64,000 nucleotides of DNA, taken from a virus. A program made the position numbers and the translations under genes. Positions 1-64,000 of this stretch are shown in pieces. Positions within the stretch are counted from its first letter, which is position 1; every line of letters begins with the position of its first letter. The notes beneath the pieces are model-generated. The model was not told where the DNA came from. It did no database searches and worked only from the letters and a program-made list of their open reading frames with translations. The stretch covers positions 1 to 64,000 of the IMG/VR virus record IMGVR_UViG_3300025108_000029; one strand, written 5' to 3'.

Positions 1-26
1 GCGGTCTATAGAACGCTATACGGCGG

Positions 27-171
27 CCATAGCACGACCCCATAGCACCCCCCTTAGAAGGAGAAATACCCATAGCACTCCCCATAGCACTTCTTTTAAC
101 CGCACACGGCATTTTAGTAAAAAAAATATTTTGAACATTTTTTATACAAGGAGTCCATAGCAGTGCTATGG
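27..171. repeat. CCATAGCAC direct repeats ending in a palindrome over a start codon
   Basis: The nonamer CCATAGCAC occurs exactly at 27-35, 40-48, 70-78 and 82-90, always in the same orientation. CCATAGCA recurs at 155-162 and pairs with TGCTATGG at 164-171 as a perfect 8+1+8 palindrome that contains the ATG at 168-170. Between the clusters lies an AT-rich stretch with a TATA-like TTTATAC (141-147) and AAGGAG (148-153). This looks like an operator or iteron array controlling the gene at 168. The array may begin before the window. It could also be part of a packaging or replication site; nothing in the sequence decides between these. Confidence 0.7.
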
Positions 172-473
172 CAAACCCATTCGATTTAGCATGGGCGTTG
201 TTAAAAGGTATTACTCGACAAGACGCTATAGAGTGGATAAAGCACTATCAAAGCCAGCATGAAGAAGATAGTGAAGAGTGGTGGAAGGCAGAAGACCAAA
301 TAGACGGAATGAGAGGAACTTATTATGATAGCGAAGGTTTAAGTCGAAAATGGGGACCACCACCAGCAGAATATGTTGAATATGAACCCAAACCACCTCC
401 CGGTTTTAAACCTCTTACACCCGAACAAGCGAGAAGTATAACCTTAGAACAAATTGACACGAATTATGAGTGA
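168..473 (+). CDS. Small tagged protein of unknown function (101 aa)
   Basis: The product is not recognised. It begins MANPFDLAWALLKG, a clear copy at residues 2-14 of the PMDxAWxLLK peptide that recurs in many proteins of this window. The rest is acidic, with a Glu/Trp-rich stretch around residues 30-45 and Pro-rich stretches (GPPPAEY, KPPPGF) near residues 63-80. No membrane segment, signal peptide or zinc site is seen. AAGGAG lies 14 bases upstream of the ATG, and a TATA-like box at 141-147 is placed so that a nearly leaderless transcript is possible. It is the first gene after the CCATAGCAC array and is followed directly by another gene with the same N-terminal peptide. Confidence 0.75.
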   Translation: MANPFDLAWALLKGITRQDAIEWIKHYQSQHEEDSEEWWKAEDQIDGMRGTYYDSEGLSRKWGPPPAEYVEYEPKPPPGFKPLTPEQARSITLEQIDTNYE

Positions 474-478
474 TTAAA

Positions 479-1381
479 ATGACAAGCCCATTTGATTCAG
501 CATGGGCTTTGTTAAAAGCACCAACTTTTCAATCACAGTTGAATACTCCATCGCTTGATGGCGTACAATCGTATTCGGGTGTACCGGGTATAGGTGAACG
601 AATGTGGTATAAACGAAAGGATGCCAAAAATCCAATTCGTCTTCCCGAACAACCAAAACATCTAAGGGATGGTGTAAATAGAGGCTTTTTAAAACCCGAA
701 GTTTTTCACGATTATATAACAGAAGAAATGAAAGCGGAACAGCGGCATCGAAAATTACTCGATGCTAAAGACCGATTTAAACAACAGTTAAATCAACACA
801 TCCCTCGTCTTGAACATCAAAGAGGGAGTTACGGAGTCAAAGTAGGCCCAAGAGATGTAGGTTTAGTAAGCACTACAACCGCAGAACGAGATGACCCGCA
901 AAATAATTGGACATCGCTTGACGAAGGTAAAATAGCAGATGACGCTCAACGACAGGGCTTGTACGGTAGAGCGTTACGAGGTATCATCAATGACGCTGGT
1001 AATTTAACATCGTATGCGAGAAACAGAAACTCGCAACCGTTTCACGAGCAATTTAATCCTATAAATGCAACAAAAAGAATAAACGATATAGATGGTAATG
1101 AAAACTTCGTTGCTAATCGTTTTACCCCATTTAGGCGCAATGATTCTGTTACATACACCGCAAAGCCGCCTAAAGAAACACCTCGTGGGTTTGGAGATTT
1201 GCAATACGATACTGGTGCGTTGCCTGTGTATCAAACACCCATTGAACCACCTAAACCCTACTGGCAAGAATTAGCCGAAATACAACAACAACAACATGGA
1301 CAAAAACCCGCACAACAACAAACTTTAGACCAATACACCTACATTCCAACGCCGGGTGGTGTGACCTACGGTAGAAGGTAA
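479..1381 (+). CDS. Tagged protein of unknown function (300 aa)
   Basis: The product is not recognised. Starting at ATG 479 it reads MTSPFDSAWALLKA, aligning residue by residue with the N-terminus of the preceding gene, so I prefer this start to the in-frame GTG at 470 that overlaps the upstream stop. After the tag it is polar and basic, with a helical charged region (about residues 85-115, KAEQRHRKLLDAKDRF) and a Pro/Gln-rich C-terminal end. No enzyme motif, zinc site or membrane segment is seen. It is probably cotranscribed with the gene at 168 and a membrane mini-gene that follows after one base. Confidence 0.7.
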   Translation: MTSPFDSAWALLKAPTFQSQLNTPSLDGVQSYSGVPGIGERMWYKRKDAKNPIRLPEQPKHLRDGVNRGFLKPEVFHDYITEEMKAEQRHRKLLDAKDRFKQQLNQHIPRLEHQRGSYGVKVGPRDVGLVSTTTAERDDPQNNWTSLDEGKIADDAQRQGLYGRALRGIINDAGNLTSYARNRNSQPFHEQFNPINATKRINDIDGNENFVANRFTPFRRNDSVTYTAKPPKETPRGFGDLQYDTGALPVYQTPIEPPKPYWQELAEIQQQQHGQKPAQQQTLDQYTYIPTPGGVTYGRR

Positions 1382-1382
1382 A

Positions 1383-1484
1383 ATGGACAAGGTGGACTGG
1401 GCGGGTTTGACCTTTAGTATTATCACCTTTATTTTAATGTCATACACGCTGGTTATGCACCACGAACTTTTACTTAAGCGTTAA
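1383..1484 (+). CDS. Single-pass membrane mini-protein (33 aa)
   Basis: A very short frame starting one base after the stop of the preceding gene. The product is MDKVDWAG followed by about 17 hydrophobic residues (LTFSIITFILMSYTLVM) and a polar basic end HHELLLKR, so it resembles a single transmembrane helix with a short cytoplasmic tail. The upstream sequence GAAGGTAAA is a weak ribosome site. The frame is short, so it could be chance, but its tight spacing and clean hydrophobic design support a real gene. No function can be assigned; small viral membrane proteins of this size can be holin-like or envelope-associated, but nothing here shows that. Confidence 0.4.
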   Translation: MDKVDWAGLTFSIITFILMSYTLVMHHELLLKR

Positions 1485-1509
1485 ATATCTCATCCGCTTC
1501 ACGCTACAT

Positions 1510-2478
1510 ATGTCCGTTGCTTTTGAAGCCGCTTGGATGCTTTTGAAGCAAAGAGGCCATGAACTTAACCTCCCCAAACCTGTAAGACAAGATATTGGCC
1601 CATATGAAAGGGATATGAGTCCACAGGATTTGATTGATGCTCGTGTTGATGCCGCAAGTAAACAAAGACACGCATTAAATGTAATTGAAACAGAAGGTAC
1701 TCAAAATCCACGAATTAACAGCATGGATGACGCTATGGGATTTTTAGACGACCATGCGTTCAATGAGCGTCAAATGCGGGACCAACTCAATATTGCTCAA
1801 GACCATCAAAATGAAGAAGCGTATTATCAAGGCGAACAAGGCGCACTTGACCGAGCGACTCTTGCTCGTAGAGCGCAACAGCCCGAAGCCGATGAAATGG
1901 AAGCAATGGGTGTTCCCCCAATGAGTCGCACAATGGGCGGTACACCTCCGGCAAACATTGGTCGGGCTGGTAGCACTGGTGAAATCCCAAGAGGTAGGCA
2001 ATCGAACATGGAACAAATGGGTGGATTTGGCATGGATGATGTAGATGATGCGAGGATGGATTTAGAATTAAATGACGATGCGTCACCTGCTCAACGACAA
2101 CAGTTAATTGATAGAATAAATCAAAACATAAAACCGTTTAACCCATTCCCTAAGCCACTTGCAGGTAGAGTGCAAGACCAATTGGCGGAGTTTGCTGATA
2201 CTGCTGGCCGACGAGCCGCAATGTCACCGCAAACCGATTATAGTGATGCCGATGACCCGCATAATGAAGAGATGGATGCTAAATTAGCACCATTTGTAGG
2301 TAAACCACCAAAGGATGGAATATCCGACCCTCACCCCGAAGCGCATAACATTGCTTCAACAAACATAAGAGAAACACCTCGTAAAACCAAGCGTGGGCAA
2401 ATAGATGAACCACGAGCCACCCCTCGTATGCAGGGTAGAGCCGCAAGAAGTTCTTCGCCGTTTATTGGTGGGCAGTGA
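1510..2478 (+). CDS. Tagged, Met/Asp-rich protein of unknown function (322 aa)
   Basis: It starts MSVAFEAAWMLLKQRG, a variant of the recurring tag (AFEAAWMLLK in place of PMDxAWxLLK). The remainder is hydrophilic and probably elongated or disordered, rich in Asp, Gln and Met, with several Gln-rich helical stretches (LIDARVDAASKQRHAL; SPAQRQQLIDRINQNI). No catalytic or zinc motif is seen. The C-terminal 60 residues are basic and Pro-rich. The next tagged gene starts four bases after the stop. Such acidic, Gln-rich, low-complexity proteins are common among accessory virion components, but that is inference only. Confidence 0.65.
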   Translation: MSVAFEAAWMLLKQRGHELNLPKPVRQDIGPYERDMSPQDLIDARVDAASKQRHALNVIETEGTQNPRINSMDDAMGFLDDHAFNERQMRDQLNIAQDHQNEEAYYQGEQGALDRATLARRAQQPEADEMEAMGVPPMSRTMGGTPPANIGRAGSTGEIPRGRQSNMEQMGGFGMDDVDDARMDLELNDDASPAQRQQLIDRINQNIKPFNPFPKPLAGRVQDQLAEFADTAGRRAAMSPQTDYSDADDPHNEEMDAKLAPFVGKPPKDGISDPHPEAHNIASTNIRETPRKTKRGQIDEPRATPRMQGRAARSSSPFIGGQ

Positions 2479-2482
2479 TAAC

Positions 2483-2713
2483 ATGCAACCGTTTCAAAAG
2501 GCTTGGACTTTGCTAAAAGGTACAGAAGACTGGCATCATAATGCCGCACATTCATTAAATCTAATGTTGGGTGGATATGATGATGGCGCAAAAGGTGAAA
2601 TGGGCTACGAAATGCTTGATAAATTACATGCGGCGGCACTTAGAGCAAGAGGTATTCCCGAAGAAAAAATACAACAGCAATTAGATAATCAACATTTTTT
2701 TTGCAGACGGTAG
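2483..2713 (+). CDS. Tagged protein, N-terminal part of a frameshifted gene
   Basis: It starts MQPFQKAWTLLKGTED, another N-terminal tag copy. The frame runs 76 residues and ends just after a run of eight T (2695-2702). If that run is read as seven T, the protein continues without a break through HFFADGRDYDLWSRV into the frame at 2739-2993, giving one product of about 169 residues. The joined sequence looks like ordinary protein, so this is either a genuine disrupted gene, a programmed or transcriptional slip on T8, or a sequencing or assembly error in a homopolymer. Confidence 0.6.
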   Translation: MQPFQKAWTLLKGTEDWHHNAAHSLNLMLGGYDDGAKGEMGYEMLDKLHAAALRARGIPEEKIQQQLDNQHFFCRR

Positions 2714-2738
2714 GGATTACGATTTATGGAGTAGGGTA

Positions 2739-2993
2739 ATGATGCCTCTTTCACATCACATAGATAATATGTATCATGATATGGTTTCTACACCCGAAAG
2801 AGCCACACCTATGATACAAGAGTGGGATAGAAATGCGGCTGAACTTCGTGGTGAACAAGAAGAAAAATTAAGCGCACAGGAACATTTTAAACAATTTATG
2901 GCCGGAGAAGAACAACCTCAACCCGAACCAAATACCAACTATCCGATTGAGCAACGATTGGGCGTAGATAGCCGTGGTTATCCACTGGATTAG
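2739..2993 (+). CDS. C-terminal part of the frameshifted tagged gene (84 aa)
   Basis: It continues the reading frame of the gene at 2483 if one base is removed from the T8 run at 2695-2702. As it stands it could be started from ATG 2739 or 2742, with GGAG about 10 bases upstream. The product is polar and acidic, contains RATPMIQEWDRNAAEL, which faintly resembles the tag peptide, and ends in a Pro/Gln-rich stretch. No domain is recognised. Whether it is translated alone or only as a fusion cannot be told from the sequence. Confidence 0.5.
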   Translation: MMPLSHHIDNMYHDMVSTPERATPMIQEWDRNAAELRGEQEEKLSAQEHFKQFMAGEEQPQPEPNTNYPIEQRLGVDSRGYPLD

Positions 2994-3030
2994 CGAAAGG
3001 TTTAACTTTTACACTGCACTGTCTCGGCAC

Positions 3031-3189
3031 ATGAACTTGTTTCTTTTGTTTATTGTAGCATTTTTTTTCGGATTTATTTGCGTGTGGTTGCTGACTACAC
3101 CCGACCCTAATGATACTGTAATTTTTATTGAAGACGAAGAGGCTTTTCATAAAGCGTGTTACGAAGGTATGCGGAGGGGTATTGAATGA
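3031..3189 (+). CDS. Small N-terminally anchored membrane protein (52 aa)
   Basis: Starting at ATG 3031 the product is MNLF followed by a strongly hydrophobic helix of about 20 residues rich in Phe, then a short acidic tail (FIEDEEAFHKACYEG). That suggests a single-pass membrane protein. An upstream in-frame extension exists (from 2974) but would put a polar leader ahead of the helix and overlap the preceding gene. The stop overlaps the next gene by ATGA, indicating translational coupling with the HMG-CoA-lyase gene. No function is recognised. Confidence 0.55.
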   Translation: MNLFLLFIVAFFFGFICVWLLTTPDPNDTVIFIEDEEAFHKACYEGMRRGIE

Positions 3190-4037
3190 AAGTGTCCGTT
3201 TACGAGGTTGGCCCTCGTGACGGATTACAAGGTTTAGAACAACCCGTCAGCACTGAAACCAAAATACAACTTATCAATGCGTTATACAACGCTGGATTAA
3301 AAAATATCGAAGAAACATCGTTTGCTCATCCTCGATTAGTACCGCAAATGGCAGATGCCGAGGATGTTTACCAACAAGGTTCAGTGCTTGTCATGAACAA
3401 GCGTGGCTACGACAGGGCAATGTCAGTTGGTGCAGAAAAAATTAACATTGTTTTTTCACCTTGCGAGACTTTTAACATGAACAATATGGGTAAAACTCGC
3501 AGTGAAATAGTGTTAATGTACAAAACTTTTATGAAAATACCTAAAGAAAATGTTCGTGTGTACATTAGTATGGCTTTTGGTAGCCCTTACAGTGGTGATG
3601 TAGCACCTATGGTGATGAAAAATTGTTTAAACGATGCAAAAATGTTTGGCGATACGGTAGTATTTGCTGATACAATTGGCACTGGTAGTCGTAACGAAGT
3701 AGCATTATGGGCTGAAATGGCTATTATGAAGGGATTAAAACCAGCATTACACTTACATCACAAAGGAAACGAAGAAAAAGCACTGTCTTTAGTCAAAATG
3801 GGACTAATAAGCGGAATAAAAGAGTTTGATTCAAGCATTGGTGGGCTTGGTGGTTGCCCTTTTACGGAAAATAGTGGCAGTAATTTATCCACTGAAACAC
3901 TGGTGCGCCATCTCAACGCATGGGGATTTGACTGTGGGCTTGTTGAAGACGACTTACAGGTAGCGTCAGTCATTGCGACAAGACTTTTATTGGCAGAAAA
4001 AGAAGCCAAACTACCGGTATTACTACAATTAAAATAG
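3186..4037 (+). CDS. Hydroxymethylglutaryl-CoA lyase family enzyme
   Basis: A TIM-barrel acyl-CoA lyase of 283 aa, near the length of bacterial HMG-CoA lyases. Known enzymes cleave 3-hydroxy-3-methylglutaryl-CoA to acetyl-CoA and acetoacetate. Visible signatures: VGPRDGLQ (residues 8-15, giving catalytic Arg11 and metal ligand Asp12), EETSFAHP (42-49), ADTIGTG, the metal-binding His pair H189 and H191, and the catalytic loop GLGGCPF with Cys224. Asn233 lies nine residues after the cysteine, as in the human enzyme (Cys266, Asn275). The residue after the His pair is His, where the usual motif HxHD has Asp. The family call is strong; the in vivo substrate is not shown. It overlaps a small membrane protein by four bases. 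As a metabolic gene among virion genes it is out of place, and in an archaeal host it could drain HMG-CoA from mevalonate and lipid synthesis (inference). Confidence 0.85.
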   Translation: MKVSVYEVGPRDGLQGLEQPVSTETKIQLINALYNAGLKNIEETSFAHPRLVPQMADAEDVYQQGSVLVMNKRGYDRAMSVGAEKINIVFSPCETFNMNNMGKTRSEIVLMYKTFMKIPKENVRVYISMAFGSPYSGDVAPMVMKNCLNDAKMFGDTVVFADTIGTGSRNEVALWAEMAIMKGLKPALHLHHKGNEEKALSLVKMGLISGIKEFDSSIGGLGGCPFTENSGSNLSTETLVRHLNAWGFDCGLVEDDLQVASVIATRLLLAEKEAKLPVLLQLK

Positions 4038-4095
4038 GTATTAAAAGAAGTGCGATTGTAGCGTCTGCCCAATATCTCCAATTCATTTTAACCCC

Positions 4096-5568
4096 TCAAT
4101 ACCTCAAAGTGGGCATTACAAAGGGTTTCGGTTCAATATTTTCATCATCCTTGTAATTTTGAGCCATCAATTCGATGGTGCGAAGCATATGTGGGCTAAT
4201 ATTGTTAATCATTGTACCATTTTCGGTAGGATTCATTTGGTGATTGCGGTCAAGTAGGTTAATGTCTTGAGTAAACTCTTCGGGTAGTGGCTCTTGGTGG
4301 TGGACTTCTACACCTGCCTTAAACAACATTTGCCACGCTAAGTCCATTGGTTGACTTTTTATGTAACCGCTGGCTCTTGCATCATCTTCACTTACTAATT
4401 GACCGTTTACAAAATACATTCCCGGTCCTGCTGGTGTAACTTGAACCGGTTGATTTGCTAATTCTTGTCGTTTAGCCTCTTCTTCTTGTCGAGCCTGTTC
4501 TTTTTGTCGAGCCGCCTCTTCTTGTTTTTGTTTTTTCTCGTACTCTTTTTGCGCTCTATAATCTACTCCTTGTTGGAGTAAGTCTTCATTTTCAAACTTA
4601 TCTGCTAATTCATTTTCATATTTTGATGAAAAACTATCAACAAGTTCGTCTTCGGAGGCAAAGGCTCTTTTGCTTGGCAAATGTTCACCTACAATACCTC
4701 TACTTCGTACTTGAACAGGGCGTACATTCATTGGATTACTTACTTCTCCAATATCAGCATGATTAAGTAAATCAAAATTGTGTGTTTTACCTTCTTTATC
4801 TACTGGGTCTGCATGAAGAGTTATTCCTTTATGAGATAAATTACCGGGTTGCATTACGGCAGAAAGACGCTTTGCTTCATTATTTGTCATTTGATTAGGT
4901 CTTGGGTGTGGTTTATCTGTATAAAGAAAATTAGTAAGCGAGACTTTATCATTTTCTTTATGATTATCAAGTAAACCTTTTTCTTTTAGATGGTCTATTG
5001 CGGCGTGAGATAATTGAAACGGTGTAATAGCGTGTTTTTCACCTTTATGCTCAAAGAGTTGATTATCTATATATCGGGCTTCATCCAATTTATTTTTATT
5101 CCTACCCATTCTTTCATCCCAATGTTCAGTTGGTTTACCGTTTACTTTTTTTGCAGACTCTATCAATTTTTTAACAAAATTATCATATTCCGGTGCTGAA
5201 AATCTACCTGCTAATTTCCAAGCCTTTGTAACAGCCGCCGCTTCTTTGGCTTTATCGGCTACATTTTGTGCGGCTTCAAGGTTATTTTGTTTCATTTGTT
5301 GTTGATTTTGAGTGTGTTGGGCTGATGCTTGTTGAGCCATATCTCCGACTGTTTTTTTAGGGTCGGTAACGCCAATTTTTTTTGCACCTTGCAGGAGTTT
5401 GCTACCTAAGCCAGTAGCGGCGGTAGTACCTGCCGCTGTAGTAGCCGCACCAGTAACCCCTGTTGCACCAGCGGCAACAGTTCCAGTTCCGCCTAATACC
5501 GGTGCGGCGGCGGCGGCAACGAAGGGTGCGGCTTGTACGGCTTTCCGAACAGCAATTGGCCTCACCAT
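4096..5568 (-). CDS. Tagged Ala-rich coiled-coil protein of unknown function (490 aa)
   Basis: One of only two - strand genes. Residues 1-60 are Ala/Thr/Gly-rich and hydrophobic (AAPFVAAAAAPVLGG), possibly membrane-interacting. A mixed charged domain follows, then a Lys/Glu/Gln-rich coiled coil (about 340-375). Near residue 413 comes YIKSQPMDLAWQMLFKAG, an internal copy of the recurring tag with one extra residue before the lysine. No enzyme motif is seen. It diverges from the gene at 5630, with 61 bases between them. The two proteins share an AVRK peptide near their N-termini. It converges on the lyase gene, with 58 bases and no clear hairpin between. Confidence 0.7.
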   Translation of the reverse strand: MVRPIAVRKAVQAAPFVAAAAAPVLGGTGTVAAGATGVTGAATTAAGTTAATGLGSKLLQGAKKIGVTDPKKTVGDMAQQASAQHTQNQQQMKQNNLEAAQNVADKAKEAAAVTKAWKLAGRFSAPEYDNFVKKLIESAKKVNGKPTEHWDERMGRNKNKLDEARYIDNQLFEHKGEKHAITPFQLSHAAIDHLKEKGLLDNHKENDKVSLTNFLYTDKPHPRPNQMTNNEAKRLSAVMQPGNLSHKGITLHADPVDKEGKTHNFDLLNHADIGEVSNPMNVRPVQVRSRGIVGEHLPSKRAFASEDELVDSFSSKYENELADKFENEDLLQQGVDYRAQKEYEKKQKQEEAARQKEQARQEEEAKRQELANQPVQVTPAGPGMYFVNGQLVSEDDARASGYIKSQPMDLAWQMLFKAGVEVHHQEPLPEEFTQDINLLDRNHQMNPTENGTMINNISPHMLRTIELMAQNYKDDENIEPKPFVMPTLRY

Positions 5569-5629
5569 GTTTAGCGCATGAAGCGAGGACTCTAAATGCT
5601 ATCGCTTATTACCACCGATTGGTGAGAGT

Positions 5630-7747
5630 GTGAGAAAGGTTGCTGTGCGTAAACCTAATCATGTTCTAAAGGCAGTTTATGACGCTCGACCGTTAAGAAG
5701 GGACCGTGAGCAGTACCTTGATGATTCATTGTTTCGTGAAAGCCCGTTTCACTCATTAAGACTACAAAATGAAAGACACCGATTACCAACTCTTGGTAGA
5801 GCGTTAAACAACTTAGAAAATAGGACTTTTGCAGATGAAACAAGATACTTGAGGGACCATGAATATTTACCTTTAACTGATTTAGCAGGTAATTCACTTA
5901 GCGGGCAGTTTGTATTCCCTGCTCATGCTTATTCTTTTAATCCAAATCCTCGTACAATAGGCGGTAGTACAGCACCCGACCTTCCTATGAACTTAAAAAC
6001 AGGATTACCTTTAAACTTATTTGGTTTTAAAGGTAGAATGCCGCAACGATACGGAAAAAATATTCAAGAAGAAGGTGTCATTTATGGCGATTTAAACGAC
6101 GAGGATGTTGTGCAACTAAATACAAACCCTTTACGACACGATGACATTAGAGAAGCAGGTCGAGCATTATTACCTACACATCACGGTAGATTATCGGGTA
6201 GAGCAAGAGCAGATAAAATAGAAGAAGCCATGAGAGTACTTATGGAGGCTGAAATACCACCTGCGTTGTATAATCAAGAAATGCTGGATATAGAAAATAT
6301 TCACAATGCTGATAATCCAAACCTTACTACTTCGGGTTACATGGGTTCATATTTACAACCATTTAGACAATGGGAACAGGGTGAAGGCTACCGTGTAAGA
6401 GATTTAGACCGACAAGAAGAAATGGGTTTAATTTCCCCCGAACAAAGAATGTTGATGGATGATAATTTAGGCCAAATAGACCCATCGGGTACTTTTTACC
6501 GTAGTGAACCAATGGATATTACTATGCGGTTGCTTAAAACCGCTTACGGTTCTCGTGATGAACCTCCTACCATGACCCGGCTTATGCAGGGTAATTATGC
6601 AGGAAAACCGGGTGCATGTACCCTTTGTGGTAACTCACCAGTAGTAGCAGGGGCGCAATTCCGTAATCCACTGGGTAGTATAAATTACACACACCATTTA
6701 TGTGAGCCGTGTGCAGACCAGTATGGCATCATGCATTCGGCTGATATGTACAAAGGCGAACCAATGGACCTCGCCATGCAGTTGTTGAAAAAATTACCTC
6801 CGCATTGGAGTCGAGATTTTGACACTATAGAACAATTGCGTGACCCTAAACACGGCATACAATCAATGCGAGCCATGTCACTTGAAGACGCTCGAAATAT
6901 TGAACAAATACCATTAAGAAGCGGTAATATAGAGTTTGAAAGAGACTTAACAGACCCCGATATTACAGGTGCAAAAAGTATAGTTCCGGGTATCGCTGGT
7001 GGTAACATATACGATGAAAGTTTAGTAAGAGAAGGTGGTGGTTTTGTTTACAGACCTCATTTAGCCGCTCTTGCCCCACTTTCGCAATACACGGATATGC
7101 CATCAAGTCCAAGACCAAATGTATTGATAGCCTCAACAGAAAAACCGGAGTTTAGAGCAAGTAAAAATGAAGGTAGAATACAAACAGAAGGTTTCATGCC
7201 AGTAGGAATGGACCCAAATCAAGCGTATTTGTTAAGTGACCCTACAAAACCGTTTACTCGTGAAGACTTACTACAACAGGCAAGAATAAAACAAGCCGGT
7301 GGAGTACCATATCATGCAAGAAGCGACATAGAAATAGACCCATTCGACGGATATGCTACGGCTTCACGAGCATTAGAAACTTTACCAAAAGAAAATATTG
7401 AAAACCCTTTTACTCAAATGGGAACATGGGGTCAGCCAAGAGTAGTCGCTGGTCCACAAGATTCCGATGTCTTTTACCGTAGCGAACTAATGGACATTGC
7501 TATGCGACTACTCAAAGAGCGTGTAAGCCCCGAAGCCAAGCGGCATAAGTTGGAGTACGACAAAAAATACGAGTCCAGCCCGGAGAGAGTCAAGTATCGA
7601 GAGGAACTTAACCGTGAACGCCGACGACGACACATCATGGGGCAGGGTGGACCGGACATGAGCCACACCAGCCAGCACACTATTGTTCCCGAAGACCCCC
7701 ATACCAACCGAGCAAGGCATTTCAAGGACAAAGGTACACTTCTTTGA
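5630..7747 (+). CDS. Multi-tag protein with zinc ribbon (705 aa)
   Basis: The product carries three copies of the tag with similar flanks: FYRSEPMDITMRLLK (residues 289-303), MYKGEPMDLAMQLLK (373-387) and FYRSELMDIAMRLLK (615-629). Between the first two lies a zinc ribbon (CTLCGNS, then CEPC, about residues 328-365). The tags split the protein into modules, as if short tagged genes had fused. The end is very basic (SSPERVKYREELNRERRRR, then NRARHF); I recall similar tails in other marine viral proteins of unknown function, unverified. The start is GTG 5630 with GGTGA five to nine bases upstream; an in-frame ATG is not available nearby. Function unknown. Confidence 0.75.
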   Translation: MRKVAVRKPNHVLKAVYDARPLRRDREQYLDDSLFRESPFHSLRLQNERHRLPTLGRALNNLENRTFADETRYLRDHEYLPLTDLAGNSLSGQFVFPAHAYSFNPNPRTIGGSTAPDLPMNLKTGLPLNLFGFKGRMPQRYGKNIQEEGVIYGDLNDEDVVQLNTNPLRHDDIREAGRALLPTHHGRLSGRARADKIEEAMRVLMEAEIPPALYNQEMLDIENIHNADNPNLTTSGYMGSYLQPFRQWEQGEGYRVRDLDRQEEMGLISPEQRMLMDDNLGQIDPSGTFYRSEPMDITMRLLKTAYGSRDEPPTMTRLMQGNYAGKPGACTLCGNSPVVAGAQFRNPLGSINYTHHLCEPCADQYGIMHSADMYKGEPMDLAMQLLKKLPPHWSRDFDTIEQLRDPKHGIQSMRAMSLEDARNIEQIPLRSGNIEFERDLTDPDITGAKSIVPGIAGGNIYDESLVREGGGFVYRPHLAALAPLSQYTDMPSSPRPNVLIASTEKPEFRASKNEGRIQTEGFMPVGMDPNQAYLLSDPTKPFTREDLLQQARIKQAGGVPYHARSDIEIDPFDGYATASRALETLPKENIENPFTQMGTWGQPRVVAGPQDSDVFYRSELMDIAMRLLKERVSPEAKRHKLEYDKKYESSPERVKYREELNRERRRRHIMGQGGPDMSHTSQHTIVPEDPHTNRARHFKDKGTLL

Positions 7748-7894
7748 AGGTCATAATAGTCATATTAGTCATTATAGTAGTCATTATTTTGACCCTACAC
7801 TAAATATATAGTAATACTACTCATTATTTTGAATGATATTATGACTATAATGACTACTAAAGCGAAAGAGTTATATTGGCTTTTCAATTGACCT
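7748..7894. promoter_or_regulatory. Repeat-rich AT intergenic region, probable promoter/operator
   Basis: No gene is seen in these 147 bases. GTCAT followed by AAT, ATT or TAT repeats at 7750, 7759, 7768 and 7780 (spacings 9, 9, 12). TCATTATTTTGA occurs twice exactly, 40 bases apart (7781-7792, 7821-7832). ATGACTATAATGACTACTA (7841-7859) carries the same core inverted. TATA-like AATATATAG lies at 7803-7811. This is the longest non-coding gap in the window and precedes the membrane/GTPase gene cluster, so a regulated promoter with several binding sites for a dimeric protein is likely. Confidence 0.6.
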
Positions 7895-8449
7895 ATGGTG
7901 AGCAACATGCAAGGTAACAGGCAAGACTCGGATGCAGAAATACGACTGATGGGGCTAATTTTGGCTCAATCAGCCTTAGTTGGACTGGCAATTGGCGTAT
8001 TTGACGCTGAACTATGGTTAATTAGCGATACTCCCATGTTAAACGGATTTACATACGCAATGGCGGCATTTTTTGTTCAAGGTATCGCATATTACTTCTT
8101 TAAAATGTTCTTTGAACAGAATATGCAAGAAAGAGTACGAGCAACATCTATTGAAAAGAATAGACAAGACCGATACCGCCAAATGCAACTAAGTTTTGAT
8201 AATCGGCGTAATGATATGGAAATGCGTATGCAAGAAGCGCAACTTGAGCAAGAATTACGATGGATGGAGCAAAACCCCGGTAAAATGCCTCCAAGTTGGG
8301 GTGTTCCCGGTGGCTCTCAATCTATAATTTCTAAGTACGATACTGATAATTTTAATCCCGGCATACCAAACCATGAAGCCGAGGTCAAACAACCAATTAA
8401 CCTTGGAATTAAAGAAGAAGACGAACCTAAAGAGCCAAAAAAGAAATGA
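7895..8449 (+). CDS. Two-helix membrane protein with charged coiled-coil tail (184 aa)
   Basis: Two hydrophobic segments (about residues 24-44 and 52-72) are followed by a long charged, Met/Gln-rich helical region (about 80-130) that is probably a coiled coil, and a Lys/Glu-rich end. The start may be ATG 7895 or, better spaced from GGTGAG, ATG 7907. It heads the cluster with another membrane protein and an Arf-like GTPase; the stop TGA lies inside the GAGGTGA ribosome site of the next gene. No family is recognised. A membrane scaffold or effector for the GTPase is a reasonable guess only. Confidence 0.65.
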   Translation: MVSNMQGNRQDSDAEIRLMGLILAQSALVGLAIGVFDAELWLISDTPMLNGFTYAMAAFFVQGIAYYFFKMFFEQNMQERVRATSIEKNRQDRYRQMQLSFDNRRNDMEMRMQEAQLEQELRWMEQNPGKMPPSWGVPGGSQSIISKYDTDNFNPGIPNHEAEVKQPINLGIKEEDEPKEPKKK

Positions 8450-8458
8450 GGTGATTAA

Positions 8459-8719
8459 ATGGGTCGTATATTCAAAACACCCACAGATGATTCTACCGAG
8501 GCTACACTTCGTGCCATGCACACTCAAAACACCCTTGACACATATTACGAAAAAGGAGTAGGTTGGATAAGAACAGTGATACTGTGTTTTGTTACCGCTT
8601 TGGCTATTAGTTTTTGGGAATTATCTACCGGTGAGTCTTTTTGGGACAATACTGTAGAGTGGGTGTGGAATAAAGTGCAAAACTTTGCAGATTGGATATG
8701 GGGTAAAGTAGATGGTTGA
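8459..8719 (+). CDS. Small membrane protein upstream of the GTPase (86 aa)
   Basis: A polar N-terminal half is followed by one hydrophobic helix (WIRTVILCFVTALAISFW, about residues 35-52) and a Trp-rich amphipathic tail (VEWVWNKVQNFADWIWGKV). The tail would lie on a membrane surface. Its ribosome site GAGGTGA contains the stop of the preceding gene, and its own end overlaps the GTPase start by eight bases, so the three genes are translationally coupled. No family is recognised. Confidence 0.65.
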   Translation: MGRIFKTPTDDSTEATLRAMHTQNTLDTYYEKGVGWIRTVILCFVTALAISFWELSTGESFWDNTVEWVWNKVQNFADWIWGKVDG

Positions 8720-9428
8720 CCCTGCTGGTTCTGCTCTTGTTGGTGCGGCTGTATTCGGTCAATCCTTGTACAACTCTTGGCGACCTCGCCGTGTAGGTGT
8801 GTATGGTGCGGCAATGGTGGGTAAGACAACTCTTGACCGTTACATGACAACTCCGGGTGAAATGGAAGAAATAGGTGATGATGAAAGAACTTCACACATG
8901 AAAATACTTGGTCGTTACCTAATGCCAAAACCTACCCGTAAGCGTGTATCATGGAAAGGGCAAAAGCGAGTTGTTTATTCAGCCGATATAGGTGGACAAG
9001 AACGATTTTGGAATCTGTGGATTGATGATATGGTATCGAGACAAGTCGAGGCTGTCGTGTTTGTATTTGATGACCGAGCAATAAAAGGTGGAGAAGAAGC
9101 ATTACAACAAATAGCGGGCTTCAAATATCTCGTGGATTGTTTAGTTAATCGCTCTTATCGTTATCGAACTCTCAAAAGTCGGTGGAAGGGTAAAAAGTAC
9201 ACACCTCGATTAGTTATGCTTGTAGCGAATAAAGCAGACCGCTTTTTTGATGAAAATGCCGCAATGCTGTGGCAACAAAACCGAATTGGTGAACATAAAA
9301 TATTCAATGCGTTTCGAGATGACCTTATACGGTTACAAAAAGCAGGAATACCTACACGCCGTTCTTTTATGGCGACTCGTATAGGATGGAATGTTGAAGA
9401 AACGATGATTGACTTACTGACAACTTGA
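8712..9428 (+). CDS. Arf/Ras-like small GTPase (238 aa)
   Basis: All core GTP-binding motifs are visible. G1 is GAAMVGKT (residues 32-39). G3 is DIGGQERF (92-99), with the glycine pair and glutamine typical of Arf/SRP-receptor-beta type GTPases. G4 is NKAD (173-176), and G5-like MATRIG lies at about 220. The length and the absence of extra domains fit a single P-loop GTPase. It would bind GTP and switch conformation; the retained Gln96 suggests hydrolysis is possible. The N-terminal 25 residues are mildly hydrophobic and could be an amphipathic anchor. It overlaps a membrane-protein gene by eight bases and follows another, suggesting action at a membrane. I know no standard virion role for such a protein. 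Confidence 0.8.
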   Translation: MVDPAGSALVGAAVFGQSLYNSWRPRRVGVYGAAMVGKTTLDRYMTTPGEMEEIGDDERTSHMKILGRYLMPKPTRKRVSWKGQKRVVYSADIGGQERFWNLWIDDMVSRQVEAVVFVFDDRAIKGGEEALQQIAGFKYLVDCLVNRSYRYRTLKSRWKGKKYTPRLVMLVANKADRFFDENAAMLWQQNRIGEHKIFNAFRDDLIRLQKAGIPTRRSFMATRIGWNVEETMIDLLTT

Positions 9429-9437
9429 GGGAATATA

Positions 9438-9617
9438 ATGATAAGAAAAACAACAACTGTTATCGCTGTGAATAAAAAAAGTAAATGCGTGAGAACCGTT
9501 ATACCAAATGTAATGGCAGAATTATTACAACTTTCAGCAGGAGATAAAATTAAATGGGAACTATGCGGTAGCACAGAACAAGGATTTTTTTTAAAAGCGG
9601 TAAAAGGTGAAGAGTAA
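9438..9617 (+). CDS. AbrB/MazE-like swapped-hairpin protein (59 aa)
   Basis: A short gene that starts nine bases after the GTPase and ends with TAATG, overlapping the next start. The product contains VRTVIPNVMAELLQLSAGDK followed by a KWEL strand and FFLKAVK, the layout of AbrB/SpoVT/MazE DNA-binding domains (strand, R-x-x-IP, helix, L-x-x-GD, two strands). In this family the arginine and IP segment contact DNA as a dimer. It could regulate the repeat-rich promoter at 7748-7894, or be an antitoxin-like protein; no toxin gene is recognised beside it. Confidence 0.6.
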   Translation: MIRKTTTVIAVNKKSKCVRTVIPNVMAELLQLSAGDKIKWELCGSTEQGFFLKAVKGEE

Positions 9618-10567
9618 TGATACCTCAAATAAATCAACAGCAAGCCAACCTTGGTAATGTAAACCAAGCGCATTTAATGGCGTTAAGCCAACAAGGTAAC
9701 GATACTTTGTCTTATGCGGCATTGATGGAACAGGCTACGGCTCAAGAGGCTATGCAAGCCGCCGCAAGTGAAAACAACTTACAAGTTCCTAAAGTCAATT
9801 TTTATCCGAGTCGTCACGCTGACCCTCAAAAAGCCCGTCGTAAAGACATAAAACAGGCTTACAAATTACTTACACCTTCAAAGAAAAGTATTGTAAATCC
9901 TGTGCGGTTTATGTTCGGTAGAAAATACAACTACAACAAACAATCCCATGTATGTGTTATAGATGGCTGTGATTGTTCTGTTCTTATTCAACATGATAAC
10001 CTGTATGCAAAAATTACAGATGAAGACACAGGGCGTTCTCTTTGGGAGATGTATTGGCAGAATCCCGTTACTGGTGAGCCGGAGGCTTTTGTAGCATTGG
10101 AAAAAGTTACCAGTGGCCGTAAAATGCGTGGAACATATTGCCCCGAACACATGCATTTGTATCACTTATTATGTAAATGGGAGGCAGAAGAAGACCGTAT
10201 TCGTGAAGCAAACCCAAGACGCTTGCGAGATAGGGTGAAGCAAGGTGTCTCTATTGTAACTGTACCTGTAGCGGCTGTGGCTAAAAAAGACCCAACACCA
10301 AGTATGTTGAAAAAATATGAGCCGTTTTTTGCTGAATTAGAAAAAGACTCTCGTAAAACAAAAGGAATTAGTGTCAGTCATTACAATAACCCATTAACAG
10401 GTCAAAATGACATTACTACTGTTTCGTTTGACTTGCGTATATTTCAGCATGAGTTGGCTTTAGAACAACAATCAACACCGGCTTTTCAAGCCTTAATACA
10501 ACAACATGTAAATAACTCTATCAATCAAAACCCTCTTGAGCAAGAAAGTACTGGGGTAGGTGAGTGA
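9617..10567 (+). CDS. Protein of unknown function with a probable zinc site (316 aa)
   Basis: It starts at the ATG overlapping the upstream stop, with GGTGAAGA as ribosome site. The N-terminal 60 residues are Gln/Ala-rich and probably disordered. The middle contains CVIDGCDC (about residues 112-119) and later YCPEHMHLYH (about 175-184), which together could bind zinc. A helical charged region follows. It belongs to the same tight gene string as the next gene, which is also Gln/Met-rich. No family is recognised; a virion-associated role is guessed from position only. Confidence 0.6.
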   Translation: MIPQINQQQANLGNVNQAHLMALSQQGNDTLSYAALMEQATAQEAMQAAASENNLQVPKVNFYPSRHADPQKARRKDIKQAYKLLTPSKKSIVNPVRFMFGRKYNYNKQSHVCVIDGCDCSVLIQHDNLYAKITDEDTGRSLWEMYWQNPVTGEPEAFVALEKVTSGRKMRGTYCPEHMHLYHLLCKWEAEEDRIREANPRRLRDRVKQGVSIVTVPVAAVAKKDPTPSMLKKYEPFFAELEKDSRKTKGISVSHYNNPLTGQNDITTVSFDLRIFQHELALEQQSTPAFQALIQQHVNNSINQNPLEQESTGVGE

Positions 10568-10568
10568 G

Positions 10569-11204
10569 ATGTTGGGATTAGGCGGGAATCAAGCACCGAT
10601 GAATAATGGTGCGTTGAACTTAGGTGTTCAAAGTCAGCAAGCACAGATGCCTATGCAAAGTCAAAATCCTTGGGCTAATCAACAAGTCATGGGTGCAGGT
10701 CAATCCCCTCTTATGCAGGGCATGTTCGGCGGTCAACAAAATCAATTTGTTCAACAACCAGTTACCCCTCCAACAGAACTTGAAATACAAATTATGTTAT
10801 TGCGTGGTATATCACCTATTGAACGATATGTTGCCGGACCACAGATGGGTACGCTTGTTGAAATGTTTAGTACTCTTGTAAGTTACAGTGTAATAGAAGT
10901 GTTGCGTAATGCGACTTTTGTAGTTGATGAAGAAACAGGAACTATGAAAATGGATGTAACATCGTTACCTCAAAACTTACAAACACTAAGTGCTGAAAAT
11001 GTTACAGGGCAGTTTAGTACACTCCAAGCATCAGCACAACAAACTGTTAATCAAACAGAAATGGAACAACAGCAATTAGCCGCTTTCGCTCAACAGTCTA
11101 TGATGGGCGGCGCACTTACAGCGGCTCTTGCTAATGACGGTGTAATGGAAAAAGTCGGCGGAGGCTTAGGTAGCCTCGGTCGCAGTTTTATGGGAATGAG
11201 GTGA
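10569..11204 (+). CDS. Gln/Met-rich protein of unknown function (211 aa)
   Basis: ATG 10569 lies just after GGTGAG; a GTG at 10560 overlapping the upstream stop is an alternative. The first 65 residues are Gln/Met/Gly-rich and low in complexity. Residues 70-140 look folded (ELEIQIMLLRGISPIERYV), and a Gln/Ala-rich helical region and Gly-rich end follow. No motif is recognised. The stop TGA is the last part of the GAGGTGA site for the next gene, a membrane protein, so the two are coupled. Confidence 0.6.
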   Translation: MLGLGGNQAPMNNGALNLGVQSQQAQMPMQSQNPWANQQVMGAGQSPLMQGMFGGQQNQFVQQPVTPPTELEIQIMLLRGISPIERYVAGPQMGTLVEMFSTLVSYSVIEVLRNATFVVDEETGTMKMDVTSLPQNLQTLSAENVTGQFSTLQASAQQTVNQTEMEQQQLAAFAQQSMMGGALTAALANDGVMEKVGGGLGSLGRSFMGMR

Positions 11205-11209
11205 ATTAA

Positions 11210-11464
11210 ATGAGACAACCAAATGATTTTACAGGCTATATACCAAACTCTTTTGCCGCCACTACACTTGATATGTTAAATCCTAATCGAAGCATTATCA
11301 TTGATATGATTATGGTACAACTAATTTCAGTTATTGTAGTCATGAGTATGATTTTGATTTTCAAAGGTGGCTCAATGTCATCAGCAAGTGTATCGTATTA
11401 CCTTGTAGGTCTATTCGCCAGTTTCCTTATGCTCACTGGTGCTTATTCCCGTATCATTCGCTGA
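11210..11464 (+). CDS. Two-helix membrane protein (84 aa)
   Basis: Two hydrophobic helices (about residues 28-50 and 61-79) are separated by a short polar loop (KGGSMSSASVS), with a polar N-terminus and a basic end (YSRIIR). Size and layout resemble class II holins, but many viral membrane proteins look like this and no lysis gene is nearby, so I do not call it a holin. Its last 54 bases overlap the convergent - strand gene. Confidence 0.6.
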   Translation: MRQPNDFTGYIPNSFAATTLDMLNPNRSIIIDMIMVQLISVIVVMSMILIFKGGSMSSASVSYYLVGLFASFLMLTGAYSRIIR

Positions 11465-11728
11465 CGGCCATTTGTGAATCGGACATTGCGAATTAAGTAG
11501 TGCTGTTTTAGAATTAACAAAGCAACCGCATAGGTCACATCGTGTTCCACCATGAGGGCATGTTTGGCAAATACGAACCCTTTCCTTTACCAAAGTGGGC
11601 GGTGCATATTCACCTTTTGCTATGTCTTTAGCCGCTTGAGTGAGGCTACGAATAGATTGTTTGTTAAGAGGTACACCTGCTATTCTTTTAACCCGCCACA
11701 TGATTCTTGCGAACAGTAGATTAACCAT
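11411..11728 (-). CDS. Small zinc-binding protein on the - strand (105 aa)
   Basis: The middle shows a compact cysteine array CQTCPHGGTRCDLCGC (residues 54-69), then a spacer and CPIHKW. I recall this layout, two CxxC knuckles ending in CPxxKW, from small tailed-phage proteins of unknown function. The N-terminal 35 residues are basic and helical. The strand call rests on this coherent cysteine pattern; the + strand across most of this span has no competing frame except the last 54 bases of the membrane-protein gene, which it overlaps tail to tail. It interrupts an otherwise + strand array, so it must have its own promoter. Confidence 0.65.
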   Translation of the reverse strand: MVNLLFARIMWRVKRIAGVPLNKQSIRSLTQAAKDIAKGEYAPPTLVKERVRICQTCPHGGTRCDLCGCFVNSKTALLNSQCPIHKWPSANDTGISTSEHKETGE

Positions 11729-11761
11729 AACTGTTTTCTAAGGGTGTTGCGTAAGAGTGGC

Positions 11762-12442
11762 ATGGAGGGCGGTGAGCGAGTAGTGAAACGCTCGTGCCGT
11801 CTGTGTGTTCATGAAGACCGTGATGAATTAGAAGAACAACTTCTACAAGGTCATATCACACCAAAAGAAATGGATAAAAACATGAGTTGGCGAGCCAATA
11901 CCGCTGACCGTCACTATCGAAACCATATGGGTGAATACCACTTAGCGGCCAATCCTTCTTGTCCTGTATGTGCTTCACCTAATCGTGCTGATTACGAGTT
12001 TGAGTTTTTTAATAACGGTGGGTCAACAGACGCTATCGCTACTGCACTTGAAATACCCGAAAGTGTAGTGTACAACCATATGAAAAACCACTTTCAACCG
12101 TTGGTGCAAAAAACAGCGGCTCTTGAAGTAGCACTTACGGCTGGTCGTGAAATAGAACTACTTCGCTCAAACGCTCAAAAATTAAACCATAAACTTAGCG
12201 AATTACTTGACGAGGGTAGTGTTCATGAGGATGGATTTGTAAGAGATGCTGTTATATTACACAAGGAAGTACGGGAAACTGTCAAAGACTTACTACGCTT
12301 CGAGGACCAATGGGGGCCGCAAAGCGACGGGCAACAAGTCAATCAAACAATCAATGTATTGCAGATTGAATTGAGTAAAGAAAGCCCGGAAACTTGGACT
12401 CGTATTAAGAAACAACTTGAAGAAAACATGGGGGTGGAATGA
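11762..12442 (+). CDS. Zinc-finger/helix-turn-helix protein, possible small terminase subunit
   Basis: Two similar modules are seen. CRLCVHEDRD followed by HYRNHM, and CPVCASPNRAD followed by STDAIATALEIPESVVYNHMKNH, each join a CxxC knuckle to a helical region ending in HxxxH-type residues; the second contains a clear helix-turn-helix. A long helical C-terminal half follows, ending acidic. DNA binding plus oligomer-type helices upstream of the large terminase suits a small terminase subunit, but three genes lie between. Starts are uncertain: GTG 11744, ATG 11762, or GTG 11783, which has the best-spaced GGTGAG. The next gene overlaps its stop. Confidence 0.5.
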   Translation: MEGGERVVKRSCRLCVHEDRDELEEQLLQGHITPKEMDKNMSWRANTADRHYRNHMGEYHLAANPSCPVCASPNRADYEFEFFNNGGSTDAIATALEIPESVVYNHMKNHFQPLVQKTAALEVALTAGREIELLRSNAQKLNHKLSELLDEGSVHEDGFVRDAVILHKEVRETVKDLLRFEDQWGPQSDGQQVNQTINVLQIELSKESPETWTRIKKQLEENMGVE

Positions 12443-13731
12443 TGGTTATGGGAAGAGGTTCGGACACACGAATGTATGCACCCCGTAGTGAATCATCTCA
12501 AATGTATTCGTCTGCTAATGAAGACGAAAGTAAGTACAACCCTACTTCGCCCGAAGACAATGAAAAGCGGGCAGAAGCAAAAAAACTCAAAGAAGAAGAG
12601 GCTAAGAAAAAAGCCAAAGACATCAAACACATTAAAATCAAACCAAATCAAGGTTTAGGTGCAGGACCGGGATTAGAAACAGAACCCGGTCTTGATGACG
12701 GCAACAAGCGTGATGATGAGCGTGAGATAGGTCTTCAAGGTGGACCGGCTGGTAGTCGTGGACATTTACTTGATTTAGCCACAGGTGCAAAAACAGGCAC
12801 AGGTTCAGCAATGGGTACGGGTAATTCAGCCGTAAGAACAGGTGAACCAATGGCTGATGCTTGGAGTTCGCTACTCAAGCGTGAAACTCGTGGAACTATT
12901 GAAGGTCGCCGTCGCCGTGAAAAGCGAAGAGAGTTCCGCCCTTCAACTGGACAATTCAAAAGACCACCCGGCGGTCAATCCCCTGTTGGTGCAACCATGC
13001 GCCGTTTCCGAGCGCACATGCGTGGTATCAAGGGTGGTAAGAAAACCGGATTGATGAAACCCCACTTGGCTGTTGAAATGAGCCACCGTGGTATTGCTAC
13101 CAAGCAACCGATGAGTAAAGACCCACAGAAGTATCGTCAATACATGGGGCAACAAGAAGCAAAGAAAATACTTGGTAATGTCCGAACAACCTATTCTCCA
13201 CACGCCCGACACAGCGCAAGGTCATTCACTGCTGGACCAACTGGCGGTGGCCGCTTAACTGGACTACTACCGGGTCAATCCGGCCAAATGCGACAACCGG
13301 CTTTGCAAAGACTACGCCGACCTCGTATGCCACGGATGCCACGGATGCCAACCCCGCAGATGCCATCTATGCCGCAGATGCCCCCGCCAATGAGCAGTGT
13401 TCCAAGTATGCCAGCACCATCGTCTTCCATGATGATGAGTGACGAGCGCACTCAAAGTGATTTACTCAAAGCAAATCGTCATGCTAATCGAACTGAAATG
13501 CTTGCACTAATGCGTATGTTAATTCAAGCACAGCGAGCAAAAGCGAGCATGAAAAAATCAAAACCTAATTTTTATGATGGCAATGTACCTCAACATGCTT
13601 CACCTGTTCATAACTACGAGGATGAAGAAGAAAAGAATGACGGCCCTACTCAAAACCTTGAAACTAATTCAAGCCGCTTAGGACTCGACCCTGCGGGTTA
13701 TTTATCCGGTAAGCGGGGGCATTCGGGATGA
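12439..13731 (+). CDS. Basic, Pro/Met-rich tagged protein of unknown function (430 aa)
   Basis: The N-terminal third is charged with a Lys/Glu helix. At about residue 131 comes VRTGEPMADAWSSLLKRE, a tag copy with one extra residue, followed by an Arg-rich stretch. The middle is basic and Gly-rich. About residues 292-325 are a repeat of Met-Pro with polar residues (RMPRMPRMPTPQMPSMPQMP). A short acidic end follows. It is probably largely disordered. The start overlaps the preceding stop (ATGATG), and its own stop overlaps the next gene by ATGA. No enzyme motif is seen. Confidence 0.65.
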   Translation: MMVMGRGSDTRMYAPRSESSQMYSSANEDESKYNPTSPEDNEKRAEAKKLKEEEAKKKAKDIKHIKIKPNQGLGAGPGLETEPGLDDGNKRDDEREIGLQGGPAGSRGHLLDLATGAKTGTGSAMGTGNSAVRTGEPMADAWSSLLKRETRGTIEGRRRREKRREFRPSTGQFKRPPGGQSPVGATMRRFRAHMRGIKGGKKTGLMKPHLAVEMSHRGIATKQPMSKDPQKYRQYMGQQEAKKILGNVRTTYSPHARHSARSFTAGPTGGGRLTGLLPGQSGQMRQPALQRLRRPRMPRMPRMPTPQMPSMPQMPPPMSSVPSMPAPSSSMMMSDERTQSDLLKANRHANRTEMLALMRMLIQAQRAKASMKKSKPNFYDGNVPQHASPVHNYEDEEEKNDGPTQNLETNSSRLGLDPAGYLSGKRGHSG

Positions 13732-15905
13732 TTTTTGTCAAGGGTCGTTTAATCCGAAAAGCATGGGGTATGACAGCCCATACACCGGAACACGGCTCGA
13801 CAATGATTCGTAATCCACCTGCAACTGCATTTACACCACCTACAGAAGAAGACATACCTGCTTTTGCACATGACGGTCATGGGGGTATTATACCGGGTGA
13901 ATGGCAAAGCGGCGACCACGGTGAGCGTCATTGGGTTACTTCTGTTGGTAGTTACCAACACGGTATTGATGCGGCTGTTACTCGTTTGGGTTGGTTTTTG
14001 AAAAAATATAAGAAAGACGCTAATCCTGTAGATATTATCAATCAAGCAATTACTAATTTTAATAAAAATCATACAAGTCATAAAGGTTTAGATGATTTAA
14101 CACAGGGCGACCATTACTTACCACCTTTTGAAAGTATGGCTTGGAGAAAAATTAGAGCAAGTATGTTACCTCCCGGTGGTAGTACACGAGAGATGTCCGA
14201 CCGAGCAACCAAAACAAAAAATAATACTTTAATTACTCATTATACAAATAAAAACATTGATGGGCCGATGGGTCGTTTTGTAGAATCGGGGGCTATTCCT
14301 TTTAATGACGAACTGCAACACATCCTTGAAGACGAATACGACTTACCTTTTGATGTATCAAAACAACTTTCTTTTGTTCAAAAACCATACATCTACGCTC
14401 GTGAATTAGCACCTCAAGGTCGAATTGAGGCTTCATATCAAGAACACCCTGCGGATATATCACCAAAACAAATGGCAGGTGCGCCGGATGATTACTTTAA
14501 TGAGCAAATACCAGTGTTTACCCATTCAGTTGCCCACCACTTACCCGACATCATGTATTATCCCCATGTTGATGTACACGGTACAAAAACCGGTGGAAAA
14601 CAAAACTTCGACCAAGAAGCAGGATTATACTCAATGGCTGAAAGAGCAATTGATAAAGCATTAGAAAGTGGTATTGAAAACATTCCCGATGTCCCTGCAA
14701 CAATTAACATTGGAACAATGGGTAGCCCCGAAATGATTCAACGCCCTCTTCGTGAGATTCTACAAGACCCTGCGATGAAAAGAAAATTGATTGAAGACAT
14801 GGCTCATGTTCCAGCAATGATGTTTTTATTTGGTCGAAGTAATCAAGGTAATTTCAAAAAACAATTTGACCGTTTAATGGAGATACACGGTGCTGGTGAA
14901 GAAGGTTTGTCTTACGACCAACACAAGCAGTTTTTCAAACCCGGTGCTGGTGGTAATAAAGGTAGGCATCTGTCAGCGGCTCGACTGATGGCTCTTGCAC
15001 ATAAATCCGGTGCTGATGATGACGACCCCGAAAGAAGTAAAATTGGCACACATCCTATTACCAGTGAAGAATTAAGTGCTTTCAATGTCAATTATAATGA
15101 AAACCTCATGGGTCAAGTTGACCGCTTCCGTGGTATCATTGAAGCGTTGGCCGACCATCAATCCGAAGCACAGGGCCATCCTGTAAAAATGGCACTTGGT
15201 GATATTAACACGAAACCAATGCAAGGTATGACTTTTGCTAATTACCCTGTAGAGGGTGAGGATGTGTCACTTGAGCCACACATGGATGCCTACCTTCATG
15301 GAGTTGAAGACTTTGCTGATGCAAGTTCTATGCCAGTCCCGCCGGAATCTACCTCCGCTACTACCGTAGATAAACCGGTTCCTTCACCGCCTCTTACCGG
15401 CGGGACACCCCCTCAAAGGGTTGGTGTAGTTCCTCAAGGACCACCGGCTACGCCTCTTGACCCGACATTTCAAAGACTTAGACCGCAAATTGCTCAACAA
15501 ACCCCGGAACAATTTAGAGAAATGATGGATGCTGGTGGTAGAGGTAGAAACCCAAGTTTACCTCCCGAAGAGTTCCTTACACCCGTTGAAGCAAGAGCGC
15601 AACAGTTACTTGCTGACCCACGGCAACAATTACTCGACCAATACATGAGAAGTGAGGATGCACACCTATCAGTCATGGATAGAGTGATGAAAGCATTGGA
15701 AAGAATGCAACAAGAAGAAGCAGGTTTTGACGGGATTAAAATTAACAGTAATCTTAACACCCCACACGCACTGGCGAAACATGTCGGGCTGACCGCAAGT
15801 GAAGTGGTGACAATCAACCAAACAATGGGTGATTGGCATAACATCGCTAAGTCCTACAATGTAGATGCAAAAATTGTCAAGGTTATCAAAACCAATATGA
15901 GGTGA
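13728..15905 (+). CDS. Large protein of unknown function upstream of terminase (725 aa)
   Basis: It overlaps the preceding gene by four bases. The first 460 residues look globular, with many His, Asp and aromatic residues (HDGHGGIIPGEW; FTHSVAHHLPDIMYYPHVD), but no family is recognised. Residues 530-600 are Pro/Thr-rich linker. The last 90 residues are helical (YMRSEDAHLSVMDRVMKALE, loosely like the tag) and end in a possible helix-turn-helix (HALAKHVGLTASEVVTINQ). The stop TGA forms the end of the GAGGTGA site of the next gene. Confidence 0.6.
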   Translation: MIFVKGRLIRKAWGMTAHTPEHGSTMIRNPPATAFTPPTEEDIPAFAHDGHGGIIPGEWQSGDHGERHWVTSVGSYQHGIDAAVTRLGWFLKKYKKDANPVDIINQAITNFNKNHTSHKGLDDLTQGDHYLPPFESMAWRKIRASMLPPGGSTREMSDRATKTKNNTLITHYTNKNIDGPMGRFVESGAIPFNDELQHILEDEYDLPFDVSKQLSFVQKPYIYARELAPQGRIEASYQEHPADISPKQMAGAPDDYFNEQIPVFTHSVAHHLPDIMYYPHVDVHGTKTGGKQNFDQEAGLYSMAERAIDKALESGIENIPDVPATINIGTMGSPEMIQRPLREILQDPAMKRKLIEDMAHVPAMMFLFGRSNQGNFKKQFDRLMEIHGAGEEGLSYDQHKQFFKPGAGGNKGRHLSAARLMALAHKSGADDDDPERSKIGTHPITSEELSAFNVNYNENLMGQVDRFRGIIEALADHQSEAQGHPVKMALGDINTKPMQGMTFANYPVEGEDVSLEPHMDAYLHGVEDFADASSMPVPPESTSATTVDKPVPSPPLTGGTPPQRVGVVPQGPPATPLDPTFQRLRPQIAQQTPEQFREMMDAGGRGRNPSLPPEEFLTPVEARAQQLLADPRQQLLDQYMRSEDAHLSVMDRVMKALERMQQEEAGFDGIKINSNLNTPHALAKHVGLTASEVVTINQTMGDWHNIAKSYNVDAKIVKVIKTNMR

Positions 15906-15909
15906 TATA

Positions 15910-16671
15910 ATGTCAAATAAAATATTGGTAAAACAAAGCGGCCCAACTGTTTTTCAATCTGTTGGACCTACAGGTACTCGCCCTTCTTTTATGGACATGG
16001 CTCGCACCACCTTTGCCCCTCGTGGACAAGTAGGTGTGGGTCAAAGACTTAGAGGGCTTGCTGGTATGGCGGGTAAAGGTGCGGCGGCGGCGGTTACTGC
16101 TCAACAGACAGCAGAACGAATGCAAGCCGGTGATGCATCAGCCCCACTTCAAGCAGGTATAACATATCAAGGTATAGACCCCACTGGAACTATCAATCCA
16201 AATATCGGTGAACAAATGTACAAACCCGGTCAACCTCAAGTATTACCAACTCCGCCAAATCCCGCCGGTATGCAACCTAATACTACAGGTCAAAGACCCG
16301 GCGCAGTAGGAGTAGCACCAACCAATAGTACTTTTACATCACCTATTGATATGTCACAATATCCATCAATTGCTCATCAGTTTGACCCTAATCATTACAT
16401 AAATCAAACTCTACAATTACATCAAGACGCAGTAACGCCGCAAGTACTCGCAGAACAACAACAAATGGGTGATGTTTTGGCGCAACAGGGTGGTAATCAG
16501 TCAGCATCACCCGGAGGAACAGGTAATATGGGTAGTGTTTTGGCGACACAACAGATTAGAAACGCATTCGTTGGCACTCTATTCGATAAACTTGGACCGG
16601 ACATGGTGTACAAAATGACTCCACATGAAATAGGTACTGTATCAGCACTAATGCACTTAAAATTGAGTTGA
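15910..16671 (+). CDS. Gly/Pro/Gln-rich protein of unknown function (253 aa)
   Basis: The product is low in complexity: an N-terminal polar part, an Ala/Gly helix (AGMAGKGAAAAVTAQQ, about residues 51-66), a long Pro/Gly/Thr stretch, then a Gln-rich helical end finishing TPHEIGTVSALMHLKLS. It has no recognised domain. It sits between the 725-residue protein and the large terminase with only 4-5 base gaps, so it is expressed with them. GAGGTGA lies seven bases upstream of the ATG. Confidence 0.6.
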   Translation: MSNKILVKQSGPTVFQSVGPTGTRPSFMDMARTTFAPRGQVGVGQRLRGLAGMAGKGAAAAVTAQQTAERMQAGDASAPLQAGITYQGIDPTGTINPNIGEQMYKPGQPQVLPTPPNPAGMQPNTTGQRPGAVGVAPTNSTFTSPIDMSQYPSIAHQFDPNHYINQTLQLHQDAVTPQVLAEQQQMGDVLAQQGGNQSASPGGTGNMGSVLATQQIRNAFVGTLFDKLGPDMVYKMTPHEIGTVSALMHLKLS

Positions 16672-16675
16672 TAGT

Positions 16676-18166
16676 ATGGGAGATGACATGAATGCGTTTA
16701 TCCAAGAAATGGATAGCAAAATGGCGGCAAAGTCATTCAAGTACTTCTTTACAGAAATACTGGGCTTTCATTACAGTCATCACCATGAATCATGGGAAAC
16801 AGGACTAAACGAACACCGTTACTACTGTGTTAAAGCAAGTCGGGACCACGGTAAATCCACTTTGTTTATGGCCTATGCTCTTTGGATAGCCGCATTCAAA
16901 CCGGGAACACACATCATGATTTTTTCTCACTCCCTTGAACAGACACTTGAACACATGCGATTTATCCGCAATAACATTGAGAGTGCTGACATTTTGCGAC
17001 ACCTAAAGCCCGAAGGTGGGCGACCGTGGGCTAAGTCTTACTTTGAGTTCACCAACGGTAGCCGTCTAATGGCTAAGTCGGTTGGTGGTGCAACTCGTGG
17101 TTTCCACCCCGATGTGGTAGTATGCGACGATATTCTTTGGGGTACAACTGGTGGAGAACTACAGCGAGCCGCTGACTGGTTCTACGGTGTTTTACTCCCT
17201 GTTCTGCACCACTCATCTCGTTTGATGATGGTAGGTACACCGTTCAGTTACAACGATTTGTACGCCGAATTGGAAGAAAAAGAAACATTCCGTGTCGAGA
17301 CATACCCTGCAATTGACGGTGAAGGTAACGCTCTTTGGCCGGAACGGTGGAATCTCGAAGCACTTGAACAACGGCGTATGTCAATGCCCGCTATCCAATT
17401 CAGCCGTGAATACCTGTGTGAACCTATTCACGATGTTGCGAGTATGTTCCCCGCTACTATTCTCAATGAGGCTCGTAACACAGATTTGGTATTACTCGAT
17501 AGGGCTGATACCGAGTATGATGAAGAGGGTAATCCCGCTGGCGTATTCGGTCAACACTTTATCGGATGGGACACAGCAATCGCTTCGGATAAGAACGCTG
17601 ACTACACAGCCATGCTTGTTTTGCGTACACCGCCCGGTGAGAATGTAAAACAAATTGTTGGCATAGTTCACGAGAAGGGACTTGGTGGTTTGGCACAGAA
17701 AAAACACATTCTTACTCTCAACAGTCGTTTTCAGCCGGATTTAATTGAACTTGAAGGTAACAATTTTCAGCGAATGTTTGCCGCTGAACTTCAAGACATG
17801 AGAGGGGATATTCCTATTCGCACCTTTATGACAACTCGCCAGCGCAAAGAAAGCATGTTCATGTCTTTGCTTATGGCGTTTGAACAAGGACAAATCCAAT
17901 TACCATATGGTGATGAGCGAAGTCGTACATTTACACATAAATTAGAAGAAGAACTCAACCGATTCGGTATGCAAAAAAATGGGCGACTTGAATCGGTGGG
18001 AACGCACGATGACTTGGCAATGGCACTTGCTTTAGCGAACTGGGGAACGAAAGAGTTCAAAGGTTCAGTACAACTACTCGATGATATACTACCCGGATTG
18101 GATGAGTATATCGGCGGAAAAACACACAGAAACAAAGGAACTGGCGACGGATGGTTAATACCATGA
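16676..18166 (+). CDS. terL: Terminase large subunit
   Basis: The DNA-packaging motor. The N-terminal ATPase domain shows a terminase-type Walker A, SRDHGKST (residues 55-62), Walker B VVVCDD (147-152) and coupling motif VGTPFSYND. The C-terminal RNase H-like nuclease shows GWDTAIASDKNADYT with Asp299, LIELEGNNF, and HDD at 444-446, matching the metal-binding acids expected. Length 496 aa is normal. The start may be ATG 16676 or ATG 16688, the latter following GGGAGATGA. It translocates DNA into the prohead through the portal encoded at 20519. Four tiny genes and a LAGLIDADG gene separate the two. Confidence 0.95.
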   Translation: MGDDMNAFIQEMDSKMAAKSFKYFFTEILGFHYSHHHESWETGLNEHRYYCVKASRDHGKSTLFMAYALWIAAFKPGTHIMIFSHSLEQTLEHMRFIRNNIESADILRHLKPEGGRPWAKSYFEFTNGSRLMAKSVGGATRGFHPDVVVCDDILWGTTGGELQRAADWFYGVLLPVLHHSSRLMMVGTPFSYNDLYAELEEKETFRVETYPAIDGEGNALWPERWNLEALEQRRMSMPAIQFSREYLCEPIHDVASMFPATILNEARNTDLVLLDRADTEYDEEGNPAGVFGQHFIGWDTAIASDKNADYTAMLVLRTPPGENVKQIVGIVHEKGLGGLAQKKHILTLNSRFQPDLIELEGNNFQRMFAAELQDMRGDIPIRTFMTTRQRKESMFMSLLMAFEQGQIQLPYGDERSRTFTHKLEEELNRFGMQKNGRLESVGTHDDLAMALALANWGTKEFKGSVQLLDDILPGLDEYIGGKTHRNKGTGDGWLIP

Positions 18167-18196
18167 TTTATCCGTTTAATGAATGGGGATTTTAAA

Positions 18197-18520
18197 ATGA
18201 AAGAAGACGATAAAAAGAAAAAGAAAGGTATGGTTGTTGTAATTGCACTTGGTGGTAAGCCGCCTAAGTCACCGGAACACACCGCTGACCCCGATGAAAA
18301 GAAAAAAATGGATGATGCTTGGCGATTTTTGAAAGCATATTACACCGAAGAACAAGTGGCTGAAATGGAAAATATGTCACCCGAAGACGCATGGAATCGT
18401 AAAAATGAAATAACTATGGATAGGAACGATAAATGCATGGGTTGTAATAAAACACTTAATTTAGGCGACCTTGAATACGGTGCTTGTTTAGAATGTAAAA
18501 CATCTACAAGCGGTAGGTGA
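18197..18520 (+). CDS. Small tagged zinc-ribbon protein (107 aa)
   Basis: Starting at ATG 18197, the N-terminus is Lys-rich, then KKKMDDAWRFLKAYYTEE (about residues 35-52) gives a tag variant, and the end holds a zinc ribbon CMGC...CLEC (about residues 81-102). The pairing of tag and zinc ribbon also occurs in the proteins at 5630 and 33869. It is the first of four tiny genes directly after the large terminase. An upstream in-frame ATG at 18179 is possible but less likely. Confidence 0.65.
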   Translation: MKEDDKKKKKGMVVVIALGGKPPKSPEHTADPDEKKKMDDAWRFLKAYYTEEQVAEMENMSPEDAWNRKNEITMDRNDKCMGCNKTLNLGDLEYGACLECKTSTSGR

Positions 18521-18525
18521 ATGAT

Positions 18526-18720
18526 ATGAGTTGCGATTGCGGTCACTGTGTAGGCATGGATAGTGCCTTTGATTTTTTAGAAAAGAAACTATGCCCTGCC
18601 GGTAAAGCGGCGGCTAAGAAAAAGTTCGATGTTTACCCATCAGCGTATGCTAATGGATGGGCTGTTCAATACTGCCGTGGTAAGTTTAAAGGAAAAAAGA
18701 AAGGGGGTAAGAAAAAATGA
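18526..18720 (+). CDS. Small basic protein with YPSAYAN motif and tag variant (64 aa)
   Basis: ATG 18526 follows GGTAGGTGA at suitable spacing. It begins MSCDCGHCVGMDSAFDFLEK, a cysteine knuckle followed by a weak tag variant. It continues with a segment KKKFDVYPSAYANGWAVQYC and a Lys-rich tail. The YPSAYAN segment is one I recall from tiny lysine-rich proteins of marine phages, function unknown (from memory, unverified). Nucleic-acid or virion association is plausible from charge. Its stop overlaps the start of the next mini-gene. Confidence 0.65.
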   Translation: MSCDCGHCVGMDSAFDFLEKKLCPAGKAAAKKKFDVYPSAYANGWAVQYCRGKFKGKKKGGKKK

Positions 18721-18878
18721 AACTTAAGAAACCCTCTTGCTGTTGCGGTGGTACAAAGAAAACACCCTGCGTTTGCATGATAGAAGGAAACCAATGTTCC
18801 GCTTCTTCTCCGAAGTGTCCCTGTTACGCTCTTATTGACAAACAAAAAGACATTAAGAAAATGGTCGGTGTTCTTTGA
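18717..18878 (+). CDS. Cysteine-rich mini-protein (53 aa)
   Basis: The start ATG overlaps the preceding stop (ATGA) and the stop is followed at once by the next ATG. The product has eight cysteines in 53 residues: CCC at 8-10, then CVC, QC, and KCPC, in a Lys-rich background, ending KDIKKMVGVL. Such spacing suits binding of one or two zinc ions. No family is recognised. Tight coupling on both sides supports it being real. Confidence 0.6.
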   Translation: MKLKKPSCCCGGTKKTPCVCMIEGNQCSASSPKCPCYALIDKQKDIKKMVGVL

Positions 18879-19199
18879 ATGACACGCTGTTCTTGCTGTC
18901 ATGATGTTCTTATTGTAAAGAACTTGAATCGCTGGTTCAAAGAAAAGTGGGTAGATGTATCACGCAAGAACAAAGACGGTAAGCATCCACCATGCGGGCG
19001 TTCTAAAGCAAGTAAATCAAGCAAAGGCTATCCTAAGTGTAGGCCAAGTGTCAAAGTCAGTGGTAAAACGCCAAAGACCAGCGGCTCAATGTCCGAGGGT
19101 CAAAAGCGAGCCGCTACAAAACGCAAGCGAGCCAAAAAGCAAGGCGTAGGTGGTAAGCCTACAATAGTCAAGAGTGTTTTGGTGGTAAGGACTAAATGA
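18879..19199 (+). CDS. Small basic protein of a marine-virus family (106 aa)
   Basis: A CSCC knuckle at the N-terminus is followed by WFKEKWVDVSRKNKDG, GYPKCRPS and a strongly basic region (KRAATKRKRAKKQG) before GGKPT. I recall this combination, EKWVD, then YPKCxP, then a Gln-Lys-rich basic stretch and GGKP, in short proteins of marine phages and giant viruses; the function is not known (from memory). High positive charge suggests nucleic-acid contact. It follows the cysteine mini-gene with no gap. Confidence 0.65.
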   Translation: MTRCSCCHDVLIVKNLNRWFKEKWVDVSRKNKDGKHPPCGRSKASKSSKGYPKCRPSVKVSGKTPKTSGSMSEGQKRAATKRKRAKKQGVGGKPTIVKSVLVVRTK

Positions 19200-19220
19200 T
19201 AGGACAATGAGGTAGTCAAT

Positions 19221-20519
19221 ATGTGGGGTAGTGCAATCGTTGGGGATGTGTATGATGCACCTGCTATTGTTGGTGATGACTTCACTAAAAGTGTGTACAA
19301 CACTCTCACTCAACATCCCGATTATGTGCATAAGTCTGTACCGGTCAAAAAAGAATCAAGTTTATTTTTTAATGAAGAGATAAAATCATATAACTTTCCC
19401 AAAAATGGTGATGGTTGGCTTGAGTCAACATACGGTAAAAACGCAGATTCTATAATTCGTATGTGTCGTAAAATGCGAAGAAACGACAAAAGTAATCGAG
19501 ATATGATTGATGCTATTATTGATGATGTGAGAACCATAAAAGCAATGGAGGTTGAAGCAACAATTAACAATTTATCATGGAGTGATGGACTACATGACAC
19601 TATTCGCTACATGGGGTTAAACGACCGTTCATTAAAATCACTGCGAAAGTTTGGAGAGTCGAGAAGCACAGGACTTCAACAGGCTTGTCAAATGTTCTTG
19701 AAAGCCACATCTGTTCTTTCTATGTTAAATGAAATGGATGATTGGGGTGTAGAAGAACAAGAAAATTGGGTTGATGCTATGCAGATGCGTAAGGATGCTC
19801 AAAAAATGTGGCGTGGAACTTTACATCAAATTGATTCTATTTCAAAAGACGATAAAACAACATTAGAGTTTGTTTCAAAACAATTGGATGAAAACGGTGA
19901 ATTGAATAGTCGTGAAATTGTTCGTCGAGGTGTAGGTGTTCTACACAAGTCCGTTACGCCCAGTAAAGTCGGTATGTTGATAAAAATGTACGGTGAAGAA
20001 TTAGACATATACCGAGGGCATAGTCGTGGCATGTTTGTAAAAATGGGTACAAACGGTTTGATTATCAAAGACATTTGGGCTTATGCGGCAGGTTTTCTTG
20101 ATGCTGATGGTAGTATATTTATCAGTGAAAGAGGTGAACCAAGAGCGACATTTGTAGCAACTGGTGATAGAGGTAAAGACCAATGCGAAAGTTTGCATAA
20201 AGCACTTGGATGTGGTCGTTTAGTCCTTAATCAAAAAATACATAAAAATAGTAACCGAAGTCTTCACCGTCTTGTTTTTCAATCAAAAGACGATTTACGC
20301 CAATTACTCAAAGGTATTCTACCACACTTACAAATGAAATCGCTACAGGCAAAGGCTGTTTTGACATTCATTGATTCAAAAGACAAGTTGAGAAAAGACG
20401 AATTACATAAACTCGTAACCTTCAATAATTGGAAAGATGATAAAAAGAAGGCCGACAACCTCTTGTCTAAGTGGGGCTTGGATGCTGATACCATAGGTGG
20501 ATTTGCGGAGGGATTGTAA
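19221..20519 (+). CDS. Protein with C-terminal LAGLIDADG endonuclease domain (432 aa)
   Basis: Residues 1-280 are a helical, charged domain I do not recognise. From about residue 284 a LAGLIDADG domain follows: AYAAGFLDADGSIFIS (288-303) with the usual Asp-x-Asp-Gly, then TFVATGDRG, a beta-rich middle, and LLKGILPHLQMKSLQAKAV, typical of the family. One motif copy means action as a dimer if active. It is not an intein: no splice-junction Cys or His-Asn is seen. It lies between terminase and portal, where many phages carry an HNH nuclease. It could be a homing nuclease fused to a resident gene, or serve packaging (inference). The ribosome site is TGAGGTAG. Confidence 0.75.
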   Translation: MWGSAIVGDVYDAPAIVGDDFTKSVYNTLTQHPDYVHKSVPVKKESSLFFNEEIKSYNFPKNGDGWLESTYGKNADSIIRMCRKMRRNDKSNRDMIDAIIDDVRTIKAMEVEATINNLSWSDGLHDTIRYMGLNDRSLKSLRKFGESRSTGLQQACQMFLKATSVLSMLNEMDDWGVEEQENWVDAMQMRKDAQKMWRGTLHQIDSISKDDKTTLEFVSKQLDENGELNSREIVRRGVGVLHKSVTPSKVGMLIKMYGEELDIYRGHSRGMFVKMGTNGLIIKDIWAYAAGFLDADGSIFISERGEPRATFVATGDRGKDQCESLHKALGCGRLVLNQKIHKNSNRSLHRLVFQSKDDLRQLLKGILPHLQMKSLQAKAVLTFIDSKDKLRKDELHKLVTFNNWKDDKKKADNLLSKWGLDADTIGGFAEGL

Positions 20520-22294
20520 TGGCAGACGATGATAGTAGAATAAGTAGATTTTTAGGCGCACTTGGGAAACCATTCAAGCGTAAGCAATCCCCAACTCCTA
20601 CCATGCCACTTTGGACAAGTGGTATTCAAGAACCAGTTATGGCGCAAGGAATTACCATACCTGCTTTGTATGCTGTAAGCACAGAATGTTTGATTCTAAG
20701 AACTGTACTTTCAAAAATACGACAAGAGATGTTCCGAAGAGGACATTATTTTGAAAAGCGTTTTCATAAAAAATGTAACGATTGCGGTGAAGAATACCAA
20801 CATGATGTTGAGTCTTGTACTACATGTGGCGGGCAAGTGCGTGACCCCGACCATGATGAATTAACTTATGTGAAATGGTTACTCAATCAAGAAAACAGTA
20901 TGGAACAAGCGTTTATTCATATTCTAAATGAAATTGAAAATGACCTTAATATTGTTGATGATGCGTTCTTAATTTTAGTCAAAGAGTATTATATTGACCC
21001 CGAATCGAAAGAAGTAGCGTTTTTCCGTGTTAAAGAACTTATTCGTGGCGACCCTATTTTCATGCGTATTGTCGCTGACAAGCGTGGTGTTCGTGGTGGG
21101 CGATACAAAGTCTGTCGAATCCATAGGGACCAAGTTAAGACACATGCAGAAAGTGATACCTGTGAAGTATGCGGTAGCGATTTACATGATGTTCATTATG
21201 TCAATATGGCCGGTAGTGGTAAAACACAGTATTTCATTGAAGGTGAAGTGCTTCACTTGAGTAAATACAATCCGTCTAAACTCTATGGTCGTTCACCTGT
21301 CAATACAATGTGGCGACAAGCAATGACACTTACAGCAATGGACAACTACATGTACACTTCTTATCAAAAGCGAAGAATGCCAAAAGGTATTATTTCAGTT
21401 ACGACTGATAACCTTGAGTCAATGAAATCGTTTTGGAAGTCTGTTGATGAAAAAATGGAGCGTGACCCGCATTACATTCCAAAGGTTGGTATTGAAAGTC
21501 AAACAGGCCGTGGTGGTGTCAATTGGATTAAGTTTATGGACACCTTAGAAGAGATGCAATATATCGCTGTTCGTGATGAAATACGCAATCGCATCGCCGC
21601 TTACTTTGGTGTGTCAAGCGTCTTTATGGTTGACAGTGGTAAATCCGGTGGTTTGAGCAATGAAGGTATGCAAATACTTGTTACAAATCGTGCTGTTGAG
21701 TTTGGACAAAAAACTTACACCGAAGTTTTGTTTCCTAAAATGCTGAAACAAATGGGTGTTCACGATTGGAAACTCACACTTTATCCAAATGAAGAAGAAG
21801 ACGAAATCACTCGACTACGCCGTGATGAACAAGAACTCAATGTTGCACAGCGTATGACACAACTTGGATTCACTGCTGATTTAATTGATGGTGAATCAAG
21901 TAGCGATATTCGATTCGTCTATCGTAAACCTCCACCTCAACCAGCCGCACCTCCGGGCGGCGCACCACCTCCGGGCGGCGCACCACCTCCTATGATGCCA
22001 CCGGGCGGCGGTATGCCACCGCCTATGATGGGTGGCGGTATGCCAATGGGTGGCGCACCCATGATGAGAGGTATGCCTCCGGGTATGCCAATGGGTGGTA
22101 TGCCAATGCCACCACCTCAACCGGGTGGACAGGGTATGGGACTTCGTAATAGAGGGCCAGCCGCACCTCAACGCCGTACATCGGCTGGTAGTGGCTCTCC
22201 TGTAACAAGTGTACAACAAAGAGGGCCACAGCCCTCAATAGGACAACAAAATAGTAACGCTCTCATGAATGCAAGAAACTTCAAGGGTGCATAA
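20519..22294 (+). CDS. Portal protein
   Basis: The dodecameric DNA gate at the capsid vertex. The central part is typical: YGRSPVNTMWRQAMTL, a helical stem region, then a long domain with DEIRNRIAAYFGVSSVFM and the crown-side EGMQILVTNRAVEFGQK. Two zinc-knuckle insertions are unusual: C86, C89, C100, C103 in the N-terminal part, and C199, H202, C215, C218 in the middle. The C-terminal 110 residues are a Pro/Gly/Met repeat (APPGGAPPPGGAPPPMMPPG), encoded by locally GC-rich DNA. The start overlaps the preceding stop (TAATG). The call rests on sequence pattern and position between terminase and protease. Confidence 0.85.
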   Translation: MADDDSRISRFLGALGKPFKRKQSPTPTMPLWTSGIQEPVMAQGITIPALYAVSTECLILRTVLSKIRQEMFRRGHYFEKRFHKKCNDCGEEYQHDVESCTTCGGQVRDPDHDELTYVKWLLNQENSMEQAFIHILNEIENDLNIVDDAFLILVKEYYIDPESKEVAFFRVKELIRGDPIFMRIVADKRGVRGGRYKVCRIHRDQVKTHAESDTCEVCGSDLHDVHYVNMAGSGKTQYFIEGEVLHLSKYNPSKLYGRSPVNTMWRQAMTLTAMDNYMYTSYQKRRMPKGIISVTTDNLESMKSFWKSVDEKMERDPHYIPKVGIESQTGRGGVNWIKFMDTLEEMQYIAVRDEIRNRIAAYFGVSSVFMVDSGKSGGLSNEGMQILVTNRAVEFGQKTYTEVLFPKMLKQMGVHDWKLTLYPNEEEDEITRLRRDEQELNVAQRMTQLGFTADLIDGESSSDIRFVYRKPPPQPAAPPGGAPPPGGAPPPMMPPGGGMPPPMMGGGMPMGGAPMMRGMPPGMPMGGMPMPPPQPGGQGMGLRNRGPAAPQRRTSAGSGSPVTSVQQRGPQPSIGQQNSNALMNARNFKGA

Positions 22295-22337
22295 AGACTC
22301 TTAAAGAGCGACAACATGGGATAAGGCAGGGCTGAAT

Positions 22338-22694
22338 ATGGATTTAATCAAAATGGACCCAATGGCAAGAAAAATGGAAGAACACCAAAAAGCGTTTATC
22401 ACCGCACTGACAACCGGTGATGCTAATTTGGCAAAACAACATTTGAATGAAGTACGCAAAGTTGCAGACTACCTTTCCGAAGACTTGTCTGCCGCTATTG
22501 CTAAATCGGAAAGTGGACTTTCACAAGGTCCAAACGACATTTACGCAGGTGGCGCACCAGTTATGAAGTTCGACAACCGACCTGCTTCGGCTCAATCTCT
22601 TCAAGGACAGCGACTACAAGGCTCAACTCGTACAGGTGTTAAACCTTCAAACTATACTCGTGTAACTGGTACTTTTGGCCGTTACCAACAATGA
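22338..22694 (+). CDS. Small protein of unknown function after portal (118 aa)
   Basis: The N-terminal 60 residues are helical and charged (MARKMEEHQKAFITALTTG; DANLAKQHLNEVRKVADYL), the rest polar, Ser/Gln/Gly-rich and basic, ending FGRYQQ. The opening MDLIKMDPMARKM faintly recalls the tag but lacks the AWxLLK half. No domain is recognised. Its stop is part of the TGAGGTG ribosome site of the next gene. A head-assembly role is suggested by position only. Confidence 0.6.
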   Translation: MDLIKMDPMARKMEEHQKAFITALTTGDANLAKQHLNEVRKVADYLSEDLSAAIAKSESGLSQGPNDIYAGGAPVMKFDNRPASAQSLQGQRLQGSTRTGVKPSNYTRVTGTFGRYQQ

Positions 22695-22704
22695 GGTGTT
22701 TATT

Positions 22705-23040
22705 ATGACTGAACAATCGGATGCGGAACGATTGATGGGTGTCCTTATTACTAAAATGGAAAGCATGGATAATGACCTTGATTCACTCAAGAGAGAAAAC
22801 ATGCGCCTTCAAAAAATGATTTCAAACCCAACTAAAATGCTTAAAAAAATGGGATTAGTCAAAGCAACTACCCCGCTTACAGAAAATGTCATGAACGATG
22901 CATTCCGAAATGACATGACTGATGATTCAATAATGAAAGGGGTAAACTCTTCTGTTCCCCAAACTAATGAAGAGTTCCATAACATGTCGTGGGAGGATAT
23001 TCACGAAATGGCTCTATCAGCAAAAGAGAATGAGGTGTAA
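22705..23040 (+). CDS. Coiled-coil protein with scaffold-like C-terminus (111 aa)
   Basis: ATG 22705 follows TGAGGTG. Residues 1-45 form a probable coiled coil (MESMDNDLDSLKRENMRLQK). The end FHNMSWEDIHEMALSAKENE closely matches the last residues of the scaffold encoded at 30112 (LSNMSWDEVHNLAGSVIRG). In tailed phages the scaffold C-terminus often binds the capsid protein, so this small protein may bind the same partner. No other domain is recognised. Confidence 0.65.
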   Translation: MTEQSDAERLMGVLITKMESMDNDLDSLKRENMRLQKMISNPTKMLKKMGLVKATTPLTENVMNDAFRNDMTDDSIMKGVNSSVPQTNEEFHNMSWEDIHEMALSAKENEV

Positions 23041-23042
23041 AC

Positions 23043-23516
23043 ATGAAGCCACGATTTGAACCAATAAGTTACGAAGTTAAACAAATGCTTGAAAAAGCAG
23101 AACGACTAAACAATCGTATAGAATTACTTGAAAAAGCAAAGTGTGATTGTGGTAAAGAGCCATGTAAATGTAAAGACTGTCCTAAATGTGGTTCTAAAAT
23201 GAACAAAATGGGTTGCATGAAAATGGGCTGTGGTGGTAAAATGGAAAAGGCTGACCCTTTGGCTGACCCAAAACCACTTCCAAAAGAAAAAATCACTGAT
23301 GTAAACCCACACATGGTTACTGAATCCGGTGGACAAACAAAAACTGCTTACTATACTACCAACGGTAACACCATTGAATATGAGGATGGTAAACCAAAGC
23401 GAGATAAACATGACAAGAAAGTTGACTTAAGTAAACTCGGTGGCCGCATGAATCCTCATGCTGGTACTGGTGCTGAAAGAGAAGACACAGAAGGCGGAAC
23501 TGAACGAAAGTATTGA
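23043..23516 (+). CDS. Coiled-coil, cysteine-rich protein (157 aa)
   Basis: Residues 8-33 are a helix or coiled coil (VKQMLEKAERLNNRIELLEK). A dense cysteine region follows (CDCGKEPCKCKDCPKCG, then MGCMKMGCGG, residues 34-64) with ten cysteines, probably binding two zinc ions. The remainder is polar and Lys/Gly-rich, likely disordered. The ribosome site GAGGTG overlaps the end of the preceding gene. No family is recognised; it is one of many zinc-knuckle proteins in the head module. Confidence 0.6.
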   Translation: MKPRFEPISYEVKQMLEKAERLNNRIELLEKAKCDCGKEPCKCKDCPKCGSKMNKMGCMKMGCGGKMEKADPLADPKPLPKEKITDVNPHMVTESGGQTKTAYYTTNGNTIEYEDGKPKRDKHDKKVDLSKLGGRMNPHAGTGAEREDTEGGTERKY

Positions 23517-23525
23517 GGTGGTTAC

Positions 23526-23696
23526 ATGACAAAGGTAGCCATTAAGAAAGCAAATCCAAGTTCCTCGATGCGTGAAGAGAGTGAAAGTGGCGCACCTATC
23601 GCTTGTCGCACATGTGGGGCTAATGCTCGTGAGGGTTGCAAATTGTATGACGGAATGGATATTTTTGCTTGTCCAAAGTTTCAACCGCTATCATAA
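23526..23696 (+). CDS. Tiny zinc-knuckle protein (56 aa)
   Basis: A short frame with a good ribosome site (TGAGGTG five bases before the ATG, overlapping the upstream stop). The product has CRTCGANAREGC and a later CPKF, four cysteines suited to one zinc ion, after a basic, Ser-rich N-terminus. It ends 12 bases before the 1948-residue gene. No family is recognised. The well-placed ribosome site and the clean cysteine spacing support it as a real gene. Confidence 0.6.
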   Translation: MTKVAIKKANPSSSMREESESGAPIACRTCGANAREGCKLYDGMDIFACPKFQPLS

Positions 23697-23708
23697 GGCG
23701 GTGAAAAT

Positions 23709-26700
23709 ATGGTAGCAGAACAATTCAATATCGCTAAAGACGAATTACTCCTTTCATTAGCCGATGGTAATGACTTAGCGTTTAGTGCCGCTGAATACAT
23801 TATTGCTTGGGAATCTCTTAACAAAGCCCCTACAGACACACTTTCAAAGTCGTTAAAATATACGGCTGAACTAATTCAAAAAGAAGAAGACAAAGCCGCA
23901 AAAGTAGAAAAAGTCAAGTCCTATAAAGAAGGTCCGGGTTTTCTTCTTGCACATCATCATACTCATGGTGAACAGACAAACCATGTTTGGAAGGACAGTT
24001 TATCGGGTGCTGACAATGTGAGAGAATCTCACGCTGTATGGCCTCGGTATGTACCTACTTCATCTCATCCATATCGAGAGCATAATTATCCTTTTCACCA
24101 TACTAATCACCCTCTTTTGCGAATGGACTCAAGTAAAGGTAATGCTGGTTATGTTGAAGTTTTACGAAGTCATATTTTTGGCGGTCATTCTAAAGAAGAA
24201 GCGCAAATGGAAAAAGAGTTTCAAAAGTATTTAGAAACGAAGAAAAGTCCATTGGTACACGGATATAACGGTAAAAAAATCCTCGGCTCGTTGAGACATC
24301 ATAAATCAAATTATAGCCATCAACATGACCTTTACGAGCGAGATTACCAACGCTGGAATAAACTTAACAGTGATTTGAAAGACCAGTATCTCGCTGATGG
24401 TCGTTCAGCAGAAGAAACTGAAAATCGTTTACGAGTGGACCATTTTAATCAAAGAGCAAAGCAGTGGCAAAGCGGCGGGTATGTTGTAGATGAAAACGGT
24501 GATAATCATGCTGTTGGATTAGGACAAGAGGGGTATCACCTTGGTCTTGAATGGCTTAATCCCGAAGAACGCACAGCCGTAATGCGTCATCTACATGAAA
24601 AAGGAGTTGACAATCATAATGAAATAAAGTTACCAAATGGTGAGTTTATCCCTACGGCTCGATTGACTTGGAACAATTTAATGCGTCGTACACCGGAAAA
24701 GAACTGGGCGTTAAGAGCAAGCGGTCACTTTGGCCCAAACGGTCATTTACGACAAGAAACACTTGAGGGTGACTTTAGACAAGGTGATAACCGTTTTTCA
24801 CAAGGTGTAATCGGAGAGGCGGCTCATACTTATGAAATAGGAGGACAACCAATTTCACATTACATTGCAGAAGCGATACATAATCGCTTTGGGATAGAAC
24901 TGCCCGATGGTGATAATGAAGGAGTCGGGAAACCATTTGACATTCTACCAAGACTCGGTTTACATTCAAAGCCGGTTCAAGACAGTTACTCGTTGAAAGA
25001 CTTACGGGCTGGTACATTTAAACACTATAAAAAATCAAAAGGAATGGACCCGAAGCATACTCGTATGCCAATGGAGGATGTTCTATTCCTTGCAGGTTAT
25101 GACCCTAAAACACGAAAGCCGCTTCTTAATCACCCTATATACGGAGAAATGGATGGTCCGATTATCCCGCTTCATGACTTAGAACAGATGGAGTCGGAGG
25201 CTAAATCTCATGGCTCTTTGTCTTCATTGGCTAAAGAGATGAGAACTGACCTCGCTTATTTACAATCTCCGCATGGTCCTCATCCCGATGAAGAAAAACC
25301 TAAGTTTTGGCGATTTGATAAGGGTGGTAATCATACTATAGGACCAGCAAAGTTTTGGAGTAAACCTTTCGCTCAAGTTGGTGGTGCTGATATGACTTTG
25401 GCTACTTACAATGAGAATGTACACAGTGTTGCTCATAATGAAGACGAATTAACAGAAGAAGAAAAAATCGAACAGGCGTATGCAAACATAGCGAGTAATG
25501 AGCCTGTGGATATTACCGGTGGGGCGCAAAACGAAGACACTGCACACATCCCAACTCCGTTTCAACAAAAAAAGAAAGACATGTCATCCCCCTCTACTTC
25601 GGGGTTATTTGAAGTAAATGAGCAACATCACGGCCAACTACACCCCAATCCAATTAACATGGCTTTAGGGATGCACTTTGGGCCGGAGAAATCAAGAGAA
25701 ATAGGACAAGTTGAAAAACAAAAAGGAGGTGCTACCAAGTTTGTAAGGTTTCAAGACGGTGATATTCTACAAAATCTATTCTCACCTGCTAATGCCTTTA
25801 CAAAAACCAGTAGCGGTGATAAGCATAATTGGACATTACATCAATCAACTTACAACCCTCAACTACTACATTCTCTCCGTACAATGAGTAATGATGAAAA
25901 AAAGAAACTTAAAGTTGATACTATTAAACAAACTTTACATTCACATAATCCATTAAAAACATCTCAACCCGAAAGCACCTATGGAGCGCATACATCGGAT
26001 GCACCTATTGGTGAGAAAGCAAGAGCAAATCATTGGCGAAAAACAATGTTGGGGCAAACATTAGACCCCTACAAACCGCAGAAAAACTCGGTTCAACCAT
26101 TGAAGGACTTAATGAGTGGAAACATTCCTGTAAGTTTTGGAGTGGACCATGAGGATTACATGGATTTTTTGGGGTGGGGTGTTAAACAACCCAATTTTAA
26201 CAATGTAAAAAACTACATTACTTCGCCGGATAGCGCAAAAGCCTTGCGTATTTTGACAGCAATAGCAAAAGAAACTGGGAGTAATTCTCCTAATCGTATT
26301 CTAAACAACATTAACGATTTGACAGAAGACAACCCAATGTATGCTGATATTAAACATCGTATGGAAAAAGAGGGTTCATACCTTAACGACGGGGATATAG
26401 ACGAACTTAAAGGGTGGTTAAATAGTTTTGAAGTACAATTACGGCAGAAAAAGGGTAAAGAGGCGGAAGCGAAAAACCAACGCAGTAAAACCAGCATTCA
26501 AGCAACAGAAGACACAACATTTACTACAAGAACTATTGACTCCGCATTGAAGTTTGGTGGTATGCTTCCTGCAATGCAAAAAGAAAAAGAATTGAGTGAG
26601 CGATTGAATGTTATTACTGAAATGATACAATACATGGATTCACCGGAACAGGTACAATCATTAAGACGGGAATTAGATGAAGGGCAAGTAGAATTGAATA

Positions 26701-29555
26701 GGTTACAACGCCGTTCAAGTGAATCTGCTCTTGGTAAACAACCTACACGCTGGAAAACCGATGCTGGTTTTATTGACAAAGTGGCTAAAAATAGTCGTAA
26801 CGCTGTCCTTGAAGCCGCAAAAAAATTATTACCTATAGTTATGGAACATGACCCAAATCATTTTGACATTAACGACCCGGAGAAGTTTATGGCGAATCAT
26901 AACCGTTTAATGTATGACGCTGAACGGTGGCTTGCAAATGCAGACCATAGTGTACACGGTATCAAAGCACCTGTTTACAGAACATCGGATGAAAGTAAAA
27001 CAGTTACTTCAAAGCAAAAAGGCTTTCATCGTGATGTAATGAGTCACATGCTCGACAACAGTTTTGAATTAAACGGTAACATGACACCCGATGAAGTCTT
27101 AGAAGGTATGGGATTAGAAGGTAAGACAAGTCAACAAAAAGCACGATTAAGAGAACATGTACAAAAAATAATTGATGAGTCAAATGTAAGAGAAGTTCCG
27201 TTGCGTGTTGCGACTGTCGGACAGTTAATGACGAGTGGTAATTTTGATGACGAGTTTTCACTTCATCGTATTCACGCTGATGAACAATTCGCTCAAGACT
27301 ATCAAGACGGTGGAATACACACTGCTATTGATAACGCTCAATCGAGAACTAAAAACTGGAAAGCACATCCTATTCATGGTATAGTAGGTACTGTCGGACA
27401 GCATAGATTTGACTCATCGCAATATGGTAGTAATATGTCAAACAACGGTTTATCCTACTATCCAGCCGGTGGTAAACTCGATGTGCATAACAGATTAGGT
27501 GCTGGTAAAGGTGGTAAAAAGCCTTACACGAGAAGAACAAAAAATTACCTTGATAGTATTGTAAGTTTAGATATTGATGCTGTAAATGCTGATAATATGA
27601 CACCTACGCAAGAAATTGTGAGAACGCTTGGTATTAACGGTGAACCAGTACCTATTGGTGGGGTTAATCCTTCTTCATTCGGAATTATGCCTACACACAC
27701 TGGTGCTGATGTAGTCCACTCTTCTGCTGTCCCTCAACAGTCATCATTTGGTATCGAGTTTGATTCTCAAGGACAACCATCGGTCGGTACTTACACTGAA
27801 CCTCAATTATACCATCCTACTTGGCAAGGTGCATTAGAGGAACTCCACGGCACAGATATGACAAATCATTTGTTGGAAACATTACCACCACATCAAAATC
27901 CTACTCCACCTTTTATGGATTATGACAAAGAAACTTTTGATATATTCGGAGAAAACAACCCTACTGCTCTTAACTTGAGTGAAATGAGTGAATATATTAC
28001 TTCTCTTTTAAATCCCGATGTGCTTTTGACAAAAGCCGATGATGCTGAATGGTGTCCTCCGGTAAGACCGATGCACCGCATATTCGATTTAAGTGACCTT
28101 GAACACCTAAGAGGGTTTAGCGGTTCATGGGTAGTCAGTAAGTGGTACGATGGTAAGCGAGTTATTATCGTACAAAACGATAATGAAATCACTACTTATG
28201 ATGAAAATGGGCGCAAGGTTGGATTAAAGAAAGCATTCAAAGAAAGCCTCGCTGAATTAAACGACAATAACTTTGTCATTGATGGTATTGTAGGTGAAGA
28301 AGACTTGAACATTATTGATATTATCAACTATGATGATACCAATGTTGCTGAAATGTTAATGCATGAACGCATGAAAGTTCTAAGAGGGCAGTTCGATAGC
28401 CATGAAAATGTCATCATTCCCGGCCCGCATGATACAAAAATGACTGATGATGAGGGTCTTGAAGACGCTGTTAAAATCCTACAAGAAGACCACGGTATAG
28501 TTTTGTTACGAGATAATAAATCCACATACATGAAAGGAGAGCGTCGTCATCCTAAGTGGTTGTTATTGCGTGAAAGTCGTGATTTTAACTTTATCATTCT
28601 TGACCGTCGAGGTAAAGGACCATACACATATCAACTTGGTGCAGGGCCGATTCTTGACGGTGAAGCATTAGGTAATCGTGCCGTCACATACAAGAACAAT
28701 TTCTACATGGATGTAGGTACAGCCCACAGACAACAAAGAACCTTCAAAGTTGGCGATATAGTAAGAGCAACTGTAACAGGAGTTACAAAAAAGCGTAGAA
28801 AAAATCGAGATGTGTTCAATGTACAAGTGCGTGAAATAGAAAGTGAAGGTGAAGGTGAAGGTGCGGCCAGTGCTGAATCATTAGACCTTATGACAAAATC
28901 GTTTGCACCTTTGCTTATACCCCATGATATAGAATACAATGATGGTGTATTACAAGTTATACTCAAAGGTGTAGATACAGTATCGTATCAAGTTACACAT
29001 ATGGATGACAACTGGTATCTACATGACCCTTCTTCGGCTTTAGGTGATTTGACTAAATCGAATTATTCTCTCACTCTTGCTGAAAGCCTTCATCCGTTTT
29101 GGCATTCAGTAGCACCGTTGATGCTTGACGGTCATCTCGTAAAAACAGAAATGGATGAAAAGAAAGTGCCAAGTCGTAAAAGACAAGAAGAACAATCAGC
29201 CGGAGTTCTTGATGCTAAAGACGATAACCGCCTTCTTAAACCATCAACTAAGAAGGCTCTTGATGTAATTAGTCGTGCTTTAGACAGACTCGCTAAAGAA
29301 AAACTTACTTGGACAGGGCCGAAAGGTTTGGGTATTGACATGGCTACACCGGTAGAATCACCAAGTGGTCCTACGAGATTAACAGAAGAAAGTAACTTAC
29401 CCGACTATGATGGTAAAGTAAGACCGGATGAAAAGGATGGTGTTGATTCGGATGATAAAAAGAAAAAACCCATTACGCATGTTGAAATGAAGACTGATGC
29501 AGACGAGTCTATCGTTTTAGATGATGAAGACGGTACTCCTACTCTTTCAGTGTGA
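23709..29555 (+). CDS. Giant head-module protein with degenerate DNA-ligase fold (1948 aa)
   Basis: It lies between portal and protease, where head-morphogenesis proteins usually sit. Residues 1-1430 are His-, Asn- and Trp-rich with scattered helices and no recognised domain (FLLAHHHTHGEQTNHVW near residue 77). Residues about 1465-1740 match an ATP-dependent DNA ligase: motif I-like KWYDGKR (1478-1484), motif III-like FVIDGIVG (1522-1529), motif IV-like HGIVLL (1595-1600), KWLLLR (1616-1621), then an OB fold with FKVGDIVRATVTGV. Spacings of 47, 71 and 20 residues are normal. Key residues are off: lysine sits three, not two, before Asp; motif III lacks its Glu; motif IV Glu is His. Probably an inactive nucleic-acid or nucleotide-binding domain. 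The C-terminal end is acidic. Confidence 0.7.
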   Translation: MVAEQFNIAKDELLLSLADGNDLAFSAAEYIIAWESLNKAPTDTLSKSLKYTAELIQKEEDKAAKVEKVKSYKEGPGFLLAHHHTHGEQTNHVWKDSLSGADNVRESHAVWPRYVPTSSHPYREHNYPFHHTNHPLLRMDSSKGNAGYVEVLRSHIFGGHSKEEAQMEKEFQKYLETKKSPLVHGYNGKKILGSLRHHKSNYSHQHDLYERDYQRWNKLNSDLKDQYLADGRSAEETENRLRVDHFNQRAKQWQSGGYVVDENGDNHAVGLGQEGYHLGLEWLNPEERTAVMRHLHEKGVDNHNEIKLPNGEFIPTARLTWNNLMRRTPEKNWALRASGHFGPNGHLRQETLEGDFRQGDNRFSQGVIGEAAHTYEIGGQPISHYIAEAIHNRFGIELPDGDNEGVGKPFDILPRLGLHSKPVQDSYSLKDLRAGTFKHYKKSKGMDPKHTRMPMEDVLFLAGYDPKTRKPLLNHPIYGEMDGPIIPLHDLEQMESEAKSHGSLSSLAKEMRTDLAYLQSPHGPHPDEEKPKFWRFDKGGNHTIGPAKFWSKPFAQVGGADMTLATYNENVHSVAHNEDELTEEEKIEQAYANIASNEPVDITGGAQNEDTAHIPTPFQQKKKDMSSPSTSGLFEVNEQHHGQLHPNPINMALGMHFGPEKSREIGQVEKQKGGATKFVRFQDGDILQNLFSPANAFTKTSSGDKHNWTLHQSTYNPQLLHSLRTMSNDEKKKLKVDTIKQTLHSHNPLKTSQPESTYGAHTSDAPIGEKARANHWRKTMLGQTLDPYKPQKNSVQPLKDLMSGNIPVSFGVDHEDYMDFLGWGVKQPNFNNVKNYITSPDSAKALRILTAIAKETGSNSPNRILNNINDLTEDNPMYADIKHRMEKEGSYLNDGDIDELKGWLNSFEVQLRQKKGKEAEAKNQRSKTSIQATEDTTFTTRTIDSALKFGGMLPAMQKEKELSERLNVITEMIQYMDSPEQVQSLRRELDEGQVELNRLQRRSSESALGKQPTRWKTDAGFIDKVAKNSRNAVLEAAKKLLPIVMEHDPNHFDINDPEKFMANHNRLMYDAERWLANADHSVHGIKAPVYRTSDESKTVTSKQKGFHRDVMSHMLDNSFELNGNMTPDEVLEGMGLEGKTSQQKARLREHVQKIIDESNVREVPLRVATVGQLMTSGNFDDEFSLHRIHADEQFAQDYQDGGIHTAIDNAQSRTKNWKAHPIHGIVGTVGQHRFDSSQYGSNMSNNGLSYYPAGGKLDVHNRLGAGKGGKKPYTRRTKNYLDSIVSLDIDAVNADNMTPTQEIVRTLGINGEPVPIGGVNPSSFGIMPTHTGADVVHSSAVPQQSSFGIEFDSQGQPSVGTYTEPQLYHPTWQGALEELHGTDMTNHLLETLPPHQNPTPPFMDYDKETFDIFGENNPTALNLSEMSEYITSLLNPDVLLTKADDAEWCPPVRPMHRIFDLSDLEHLRGFSGSWVVSKWYDGKRVIIVQNDNEITTYDENGRKVGLKKAFKESLAELNDNNFVIDGIVGEEDLNIIDIINYDDTNVAEMLMHERMKVLRGQFDSHENVIIPGPHDTKMTDDEGLEDAVKILQEDHGIVLLRDNKSTYMKGERRHPKWLLLRESRDFNFIILDRRGKGPYTYQLGAGPILDGEALGNRAVTYKNNFYMDVGTAHRQQRTFKVGDIVRATVTGVTKKRRKNRDVFNVQVREIESEGEGEGAASAESLDLMTKSFAPLLIPHDIEYNDGVLQVILKGVDTVSYQVTHMDDNWYLHDPSSALGDLTKSNYSLTLAESLHPFWHSVAPLMLDGHLVKTEMDEKKVPSRKRQEEQSAGVLDAKDDNRLLKPSTKKALDVISRALDRLAKEKLTWTGPKGLGIDMATPVESPSGPTRLTEESNLPDYDGKVRPDEKDGVDSDDKKKKPITHVEMKTDADESIVLDDEDGTPTLSV

Positions 29556-29574
29556 AAGAAACATTCTATATACC

Positions 29575-30987
29575 ATGACAATGAATCGGAGGGTAATGTT
29601 GTCCTTAAAGCGACCCACCTCCGGCATTGCTCTCATTAAGGGCAGTTCCGATATGGTTATCGCTGGCTACGCATCAGTTGAACTGGTGGACAAGCAAGGC
29701 GACCTTATTACTCGTTCAGCACTAAAGGATGCATTTGGCGGATTCATGAAGAGTGAGAAGTTCCGTAATGTTCAACTCGCTCACTCAAATATTCAAGTTG
29801 GAGAAGTTATTGACTCCTATGTAGATTCAAATGGTCGGATGTGGAAGTCCGAAGTTGATGATGCCGGTATGTTTGTCGTTGTTTCACTTCGCAACGATAT
29901 TGAAAAGGCTCGTGAAGTGGCCGCAGAAATCCGTAAAGGTAATCTGCAAGGATTTTCCATCGGTGGACAAGCATTCAAGAGAGTGCGAAAATCGGATGGG
30001 GAACATGGAGACTACCAAGAAATTAGTAAAATGGAACTGCACGAAATAACGATATGTGAAAAAGGGATTAACCCCGAAGCGCAGTTTCGTATTTTAAAGG
30101 AGGACACCCACATGACAACAGAAAATGATTTGAATAATGTAATGAGCAGACTTGAAGCACGACTTGACGCTATGGAAAAAGGCGAAATGCCTCCCGGCCT
30201 TAAGGAACATATGAACGATAAAAAAGACGATTCCGACGATGAAAAGAAGGAAAACCCATTCGCCGCAAAAAAAGACGAAGAAAAGGATGACGAGGATATG
30301 AAAGACGACAAAATGTATGCAAAGAGCGAGTACAGTGATGTAATTACTGCTGAATACCTAAACTGGATGGAGGACACTCTCAAATCCGCTGGTGTTGACA
30401 CTATGCAAGCACGAACACACTTCGATAATTTGGAAAAGGCGCAACTTGGCGGCTTCGACAACCCCGATGCTGTTGATGGTGCTGACTACTTCGCCGGACA
30501 AGTCCGAGGTCGAGGTCAAGAAAACGGTTCACCTTCAACCGGTGCAATCTCCGCAATCTCTTCAACTGGTGGTAAAACACCATCCGGCGCACTTGGGCCT
30601 GTTTCAATGGCTAAGGGTTACATTAACCCAAGCAATGTTTCAGCATCCGATGTTGAAGCCGCTTACGAAGTTTACAAAGCCGCCGCAATGGAACAAGGAT
30701 TCCGTGGCGACCTTGAATCTCAATTCGCATCTCGCTTTGCAGAAGAACAAAAAATTGCAAAGCATGAAGCAGAAAAAGCCGAGTTCGACGCTCGTGCGCC
30801 TCTTAACGAAGTCATGAAGTCAATTAACGCACTAAGTGAGCGTATTGATAACATTGGTATTCAAGGAACATCAATTCAAAAGTCGGCTTCTTCATCTAAT
30901 GTTGAAGTCCCATCCACACAAGACTTGAGTAACATGTCTTGGGATGAAGTACACAATCTCGCCGGTTCGGTCATTCGAGGGGCTTGA
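29575..30987 (+). CDS. Prohead protease fused to scaffold
   Basis: Residues 1-175 are an HK97-type (S78) prohead protease: DKQGDLITRSAL, VQLAHSN with catalytic His70, LQGFSIGG with catalytic Ser128, and HEITICEKGINPEAQF. The second half is a scaffold: an acidic charged linker, coiled coils, a Gly/Ser-rich segment, and a C-terminal NMSWDEVH motif. In relatives the protease cleaves scaffold and capsid N-termini during maturation. An in-frame internal start (ATG 30112) with its own ribosome site gives free scaffold. The start is uncertain: ATG 29575, ATG 29581 or ATG 29596 (GGAGG only three bases away). It directly precedes the capsid gene. Confidence 0.85.
   Translation: MTMNRRVMLSLKRPTSGIALIKGSSDMVIAGYASVELVDKQGDLITRSALKDAFGGFMKSEKFRNVQLAHSNIQVGEVIDSYVDSNGRMWKSEVDDAGMFVVVSLRNDIEKAREVAAEIRKGNLQGFSIGGQAFKRVRKSDGEHGDYQEISKMELHEITICEKGINPEAQFRILKEDTHMTTENDLNNVMSRLEARLDAMEKGEMPPGLKEHMNDKKDDSDDEKKENPFAAKKDEEKDDEDMKDDKMYAKSEYSDVITAEYLNWMEDTLKSAGVDTMQARTHFDNLEKAQLGGFDNPDAVDGADYFAGQVRGRGQENGSPSTGAISAISSTGGKTPSGALGPVSMAKGYINPSNVSASDVEAAYEVYKAAAMEQGFRGDLESQFASRFAEEQKIAKHEAEKAEFDARAPLNEVMKSINALSERIDNIGIQGTSIQKSASSSNVEVPSTQDLSNMSWDEVHNLAGSVIRGA
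30096..30103 (+). promoter_or_regulatory. Internal ribosome binding site for nested scaffold
   Basis: TAAAGGAGG ends eight bases before an in-frame ATG (30112) inside the protease-scaffold gene. It is one of the closest matches to a full Shine-Dalgarno sequence in the window, although it lies within coding sequence. Confidence 0.75.
30112..30987 (+). CDS. Nested scaffold protein (in-frame internal start)
   Basis: Starting at ATG 30112 within the protease gene and sharing its frame and stop, the product is 291 aa: MTTENDLNNVMSRLEARLDA coiled coil, a Lys/Asp/Glu-rich stretch, helical and Gly/Ser-rich middle, coiled coil ALSERIDNIG, and the C-terminal NMSWDEVHNLAG. Lambda (C/Nu3) and other phages use the same arrangement, so that scaffold is made in excess over protease. 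The strong internal ribosome site at the expected domain boundary is the main evidence. Confidence 0.75.
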   Translation: MTTENDLNNVMSRLEARLDAMEKGEMPPGLKEHMNDKKDDSDDEKKENPFAAKKDEEKDDEDMKDDKMYAKSEYSDVITAEYLNWMEDTLKSAGVDTMQARTHFDNLEKAQLGGFDNPDAVDGADYFAGQVRGRGQENGSPSTGAISAISSTGGKTPSGALGPVSMAKGYINPSNVSASDVEAAYEVYKAAAMEQGFRGDLESQFASRFAEEQKIAKHEAEKAEFDARAPLNEVMKSINALSERIDNIGIQGTSIQKSASSSNVEVPSTQDLSNMSWDEVHNLAGSVIRGA

Positions 30988-31019
30988 AAATAAAAAAAAA
31001 ATAATGGAGAGTGAAATAT
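30988..31019 (+). promoter_or_regulatory. A-rich leader of the capsid gene
   Basis: A run of ten A is followed by TAATGGAGAGTGAAATAT and the ATG. Nearly the same leader, AAAAAAATAATGGAGATG then AAATATTATG, precedes the next gene (32131-32156). GGAGAGTGA is the ribosome site. The duplicated leader precedes the two genes expected to be most highly expressed, so it probably enhances translation or transcript stability. It may have been copied with the gene boundary. Confidence 0.6.
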
Positions 31020-32120
31020 ATGGCACGAGACTACATACGAAGCGTAACTGACATGGAACGGTACTTTTACGGTGCTGGTAATGCAATGGGATATTCCTAC
31101 AGCGGTAGCGAATTGCTCAAGGCTGACAGCCCAATGATGAGTACTACAGCAGGAACTTACCAAGCGATTTATGGTCGCAAGGTTTGGTCGCAATTGAACC
31201 AAGAGTTCAATGCATTCTCAATTCTACCAAAGCGACCTTGGGAACGCAGTGGATGGCGAGTCATCACTGAACGACCTTCGTTCAGCGTTGGTGGCGGTGT
31301 TGCAGAAAACGCAACTCTACCGGACACTACCAAGCCTACCTTCCAACACATTGCCGCAAAGCCAAAGACGATTGTTCACACATTCGACATGAGCGAAACC
31401 GCAATGTTCCTTGCTGACAAGGATGACGGACTGGGTGACATTCGCTCAATCCTCAAAGAAGAAATGGGTAAGCACCACGCCGAGCATATCAATAAAATGT
31501 TGCTCGTTGACAAGGCTACCGTTGCTGGAAACGATTTCGAGTCTCTTGACCGTATCGCTACTGGCCTCGTTGCTGGTTCAGCAGAAGACATCTACTCGAT
31601 TGACCGAAGTGAAAACTCTTGGTCTGTTGCAGAAGAAGACTCCAACGGTGGTACTGACAGAACTCTTTCTCTCGACCACTTGGACAGTATTTTCCAAAAG
31701 TGTTGGACTCGTGGTGGTAATCCAAAGGTTATCCTCACTGGATATGACACTTTGATGCGCCTTCAACAACTTCTACAATCGCAACAGCGTTTCATGGAAG
31801 AAAAGCGTATCACCCCTACCTACAATGGTGTTAAGGGTGTACCGGGAATTGAAGCAGGATTTATCGTTGCTACTTACAACGGTGTTCCTATCATCCCATC
31901 TAAGGATGTTCAAGCAGACACATTGAGCCGTATGTATTTCCTCGACACGGATTACCTCTACTTCTCTACTGCTATCCCAACGCAATACTTTGAGTCCGGT
32001 ATCGAAACCGGCGACCCATTCGCAATCAACCGTCTTGGACAAGAAGGAATGTATCGAACTATGGGAGAACTATGGACTACTTTCTTCGGAGGACACGCTT
32101 CAATTCGTGACCTAAAGTGA
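31020..32120 (+). CDS. Major capsid protein, HK97 fold
   Basis: 366 aa starting at ATG 31020, six bases after GGAGAGTGA. Position directly after protease and scaffold, and the pattern, fit an HK97-fold capsid protein. The N-terminal arm is helical. The core contains IYGRKVWSQLNQEFNAFSIL and the A-domain-like VILTGYDTLMRLQQLLQSQQ. The end is ATYNGVPIIPSKDV and IETGDPFAINRLGQEGMYRT, typical of the spine and P-loop region of tailed-virus capsid proteins. There is no large insertion. It assembles the icosahedral shell with the scaffold and is matured by the protease. Confidence 0.85.
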   Translation: MARDYIRSVTDMERYFYGAGNAMGYSYSGSELLKADSPMMSTTAGTYQAIYGRKVWSQLNQEFNAFSILPKRPWERSGWRVITERPSFSVGGGVAENATLPDTTKPTFQHIAAKPKTIVHTFDMSETAMFLADKDDGLGDIRSILKEEMGKHHAEHINKMLLVDKATVAGNDFESLDRIATGLVAGSAEDIYSIDRSENSWSVAEEDSNGGTDRTLSLDHLDSIFQKCWTRGGNPKVILTGYDTLMRLQQLLQSQQRFMEEKRITPTYNGVKGVPGIEAGFIVATYNGVPIIPSKDVQADTLSRMYFLDTDYLYFSTAIPTQYFESGIETGDPFAINRLGQEGMYRTMGELWTTFFGGHASIRDLK

Positions 32121-32130
32121 TGGTGATTGA

Positions 32131-32156
32131 GAAAAAAATAATGGAGATGAAATATT
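32131..32156 (+). promoter_or_regulatory. Second copy of the A-rich leader
   Basis: GAAAAAAATAATGGAGATGA then AATATT before ATG 32157. It aligns with the capsid leader at 30988-31019, differing by A-run length and a few bases. GGAGATGA serves as ribosome site. Confidence 0.6.
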
Positions 32157-32621
32157 ATGGCAACACAAACAGAAGTACACAAAGGCATGACAATCAGTTA
32201 CGAAACTGGTGACTTTACTGACGGCACAGTTGATGTCCTCTTGGACCTTGACTTGCGAACAGGAACACCAAATAGTGAAACAGGTTGGTTGGATGGTAAC
32301 TCCGGTGGTTCTTACCCCGGTAATCTTACAGGTTTCAAAGCAAGTAACGCTGACGGCAATGCCGCTGGTAGTATGCGCTTGATTACTGTTGCATTCACAC
32401 TCGCTGATGCGGCTGAACAAACAATGGTTTTCACCGCTGGTGTTTCAAAAATTATTGGAATCCTCGGAACTACTTGTGCAGTAGCAGATAAGACACTATC
32501 CGCTACCTTTACCAATGTAGGTACTGCGGCTTTTGCTAAGACTGGTGGCGCACTTCCGGGCCTCACTCTTCACGGTGAAGCGGCTGGCGCAGGAACAGTT
32601 ACAGCAATTGTACTCAATTGA
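32157..32621 (+). CDS. Probable capsid decoration protein (154 aa)
   Basis: A small protein rich in Thr, Gly and Ala with alternating hydrophobic strands (TVDVLLDLDLRTGT; SMRLITVAFTLADAAEQTMV) and no charged low-complexity regions, as expected of a beta-rich shell protein. It directly follows the capsid gene and shares its unusual A-rich leader, so the two are probably made at similar high levels. Those facts suggest a decoration or cement protein; no sequence family is recognised. Confidence 0.55.
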   Translation: MATQTEVHKGMTISYETGDFTDGTVDVLLDLDLRTGTPNSETGWLDGNSGGSYPGNLTGFKASNADGNAAGSMRLITVAFTLADAAEQTMVFTAGVSKIIGILGTTCAVADKTLSATFTNVGTAAFAKTGGALPGLTLHGEAAGAGTVTAIVLN

Positions 32622-32631
32622 GGTGGGCTAA

Positions 32632-33012
32632 ATGCCTACTGTTACCTTTTTAGGTCCGTTCTTTGAGCGACCGATGCGACATACAATGGGTATGTGGACT
32701 CGTGGTGAAATAGTCGAAGTAAGTCAACAATGGCTTGACGAATGGCGACATACACTGCCTACTTCACTCTTTTTGATTGAAGGTGAAGAAGAAAATACCA
32801 CAGACGCAGGTAATGACGGTTTACCCGACACAGGGTGGAGTCGTAAAGACATTATCACATGGTTAAGGAATAAAAATATCTCGACAGGAAGCGGTTATCT
32901 CACGAAGACAGCCGGACTTAAACTTGTAGAAGAATATTTGAATCCCGCACCCGTTGAGGAAACTTTAAGTCAAGTCGAAGACACCACAGAAACAACAGGA
33001 GATGAAGAATAA
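32632..33012 (+). CDS. Small head protein with SAP/LEM-like C-terminal helix pair (126 aa)
   Basis: The N-terminal part (FLGPFFERPMRHTMGMWTRG) has the look of small head proteins located after the capsid gene. Residues 66-104 (GWSRKDIITWLRNKNISTG and KTAGLKLVEEYLNP) form a helix-turn-helix pair resembling SAP/LEM/HeH folds, often DNA binding; the end is acidic. TGAGGTGGG is the ribosome site and contains the upstream stop. The domain call is tentative. Confidence 0.55.
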   Translation: MPTVTFLGPFFERPMRHTMGMWTRGEIVEVSQQWLDEWRHTLPTSLFLIEGEEENTTDAGNDGLPDTGWSRKDIITWLRNKNISTGSGYLTKTAGLKLVEEYLNPAPVEETLSQVEDTTETTGDEE

Positions 33013-33338
33013 TGGCCGCAAGCACAGCAACAATTGACCCCCGACCAAGCGTATTTGGAGATAGAATGATTATAACCGGTAGTTTTACTGCTGGTGACAC
33101 AGGAGTTCTCGCAATTGATTTAAGTTCCCACTTTTCAAGCATTGATATGGCACATGCTAATTTTGCAGGTGACATCGCCCCAATGACAATCAATGATACA
33201 GGTGGTGCTGGCGACCAACAGGATGTCTTTATCAACCCACTTTGTAACATTGATGGAACAAATGTACGCATCGCATCCGGTTTAGTCGGACACCCTCTAA
33301 TCGCCGGAACTTTCATGGCAATCGGTCGTCGCTCTTGA
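33012..33338 (+). CDS. Small beta-rich head protein of unknown function (108 aa)
   Basis: The start overlaps the preceding stop (TAATG). The sequence alternates hydrophobic and polar residues (RMIITGSFTAGDTGVLAIDL) without low-complexity stretches, suggesting a small beta-sandwich. Position between capsid and connector genes suggests a head decoration or accessory role. No family is recognised. Confidence 0.55.
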   Translation: MAASTATIDPRPSVFGDRMIITGSFTAGDTGVLAIDLSSHFSSIDMAHANFAGDIAPMTINDTGGAGDQQDVFINPLCNIDGTNVRIASGLVGHPLIAGTFMAIGRRS

Positions 33339-33349
33339 GGTGATGACAA

Positions 33350-33553
33350 ATGGCTTCACTGACTAAAGTAGGCGTAAAGTGCTTTGGCCCTTTTTCACCT
33401 AAAGAAGTAAGCGCACCTGCTACATGGGCGGCGACGGTTGAAGACCTTATCCAAGCGGTTGCTGATTCAAGCAGTACGAGTTCTGTAATTGATACCGAAG
33501 TGTTTCCTGTGTTGGGTAACATTTTTGTTATGGTGACATACCAACTCGCTTGA
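33350..33553 (+). CDS. Small head-region protein (67 aa)
   Basis: A short protein with Ser/Thr/Ala-rich middle (AVADSSSTSSVIDTEV) and a hydrophobic end (VLGNIFVMVTYQLA) that is more likely a beta strand pair than a membrane helix. GAGGTGATG upstream contains the previous stop. It is tightly packed between neighbours, which supports it. No family is recognised. Confidence 0.55.
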   Translation: MASLTKVGVKCFGPFSPKEVSAPATWAATVEDLIQAVADSSSTSSVIDTEVFPVLGNIFVMVTYQLA

Positions 33554-33564
33554 GGTGAGTAGGT

Positions 33565-33864
33565 ATGGGATTCGATGTTCGTTCTCTTGACCTTAGTGAC
33601 ATGGTTCGCTCGAAGAAGCAAGGCGTTAAAGTTGATACTGACTACGGTTCTTCGGCTGTAACGAATGAACAAAACCCACTTAAGGGTATTACATCTCAAC
33701 AGCGTAACCGCAACCGTAATATCGGTGATGTGATGAACATAGGTGCGGGAACACGCTGTAAGCACTGCGGCTTTCTTCATTTTCTATGGAGAGCCACATG
33801 TGGTAGTTGCGATAAACCAATGGAATATAACTTAGAAAATCGTGACGAAAAGAACAGGTTGTGA
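33565..33864 (+). CDS. Small zinc-ribbon protein (99 aa)
   Basis: A basic, polar N-terminal half is followed by a zinc ribbon: CKHCGFLHFLWRATCGSCDK, two CxxC knuckles 11 residues apart (about residues 70-86). The last residues are charged. TGAGGTGAG upstream overlaps the previous stop. It belongs to the group of zinc-binding head-module proteins; function unknown. Confidence 0.6.
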   Translation: MGFDVRSLDLSDMVRSKKQGVKVDTDYGSSAVTNEQNPLKGITSQQRNRNRNIGDVMNIGAGTRCKHCGFLHFLWRATCGSCDKPMEYNLENRDEKNRL

Positions 33865-33868
33865 AAGG

Positions 33869-34552
33869 ATGAAAGTACTAATTAAAGCCGTAATGCCTCA
33901 CCGACAAAAAGTTCTTACTCAAGACGGCCAAGAAATGCGCCTTCAACAATGGGCGAACAAGCAAGCCGCTTCTGCTCTCCGTGGTGCTGGCGGCGATGCT
34001 CAAGGTGAACAATTCTCACAGTCTCGTGATATGCTCATGAGAGATGCTGTAGAGAACCCGGAGAAGCATGGACTAAAGTTTATGGGCGAGAGGCTACCCT
34101 TTGAGGGGCAAAACCTCCAAGAATCGCTTAGTGAACCTACTTTTGACAACGAGGCTGATAAAGAAATAGCGGATTTTCACCATGAAGAAGAATTACGCAC
34201 TCATGGTAAGGATGAAAGCGAAATAGAAAGGGATGCTCGTTATCCGGGTGGTGTTAAATTACCCGGAGAAGAATTGCCTAATTTGTTTGACAGTGAAGGT
34301 AAACTCCGTGATGGTATGCCGCCCGAAGAAGAAGAGTTCGACCCCGATGCCGAGGCTGAACACATGCGTCGTATCATGAACTCTCGTGATGTTCCTATGC
34401 GTGATGCTTGGAGTATATTGAAAAATGACGAGAAATGCCCGATTCATGGTGATAAATTAGAAATGACAGGCGACCATGCTCTTGATAATGAGACAGGACC
34501 ATCGTTCTGTCCTACTTGTGCTAACATGACAGATAAAGAACGGCGAATGTGA
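33869..34552 (+). CDS. Tagged acidic protein with zinc site (227 aa)
   Basis: ATG 33869 lies five bases after the upstream stop. The N-terminus is basic (MKVLIKAVMPHRQKVL), the middle acidic (Asp/Glu 30 per cent or so by eye). At about residue 180 comes SRDVPMRDAWSILKNDEK, a tag copy, followed at once by a probable zinc site: CPIHGDKLEM and, 17 residues on, CPTC. Tag followed by zinc site is the same order as in the genes at 5630 and 18197. No other domain is recognised. Confidence 0.65.
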   Translation: MKVLIKAVMPHRQKVLTQDGQEMRLQQWANKQAASALRGAGGDAQGEQFSQSRDMLMRDAVENPEKHGLKFMGERLPFEGQNLQESLSEPTFDNEADKEIADFHHEEELRTHGKDESEIERDARYPGGVKLPGEELPNLFDSEGKLRDGMPPEEEEFDPDAEAEHMRRIMNSRDVPMRDAWSILKNDEKCPIHGDKLEMTGDHALDNETGPSFCPTCANMTDKERRM

Positions 34553-34565
34553 GGGGGGGTAATGT

Positions 34566-36140
34566 ATGCCAATAGTATTCAGTCCCGGTGAGCCGGAAAC
34601 TCGGCCTCTCTACCCCTCCGAGACTGTGTACACTACCGCCCAAAAAGTCGCTGACCTACTCGACATTGGCCCAAGTGAGGCTGTTCTTGTCAGTTCCGAC
34701 AGTGCTACTGATGGTGTGTTTGTCACTGGCGGCGACTATCGAAGTATAGGATTCAGTGTAGGTGATACCATACTGATATACTCCGATGCTGACCCTATGG
34801 GTTTTGAAAAAGTTATTACTGCTATTACCAGTTCAGCCAGCGGTGTAAAACTGGCTTTCAGTGGTAGTATTACGGCGGCTGACTACCAAGCGGCTGACAA
34901 TACATATGTGCAAAATCAAGCATCGTTTACTGATGGGCGCACTCGTGGAATGACGAAAACCAAAGTGGACCATGTTATTCTCAAAATGCAAGACCGCATA
35001 GACAATCTTACTCGCAACGCTTGGCGACCTTATTTGGTTTCAGCCGAGTACATCAACTTCGATACCTACAAGCCATACCGACGACGATACTATACTGATT
35101 ATGTCGGCACTGCACCCCTGCTTTTTAGGAATATTCAGCAAATCCTTCGCCTTGAACTATGGCAAGGTGCTGATTATCGTGAAATTGGTGCGGCAGAAGC
35201 CCGTATCAAGTTCAATGATGTTTCCGCCCTTGCTTCGGCGGCTGTTTACATGTCACCCGGTAATGGTAAAGTAGCCACTCTCGCTCAAGGAACGGGTACA
35301 GGACAGTGGCGTGATGACTTTGATGCCGCTACCGTTGCTCAAAACTTTGCTGATTTAATCAATAAAGAAGACCGTGTAAGTAAAGCGGCTGTTGACTTCT
35401 TAACAACGGGTGGTACAGGTTATACTTTAGAAGGCTCAACATCTAATGTTGCTGTTCATAACGAGTTCTATGCTACTGCAAATGCTGACTATGGTACTGG
35501 TGTAGTCAAAGTTACAAGTATGCGGGGTGTAAAAAGCGGTGAAGTATGCAGTATGGTTACTACATCCTCGGACATCGAGATAGACCAAACGCAGACAAAC
35601 AGCACTACTTTTTCAAGTCTTGATTCTACTACAGTCAATGTAGCATCTACCACAGGTTTCGTAGATGCTGGCGTGGCTATAGATGCAAGCGGTGATGTGT
35701 TCCAATATACAGGTAAGACCGCTACATCATTTACAGGATGCGTAGCGGTCACAGGTACTTTAGGTGCTATAACAGGGACTATCACTCAACAATCACTCTT
35801 GGTTGACCTACAGGGTGGTAGTGGTAGCGGTGACAGCGCACGACTCCGTGATTGGTGGCTCGACCATGAAATGGGTATTATTTACTTCAACAACTCTTAT
35901 CCTTTCTTTGAATGGAATGCTATTAAAACAAGTTACATTTACGGTGAAAGGTATTTAGAAAAGGCCATTGAAGACATCTGTACAAAAATGGTAGCAATTG
36001 AATTACTCATGTCCGATGACCGTTCAGTGCTTATTCCCGAAGGAACTCAAAACATTGACCTTGCCAGCAAGGTGCAACTCTACCAAGCCGAGATTGACCG
36101 AACCCTACCAAAGTATGTTGAAATGGTGGTCTTTGAATGA
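34566..36140 (+). CDS. Head-tail connector (adaptor) protein with inserted beta domain
   Basis: Residues about 1-120 form a beta-rich N-terminal domain, then an alpha-helical core (TKVDHVILKMQDRIDNLT) and again at the end (YGERYLEKAIEDICTKMVAI, LASKVQLYQAEIDRTLP). The helices fit an adaptor that rings the portal. A beta domain (about residues 345-400) contains FTGCVAVTG, shared with modules in the giant protein at 42213. The length, 524 aa, is well above ordinary adaptors of 100-200 aa because of these insertions. It overlaps the next gene by four bases. The function is inferred from position and C-terminal pattern. Confidence 0.65.
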   Translation: MPIVFSPGEPETRPLYPSETVYTTAQKVADLLDIGPSEAVLVSSDSATDGVFVTGGDYRSIGFSVGDTILIYSDADPMGFEKVITAITSSASGVKLAFSGSITAADYQAADNTYVQNQASFTDGRTRGMTKTKVDHVILKMQDRIDNLTRNAWRPYLVSAEYINFDTYKPYRRRYYTDYVGTAPLLFRNIQQILRLELWQGADYREIGAAEARIKFNDVSALASAAVYMSPGNGKVATLAQGTGTGQWRDDFDAATVAQNFADLINKEDRVSKAAVDFLTTGGTGYTLEGSTSNVAVHNEFYATANADYGTGVVKVTSMRGVKSGEVCSMVTTSSDIEIDQTQTNSTTFSSLDSTTVNVASTTGFVDAGVAIDASGDVFQYTGKTATSFTGCVAVTGTLGAITGTITQQSLLVDLQGGSGSGDSARLRDWWLDHEMGIIYFNNSYPFFEWNAIKTSYIYGERYLEKAIEDICTKMVAIELLMSDDRSVLIPEGTQNIDLASKVQLYQAEIDRTLPKYVEMVVFE

Positions 36141-36508
36141 GCGTGAGAGAGTTCACCAAAGCCGGAGACAACTTTCACACTCAACTTACTCAAATGTATG
36201 TTAAAGACAAGCAGTTGCAACAGCAAATGCGAGATGAGTTTACTCAAGAACCCGAAGACTTTCGGAAAAGAATGATGGACATAGAGGCTACTGCTCAAGG
36301 ATTACAGAAAACTGATAGTGGTTACTTTAACACTTCAAGTAGAAAACAAGCCACTGACAAAGAAATGGAAAAGTTACTGAAAGCCACCGATGATGCCATG
36401 CTACGGCAAAATCCAAAAATGGCGGAAAATAACCTTCAATTTAAGGATGGTTTTATTATTCCTTTACACTTCAAAGAACTTAGCGACAAAATAGAAGGTG
36501 GTATCTAA
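36137..36508 (+). CDS. Small helical neck-region protein (123 aa)
   Basis: Highly charged and helical (LQQQMRDEFTQEPEDFRKRM), with a less charged C-terminal third (LQFKDGFIIPLHFKELSDKI). It overlaps genes on both sides (ATGA and TAATG). By position it is a head-tail joining or stopper component, but no family signature is visible. Confidence 0.55.
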   Translation: MSVREFTKAGDNFHTQLTQMYVKDKQLQQQMRDEFTQEPEDFRKRMMDIEATAQGLQKTDSGYFNTSSRKQATDKEMEKLLKATDDAMLRQNPKMAENNLQFKDGFIIPLHFKELSDKIEGGI

Positions 36509-36957
36509 TGGTAGCGACATGGACTGAATCACTCGATGTTGTCATAGGTTTATTTCAAACTGAATGGAATAGGGCGAACACCAGTAATGTACGCCCCGTA
36601 GTGCTTGATATTGCAGACACTTCGCCGGAAAGAGGAAAGCGGCTTGACCTTCAACGGCATGATTATGTCCTGTGCTACGAGACAGCGCACAACGAAGAAG
36701 CACCCGAATTATTCTACGATTTTGTCACTTCTCGTATCAATATCACCGTTGACATGCGAACAATTAAGGGTAGGAAGCATCTGCAAGCACTTGAGAACGA
36801 AGTGCGTAGGGTAGTTCATAGTAAGCGAAAGGGGGATGGAGTAAGTTTTGACCGTTTAGTTTTCAAGACCCGCACCGACCTTTCCGACCGTAGCAAGCAA
36901 TTATTCCGCATGACATTCCAAATAGAAGTAGTAATTCTCGCAGAAGCAATACCATGA
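36508..36957 (+). CDS. Probable tail terminator/neck protein (149 aa)
   Basis: The pattern is a small alpha-beta protein: N-terminal helix (DVVIGLFQTEWNRANT), strands (RPVVLDIADTSPERGKRLDL; HDYVLCYE), a long helix (GRKHLQALENEVRRVVHS), and a final strand (FRMTFQIEVVILAEAI). That order fits tail terminator proteins, which cap the tail tube and join it to the head. It is placed directly before the tail tube gene, as expected. Family assignment is by pattern, not by signature. Confidence 0.6.
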   Translation: MVATWTESLDVVIGLFQTEWNRANTSNVRPVVLDIADTSPERGKRLDLQRHDYVLCYETAHNEEAPELFYDFVTSRINITVDMRTIKGRKHLQALENEVRRVVHSKRKGDGVSFDRLVFKTRTDLSDRSKQLFRMTFQIEVVILAEAIP

Positions 36958-36967
36958 GTTGATTAAC

Positions 36968-38860
36968 ATGCCAAGCACAGTGTATAAGGGAGATTTAGCA
37001 GAAGTATCATTTGCACCGGAAACGGGTATGGTAATTCGTGATAACACTGATGCGTCAATCGCTGTTCAAAACATCGGAAACAACATTACTAAAATTACCT
37101 TTTCAAATCAAAATAATTCTGCTCTTTTTGACAGTAGTGCTAAGTTGAGATACCCGAAAAATATGCTTGTAGGTTCGCAATTGATATTTGAAGCGGCAGG
37201 TAGTAGTGCTATAAATGTAGGAGATTTACCCGATACTGGTAACGGTGGTCGTGTTTTTACTATTGTAGAAAACGATGGTGTTACTATGAAAATTACACCC
37301 GCTATGATTACCAGTATTGGAGGGAGTGTTAATTTTAGTAATAACGATACAATCCATATTTTACCCTACAAAACTCCACCAATGAATGTAGATATGACAC
37401 ACACGACAGCAGGTGAATCAGTCAAAACAGACCAGTTCTTGGGTATTGCTACGGCTCTTACTCTACCGGAAACTAAAGTGGACTTGAAGCGATTTCATGT
37501 TGTAGGGCTTGGCCGAGATGTAAGTGTACAAGTTCCCGGCAAACTTACCAATGAAGGTGGCTCATTTGAAGTCGCTATGCATTCTGCTCGATGGTTGAAA
37601 TACTGTCTTGGACATGAATTGATTTCATCACCCGATAGTGGCAGTGTAGCAACTACTCTTTCTGCGGAGTCTTTTGCTGGACAATCACATATCGTTGTAA
37701 CGAATAAAACGGGCATTGCGGTGAATGATTATATTGAAATCCGTGATGAAGCACCTCTCGTACCTATTGTAAGCGACCATGAACCCGATGCAGACTCATC
37801 ATCAGCATGGGCAGGGAATATGACTGATTTTTTGTTTGACAACGCTAAACCGCATGAAGTACGAAGAGTCATTGGTATTTCATCAGTTGACAACAGACTA
37901 TACTTGGATGAACCGTTGCTTTACCCTCATGCAAACAGTACTGATATAGAAGTTCGTGACCCCGATACTACGGGTTCTTTACCTGTTATAGTAACATCAG
38001 CAGGTGTCATTACTAATCCAGTTAAAAAATTACTTTTCTCACGCACTACTCAACCTTCGTTTGCTCTTGAAGTATCTCAACGCCGAAGAGACATGGACTC
38101 CGATGAATCAACTACAGATGGTGGAGTTGGAGATACAAAAGAATTGACTCGTGTTTTCCGTGGTTGTAAGGTTACAGACTTTACCATGACAACCGACAAC
38201 GATGCGGCACTGCGCCTTGCCGTTAATTTTAATGCGGCTCTTTGCTACACCGATACTGGTCGTTTAGAGGCAACACCAATTACTCGCTACGCTTCTCACC
38301 GTATGTTTGACGATACCGCTAATACAGCGCAAGGTCGTATTAACTCCGGCATTGCATTGGGAACACAGAAACCGTTTATGTTTTACAACGGTAGCATTAC
38401 ATTGGCCGGACAACAAGTTGCTCAAGTCATGAACTTTTCATTAACAGGACAAACAGGTATGCAAGCGTTCCATACCATTAACGGTCACTATCAAGCAAGT
38501 TCGGCTTCTACCGACCAAGTGCCATTTGCTGGTGCAAGGAACGCAAACCTCATGGTTGAAGGTCAAACATCGTATGAAATGACTATGGAGATTGCAGTTG
38601 ATGACCCACTTTTCTATCATAAAATGCGTACAGGAACCGAGTTTAGTGTTAATGGTGAAGGTGATTCAACAACCAATCAAATCCGTATTATATTTGAAAA
38701 GAACCTTACTGGTGAAAAAATGGTGTTATTGATTGATGATTACTACATTATCGAAGCACCGTTACAAATCCCCGAAGACAAAGGTGTAGTAAAATCAACA
38801 CTCAAGATTATGCCAAAATCAATCAAGGTTTTAGCAAGTGACGCAGTACCAAAGTATTGA
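36968..38860 (+). CDS. Major tail tube protein, enlarged
   Basis: ATG 36968 is preferred to in-frame TTG 36959. It is 630 aa, larger than typical tubes (150-400). Tube-like segments are VDMTHTTAGESVKTDQFLGI, LKRFHVVGLGRDVSVQVPGK and, at the end, DYYIIEAPLQIPEDKGVVKS, where such proteins form the hexameric ring. The middle (about 230-440) appears to be extra beta domains, probably exposed on the tail surface. The position after the terminator and before the tail chaperones is right for a tail tube. The end is followed by TGAGGTG and the next gene. Confidence 0.7.
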   Translation: MPSTVYKGDLAEVSFAPETGMVIRDNTDASIAVQNIGNNITKITFSNQNNSALFDSSAKLRYPKNMLVGSQLIFEAAGSSAINVGDLPDTGNGGRVFTIVENDGVTMKITPAMITSIGGSVNFSNNDTIHILPYKTPPMNVDMTHTTAGESVKTDQFLGIATALTLPETKVDLKRFHVVGLGRDVSVQVPGKLTNEGGSFEVAMHSARWLKYCLGHELISSPDSGSVATTLSAESFAGQSHIVVTNKTGIAVNDYIEIRDEAPLVPIVSDHEPDADSSSAWAGNMTDFLFDNAKPHEVRRVIGISSVDNRLYLDEPLLYPHANSTDIEVRDPDTTGSLPVIVTSAGVITNPVKKLLFSRTTQPSFALEVSQRRRDMDSDESTTDGGVGDTKELTRVFRGCKVTDFTMTTDNDAALRLAVNFNAALCYTDTGRLEATPITRYASHRMFDDTANTAQGRINSGIALGTQKPFMFYNGSITLAGQQVAQVMNFSLTGQTGMQAFHTINGHYQASSASTDQVPFAGARNANLMVEGQTSYEMTMEIAVDDPLFYHKMRTGTEFSVNGEGDSTTNQIRIIFEKNLTGEKMVLLIDDYYIIEAPLQIPEDKGVVKSTLKIMPKSIKVLASDAVPKY

Positions 38861-38869
38861 GGTGAAAAT

Positions 38870-39355
38870 ATGAAGCAATCACTACAGAAATACCGCCGCC
38901 TCGGACCAGTTGGATATGCTAAGTGGATGATTAAGGCAAACGGTCTTGACTTAGTGGAGGCTGACATTGACTGTGCTTCAAATCACACCATTCACGCCGC
39001 TATTGCTGACATCCTCAACAACCCCGTTGAAGTGATTGAAGAAGAAATTAACCCACTGGTGCAAGAAGAAACACCATCCCCCTTCGTCGTTGACGAAGTA
39101 CAATACGATTCCCTTACTGTCGCTGAATTGCGAAAACTATGTAAAGAACGAGGCTTGCCTGTTTATGGCACTAAAGCCGAGATAGTTTTGCGACTCAACC
39201 AAGACGACGAGGGTGTGACTGACGGCCCTACCGAAGAGGTAGCCCCCGAAGAAACGCCGGATGCCCCCACCGAAGAGGTGGCCGCACCCAATGGAAGTGA
39301 AATAGATGAGCAAGAAACAAGTAGTGATGAACAAGAGCCTATTATTGAAGAATGA
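38870..39355 (+). CDS. SAP-domain acidic protein in the tail module (161 aa)
   Basis: It starts with a basic helical region (SLQKYRRLGPVGYAKWMIKA). Residues 84-107 carry a SAP motif (LTVAELRKLCKERGLPVYGT), a DNA-binding helix pair. The last 50 residues are acidic and repetitive (PTEEVAPEE, PTEEVAAPN). The final 50 bases overlap the first tail chaperone. A DNA-binding domain is unusual at this place between tube and chaperones; its job is unknown. Confidence 0.6.
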   Translation: MKQSLQKYRRLGPVGYAKWMIKANGLDLVEADIDCASNHTIHAAIADILNNPVEVIEEEINPLVQEETPSPFVVDEVQYDSLTVAELRKLCKERGLPVYGTKAEIVLRLNQDDEGVTDGPTEEVAPEETPDAPTEEVAAPNGSEIDEQETSSDEQEPIIEE

Positions 39356-39680
39356 CGATGTTACCAAGCACACGATTCGGGTTGACCCCGATGACGAAAG
39401 TGCCGTAATTGAAGTATGGGTTCGTGAAATATCATTCCTTGACATCCAAGCCGCCGCACAAGAAATGTTCCTTGTATCAAACGGCGATGTAGCATTGAAC
39501 TTGAAAGGCTACTGGCAATTCGCATTCACCCATTGGGTTACTAAAACTAATCCATCCTTGACTACAGAAGAAATGCTGTCTCTCAAGGGTTATGTCGGTG
39601 AGCAACTCTCCAAAGTGCTACCGCAACCTAATGAGATGGCGGAGGCTTTGCAAGGGGGGTTTACGAAGCCGACCGAGTGA
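39306..39680 (+). CDS. Tail assembly chaperone, first part (gpG-like)
   Basis: 124 aa, with strands at the start (KHTIRVDPDDESAVIEVWVR) and helices later (FLDIQAAAQEMFLV; LSLKGYVGEQLSKVL), the layout of the first tail chaperone. GGAAGTGA precedes ATG 39306 and the gene starts inside the preceding one. It ends GGFTKPTE after a run of six G. In many tailed phages this protein is also made as a longer -1 frameshift fusion with the next gene; here the frame after the G run permits it. The tape measure follows, as usual. Confidence 0.65.
   Translation: MSKKQVVMNKSLLLKNDDVTKHTIRVDPDDESAVIEVWVREISFLDIQAAAQEMFLVSNGDVALNLKGYWQFAFTHWVTKTNPSLTTEEMLSLKGYVGEQLSKVLPQPNEMAEALQGGFTKPTE
39654..39659 (+). other. 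G6 run, probable -1 frameshift site
   Basis: GGGGGG is read as GGG GGG in the chaperone frame, 19 bases before its stop. Slipping back one base on the second GGG keeps perfect pairing in the P site and then reads GTT TAC GAA, open into the frame of the gene at 39677. Mu uses a G6 run for a similar purpose, with a -2 shift. Confidence 0.55.
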
Positions 39681-39961
39681 GGGTCGAGAAGTTTCTTCGT
39701 AAGGATAAAATTGACAGTGAAAGTGATTTAACAACTCAAGTAGAACTTTGGGCCTATACAATCGCTAAACATTATTCAATATCCTTGCTTGAAGTTTACT
39801 CAATGCCCCCTCGGTTATTCAAGCAATCACTCGTTTGGGCGATGGTTGCAACCGAAGAAGAGAAAAAGAAAACCGAACATAGCAAACAACAGGCGAAGGC
39901 AGGTGACAGGGAGATGGTAAGTTTGGATTACTCGTTTTTGGATTGGGAGGGTACTGAATGA
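39677..39961 (+). CDS. Tail assembly chaperone, second part (gpT-like)
   Basis: 94 aa if started at GTG 39677, which overlaps the preceding stop (GTGA). No GAGGTG-type site is seen immediately upstream, so it may be made mainly as the C-terminal part of a frameshift fusion, as in other tail chaperone pairs. The sequence is helical (LTTQVELWAYTIAKHYSISL; PPRLFKQSLVWAMVATEEEK) and ends LDYSFLDWEGTE. Its last bases overlap the tape measure gene (ATGA). Confidence 0.6.
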   Translation: MRVEKFLRKDKIDSESDLTTQVELWAYTIAKHYSISLLEVYSMPPRLFKQSLVWAMVATEEEKKKTEHSKQQAKAGDREMVSLDYSFLDWEGTE

Positions 39962-40995
39962 CACTCTTAGCCACCCTCGCCTCCATGTCAACGATGGTAA
40001 ACAGCATCGGACCAGCGTTCAAAGGTATAGGCCAAATTGCAAAGAAAATGTTCAGCGACCTCAAAACATTCGTTAATGATAAGTTCATCAAGCCACTCAA
40101 AGAGCAACTCGACGGCATCAAAGAATGGTGGGGTGGATTCAAGGAGACTGTCATTGAAAAGTGGCAGGGTATCAAGGATTTTATTAGCGACAATGTAGTT
40201 GCACCCATACAAGAAAAATGGCAGGGTATCAAGGACTTCATTAGTGATAATGTAGTTGACCCTGTACAAGAAAAATGGAATGGGTTGAAGGAATGGTTTG
40301 GTGGACTTAAGGATTCAGTTGTTGAAAAGTTTACTACGATTAGAAACTTCATTATGGACAAAGTAGTTGGCCCTGTTATGGCAAAATGGGAAGCACTTAC
40401 AGGTAGAATTACAGGTCTTAAGTCGAGTGCAATCGCTACATTTGGTAGCATTAGAGATACTATAACAGGCGTTTTAAGTAATTTATGGGATGCAATACCC
40501 ACCATACCGGATTTTTTAACTCTCGATTATTGGAAAGGGCTTGCTAAAGACATCGGTGCTTCGTTAAGCGGTATCGGTGATTCAATTATTAGTGGTATCA
40601 AAACGGGTATCAACGCTCTCATTGGTTTGTTTAACGACCTATTGGCGGGTATCAACTTCAATAAAACTGTAACCAATCCCTTTACCGGTACAGAATATTC
40701 ATTTGGAGTTGATTTGTCCGACTGGCAAATACCTCAATTAGCCAAGGGTGGTATCGTCAACAAGCCTACACTCGCTATGATTGGTGAGGATGGGCCGGAA
40801 GCGGTCGTACCTCTAAGCCAACGCAACAACCCCGGTGGGGCTGGTATGGGCGGTGGTACATACAACATCACCGTCAACGCCGGAGGTATTACAGACCGCA
40901 CAGACAAGAGAGCATTAGCGAGAGAGATTGGTAACATGATTCAACAAGAACTCGCTCGCAGTATTGGCGGCTCAACCATGAGAGGGCGATACTGA
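39958..40995 (+). CDS. Tape measure protein, short (345 aa)
   Basis: The C-terminal part has the usual end of tape measures: LAKGGIVNKPTLAMIGEDGP followed by EAVVPL. The N-terminal half is helical and repetitive: near-19-residue units starting EKWQGIKDF at residues 67 and 86, with weaker copies at 49, 105, 123 and 142. Residues 175-250 are hydrophobic helices (SGIGDSIISGIKTGINALIG). At 1.5 angstrom per residue a fully helical 345-residue measure gives about 50 nm or less, so the tail is short for this genome. Overlaps with both neighbours support coupled expression with the chaperones. Confidence 0.85.
   Translation: MTLLATLASMSTMVNSIGPAFKGIGQIAKKMFSDLKTFVNDKFIKPLKEQLDGIKEWWGGFKETVIEKWQGIKDFISDNVVAPIQEKWQGIKDFISDNVVDPVQEKWNGLKEWFGGLKDSVVEKFTTIRNFIMDKVVGPVMAKWEALTGRITGLKSSAIATFGSIRDTITGVLSNLWDAIPTIPDFLTLDYWKGLAKDIGASLSGIGDSIISGIKTGINALIGLFNDLLAGINFNKTVTNPFTGTEYSFGVDLSDWQIPQLAKGGIVNKPTLAMIGEDGPEAVVPLSQRNNPGGAGMGGGTYNITVNAGGITDRTDKRALAREIGNMIQQELARSIGGSTMRGRY
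40156..40269 (+). repeat. Two 57-bp tandem repeats in the tape measure gene
   Basis: Two adjacent 57-base units encode EKWQGIKDFISDNVVxPxQ. They are nearly identical at the protein level (APIQ versus DPVQ) and very similar in DNA, so a recent in-frame duplication is likely. Each unit would lengthen the helix by about 3 nm. Confidence 0.75.
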
Positions 40996-42203
40996 TGCCG
41001 ACAAATATTCCTGTTCGATTGGTGCGTAAAGACGGTGGATTGATACCGCTGAATGTTACCACCCTTACACTGGATGTTGACCGTAGTATCAACCCGCATA
41101 CCATACCCTTTGCTGGTGGTGAGCGTTTTGCTTTTGATTTGAACATGGCTAAAGCGGTTATTCTTTTAGAAGGTGTCATTACTGATGATGATTTAGTAAG
41201 TGTGGAACTTGGTAGAAGTGCAAAAGCGAGTATTGATTTTTCCACCACTGGTACAGAAGGAGTGAGAAGTGCTGTATCGGGTAGAATAAACCAAATCCAT
41301 CAACCGTTTGTTGGTAGTACATTAACAGCATTGGTGGCAGGATTAACTGCTGATGATTTTGCAGATACAGGAATACCTCAACTTACTATACAAGCAAAAG
41401 ACGGAACTTCTTACATAATTTTCTTTATCAAATCCAATACAACATACGGGTATGATTTAGGTAGTAGTGGTAAATATCATGTTTCGATAGGACAGGCTGA
41501 TGGCACTATGCGTACAGCCGTTGAAATTGCTGGATATTTAAGAGATTTAATCAACAGTAGTGCAAATAGTAATGCTCTTAGTAGTAGATTTACGGCTACA
41601 AGAGTTGACTCTACCAATACAGACGAAGCAGACACCACCGTAGTTATTACCCTTGATACAGCGGGTAGAGTAAACGGTAATAACACACCTACTTGGGAGG
41701 CTAAAAACCGCCGACCACCACTTTCGGAGTTTTTTACAGGAGGTGTTGATACTGCTTCGGAGTTTACAAGTATGAGTGCGGGTGACAAAGTAATGTCGCT
41801 TTACGCTACACTTAACAATTCCAATGACGGTGGTTCTATTGTACCTTTAGTAGCAGGGGCGCAATATGCACAACAAGTGTTTACAGGTGGTAGTAAATTA
41901 AACAAAAAATACGGTGATTACATAAAAGGTATTCAAATACCGTTTAATTCAACCGTTAATAATACAACAGGTGACAAATATGTGGCGAAAAACTTCTTTA
42001 TGCCTACTGGTCCATTTCACGACATAGATTCAAAACATCCAAATAAAGCCAAGGATGCTTCTTCAAGAGTAGTAAATCCAAACGCTACTGGTGATAAAGC
42101 GTTCATTAAAGGTACGGTAACTAAAGCCACTTTTGTACAATTGGGTGGCGAGCCTATCTATCAATTTAACATTCAATTTGTTCCTGTAGAGCATATCATA
42201 TGA
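40995..42203 (+). CDS. Probable distal tail protein (402 aa)
   Basis: The start overlaps the tape measure stop. The N-terminal part (MPTNIPVRLVRKDGGLIPLN, then TLDVDRSI) and the closing strand (EPIYQFNIQFVPVEHI) fit a distal tail or baseplate ring protein; the middle (about residues 95-260) is a Thr/Ser/Asp-rich beta domain that looks inserted. It immediately precedes the giant tail protein. Assignment is by position and overall pattern, not by a firm signature. Confidence 0.55.
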   Translation: MPTNIPVRLVRKDGGLIPLNVTTLTLDVDRSINPHTIPFAGGERFAFDLNMAKAVILLEGVITDDDLVSVELGRSAKASIDFSTTGTEGVRSAVSGRINQIHQPFVGSTLTALVAGLTADDFADTGIPQLTIQAKDGTSYIIFFIKSNTTYGYDLGSSGKYHVSIGQADGTMRTAVEIAGYLRDLINSSANSNALSSRFTATRVDSTNTDEADTTVVITLDTAGRVNGNNTPTWEAKNRRPPLSEFFTGGVDTASEFTSMSAGDKVMSLYATLNNSNDGGSIVPLVAGAQYAQQVFTGGSKLNKKYGDYIKGIQIPFNSTVNNTTGDKYVAKNFFMPTGPFHDIDSKHPNKAKDASSRVVNPNATGDKAFIKGTVTKATFVQLGGEPIYQFNIQFVPVEHII

Positions 42204-42212
42204 GGTGTAATT

Positions 42213-45200
42213 ATGGTAGGGATAGGTAGAACAAGCAACGCTTTCTTTTTTGATGGCGTTACTGATTCAATACTTATCCCTCAAGGTAACTTTACCAGCG
42301 TAGGACCAGCACGAGATATACTTGGGAAAACAAGTAGAGGCGGTGACGAGTTTACACATATCAACTCTATCATGGATGATAGTTTTGTTATCGAAGCGTG
42401 GGTAGTACCGGACTGTGGTGGTATAGTCGCACACCGTGATGAACAATTTACTCTTGAGTTTGGTACAGTAGATACACCCGGCCCTGCTAAGTTTACTGTA
42501 CAATTAAAAACACAAAGTGGTATGCATCCTGTTTCCTTAAGCACAGCCAAGGCTACATCAACACGATGGGATGGAGTGGTTTACCCGCCGCAAGAAGTAG
42601 GTGGAATACATGATACCTACAATAGATACTTGAAAGACAATACCGCTTACAACGATGCTACAAACCTCAATTTCAAACACCGTGGATTGTATCATGTAGT
42701 AGCAGGAGTTACAGCGGGTTCTGTTTTTTTGTATGTCAACGGACATGTTGTAGCAACGCAAGAAATTGACATTGAAAGTAGAATAGCAGACTCAACAGCA
42801 CATGTGTACATCGGCGGTAAAGGTGGAGAGTTTAGAGGGGCTATCGAGGCTATTCACTTTAATAGTGAGTTCGATTCGCAAATGGCTGTAAGTACTGTAC
42901 CCGTCAACAGTGATACAACAAAAGGTATGTATCGCTTTGAAGAACCACTGGATATTGTAGAAGAATCCTATGACTTTAACGCCTTTACTGTAGCCGCTGA
43001 TGGTACGACAACTACCATTACCGTAGCCGCTACTGACGCTCAAGCCCTCATTGCTCGCTTGACCGGTAAACCGTATGACAGCACCAGTGCTACAACTACA
43101 TTCACAGCCACTCCTTACAGTATGGGTAACTACAAAGTTACCGATTTTGCCACCACACCCGGCACAGAAGCGACACTTGCTATACCTCATACCCCATACA
43201 ACATTCTCATCAATCCGGGTTCTATTAACCGGAATACGGAAAAACCAAACGCTTCTCCGCCGGAAAGAGCAAGAATAGAGTCAATTAACGGTTCTACTGG
43301 GGTAATCACAGTAAGTAGTATTCACATTGATTTTAACATTAGTGGGGGTAAGCGGGGGCTATTACATTCCCGTACTGCTGATATTGACAACTACTTTGTC
43401 GTTGTAAATGCTGATTTGTTGATTGATAATGGAACAGGTAAGCCGTATCAACCTCCACACTACGGTAGTCAAATATTTGATAAAACGGGTCAAATGGTGA
43501 TTGACGAGAGTAACTTTTCACAACACGCATTAGTGTACTCTACTCAAATGGCTACTACTGATAATTCACCAAGCAACCCGTTTGCTGTTTCTTGGCCTTC
43601 TACATTGGATGTTTTGTATCAAGTAGGACACAGTGGGCGACATAGATATTCTCATATCACAGGTCATGAGTATATGCGCCGCTATCCTCAACCCGCATAC
43701 CTCTCAATAGACCAAATCATGGGTGGAACGGCAGATGTTGTTGAAATGGGATATGACAGTAATACAAAGGGTATTGCTGATTTGTTTGCAATGAACGCTC
43801 TATCCGACTTCTATGAAGAAAGTACACAGGTGACAGTGGCTAATTTTATCAATTCGACACCTGCAACTTTTGTAGTGTCAAATGGTTTAGCAAAAAGTAA
43901 AGAGCAAGCCATTGCTATTGGTGGTACAAACTTTGATTACCGCCCATTTATGCTAAAAGGTCCAGTACCGGAGTTTGAAGGTGACATCAATGATGATACA
44001 CGGTTGTATCATTTGCGACCGGAAAGTGTGAGCCGTATTGCTTTACTCAAAGTTCCTACTCTTCAAACCACACATAGCCTTGCACCGTATGTTGAGATAC
44101 ACTACAATGCGGTTGACTTGACTGGTGCGAGTATGGGTAAAACAACACCTTGTTTGATGATAGAAAAGACTGTACCGAGTGGTAATTATGTTCTTACCGG
44201 CTCTACTACAGTGCTTGATGTCATTGAGGCAGACTTAGCCGATGCTACAAAAGACACCACATTGTTTGCACCCGGTGGCCTCATTATGACAGGTAACAGT
44301 CAAACGACCACTACACATCATTTAGAGACAGAACATTCGTTAATCGGTGATAATACCGGAGGGTATGAACTTGACAGTGAAGTAGATTTTAGTCGTTGTC
44401 CTGTCAATTATACGCCACCCGGTAACGCAACAACAGATGGTAATACAACACCTCAACACCTTACAGCGTCACATAATAACGGCGTACACGATTCAGCATA
44501 TCATAAATTATGTATAGAACCAAATGCTGATAATTCTGTTAAAAATATGACTGAAATAGGTTTACAGTCTATTAAACCGGCGGCTGTAATCAATACTGGT
44601 ACAGGAGTATTCGATGAAGGTTCAACTACTGATGCGAGTAATAACTTTGAAATGTTTGACATTATAGATAATGTCGTCTATAATACACACGAGTATTCCG
44701 GTATTATATTTGTTCAGCCATCCGACAGAACCCGAACAAATCAGTTATCGAAAATGCGTACAAATCAAACAGAAGGTAACTCACCAAGTATCGCATCGTT
44801 ACTGTACCTCATGAGCCGCACTCGTATTCGCTCAATAAAAGAAGACGAAGACCCCGGTACAAATGAAAAAACCGTCACTGTATTGGCGACGGGTATCGCA
44901 GAAGGACTCGCTAATCAAAATGTCAACATCACCGGTAGCGGCTCACCGGATTCACACATCGTCAAAGAGATTGAGCCAAACGCCCCTGTAGTTACTGTAA
45001 CACTTGGCGGGCCGGGGCAGGGTGCGATTAACACCAAACCTACCTATGACCCAAGCCCGCTAATGCGATTACCCGGCTCAACCCGCCGTAGTTGCGCTGT
45101 ACAGGCTGTGAGTGTCAATACTGATACCGATAGGATATACATGTCAGTTCAACCCCTCAATAACCTGTCAACAGATATGGCATCGTGGGGAACATATTGT

Positions 45201-48200
45201 TTTCCAAAAGTAGGTCGTGTTTACCTTGAAGACGGGGCAAGTGCCGCCTATAGCGAAAAAACTGGTAGTGGGTTTGTGTTTACTGTTGATACAAGCGGTG
45301 GGGCAAGTATAGAAGAACTAAGGTCGTTTTTAGATGCAAACGGTACAGCCTACACATCATTTCATGAATGGTTAAACGGTGTTGGTATTATTACAAATGC
45401 CACAGAAGATGAATATGAAATAAGTGTAAAACTATTCAACGACCCTCACTTTGGTGATGACAACCTTTGCGAAGACGGTAGTACAGTAAACGATAGAATG
45501 TTCCAAAGTATGGACACTGTTAATCATGATTATCAATTGGGTACGCAATATGCCAGTACTCGTGCAATGGTTGAAGTTCCTCTTTTCCCTAAGCAGTTTT
45601 TCGACCACGCACCTACTGGTATTTTCCCCGGACCGGACAACAGTATGAAAATACACCTTGATGCTACCTATACCGCACACTCATGGAATCCAACTCCTGT
45701 CGGTCGTCGGGCAGACGACATCGCTGTAAGCGACCGTAATGCTCATTCAGCATACGGGTTTAACGCAAATAGTAACGAGCATGTATCATCAACCACTATT
45801 ACTCAAATCGTAGTAAGTACTAATCACACTGACATATATGTTTCACACCCAAAGTTATTCCCAAGTGCTGAATCAGCGGAGAATCAGCATAGAAACATGA
45901 AGGATGTAATACGCTATCGTCGTGTTTTCCTGTCAAACAACCAATGGGGTATATACCAAAACGACCCTGCTACTGATGGCTATATTCGCATCCCGACCAA
46001 TGTATCGGGTGGTTTTACTGGTGGCTTTTCGGAGGACTTCTTCGCAGATGCTATTGTAGGTGCTTTACTGTATGTAGCGGGTGGTTATCGAAACGAAACG
46101 CTTATTCCAATTGCATCGGATGAAAGTACACCGTCATCCGACTTAGAAAATCGCTCACCTTACTATTACGACCCCGCCAACATGCAAACTCAAGGCGGCA
46201 ACCTCGATTACGGATTGCGTCAATATGTAAGCGCAGTGGAGTTCAAAGAAGGACCGCTTACCAATCCCCACGCCCCTCGCATACAATCAAAGAACGCTTC
46301 ATCAACTATTTTAGAAGTAAACAAAGTATCTGCGGGTTTAGACAATAATCAGTCACTATATTATTTTACTGTTGATGATGCATCTACATTCCCCGAAGTG
46401 CCGTTTAGTAAAATAGGTGGTTATGAGACTGATTCCAATAATCCTACATTCGGGAATGGTGATATGATATTTGTTGCCGAAGTTCTCACTGACACGCCTA
46501 TCGAAATGATTTTTCTCGGAAACATTGCAAGTGTGAGTGAAACGGCAAATCAATTTGTCTGCGCCGCACCTTCAAGTTTTTCTACAACTAATTTTAAAGG
46601 TAAAACAATACGATTGAAAAAAGCCTGTCGTGCTTTGTATTCACTTACTGACCCTGCTAATGCTTACATCAATGAGTTTAGTGCGACAACTTTCAAACCA
46701 TCGGTAGGTGGTGAGCAATGGACATTTACAGCGGCGGGTGCGGTAGGTGCAACTACTCTTTCGATAGCACCTGCAACTGCTACTCTTATGCCACAGGCCA
46801 ATACTGTAGGTATCAACCTTCGACCGGGTGATGAACTCTTTATAGAGGATGTGAGTGACGCTAATCACATCAAATATGTAGGAAAGGTTGCATTTATTGA
46901 ATCACCGTATGCTGGTAGTGGACACGCTACAAACACAGTAATTACACTTGATGGTACTAATGCAACTACTATTGCATCCGGCGACCCGTTGCGAGTAAGT
47001 TTTGGAACTGTTACTGAAAACGACCCCGATGCTATCCTCAACCGTACATGGTTATACCCTTATGCTCAAGGCGGGCTACGAAACGGTGATACCATATGGA
47101 TGAACATGACAATGAATAACCCTCATGCTGTTGAAGGGTTGTTTGCTAAATCTCGTGGTGTGTTAAGCGAAGGTCAAGTTTGGACAGGTTTTAATGGCGG
47201 AAAGGGTGCTTTAGCGACTCGACCTCGTGATTCTATACCACTTGAAAACTTTTTAATTGGAGATTCATGTCTTGAAACCGCCAACAACTTTGTTCAACAT
47301 GTAAACAAAACCATTGAATTAAATTACGAATCAATGGGACTATCATCATCTCAAGCACCGACTGTTGCTTATCTCGACCCTTATCTCGCTACCAAAGGCC
47401 ACGCACGAGTTTTGATGTTTGATGTAGCACACGACCGTGAGTTCATTGCTTTCCATGATTTACATATGCAGGTTCAATCGAGTGCCGCTACACCGCACAT
47501 CGGTTTCGGTCGGCACATTGTTACTGCTGATGGTATTGTAGATATTGACCGATACTTGGTGCAACAGAATGGTGGCGCACCGCATTACTTTACTACTCAA
47601 ATAGATGTAGCAAATGGTTTCCCAAGTGAAAATCCATACATGCGTAGAACACAGCAATCAAAGTTTATTGAAAGTGCATATGTGCATAACATAGCAGGTA
47701 ACACATCCGAAGATGTAATGGGAACGAATGCTGGTGGTGAAAACCCAATTAGTAATTTCTTGAATCATGACTCTTATGCTATACCCGGTCAAGGGAAAAC
47801 AAAATTAGCACTAATAGGAAACTCGTTTACCGAAGCATGTGATACCGACCATGCCGCTACGGGAACTGATACTCATGTATTTGGTGGTAATGTAAGAATT
47901 ATACGATTGAATGGTACTATTGGTATAAGATTGAGTAAGTTTTCAGTGGGTATGACTGTAAGCGGAACGGGTATAGCAAGTGGTTCTAAAATTATTGAAA
48001 TAGATATCAATGCAGGTTTGTTGTATCTTGATAAGGACACTACGGCAACCAATTCAAATCAAACATTAACATTCACTACGACAAATAATTCGTACTTTAT
48101 GGGTAAGGGTCACGGTCATTATGTTCATACTGGTTTTATGAATGAAGGAACAAGTAGTTCTTTCACTGTTGCAGACAGTACATTACCTCGTGTTCAGCCA

Positions 48201-51200
48201 GCCGTAGCCTCACCCTACTGGGCTGACCGATTACACGCTTTATCAAGAAAATCACTTGGTGCTACACAAACACTCGCTGGTGCTTTGAAAAAGTCTCGTC
48301 TTGCAAACAATCCCGATACATTTACTCTTCGTGATGCCAGTACTATGATGGACACACCGGATGGCACACGAGCCATTTCAGCATTCCTTTGCTTAAAGGG
48401 TATTCGCTCTCAAAGTCTATTACTTTCTAACCATGAAGAAAGTCGTTTGCAACACCTCGACCATTGGAGTAAAATGGATTTCGTGCGTCGTCTTACTATT
48501 GACTTTGGTGAAGTAGGTATCAAAGAAGGTGTTACAGATATTGAAGCCGCCGCACGAGAGATTGTTCGTTTAATCAATCAAGGTGGTGCAAAGAACGCTC
48601 TTACTACCGGTGCTATGAACGCTGATACTGGTTCTATACACGACCCTGCACCTTGGTGGTTTGCTGACGAAGCATTTGATACTCAAGACCGTGGTAGCCA
48701 TATGGGTTATTTACGAGCGCATTTGGGTCGAGTTGTAGAAGACCTTGACGGTAACACAGGTCATTCTATCGTTATACATTCTACCATACCGGGTGCAAGT
48801 GGTCGTAACTTCTGTACATGGTTGGACAACAGTAAGGGTCAATCTCAATACAAACCCCAATTCCTTATCGGTCACGGTGGGCGTTTCCGAAACTTTTGGT
48901 GTCAACCCGACGAAACCAGTGGTGAGAATATGCACCCTGCACCTATGCCTATTAACAAGCATGGCAGACCATTTGCACCGATTACTACACTCCGAGAGTA
49001 TGTTACGCAAGAAGAAACAGATGATAATTTTGTAAGTAATGGTGACTTTGATGTAAGGCAAAATGATTTGTCCAGTACCATACAAGGAAGAAATACAAAA
49101 AGAAGTATTTCAGCGTTTAATGGTAGTGGAATGAATGCCAATACAATCAATGATGAGTCTTTTGAATCGCAAAGCCCGTCAAAGACCCTTGTTGAAGGAT
49201 TACGAACTGGTACACAGGCCGTAGGTAGAATCAACTTTGGTGGTATGGTAGCCGCTGGTATTCCGGGTTTCGCCCCCGATGCAGGTGTATGGGGTCTTGG
49301 TGAGCGAGGTAATACAGACTTTGATACTCGCTACTCTAATGCTATTTCTACAGGTAATACAGCACCTACATCAATAGCAGACTATTCGGACCATGTGACA
49401 GATTCTCAAGTTGAAAATGTAGGTGATGGACAACTATATGGATTCCAATTTGAAGACCACCGTGGTAATAATTACGGTGTACGCTACATTTATCGAGATA
49501 TGGGAACTAATTTTAGTAATGATAATACTATATTACCGCCTACTCTTGACAATGAAATATGTGTATATTTTGATGACCGAGATGTAGGGCAAGGAGGATT
49601 TACCATTGGTAATCACATGCTCGGTTTTGGTGATGTTACTGGTCGCATTGATACAACAGGCGACCTTACAGAAGCGTCATACCGTGGTAATCGCTGGAAT
49701 GGTGTACCCGCACCTTCTGTTGGTATTGATGCAAGTGTTACTTGGTCGGGAACAGAATTAACAGTTGTACTACAAGCACCGTTTGATACTGGTGGAGTTG
49801 GCGACGGGGTAATGGGTAATCACCCCGATGTTCTCGGTTATCTCGGATTCCCGAAAACAAACGGCCTTCTCCAAATCAATGATACCTTTACCGGCACTAC
49901 AGGATATACTGACGCTGATGGTAATGCCGGAATAAAAGGTATTGTCGGGCATACCGTTTCTTACACACACCGTACACAAAACGATAACAACGGAACACAT
50001 ATTTTCTACGGAGTGGTTGGAGATACATTCACTTCTTCTCACTTTGTAAACAGCGGAACAGTAGACGATACTACCAAAGTAAATCCAACCGACAATGTGC
50101 AACTGCGTGTATTACTTTCACCTCGAATTAACTGGACAACGCTTGTTACTGATGAATTGATGGCGGCTGTTACTGCGGCGGCAATTAACCATGAAGACCC
50201 AAACCGTTTACTCAACTTTGATTGCCGAGAGATGTATGCCGCAGATGGGCGTACATTTGGGCAATGGGGTGTAGCCCCCGATGCTATCAAAATACGAGCG
50301 CATACTCCATCAAGAAACACATTACCGCTTTCTCAAATGTTTGAGGCTACATTGCATAAAGACTGGGGTATTCAAGCCGCCCACCTTGAATATGGTGAAT
50401 ATACAACTTTACATGAAACAACAGTAGGTTGGACTCTTGTTGCTACTGACCCTATTAACAAACCGTATAGCGATGCTGAACTTGATTCACACCGTCGAAT
50501 GGATGTAGGATATTTACCATACACTGTACTTCAATTACGAAGTAAGGGTCGAGGGTTTAATGCAAACACAGCCACTCCTGTACTGGTAGATTCATCTAAT
50601 ACTCCTTTATCGGTTACTTCTTGGCGAAGAAATCTCAAAGGTGAAAATTACACATCTATTACTGGCGACCATATTCTACCTTGCTTAAACAATCCGATTT
50701 TACTGTTTAATAATTATGACTCAACAGGCGGCAACATAGAAAATGAGTTTGTTTCAAAAACCAATAAAATAGCACACGCTATAATTCCAGCCGGACAAGA
50801 AGCGGATTCAATTGATAGTCTTGCTAAAGAAGGTTCATTCGGAGAAGAGTTGGTATTTTCATATGCTACCGCTGATGGTATAGCGAGAGGTGCAGTTAAA
50901 TCAATTAAAAGCACTGTATCGCACACCTCTTTGACATATACCGATGGACACGGTAATGGATTATGGCGAACAGCGTTTAACGGTGATGTAAATGATGACT
51001 TTGTTCTTACTCGCTTTGCTGAACCAAACCAACCCGGAATTGAGCGTGAAGCAATATGCGGTTATCGTTCATATGGTAGCGTTGACAGTGAACCTATCAT
51101 TTTCTTCCGTGGTGCAAGAGACAGTATAGACCACAGTGTACCGCTTTACTTTGGTGGTGGGTTCACTGGTGTTACACTCGACATTAACGACGGGACACAG

Positions 51201-54200
51201 AACGACTACTCGCCGTTCTACACTCACCCGTATTCCGGTGGGCCAACAGGAACAGCGGGTATTCAAAACGCCAATGAAATTAGCGGGTCATTCGCTATGG
51301 TGGATTGTAATGCACTGCTCGCTTTCTTCCCCGGCACAGCCCTTCTCAATCAGCACCGAGGGTCAATCAACAGCCCAGTGTCGAACAAAGACAGCATCCT
51401 ATCACCCGACCTACGAGGTGGCAATTTGGATGCCGACTTCGCTTTATTGAATGCGGCGGCGGCAGGTGATGTACGAGCAAGATACGCCGCAGGTATTGTT
51501 CGCCAACAGCCTGTACCGTTGGTGCTTCGCTTCGCTCATCCTACCGCCCGCTATCACGACAGTCAGCCTATCGTTGACGCTACCTGTGACATTAACAGTA
51601 ACACTACCGTCAACATGGATTCAACAGCCCAACTTGTTGTTGGTATGACAGTGACAGGTGCAGGTATTCCCGATGGGGCTACAGTAGCATCCATCACCGA
51701 CGCTACTACATTTGTATTGAGTGCCGCCGCCACTGCAAGCACAGACCCGGTTACTTTAACATTTAATTATATTGAAAACAAAACCACTTACCTTGTCTAT
51801 GGGCCGGGTCAAGCATTCCCATTCACCGAAGACGACAACTCAAATGCGGCTGTCGAACCACACCCCGGATATGTTGTTACTACTGGCAACACTTGGAGTA
51901 AAGTACCTCATAGTAAGTTCTTACCAAATGAAATTACCAACAGTGACAATTTGTATGGCCCGCCCGATTCAACATATCAAACCGCAAGACAGCGTTACCA
52001 TTGGCGTACTACGCTAAACTGGTCGCCACCGCAAGGAATACCAAATGTAGGTTATTTACAACAGCGACCGGAACACGGTTCTCATTATGGTGAAGTATTT
52101 ACAAACCCAACCGCTGGTAAATTAACAAGTGATAACGCCGCTGATTATTACAAAGCCCATCCTTACAAACATAGTGCTGTCGCATACTACGGTATCGCTA
52201 TGAGTGCAGACATGACATTTCATATGGATGGTGGGTATCATCCGGGTGGTTCATGGCTTGATAATCAAATGTCTTTCAACGCACCAAACCCCAACAGTAA
52301 CTATCGTTACGCTTTGGAATCATGGAATCAAGTTAATGCCACAGCATTCCGTGTTTCGGGTGTTATGGCTAAAACTATTCTTGAAGGTGCGAACAGCGAA
52401 ACAGCACTTAACTTTGACAGTGATTACATCGTTGTAGATGGCACACGATGTCAAAACGGTGAGGAACTGGCGACTATCATCGGCCAAGCCATCAATGAAA
52501 ACCCCGGTAAAGGTGCGCTTAAAGCAATGGGTGGAACATTCCTACCGTCTATGGGTAACGCAATGCGTCAAGACCGATACGGTTGGATTGAAACCAACTT
52601 TGTTTCATATAATAATCTCGCTGATGATTTACTCGGTAAGGTATTCAGTGGTGAAGCATTCGATGATACAACCGGAGATGTTGATAATTCCGAAGTTCAT
52701 ATTGTAGCAACTATTACAGGTGCTACGCAAGCAGAATTAGAACAAATACCAGCGTGTGGTTGGATAAGAACCGATACAGGTGGAAGAGATTATACCGAAA
52801 CAGATGTTGCAGAAGCAGATAGATACATAAAATCCTCTTTTGGGTGTTATCACAGCCGAGAAATATGGAATGATAGCGGTACATACAAAATCAAGTTTTA
52901 CCTCGCACCGAATAGAATAAGCGGATTACCTCTTTTAGAAGACATAACCACTTGGCATAACAAATGTCAAAGTGCAACTATGACTTTCCCGACACCGGGA
53001 TATGACCCCGGCGGTGGTGGCTTAGTTCACCCTTCTCCAAGTAATATCTATGTATGGTCGAAAGCGGGCGTACACCGTTTCAACAACGAAAATGAATCAT
53101 CTCGTAACCACATGACTCAAGTTCACTTTGGTGGTTTAGTAGATGCTATTGACCGTACACGCCCTGTAGGGGCTGTAGGATGGGCGGGAGAGCGTTATTC
53201 TTACCTCAACTCCCTCAAGGTAGGTACAGAAGGATATGGTGCTGGAAAAGGTGCTTGGCATCCTAAAATGGGTTTTACCCCGTATGGCTCATCAGCCTCG
53301 TGTATGAGTGTATTGGGTCATCTACCAAGTTCGTACCCAATGTATAACAGCCCCGAAGCAAGTCCAAGAGTCAACGGACAAGAAGCATCTAATGTATCAT
53401 ATGATGTTGCGCTTACCACACCGTACACTTGGAATATCGGTTTAGTCGGTGGTGACACTTGGTACGATAATTACGATTTCACTGATGTTGAAAGTACAAA
53501 GGACATAATGAGTGCTAAACCACCTCACATATTAGAAGCAACAGATTCCAATACATCGTATATTCTTGATAAGAAACTCCACCATCAACAGGGTGTATTC
53601 AGTCGAGCAATGCTTGTTATCAGTAATGAAAGTGAGTTGGCACTTGTAGCCAAGACCGACCGTGACGGTATAACAGCAACCGGTGATTGGCTTTCCGTAG
53701 TATCAAAAACTCGTGCCGGTGTAGCCGCCGCTACTGCTATCACTTTTGCTGGTACAACACGGTGGGATGAACGATTCCATAATGCTGAACGATACATAGC
53801 CCCCGCCAACGCTGGTCCTAATGTAGAAGCCTTGATTGCTACAGGAACAGCAACACCTACTGCTGATGTACCAAACGCCGCCTATGTTTTACACACTGCA
53901 TTAACTGGCGACCAAGACGCAAATCTCTACAACGCAGAACCTTGTTTTGCTGTCACAGGTGATTTATTCTTTGACACTGATATTAGCCCCGGTACAATGC
54001 TACTTGAGGATGTCACCAATGTGACTCGTAATATTACAAAAGAACTTGAGTTATCAAGCACTGATGCTGAAATTGATAATTACGATTACACTAATGATGA
54101 TTACTGGCTTGGTGATACCAACGGTTACAAGTTATCACAGCGTACACCTGCTCAAAACTTTAGTATCGAACATGTAGTTTGGAAGCGAATGGATGGTGGC

Positions 54201-57200
54201 AACCTTAGCCTTCCTGCACCAAACGCACGAGGGTTGGGTGCTGTACCGTTTGTTACTCGTGTAGCAGGTGGTAACGCTTACACCACTGGTGAAAAACTGT
54301 ACGGTAATAACCGCTTTACCTTTGAATCTACCAACAGTGCTATGTTCCCTATCATCCAAGCCCAAGAATTATCACACCCACAGATGGCATCTCGTCACCC
54401 CGATTTGTTGCGTAACATTCTTGAAATACCAAATGAAGAGATTCAGTTTGAAAGTATTACAGTAGTAGATGATACAGGGCAAGAACATACAGTAGAGGGT
54501 GGCTCACCGTTTGGGACAATCATACGAGCGTTTACTCAACTATCCAACCGTTCAGCGCAAGGATTAGCCCCTGCAATCTCCGGTAGCGGTGTTGAACCGA
54601 ACATGAAAATACGCTTACCCGACCCCGATTCTATACCGGGTAACTTGATTGTTCGCTCCGGCTTTGATAGACTCCAAGCCTATCAAACTGAAACAATGGG
54701 TACAGGTGGTATGATGACTAAATCCACTGTAGAACATATGTTCGATAACAGTTTGGTGAGTCCAAACCTCGGCCCTACTTACAGCGACCATAATTGGGAA
54801 CACCTCAAACAAGGCAGTGATAACCCCGAAAGCACGATGTCGGGCTGGCAAAGTTCCACTGGAAACGCACCCCTTGAAACAGCATACGAATTACACGACC
54901 GTACCTTGTTTTTCCATGTAACAAAAATGGGTAATACCAACACTCACAAGCATCCAGTCATCTATTCTCATGCAGATGGTGTTGTTAATCACGAACTTAC
55001 AGGCGTGTCTTTTAGTGGCACTACTTTAACAGTGAATACAAGTGTAAACTCCGCTGTTTATGATTCTACATTCGGTAACAAAGAGCGAGTCGGAGAGCGC
55101 AGATTCCTTCGCTTGTATAACCCTACCACCGATGAAGGTGGCGTAGCATCCTTTACTGGTATCAGCGGTTCTACATTTACAGGTTGCGTAGGCGATGAAG
55201 CGTTCAACAAACTTGTTCTTAGTAGTATTACTACACTGAAAGTAGTTCCTTCGTATTACATTCCTGCCGGTAGCACCCGATTCTATGGTTCACGCCGTAT
55301 TCGGGACCATGCCGAAGTAAGCGGTAACAGCCCCGACATGGCACATACTCATTATGTCAATTACTCGGTAACAGCCGAAGAAGCCATGACTGGTTATTCA
55401 ATATACAAAAAGCCGCAATTGACACCTGCACCTATCCCCCGTATGGGTCATCACTTTGTCAACGCAACAATGGCTATGCTACCCGGACATTGGGCGCATC
55501 CTGCCTACCAAGGATTATACGACAAACACCGAGCCTGTCGTGCGGCTACTTTACAATCGGATGAGTTTACTATTCTTGATGAGCGTTTTGATATGGATGA
55601 TTTAGTTACATTAGGAAGTGCTTCTGTTCATCGTTTCCCTACCTATGACCCGTTGTTGGTCTTTGGTTCATTAACCGCTACACCAAGCGGCCCAAGTGAC
55701 ATACACGGTGGTGGATTCTCACTGATGTTTGAAACTAAGTTGCGTAACGACGGTTACGGTGTTCTTGCATCCGAGGGTGATGCGGGTGTTACAAACTCAA
55801 AGGGTGGACACACTGTTGTTCTTGAAGCCGCAGGTAATTACACACTGAAAGAACATTTCCCCGACCCTGCCGAGGTTGGTGCGTATCAAATCATTATACA
55901 ACCAAATATGCATAGTTCGCAATTTATCGGTTATCATGCAAATGGCCCTGCTAATGATGTTCCTAATGGTAGTGTAAGTGAATTAACAAGCCAACAAGTC
56001 GCACTGGTTGTAGGTATTCGTGAACCCGATAGCAGGTATGGTGCTTATGCGCTTGTACTGGCTAATGCTACTATGGCTGATGTAAGAGGCTGTGAAATAT
56101 TTGTCAATGAATTGATGATAGACCATGACCCCGACCACGGTAGCCATTTCACTAATATACCACCGTTGATGTTATACAACCCACTTGGTGTACAAGCCAC
56201 GGAGTCACCAGCCTTTGTCCGTCGCTCTCTACCGTATTACCCCAGTATGTTCGTAGATGCTACGCCCGGTTTCACAACCAACATACCGTGGTGGTCTATT
56301 GTTCACAAGGTTGGCCCGGATAACGCTGATGCTGACCGCTTCAACCATTTGTCTTGGCATCGTCTTGACAACTACTATGAGTTCTTGAGAGCAAGTAGCG
56401 GCTCGATTGCTTCTCAAATTACGCTTGCTGGCTACCCAAGTTTCTATCCCGACTTATATTCCGAGATACTTGAGAATATCAGTCTCACACCTGTATGTTC
56501 TGTAGTGAGTGTAGCATCTACAATCATCACAGTAGATGATGCACGAGGATTCCCTAAGCAACCTTACTACGGTATGGTGCTTGAATACACCGATGCTACA
56601 GGTACACGAAGAACACACACTTACACTGAACGCAGTGGTTATGATTCATCATTGATGAATAAGCCTAAACAATTTACTATAGTAGCCAACTCTACTTTTA
56701 CAAATAATTTAACAGTAGGAACAAAATTACGCTTATCTCGTGCGTATGATTTCCGACCAGCGAATACAATTTTAAGTGACAGTAAAACAAGTATTATCAA
56801 TCAAACCTTATCTCAAACTTTAGCAGGTAGTCGTGATACCAACAGCCTACACATGGCTGATGCTTTCCTTTGTCTGTGGCATCCAAACCTTGGTCGCCCA
56901 CATACTTTCTACAGTGATGCAAGTCGAACATGGTTGAACCCACTGACTGACCGAGCCATCAACCAAAAACCACTCAACAGTATGCCGGAACATTTTGAAA
57001 CGGTTCATTACCATGACGCTACTTACTATGCCAGTATAGGGCCGTTTGCTTTGCGAATGAAAACAGCCATGCCACCTACCGAAGCACAATCAACATACTA
57101 CACTGCTACATCTGCGAGTGTGAGTGGTACAACTGTAACTGCTACAGGTGCTATCATGGCCGGATGGCCTACAAGTGGTACAAACACAGTGTATGTCAAT

Positions 57201-60200
57201 AGTGGTAGTGAGGAAGAAATATTCACTTATACCGGTGGTGGTGCTGGCGGTACAACATTAACAGGGTGTGTCAATGTTAAGGGTACACCATTGACAACTA
57301 TGGCGAGTGGTAATCATTCACTGCGCTATTACAAGACCGCTGACCTTGCCGCTGATGGTTCACACACTCGTCAAGTTGTATCACACACTGGTAATACAAT
57401 CACAACAAACGGTGGAGAGGTTATTGCAGATGAGGCTTACATATTTGTTGATGGTCGTATGTATCAAGTAAACGGTACTGTTGCAGAAGGAGGTACAAGT
57501 GTTGTAGTCTTTGATACACTACCACCTCAAATCGCTGTAGGTTCTATCATATACACTGATGCTGATGGAACACCTCAAACTGCTCAAACAATTGATACTA
57601 CTATCGGAACAGGACTTATGCAAGGTGGACAGTCGGACAGCACCGATACAGCCACCAAGAGTATGCTCAATCACTTTTGGCCGAGTGGTAGCCGTGGTGG
57701 ACCGTTGGTAAGCCGCCTCGATGGTTACGCTTATGTCTCATCTACATGGGACTATCCACGAGATTACGGCTTCGATGGGCCTATTTGGTCCGATGCTGAT
57801 GATGATGGTTCGTATGCTGTAAGTAGCGGTATCAGTAAATCATCGTATGATGGCATCAGCAACCCAACACGCCCACGCCCATTCGGTTATCGCTTTGGCC
57901 TACGCCAACCATACAACAAGCCGCAGTGGTCTATGTATGGATTGCGAGCATTGCGAGAGACAGCAGTGACCGCCACCAACGCCAGTGTAGGTTACACTCA
58001 CGGCCCATTAGTGCAAACAGAAACTCAAACTTCGACATACGCTGGTGGTGACGGTAGTTCAACCTCCACTTTCCCGAACACCTACACTGGTATTATGGAA
58101 CGCCAAACCAACTTCTCCGGTATGCTTGGTGTTGACAAACCGGAGTGGCAGGTTCGATACAGTGACGGTGTTCGCTTTACCCGCCCATTCGGTTGCCCTA
58201 TTCGCACCCTACGCAACAGTGCTACTGTACTGCGTGACTGGTGGGGTGACGGTAACGGTAAAGGTTTAGATTCGATAGAGGATGCCGCTAAGTATTACAT
58301 TGTTGATTGGTGGGGTAATACTCGTGGTGAGGATGTTCGCCGCTTCCCTGTCCGTTCATTTGGTATTCGCCCATCATGGGATGCGGGTGACGCATACGAA
58401 TACGACCGGCGAAACAACCGCACACCGTATCAACGAATACACAACAACGGCAACCACCTTGTCAATTTGAAGGGGCTTACTAATGCGGCTGATACAGCAT
58501 TGAGTGTATCGGCAACACTACCAAGATTCGGTGGTCGTTTAAACAACACTAATAATAACGATACAAACACTTTGGTTGATGTATTCATGCCATCAAACGC
58601 ACAGCGTGTAGGTGACATGGGTAACGGTCGGGGTATTCGATACCCAACACAGTTCAACGAGGATATACTCACCGCATTGAGTGAACCTATTCATACAACA
58701 GGACTTGTTCTCTCTCATCACACCGCCGAGCCTATACTCAACGATGGCTTCATTCGTGCAAGAAACGATGTACTGCAAAACACAGAAGTACCTCGTGGTA
58801 TCAGTTCACGCTTGGAGATTGCAGAAGACGGACTACTCAAGCCCGAAGCAGTAGTAAGCGACCGTATAGAGAACATTGTCGGTGACTCACCGCATAAGGA
58901 TGCAGTAAGCCGCAGTAGTCCTCGTATCGGTCTTGACACCGAAAACCTACAAGGTGTTGACACCAATCAAATCATCATCAACACCGAAGCGCACAGCCTA
59001 CACACTGACCGCAATGTAGGACAGCGTGTTGTATTACAAGGTGGTATGCAAACAGGCTCTCAAACAATAGGTAACTACGACCTTACCGCACTTGACTTTG
59101 GAGGACAACCTCAAGGTGGTGCGGTGCGTATGAGTCATACATCAAACTTCAACCCGCTTGGTGGTACTTACCTTGCTGAAACTCGCAACTTCCTTTCACC
59201 TGTTGATGATACTGATTGGGGTGGTATTCCTACATCGGGCATGGTACTATGGCTCAAAGCCGATAGTCTTGATTTGGCTGATGGGGCGGCTGTATCATCA
59301 TGGAAAGATAGTGGGCCGTATGGCTTTGAGTTCACACAATCCACTGCATCCAACCAACCATCCTATATTGCCTCATCATCCAATGTAAACAACATGCCCG
59401 TTGTAGATTGTGACGGCGATGATAAATTGGAAACATCATTTGACGCTCGTTTAAACACTGCTGAAATGACAGTGTTTGTTGTCGCTTGGGCAGACAGCGA
59501 TGATGGTGGCATTCATGGAATCATTGAGTCAAGAGCAGGTAGTCCAGCCACTCGTAGTGGATTTAATCTGTACATCCGAATGGATTCAAACAACAGGTGG
59601 CAGTGGTGGGGAGGTGCTGACACTGGGTGGGCTACGGTGAGTTCAGCAACAAACAGCGCAGTGGGTGGACAGGCCGAATTAGTCACTGCCTCTATTACTG
59701 GTGGCGATGGTAATGGAAGTACCGCTACCCTCAAAATGAACTTACAAGGCGCAGGAAATTACACTACGACAAGTGCTTTTTGGAAAGCAGACACAGGAGG
59801 CTACATTGTTGGTAATGTACCCTCGTCGTTTTACTTAAATGGAAAAATTGCAGAAGTAATACAGTACAATCGCTCAATGACTACTGAAGAAGAAAGACAA
59901 GTAGAAGGCTACCTCGCTGAAAAGTATGGATTTTCAAGTAATCCGAGTCAATGGAAGTCCAGCAATCCATACCATACAGACACTAACGGACATGTGCGTA
60001 CAAATGTGACTGATAAGAAGGTCACATACATGATGCGCCCAGTGCGTATGATGGACAAGCAACACATTGAGATGTTCCGTTCTAATCTCAACTTGCACTC
60101 ATCAAGCCCACAAGTAGGTAGCAACTACTTCGGTGCTACTGCTGGTGGTAAGTATGGACTGTATGTGTATGATGTGGATAACGGTAAGGCATCAGTTGGG

Positions 60201-60560
60201 TCATACATTCGTGCCACCAACCCCGACACTAATCCACCTTACACACCTGCGTATTACATGGACATTAGTGCAAGTGACACTGTGCCTATGAGTAAAGGCC
60301 CAAAAATCATCGGAACGGCTGACAGCGGCTTTGATAGTAGTAAAATTGACAATGAAGTTACTCGTGTAATTATCAGTGAGAATACTTTAGAACATTACCG
60401 TTCCGATGCATCACGCCGCCGTACATCTGTAGAAAACGATGAGACTATTGTTCGTAAGGACTACAGTGTACAACCACGGTTCAGTCAAGCCTTACATCCA
60501 AAAGGACATAAAGGAGATGTCTCCTACAACTCAACAGACCACAGTGGTGATGGCGCATGA
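42213..60560 (+). CDS. Giant tail/adhesin protein (6115 aa)
   Basis: One uninterrupted 18.3 kb frame with a good ribosome site (TGAGGTG). Residues about 5-225 form a LamG/concanavalin-like domain (FFFDGVTDSILIP; FVIEAWVVPD; LYHVVAGVTAGSVFLYVNG). A second one lies at about 5665-5910 (GMVLWLKADSL; GKIAEVIQYNRSMTTEE). In between are thousands of residues of beta-rich sequence, including two GMTVxGxGI modules (about 1893-1960 and 3117-3188) and two FTGCV/LTGCV modules (about 4263-4345 and 4966-5040), the latter also seen in the protein at 34566. Placed after the distal tail protein, it is most likely a tail-tip protein or fibre that binds host surface sugars. No enzymatic or membrane segment is recognised. 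Confidence 0.75.
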   Translation: MVGIGRTSNAFFFDGVTDSILIPQGNFTSVGPARDILGKTSRGGDEFTHINSIMDDSFVIEAWVVPDCGGIVAHRDEQFTLEFGTVDTPGPAKFTVQLKTQSGMHPVSLSTAKATSTRWDGVVYPPQEVGGIHDTYNRYLKDNTAYNDATNLNFKHRGLYHVVAGVTAGSVFLYVNGHVVATQEIDIESRIADSTAHVYIGGKGGEFRGAIEAIHFNSEFDSQMAVSTVPVNSDTTKGMYRFEEPLDIVEESYDFNAFTVAADGTTTTITVAATDAQALIARLTGKPYDSTSATTTFTATPYSMGNYKVTDFATTPGTEATLAIPHTPYNILINPGSINRNTEKPNASPPERARIESINGSTGVITVSSIHIDFNISGGKRGLLHSRTADIDNYFVVVNADLLIDNGTGKPYQPPHYGSQIFDKTGQMVIDESNFSQHALVYSTQMATTDNSPSNPFAVSWPSTLDVLYQVGHSGRHRYSHITGHEYMRRYPQPAYLSIDQIMGGTADVVEMGYDSNTKGIADLFAMNALSDFYEESTQVTVANFINSTPATFVVSNGLAKSKEQAIAIGGTNFDYRPFMLKGPVPEFEGDINDDTRLYHLRPESVSRIALLKVPTLQTTHSLAPYVEIHYNAVDLTGASMGKTTPCLMIEKTVPSGNYVLTGSTTVLDVIEADLADATKDTTLFAPGGLIMTGNSQTTTTHHLETEHSLIGDNTGGYELDSEVDFSRCPVNYTPPGNATTDGNTTPQHLTASHNNGVHDSAYHKLCIEPNADNSVKNMTEIGLQSIKPAAVINTGTGVFDEGSTTDASNNFEMFDIIDNVVYNTHEYSGIIFVQPSDRTRTNQLSKMRTNQTEGNSPSIASLLYLMSRTRIRSIKEDEDPGTNEKTVTVLATGIAEGLANQNVNITGSGSPDSHIVKEIEPNAPVVTVTLGGPGQGAINTKPTYDPSPLMRLPGSTRRSCAVQAVSVNTDTDRIYMSVQPLNNLSTDMASWGTYCFPKVGRVYLEDGASAAYSEKTGSGFVFTVDTSGGASIEELRSFLDANGTAYTSFHEWLNGVGIITNATEDEYEISVKLFNDPHFGDDNLCEDGSTVNDRMFQSMDTVNHDYQLGTQYASTRAMVEVPLFPKQFFDHAPTGIFPGPDNSMKIHLDATYTAHSWNPTPVGRRADDIAVSDRNAHSAYGFNANSNEHVSSTTITQIVVSTNHTDIYVSHPKLFPSAESAENQHRNMKDVIRYRRVFLSNNQWGIYQNDPATDGYIRIPTNVSGGFTGGFSEDFFADAIVGALLYVAGGYRNETLIPIASDESTPSSDLENRSPYYYDPANMQTQGGNLDYGLRQYVSAVEFKEGPLTNPHAPRIQSKNASSTILEVNKVSAGLDNNQSLYYFTVDDASTFPEVPFSKIGGYETDSNNPTFGNGDMIFVAEVLTDTPIEMIFLGNIASVSETANQFVCAAPSSFSTTNFKGKTIRLKKACRALYSLTDPANAYINEFSATTFKPSVGGEQWTFTAAGAVGATTLSIAPATATLMPQANTVGINLRPGDELFIEDVSDANHIKYVGKVAFIESPYAGSGHATNTVITLDGTNATTIASGDPLRVSFGTVTENDPDAILNRTWLYPYAQGGLRNGDTIWMNMTMNNPHAVEGLFAKSRGVLSEGQVWTGFNGGKGALATRPRDSIPLENFLIGDSCLETANNFVQHVNKTIELNYESMGLSSSQAPTVAYLDPYLATKGHARVLMFDVAHDREFIAFHDLHMQVQSSAATPHIGFGRHIVTADGIVDIDRYLVQQNGGAPHYFTTQIDVANGFPSENPYMRRTQQSKFIESAYVHNIAGNTSEDVMGTNAGGENPISNFLNHDSYAIPGQGKTKLALIGNSFTEACDTDHAATGTDTHVFGGNVRIIRLNGTIGIRLSKFSVGMTVSGTGIASGSKIIEIDINAGLLYLDKDTTATNSNQTLTFTTTNNSYFMGKGHGHYVHTGFMNEGTSSSFTVADSTLPRVQPAVASPYWADRLHALSRKSLGATQTLAGALKKSRLANNPDTFTLRDASTMMDTPDGTRAISAFLCLKGIRSQSLLLSNHEESRLQHLDHWSKMDFVRRLTIDFGEVGIKEGVTDIEAAAREIVRLINQGGAKNALTTGAMNADTGSIHDPAPWWFADEAFDTQDRGSHMGYLRAHLGRVVEDLDGNTGHSIVIHSTIPGASGRNFCTWLDNSKGQSQYKPQFLIGHGGRFRNFWCQPDETSGENMHPAPMPINKHGRPFAPITTLREYVTQEETDDNFVSNGDFDVRQNDLSSTIQGRNTKRSISAFNGSGMNANTINDESFESQSPSKTLVEGLRTGTQAVGRINFGGMVAAGIPGFAPDAGVWGLGERGNTDFDTRYSNAISTGNTAPTSIADYSDHVTDSQVENVGDGQLYGFQFEDHRGNNYGVRYIYRDMGTNFSNDNTILPPTLDNEICVYFDDRDVGQGGFTIGNHMLGFGDVTGRIDTTGDLTEASYRGNRWNGVPAPSVGIDASVTWSGTELTVVLQAPFDTGGVGDGVMGNHPDVLGYLGFPKTNGLLQINDTFTGTTGYTDADGNAGIKGIVGHTVSYTHRTQNDNNGTHIFYGVVGDTFTSSHFVNSGTVDDTTKVNPTDNVQLRVLLSPRINWTTLVTDELMAAVTAAAINHEDPNRLLNFDCREMYAADGRTFGQWGVAPDAIKIRAHTPSRNTLPLSQMFEATLHKDWGIQAAHLEYGEYTTLHETTVGWTLVATDPINKPYSDAELDSHRRMDVGYLPYTVLQLRSKGRGFNANTATPVLVDSSNTPLSVTSWRRNLKGENYTSITGDHILPCLNNPILLFNNYDSTGGNIENEFVSKTNKIAHAIIPAGQEADSIDSLAKEGSFGEELVFSYATADGIARGAVKSIKSTVSHTSLTYTDGHGNGLWRTAFNGDVNDDFVLTRFAEPNQPGIEREAICGYRSYGSVDSEPIIFFRGARDSIDHSVPLYFGGGFTGVTLDINDGTQNDYSPFYTHPYSGGPTGTAGIQNANEISGSFAMVDCNALLAFFPGTALLNQHRGSINSPVSNKDSILSPDLRGGNLDADFALLNAAAAGDVRARYAAGIVRQQPVPLVLRFAHPTARYHDSQPIVDATCDINSNTTVNMDSTAQLVVGMTVTGAGIPDGATVASITDATTFVLSAAATASTDPVTLTFNYIENKTTYLVYGPGQAFPFTEDDNSNAAVEPHPGYVVTTGNTWSKVPHSKFLPNEITNSDNLYGPPDSTYQTARQRYHWRTTLNWSPPQGIPNVGYLQQRPEHGSHYGEVFTNPTAGKLTSDNAADYYKAHPYKHSAVAYYGIAMSADMTFHMDGGYHPGGSWLDNQMSFNAPNPNSNYRYALESWNQVNATAFRVSGVMAKTILEGANSETALNFDSDYIVVDGTRCQNGEELATIIGQAINENPGKGALKAMGGTFLPSMGNAMRQDRYGWIETNFVSYNNLADDLLGKVFSGEAFDDTTGDVDNSEVHIVATITGATQAELEQIPACGWIRTDTGGRDYTETDVAEADRYIKSSFGCYHSREIWNDSGTYKIKFYLAPNRISGLPLLEDITTWHNKCQSATMTFPTPGYDPGGGGLVHPSPSNIYVWSKAGVHRFNNENESSRNHMTQVHFGGLVDAIDRTRPVGAVGWAGERYSYLNSLKVGTEGYGAGKGAWHPKMGFTPYGSSASCMSVLGHLPSSYPMYNSPEASPRVNGQEASNVSYDVALTTPYTWNIGLVGGDTWYDNYDFTDVESTKDIMSAKPPHILEATDSNTSYILDKKLHHQQGVFSRAMLVISNESELALVAKTDRDGITATGDWLSVVSKTRAGVAAATAITFAGTTRWDERFHNAERYIAPANAGPNVEALIATGTATPTADVPNAAYVLHTALTGDQDANLYNAEPCFAVTGDLFFDTDISPGTMLLEDVTNVTRNITKELELSSTDAEIDNYDYTNDDYWLGDTNGYKLSQRTPAQNFSIEHVVWKRMDGGNLSLPAPNARGLGAVPFVTRVAGGNAYTTGEKLYGNNRFTFESTNSAMFPIIQAQELSHPQMASRHPDLLRNILEIPNEEIQFESITVVDDTGQEHTVEGGSPFGTIIRAFTQLSNRSAQGLAPAISGSGVEPNMKIRLPDPDSIPGNLIVRSGFDRLQAYQTETMGTGGMMTKSTVEHMFDNSLVSPNLGPTYSDHNWEHLKQGSDNPESTMSGWQSSTGNAPLETAYELHDRTLFFHVTKMGNTNTHKHPVIYSHADGVVNHELTGVSFSGTTLTVNTSVNSAVYDSTFGNKERVGERRFLRLYNPTTDEGGVASFTGISGSTFTGCVGDEAFNKLVLSSITTLKVVPSYYIPAGSTRFYGSRRIRDHAEVSGNSPDMAHTHYVNYSVTAEEAMTGYSIYKKPQLTPAPIPRMGHHFVNATMAMLPGHWAHPAYQGLYDKHRACRAATLQSDEFTILDERFDMDDLVTLGSASVHRFPTYDPLLVFGSLTATPSGPSDIHGGGFSLMFETKLRNDGYGVLASEGDAGVTNSKGGHTVVLEAAGNYTLKEHFPDPAEVGAYQIIIQPNMHSSQFIGYHANGPANDVPNGSVSELTSQQVALVVGIREPDSRYGAYALVLANATMADVRGCEIFVNELMIDHDPDHGSHFTNIPPLMLYNPLGVQATESPAFVRRSLPYYPSMFVDATPGFTTNIPWWSIVHKVGPDNADADRFNHLSWHRLDNYYEFLRASSGSIASQITLAGYPSFYPDLYSEILENISLTPVCSVVSVASTIITVDDARGFPKQPYYGMVLEYTDATGTRRTHTYTERSGYDSSLMNKPKQFTIVANSTFTNNLTVGTKLRLSRAYDFRPANTILSDSKTSIINQTLSQTLAGSRDTNSLHMADAFLCLWHPNLGRPHTFYSDASRTWLNPLTDRAINQKPLNSMPEHFETVHYHDATYYASIGPFALRMKTAMPPTEAQSTYYTATSASVSGTTVTATGAIMAGWPTSGTNTVYVNSGSEEEIFTYTGGGAGGTTLTGCVNVKGTPLTTMASGNHSLRYYKTADLAADGSHTRQVVSHTGNTITTNGGEVIADEAYIFVDGRMYQVNGTVAEGGTSVVVFDTLPPQIAVGSIIYTDADGTPQTAQTIDTTIGTGLMQGGQSDSTDTATKSMLNHFWPSGSRGGPLVSRLDGYAYVSSTWDYPRDYGFDGPIWSDADDDGSYAVSSGISKSSYDGISNPTRPRPFGYRFGLRQPYNKPQWSMYGLRALRETAVTATNASVGYTHGPLVQTETQTSTYAGGDGSSTSTFPNTYTGIMERQTNFSGMLGVDKPEWQVRYSDGVRFTRPFGCPIRTLRNSATVLRDWWGDGNGKGLDSIEDAAKYYIVDWWGNTRGEDVRRFPVRSFGIRPSWDAGDAYEYDRRNNRTPYQRIHNNGNHLVNLKGLTNAADTALSVSATLPRFGGRLNNTNNNDTNTLVDVFMPSNAQRVGDMGNGRGIRYPTQFNEDILTALSEPIHTTGLVLSHHTAEPILNDGFIRARNDVLQNTEVPRGISSRLEIAEDGLLKPEAVVSDRIENIVGDSPHKDAVSRSSPRIGLDTENLQGVDTNQIIINTEAHSLHTDRNVGQRVVLQGGMQTGSQTIGNYDLTALDFGGQPQGGAVRMSHTSNFNPLGGTYLAETRNFLSPVDDTDWGGIPTSGMVLWLKADSLDLADGAAVSSWKDSGPYGFEFTQSTASNQPSYIASSSNVNNMPVVDCDGDDKLETSFDARLNTAEMTVFVVAWADSDDGGIHGIIESRAGSPATRSGFNLYIRMDSNNRWQWWGGADTGWATVSSATNSAVGGQAELVTASITGGDGNGSTATLKMNLQGAGNYTTTSAFWKADTGGYIVGNVPSSFYLNGKIAEVIQYNRSMTTEEERQVEGYLAEKYGFSSNPSQWKSSNPYHTDTNGHVRTNVTDKKVTYMMRPVRMMDKQHIEMFRSNLNLHSSSPQVGSNYFGATAGGKYGLYVYDVDNGKASVGSYIRATNPDTNPPYTPAYYMDISASDTVPMSKGPKIIGTADSGFDSSKIDNEVTRVIISENTLEHYRSDASRRRTSVENDETIVRKDYSVQPRFSQALHPKGHKGDVSYNSTDHSGDGA

Positions 60561-60895
60561 TTGAATACGACTTTTGTAATTGTTGTACACCAATGGAAAA
60601 TGCGTTTGCTTTGATGAAGGCAAAGAAAAAAAGTAAACCATTTCACGGTTATAACCCAAACAAGCACAGTCCAAAGGGTGGACTGAACGCTAAGGGTCGT
60701 GCCGCCGCCAAGCGCAAGAGTGGCGCAAATCTCAAACCCCCTGTGACAACTAAGCCAAGTAAACTCAAGCCCGGCTCAAAGAAGGCCAAGCGTCGTAAAT
60801 CATTCTGCGCTCGTATGAGTGGCATGAAAGGCGCAACGAGTAAGAAAGGTAAATTAACACCGAAAGGGGCTTCTCTTAAACGGTGGAACTGCTGA
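60557..60895 (+). CDS. Small basic tagged protein of a marine-virus family (112 aa)
   Basis: It overlaps the giant gene by four bases. It begins with a CNCC knuckle and TPMENAFALMKAKKK, a tag variant. The rest is very basic: PKGGLNAKGRAAAKRKSG, then TTKPSKLKPGSKKAKRRKSF, then CARMSGMKG, ending LKRWNC. I recall the second half (SFCARMSGMK to KWNC) as a conserved small protein of marine phages without known function (DUF6321-like, from memory). The tag at its start is an addition to that family as I remember it. Confidence 0.65.
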   Translation: MIEYDFCNCCTPMENAFALMKAKKKSKPFHGYNPNKHSPKGGLNAKGRAAAKRKSGANLKPPVTTKPSKLKPGSKKAKRRKSFCARMSGMKGATSKKGKLTPKGASLKRWNC

Positions 60896-61410
60896 TGACT
60901 CCAATAGATAAAGCATGGGTTTTCCTCAAGGCATCACGCCAAATGAAGTTGTACAACTACATAGAAGATTACCCCGGTAAAGAGCCTGTAACTGCTTACC
61001 GTGGAGTACCGTTCTTAACTACACAACCTATGGATGCTACACAATGGCATCAAAAAAATACCCCAATTGACCTTGACAGGAAAGGAACATGGTGGGCTGA
61101 AGGTGGGGCAGAACCACACGCTACTGCTTCGTTTTTTTCTCGAATGCATCCGAATGGTTTTACGCGGGAGGATGATAAGCGAGGCATTATATTAGGACAC
61201 AGGGGTAGATTGGAAAATATTGGGGATGTTCAGCGACGACAAAATGAGTGGAATCCTACTAACGATGCTAAAATGGATGAAGCGTTTGTTTCTCATGACC
61301 GACCTTTTGATTGGGAAAACATTGTATTTTCACAACCTTCTTACAGTGTTACAGATTCTATGAATGAAAATGAACATGATGAATGGTTAATGAACATGAT
61401 GAATGGTTAA
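60895..61410 (+). CDS. Tagged protein of unknown function (171 aa)
   Basis: ATG 60895 overlaps the preceding stop (TGATG). It begins MTPIDKAWVFLKASRQ, an N-terminal tag copy. The body contains TAYRGVPFL, KGTWWAEGG, ATASFFSR and GIILGHRGRLEN, which loosely recall ADP-ribosyltransferases (YRG, then aromatic and strand segments), but no convincing catalytic Glu is seen, so I do not name it. The last residues come from a 20-base tandem duplication that also creates the stop. Confidence 0.6.
   Translation: MTPIDKAWVFLKASRQMKLYNYIEDYPGKEPVTAYRGVPFLTTQPMDATQWHQKNTPIDLDRKGTWWAEGGAEPHATASFFSRMHPNGFTREDDKRGIILGHRGRLENIGDVQRRQNEWNPTNDAKMDEAFVSHDRPFDWENIVFSQPSYSVTDSMNENEHDEWLMNMMNG
61371..61410 (+). repeat. 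Perfect 20-bp tandem duplication at a gene end
   Basis: TGAACATGATGAATGGTTAA occurs twice without a gap (61371-61390, 61391-61410). The second copy supplies the in-frame stop TAA and part of the next gene's ribosome site (TTAAGGAGG). One copy alone would leave the frame open. Confidence 0.85.
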
Positions 61411-61423
61411 GGAGGAATCAATC

Positions 61424-62842
61424 ATGGTAGTTATCAAAAATACAGTCGTCGGTCGGTTTAGTACTGACATGCCCGCAGTAATGGACCATGTGCGTAAGCC
61501 GGTGTTCGTTGACAACGCCGTTCATCATGCAAAGGTGGACACGAGTACAGGTGTACAAGCAAAAGTTACCATTGAAAATAGTAACGCATCTACTTTTCAA
61601 GTCATGCCCGAAACCCGCTATCAAATTGTTGAGGGTGAGTCGTCAATTCAAATCACACATAAAGAAACACCGGGGCATAGTAGCACCGCAGTACCTTTTT
61701 TGGGTGACAATGTATTGAGTTCAACCAACAAACCCATGCTTGTTTACAATGCCGACAACCCCGCCCAACGGCTATCTATCTCCACGCTTGAATCCAGCAC
61801 TGTCGGTATTCTTATGAATCTACAAAACATGAAAGGTAAAACACTTAACGACCTTGGTTTCCTTGAGCGTGAAGTTAAGTTGGGTCAGCCGATTGATGTT
61901 GGTTTGCGAACAACAGACATGGCTATCCGTTTAGGTCAGCAAGCAACTACCAGTATGAATAGTTTCAACATTGGTCGTAGTATGAGTTCCGCAAACAACA
62001 ACAACGGTCGAAGACTCCACTCTACTCGCTTCCTCGGTCAAGACTTTACAAATGTCAACTTGATGACCGCACTACGGTTTATCGGTCGGCATGACAGCCG
62101 CATGATACTCATAGACAGATTCGGTAATATGTTGTATGTTCCTATCACATTCAGCGAAGCCACTCGTAGTGTAAACGCCAACATCCGTTTTGGTTCTAAG
62201 CGAACTGACCCTGTGGATAATACACCAAACCGTGTCACTGTACAAGGTCAACCGATGGCATTGAATGACTTGGTTATCGTTACTGTTGATGACACTGAAA
62301 GACAAAGCGGTAACAACGGTGAGATACGAGAAGAACCAGCACCAGTCGTAGATATGACGGTACGCTCAACCAACGGGGCAAGAAGAGTCGCTCGTCAAAT
62401 CCTACGAGGTCATACACTTACAGCGGGTGCAATCAGCAGTAGCGGTCATCCCGGCATCACTGACATGCGACCGGGTATGACGATTGAGTATGACGGTCGA
62501 ACTCGTGTCATCACAGAAGCAAGACATATGCCGATAGTAGGTATTACCGACCTTACTATGCTTAACATCGAGTCGGGTATAGAAGGTGTACTGCAAGGCA
62601 TTAGTGAAGGGGCAACCGCTGTTTCCAGTGGAGAAGCACCTCTTACTTATGTTCAAATTGTCGAAGAAAACTTATCCATGTTCGGTAAAATTGAATTGCG
62701 TATCACTTCTCAAGTAACCGAGCGAGGTGTTCATACCTCCGCCTTCTTAATCGGAGGGGTTAAAGGCACGAAGACAAGAGGCAAAATTGGTGGCGAAGGG
62801 TTGCCGATAGGTGCGAATAAGACCGAGATTAGGAGATATTGA
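61424..62842 (+). CDS. Probable baseplate hub protein (472 aa)
   Basis: ATG 61424 is eight bases after a strong AAGGAGG; an ATG at 61403 in frame would overlap the preceding gene and is less likely. The sequence is beta-rich with hub-like segments: NRVTVQGQPMALNDLVIVTV, RRVARQILRGHTLTAGAISS, and GITDMRPGMTIEYDGRTRVI. The last matches the 'maximal-limit' strand arrangement seen in baseplate hub and late-control D-type proteins, which form the ring through which DNA leaves. The family is recalled from pattern, so the call is moderate. It is the third gene after the giant tail protein. Confidence 0.6.
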   Translation: MVVIKNTVVGRFSTDMPAVMDHVRKPVFVDNAVHHAKVDTSTGVQAKVTIENSNASTFQVMPETRYQIVEGESSIQITHKETPGHSSTAVPFLGDNVLSSTNKPMLVYNADNPAQRLSISTLESSTVGILMNLQNMKGKTLNDLGFLEREVKLGQPIDVGLRTTDMAIRLGQQATTSMNSFNIGRSMSSANNNNGRRLHSTRFLGQDFTNVNLMTALRFIGRHDSRMILIDRFGNMLYVPITFSEATRSVNANIRFGSKRTDPVDNTPNRVTVQGQPMALNDLVIVTVDDTERQSGNNGEIREEPAPVVDMTVRSTNGARRVARQILRGHTLTAGAISSSGHPGITDMRPGMTIEYDGRTRVITEARHMPIVGITDLTMLNIESGIEGVLQGISEGATAVSSGEAPLTYVQIVEENLSMFGKIELRITSQVTERGVHTSAFLIGGVKGTKTRGKIGGEGLPIGANKTEIRRY

Positions 62843-62843
62843 C

Positions 62844-63188
62844 ATGCCTGTATCGAATCACATGCGCCGTTTGCTCTTACAGACTATCGCTGATACTATC
62901 AACGAAGTAGTGGTAGGTTTCGACGGAACACCGGCTACTGCGGAGGATGGTGCGGCGGGTCGCCCTGCTATCGTTCTCACACCGACAGTGACGATTATTG
63001 ATGACACTGCTCTACTTATCGAAGCATCAATGAGTATTGATGACACATTCACTGATAGCATCCGTGAGGTGTACATACAAAATCGTACCACCTCCGACTT
63101 CACACCTGTCGCTCGTTATACAACAAAACCGATTATCAAGACATCGGCAAACGAAATTAACATTGAAATACTCATAGAGGTGGCATAG
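62844..63188 (+). CDS. Small baseplate/tail protein (114 aa)
   Basis: ATG 62844 follows GGAGATAT and lies one base after the previous stop. The pattern is helix (MRRLLLQTIADTINEVVVGF), Ala/Gly linker, then strands (IVLTPTVTIIDDTALLIEAS; INIEILIEVA). It resembles small tail proteins beside the hub, but no family is named. It is followed by a partial gene two bases later. Confidence 0.55.
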   Translation: MPVSNHMRRLLLQTIADTINEVVVGFDGTPATAEDGAAGRPAIVLTPTVTIIDDTALLIEASMSIDDTFTDSIREVYIQNRTTSDFTPVARYTTKPIIKTSANEINIEILIEVA

Positions 63189-63189
63189 A

Positions 63190-64000
63190 ATGGGAAACGG
63201 TAATCCAGTATCGGGGCATACGAATCATAACTTGACAGTAGCGACAGCAACGAATGTTGACGGCTTAGGTGACGGCGACCATATCCTGTCACCCACACTC
63301 ACCAACATGGTAGAGGGTATTCACGGTAATGGTGTTATCATGTATGATGATACATCGGGTGGAGAAGGTGATAGAAACATTCCCGCAAATATACCCGGTG
63401 CTGTCAATTACGCAAGTGGAACTACTTTTACTGTTAAAGGGGGCTATGCTGTACTTGATGGTATCATGTATCAATTCGCAGGTGGTGTAGGTGCAACAAC
63501 AACATACACCCTCAACACGAGTAGTGCAAGTGCGACTGGCTCGCCTACTGCTCTTACCAGTGGTAAAGAAGCATTAGTTGTAGTGTATGTTTCCGCTGAT
63601 AATACTTCTACTGTTAAAAATATTTATTGGGAATTAGGAACTGCTATTACTGCCGGTACAAACAGTTACCCTGCTACTCCCACAGGATTCCTTAACACAC
63701 CTACCGCAACAGGTAGTAGTGCATTAGCAAACACTCAAACAGTTGTTCTCGCTGTATTGCGTGTAGTGTATGATGCAGGAGGTGATGACCTCAAATTATC
63801 AATCACAGAAGTAAATGATAAGCGGGTATTTGTTCGACCATCACCTATGTACTTCTCACCTGTTACCAGTGGAGATGTAGCATCAACCGATGAACTGCTT
63901 GACCTTGACGCTTTTCACAGTGGGATAGGTAATGGTGCTTTAGGTGCATCACGCTTTGGTGCAATGTGGCAATCATTCGGTGCGGCTGTGACAGGTGCTA
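63190..64000 (+). CDS. Partial tail/baseplate protein, runs off the window
   Basis: ATG 63190 begins MGNGNPVSGHTNHNLTVATA and the frame stays open for all 270 codons to the edge, so the gene is longer. The visible part is Thr/Ser/Gly/Ala-rich and beta-like, with KGGYAVLDGIMYQFAGG and LAVLRVVYDAGGDDLKLSIT. These are common in wedge or tail-fibre-base proteins. The AGAA before the ATG is a poor ribosome site. No family is firmly recognised. Confidence 0.65.
   Translation, partial: MGNGNPVSGHTNHNLTVATATNVDGLGDGDHILSPTLTNMVEGIHGNGVIMYDDTSGGEGDRNIPANIPGAVNYASGTTFTVKGGYAVLDGIMYQFAGGVGATTTYTLNTSSASATGSPTALTSGKEALVVVYVSADNTSTVKNIYWELGTAITAGTNSYPATPTGFLNTPTATGSSALANTQTVVLAVLRVVYDAGGDDLKLSITEVNDKRVFVRPSPMYFSPVTSGDVASTDELLDLDAFHSGIGNGALGASRFGAMWQSFGAAVTGA

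Follow-up and report, generated by a model that had tools for sequence, protein, structure and literature searches.

The locus examined here raises the question of why a virus of archaea would carry a gene resembling that of HMG-CoA lyase and what the encoded protein would do in an infected cell. HMG-CoA connects leucine breakdown with the mevalonate pathway, through which archaeal lipids are made, and its cleavage yields acetyl-CoA and acetoacetate. The gene (positions 3186-4037, plus strand) starts with ATG and encodes a TIM-barrel protein of 283 aa, whose HMG-CoA lyase-like character is indicated by family profiles, a structure model, and conserved residues. It lies in a window of 64,000 bases, corresponding to bases 1-64,000 of a 77,150-base IMG/VR record. 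The reading favored here, with a probability of roughly one half, is that the protein represents a virus-specific magrovirus branch of the HMG-CoA lyase family and works as an active C-C lyase on host HMG-CoA or a close relative, possibly recruited to the membrane.

The virus and its lyase-like gene

The terminase large subunit (16676-18166, plus strand) shows that the record comes from a tailed virus. Its gene and that of the portal protein (20519-22294, plus strand) were identified by profile searches; the prohead protease (29521-30987) and the tail tube protein (36959-38860), both also on the plus strand, were identified with Pfam. The remaining 13 kb of the record encode, on the minus strand, a group II chaperonin (thermosome; L018 5065-6576, record 65064-66575), an ERCC4 nuclease, a PD-(D/E)XK nuclease, a DNA methylase, and PolB. 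A thermosome is a magrovirus trait, and a chaperonin is present in 14/16 lyase-bearing records examined, divergent ones included; the two exceptions are incomplete records, 16 and 29 kb long. The genome plan of magroviruses (order Magrovirales) combines a tailed-virus morphogenesis block with an opposite-strand replication block that contains PolB, a PD-(D/E)XK nuclease, and related genes (PMC12999244). The 77-kb record has terminase, portal, protease, and tube on one strand and thermosome, ERCC4, PD-(D/E)XK nuclease, and PolB on the other, and by this gene content it is a magrovirus. Its presumed hosts, according to the magrovirus literature (PMC12999244), are the Poseidoniales, a group of archaea abundant in the sea. 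A near DNA match to the window was not found in the phage record collection.

The earlier note considered that HMG-CoA lyase is not a standard viral metabolic gene. This view is out of date: the auxiliary metabolic genes (AMGs) that Xu et al. (2023) give for magroviruses include HMGCL (PMC10160649), and the presence of the gene is therefore not new. Their HMGCL comes from the same virus group and bears the same annotation, and it very probably belongs to the same gene family as the window lyase. PMC10160649 treats it as a leucine-degradation AMG that is sporadic among vOTUs; its main text does not include the active-site change, the membrane partner, the promoter-like element, a gene tree, or exchange between lineages. 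Thus, measured against that main text, gene presence in magroviruses has been known since 2023, whereas the altered clade, the partner cassette, the element, and the lineage exchange appear to be new. No paper other than PMC10160649 was found to deal with leucine degradation or an HMG-CoA lyase in Poseidoniales.

At least 80 viral contigs encode relatives of the lyase, with 42-95% identity to the window protein; the viral set used throughout consists of the best 80 of 120 viral contigs with relatives. Among long related records picked by their terminase, 15/27 contain the lyase, and among terminase-picked records of at least 80 kb it is present in 8/12, in one of them as an incomplete match where the contig ends. 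Most of the 80 loci are flanked by genes of the window's virus, which bears out the proposed linkage of the lyase to viral genes. The closest of them (L001) encodes a lyase 95% identical to that of the window, and the genes that flank it on either side are shared with the window.

A metabolic gene close to the edge of a virus contig could also be a host or bacterial fragment in a chimeric assembly, and a break at 3-4 kb had been named in advance as the place to look for one. The contig is not chimeric there, since the same linkage recurs on L001 and other viral contigs. Chance and chimerism are excluded by the 80 independent viral contigs with relatives, the synteny with L001, and the low dN/dS values of the gene (~0.04-0.17). 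With virus genes flanking most of the 80 loci, full support (100/100) for a viral clade, and a chaperonin carried by the virus records, the probability of contamination is negligible. Matches labeled 'Acinetobacter phage MD-2021a' were rejected as a phage gene because their annotated surroundings resemble a bacterial chromosomal acyl-CoA gene cluster; MT836185 is an unannotated fecal fragment.

Several other genes of the window deserve mention in their own right. Downstream of the lyase lies a convergent gene of unassigned function (4096-5568, minus strand), and a similar gene occurs near the lyase in 10/80 viral loci. In the morphogenesis block, the protein encoded at 8712-9428 has small-GTPase-like motifs (GKTT, DIGGQ, NKAD) and is present in 41/80 related loci; it gave no Pfam, PHROG, or PDB sequence match and none in the phage record collection. 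A giant ORF of 6115 aa (42213-60560) probably encodes a tail or host-contact protein. It is followed by a gene for a small lysine-rich protein (60557-60895), similar stretches of which occur at varying places in 33 related loci. A motif approximating [FM]DxAWxLLK recurs, often near the start of small proteins (168-473, 470-1381, 1510-2478, 2405-2713, 18179-18520, and 60883-61410), and is found in three copies inside the 705-aa protein encoded at 5630-7747. In its loose form it occurs 200 times in 47/61 related loci and 0 times in reversed sequences, and it may serve as a tag for virion targeting or for processing.

Fold, ancestry, and active site

The protein encoded at 3186-4037 matches the Pfam family HMGL-like (PF00682) with an E-value of 3.6e-18 and 66.3 bits, above the gathering cut-off of 29. 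Its best NCBIfam model is that of HMG-CoA lyase (NF004283/PRK05692; E 3.8e-60), yet its score of ~203.5 bits misses the curated cut-off of 246 bits. An AlphaFold2 model (pLDDT 89.9) has eight HMG-CoA lyase entries as its nearest structures (Z 33.8-35.6), followed by 4-hydroxy-2-oxovalerate aldolase (Z 27) and isopropylmalate synthases (Z 26). The predicted TIM-barrel fold is thus clearly nearest to HMG-CoA lyases, and the protein can be aligned with solved HMG-CoA lyases over ~270 residues. With all the catalytic residues that the earlier note named also present, its proposal of a lyase-type enzyme is sustained. Its more specific label stands as a family type, by fold and residues; in the strict curated sense it is unsupported because the score is below the NCBIfam cut-off.

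In a tree of viral and sampled cellular lyases, the viral and cellular rows are split at 100/100 support. By this tree, the viral lyases are one clade, a virus-specific branch set against the sampled cellular enzymes. The closest cellular lyase among the matches listed has 41% identity, and no archaeal lyase is among the best 80 matches in a genome scan. The dN/dS values given above, obtained over 15 pairs, are well below 1, and the viral lyase is under purifying selection. Another virus-encoded HMGL-like fold is known from Klosneuvirus (A0A1V0SKU2; TM-score 0.83); this protein belongs to a giant virus of eukaryotes and has 27% identity to the window lyase.

In HMG-CoA lyase, R41, E72, Y167, and C266 are catalytic, and D42, H233, H235, and N275 bind Mg (PMC6941031). 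The residues first picked out from the sequence (R11, D12, H189, H191, C224, and N233) align with human R41, D42, H233, H235, C266, and N275, and E72 and Y167 (human numbering) are likewise kept in the window lyase. All eight positions are identical in 80/80 viral proteins (best 80 of 120), and these published residues are conserved across the 80 sampled cellular lyases as well. Cellular HMG-CoA lyases (human HMGCL and bacterial 1ydn, 1ydo, 2ftp, and 6nds) share the fold, the catalytic set, the Mg ligands, and the GLGGCP loop with the viral protein at 29-34% identity in structure alignments, and this loop is kept in nearly all viral members.

The viral enzyme departs from its cellular counterparts in its sub-cut-off score, in its small membrane partner gene, and at several sites of the active region. 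The substitution noticed earlier, His for the Asp that follows the HxH pair, is real: H192 of the window protein occupies the position of human D236, giving HxHH at 189-192. This Asp is retained in 80/80 sampled cellular lyases (HxHD) and in 0/80 viral proteins, where His replaces it in 68/68 close relatives and 7/12 distant ones. Val occupies the Ser201 position in 80/80 viral proteins, most close members have Ser in place of Glu177, and HxH is followed by a longer loop than in cellular lyases. Because Asp236 is never kept, Ser201 is always Val, and the loop is longer, the altered active site may confer a substrate or rate different from that of cellular HMG-CoA lyases.

Taken further, these changes would describe an enzyme of HMG-CoA lyase fold whose cleavage (or condensation) reaction involves another acyl-CoA or keto acid. 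Its new specificity would then be marked by Asp236His, Ser201Val, Glu177Ser, and the longer loop; these features occur in all or almost all close viral proteins and in few or none of the 80 sampled cellular ones, and the missed NCBIfam cut-off fits such a shift. However, the entire catalytic and metal-binding set is kept, the GLGGCP loop persists in nearly all members, and the nearest structures are all HMG-CoA lyases. A changed substrate is accordingly a possibility to be taken seriously, albeit a doubtful one.

Membrane partner, upstream element, and mobility

Directly upstream of the lyase lies a gene for a 52-aa protein with a single membrane span (3031-3189, plus strand), whose reading frame shares its last 4 nt (ATGA) with the start of the lyase gene. 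Partners of this kind are 51-60 aa long and have a single hydrophobic span and a tail whose end resembles FHQACFNGMRRGIQ. The partner stop lies inside the lyase start codon with the same 4-nt overlap (ATGA, GTGA, or TTGA) in the window and in 35/80 viral loci; in six more of the 80 the partner is nearby, and in 39/80 no copy was found nearby. A separate collection search with a single partner protein gave 12 full-length matches, 12/12 of them adjoining the lyase on contigs of the lyase set, and nine additional matches spanning 22-25 aa only. The partner is present in 0/12 related records that lack the lyase, apart from a weak partial match in one. Among the records searched, the partner is found only together with the lyase. 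Purifying selection acts on the partner in most pairs, whose dN/dS is far lower than 1; the pair of window and L001 has a ratio near 0.6, with few changes.

A promoter-like element, GTTTAACTTTTACACTGC, occupies positions 3000-3017 (plus strand) and ends 13 nt before the small gene. It is the sole match in the window at up to 3 mismatches. Across loci, GTTTAATTTCTACACC is usually separated by a 15-nt gap from the start codon of the pair, or from that of the lyase when it stands alone. Of 31 matches to a loose form of the pattern in 61 dereplicated loci (1.97 Mb, both strands), 24 are directly before the cassette. Archaeal TATA boxes of genes with little or no leader have a similar spacing, and the element is a putative archaeal TATA-type promoter. 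A general virus promoter was rejected because the element is hardly found away from the cassette. A shorter variant of the pattern is no more frequent in the window than expected by chance, and a search for an RNA leader structure before the cassette revealed only weak, variable hairpins.

The position of the lyase gene varies. The earlier placement in a structural region holds for the window, where the gene is on the same strand as the terminase and 12.6 kb upstream of it, but not as a rule, since its site differs between viruses: it precedes the morphogenesis block or the chaperonin, follows the giant tail ORF, or lies between the terminase and portal genes. Identity to the window is only 36-37% for the terminases but 70% for the lyases of two records (G034/G035; L100/L102), whereas in another (G044) the terminase is 70% and the lyase 61% identical. 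This mismatch indicates exchange between lineages, and the simplest reading of these sequence identities is that the lyase gene moved between deeply diverged magroviruses.

Patchy presence, a promoter-like element of its own, shifting positions, and a membrane gene found only with the lyase would also suit a non-catalytic moron, a pair engaged in superinfection exclusion or in host takeover via the membrane protein, with the lyase as a binding scaffold. Such a role is quite improbable given that the catalytic residues are strictly conserved across 42-95% identity and that about half of the lyase loci have no membrane gene. A more ambitious proposal retains catalysis and envisages a spreading two-gene cassette, in which the membrane protein and a re-specialized lyase with a new active-site signature attack, at the membrane, the pool of precursors for archaeal isoprenoid lipids; this is an unlikely scenario.

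A possible role in infection

Neither HMG-CoA reductase nor thiolase was found in 37 lyase-bearing virus records, and no clear metabolic enzyme family was found among 58 neighbor proteins. Host metabolites would therefore be needed as substrate. The substrate and role set out here for the favored reading, an active virus-specific lyase, are inferred. During infection, the viral protein would act as a Mg-dependent C-C lyase, converting host HMG-CoA or a close 3-hydroxy-3-acyl-CoA to acetyl-CoA and a keto acid. This reaction would either draw carbon from the entry point of mevalonate and archaeal lipids or complete leucine breakdown, and it would supply acetyl-CoA to a cell committed to virion production. 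A probable function of the small protein encoded upstream is to tether the enzyme to the membrane or to regulate it there. If it is a tether, the arrangement would recall HMGCLL1, an ER-membrane-associated cytosolic HMG-CoA lyase (PMC6941031). HMGCLL1 presumably attaches via its own N-myristoylation motif (PMC6941031), whereas in the viral case the membrane protein is a second polypeptide, the product of the gene immediately preceding the lyase.

The altered signature is testable with one purified enzyme. Should the cassette proposal prove true, it would reveal an enzyme system by which viruses target the lipid metabolism of archaea. More generally, selection on this gene, its exchange between deep lineages, and its frequent coupling to a membrane protein suggest that these viruses, when they infect, interfere with a metabolite central to the host, and they point to HMG-CoA, where leucine breakdown meets the synthesis of archaeal lipids, as a possible point at which infection is controlled.
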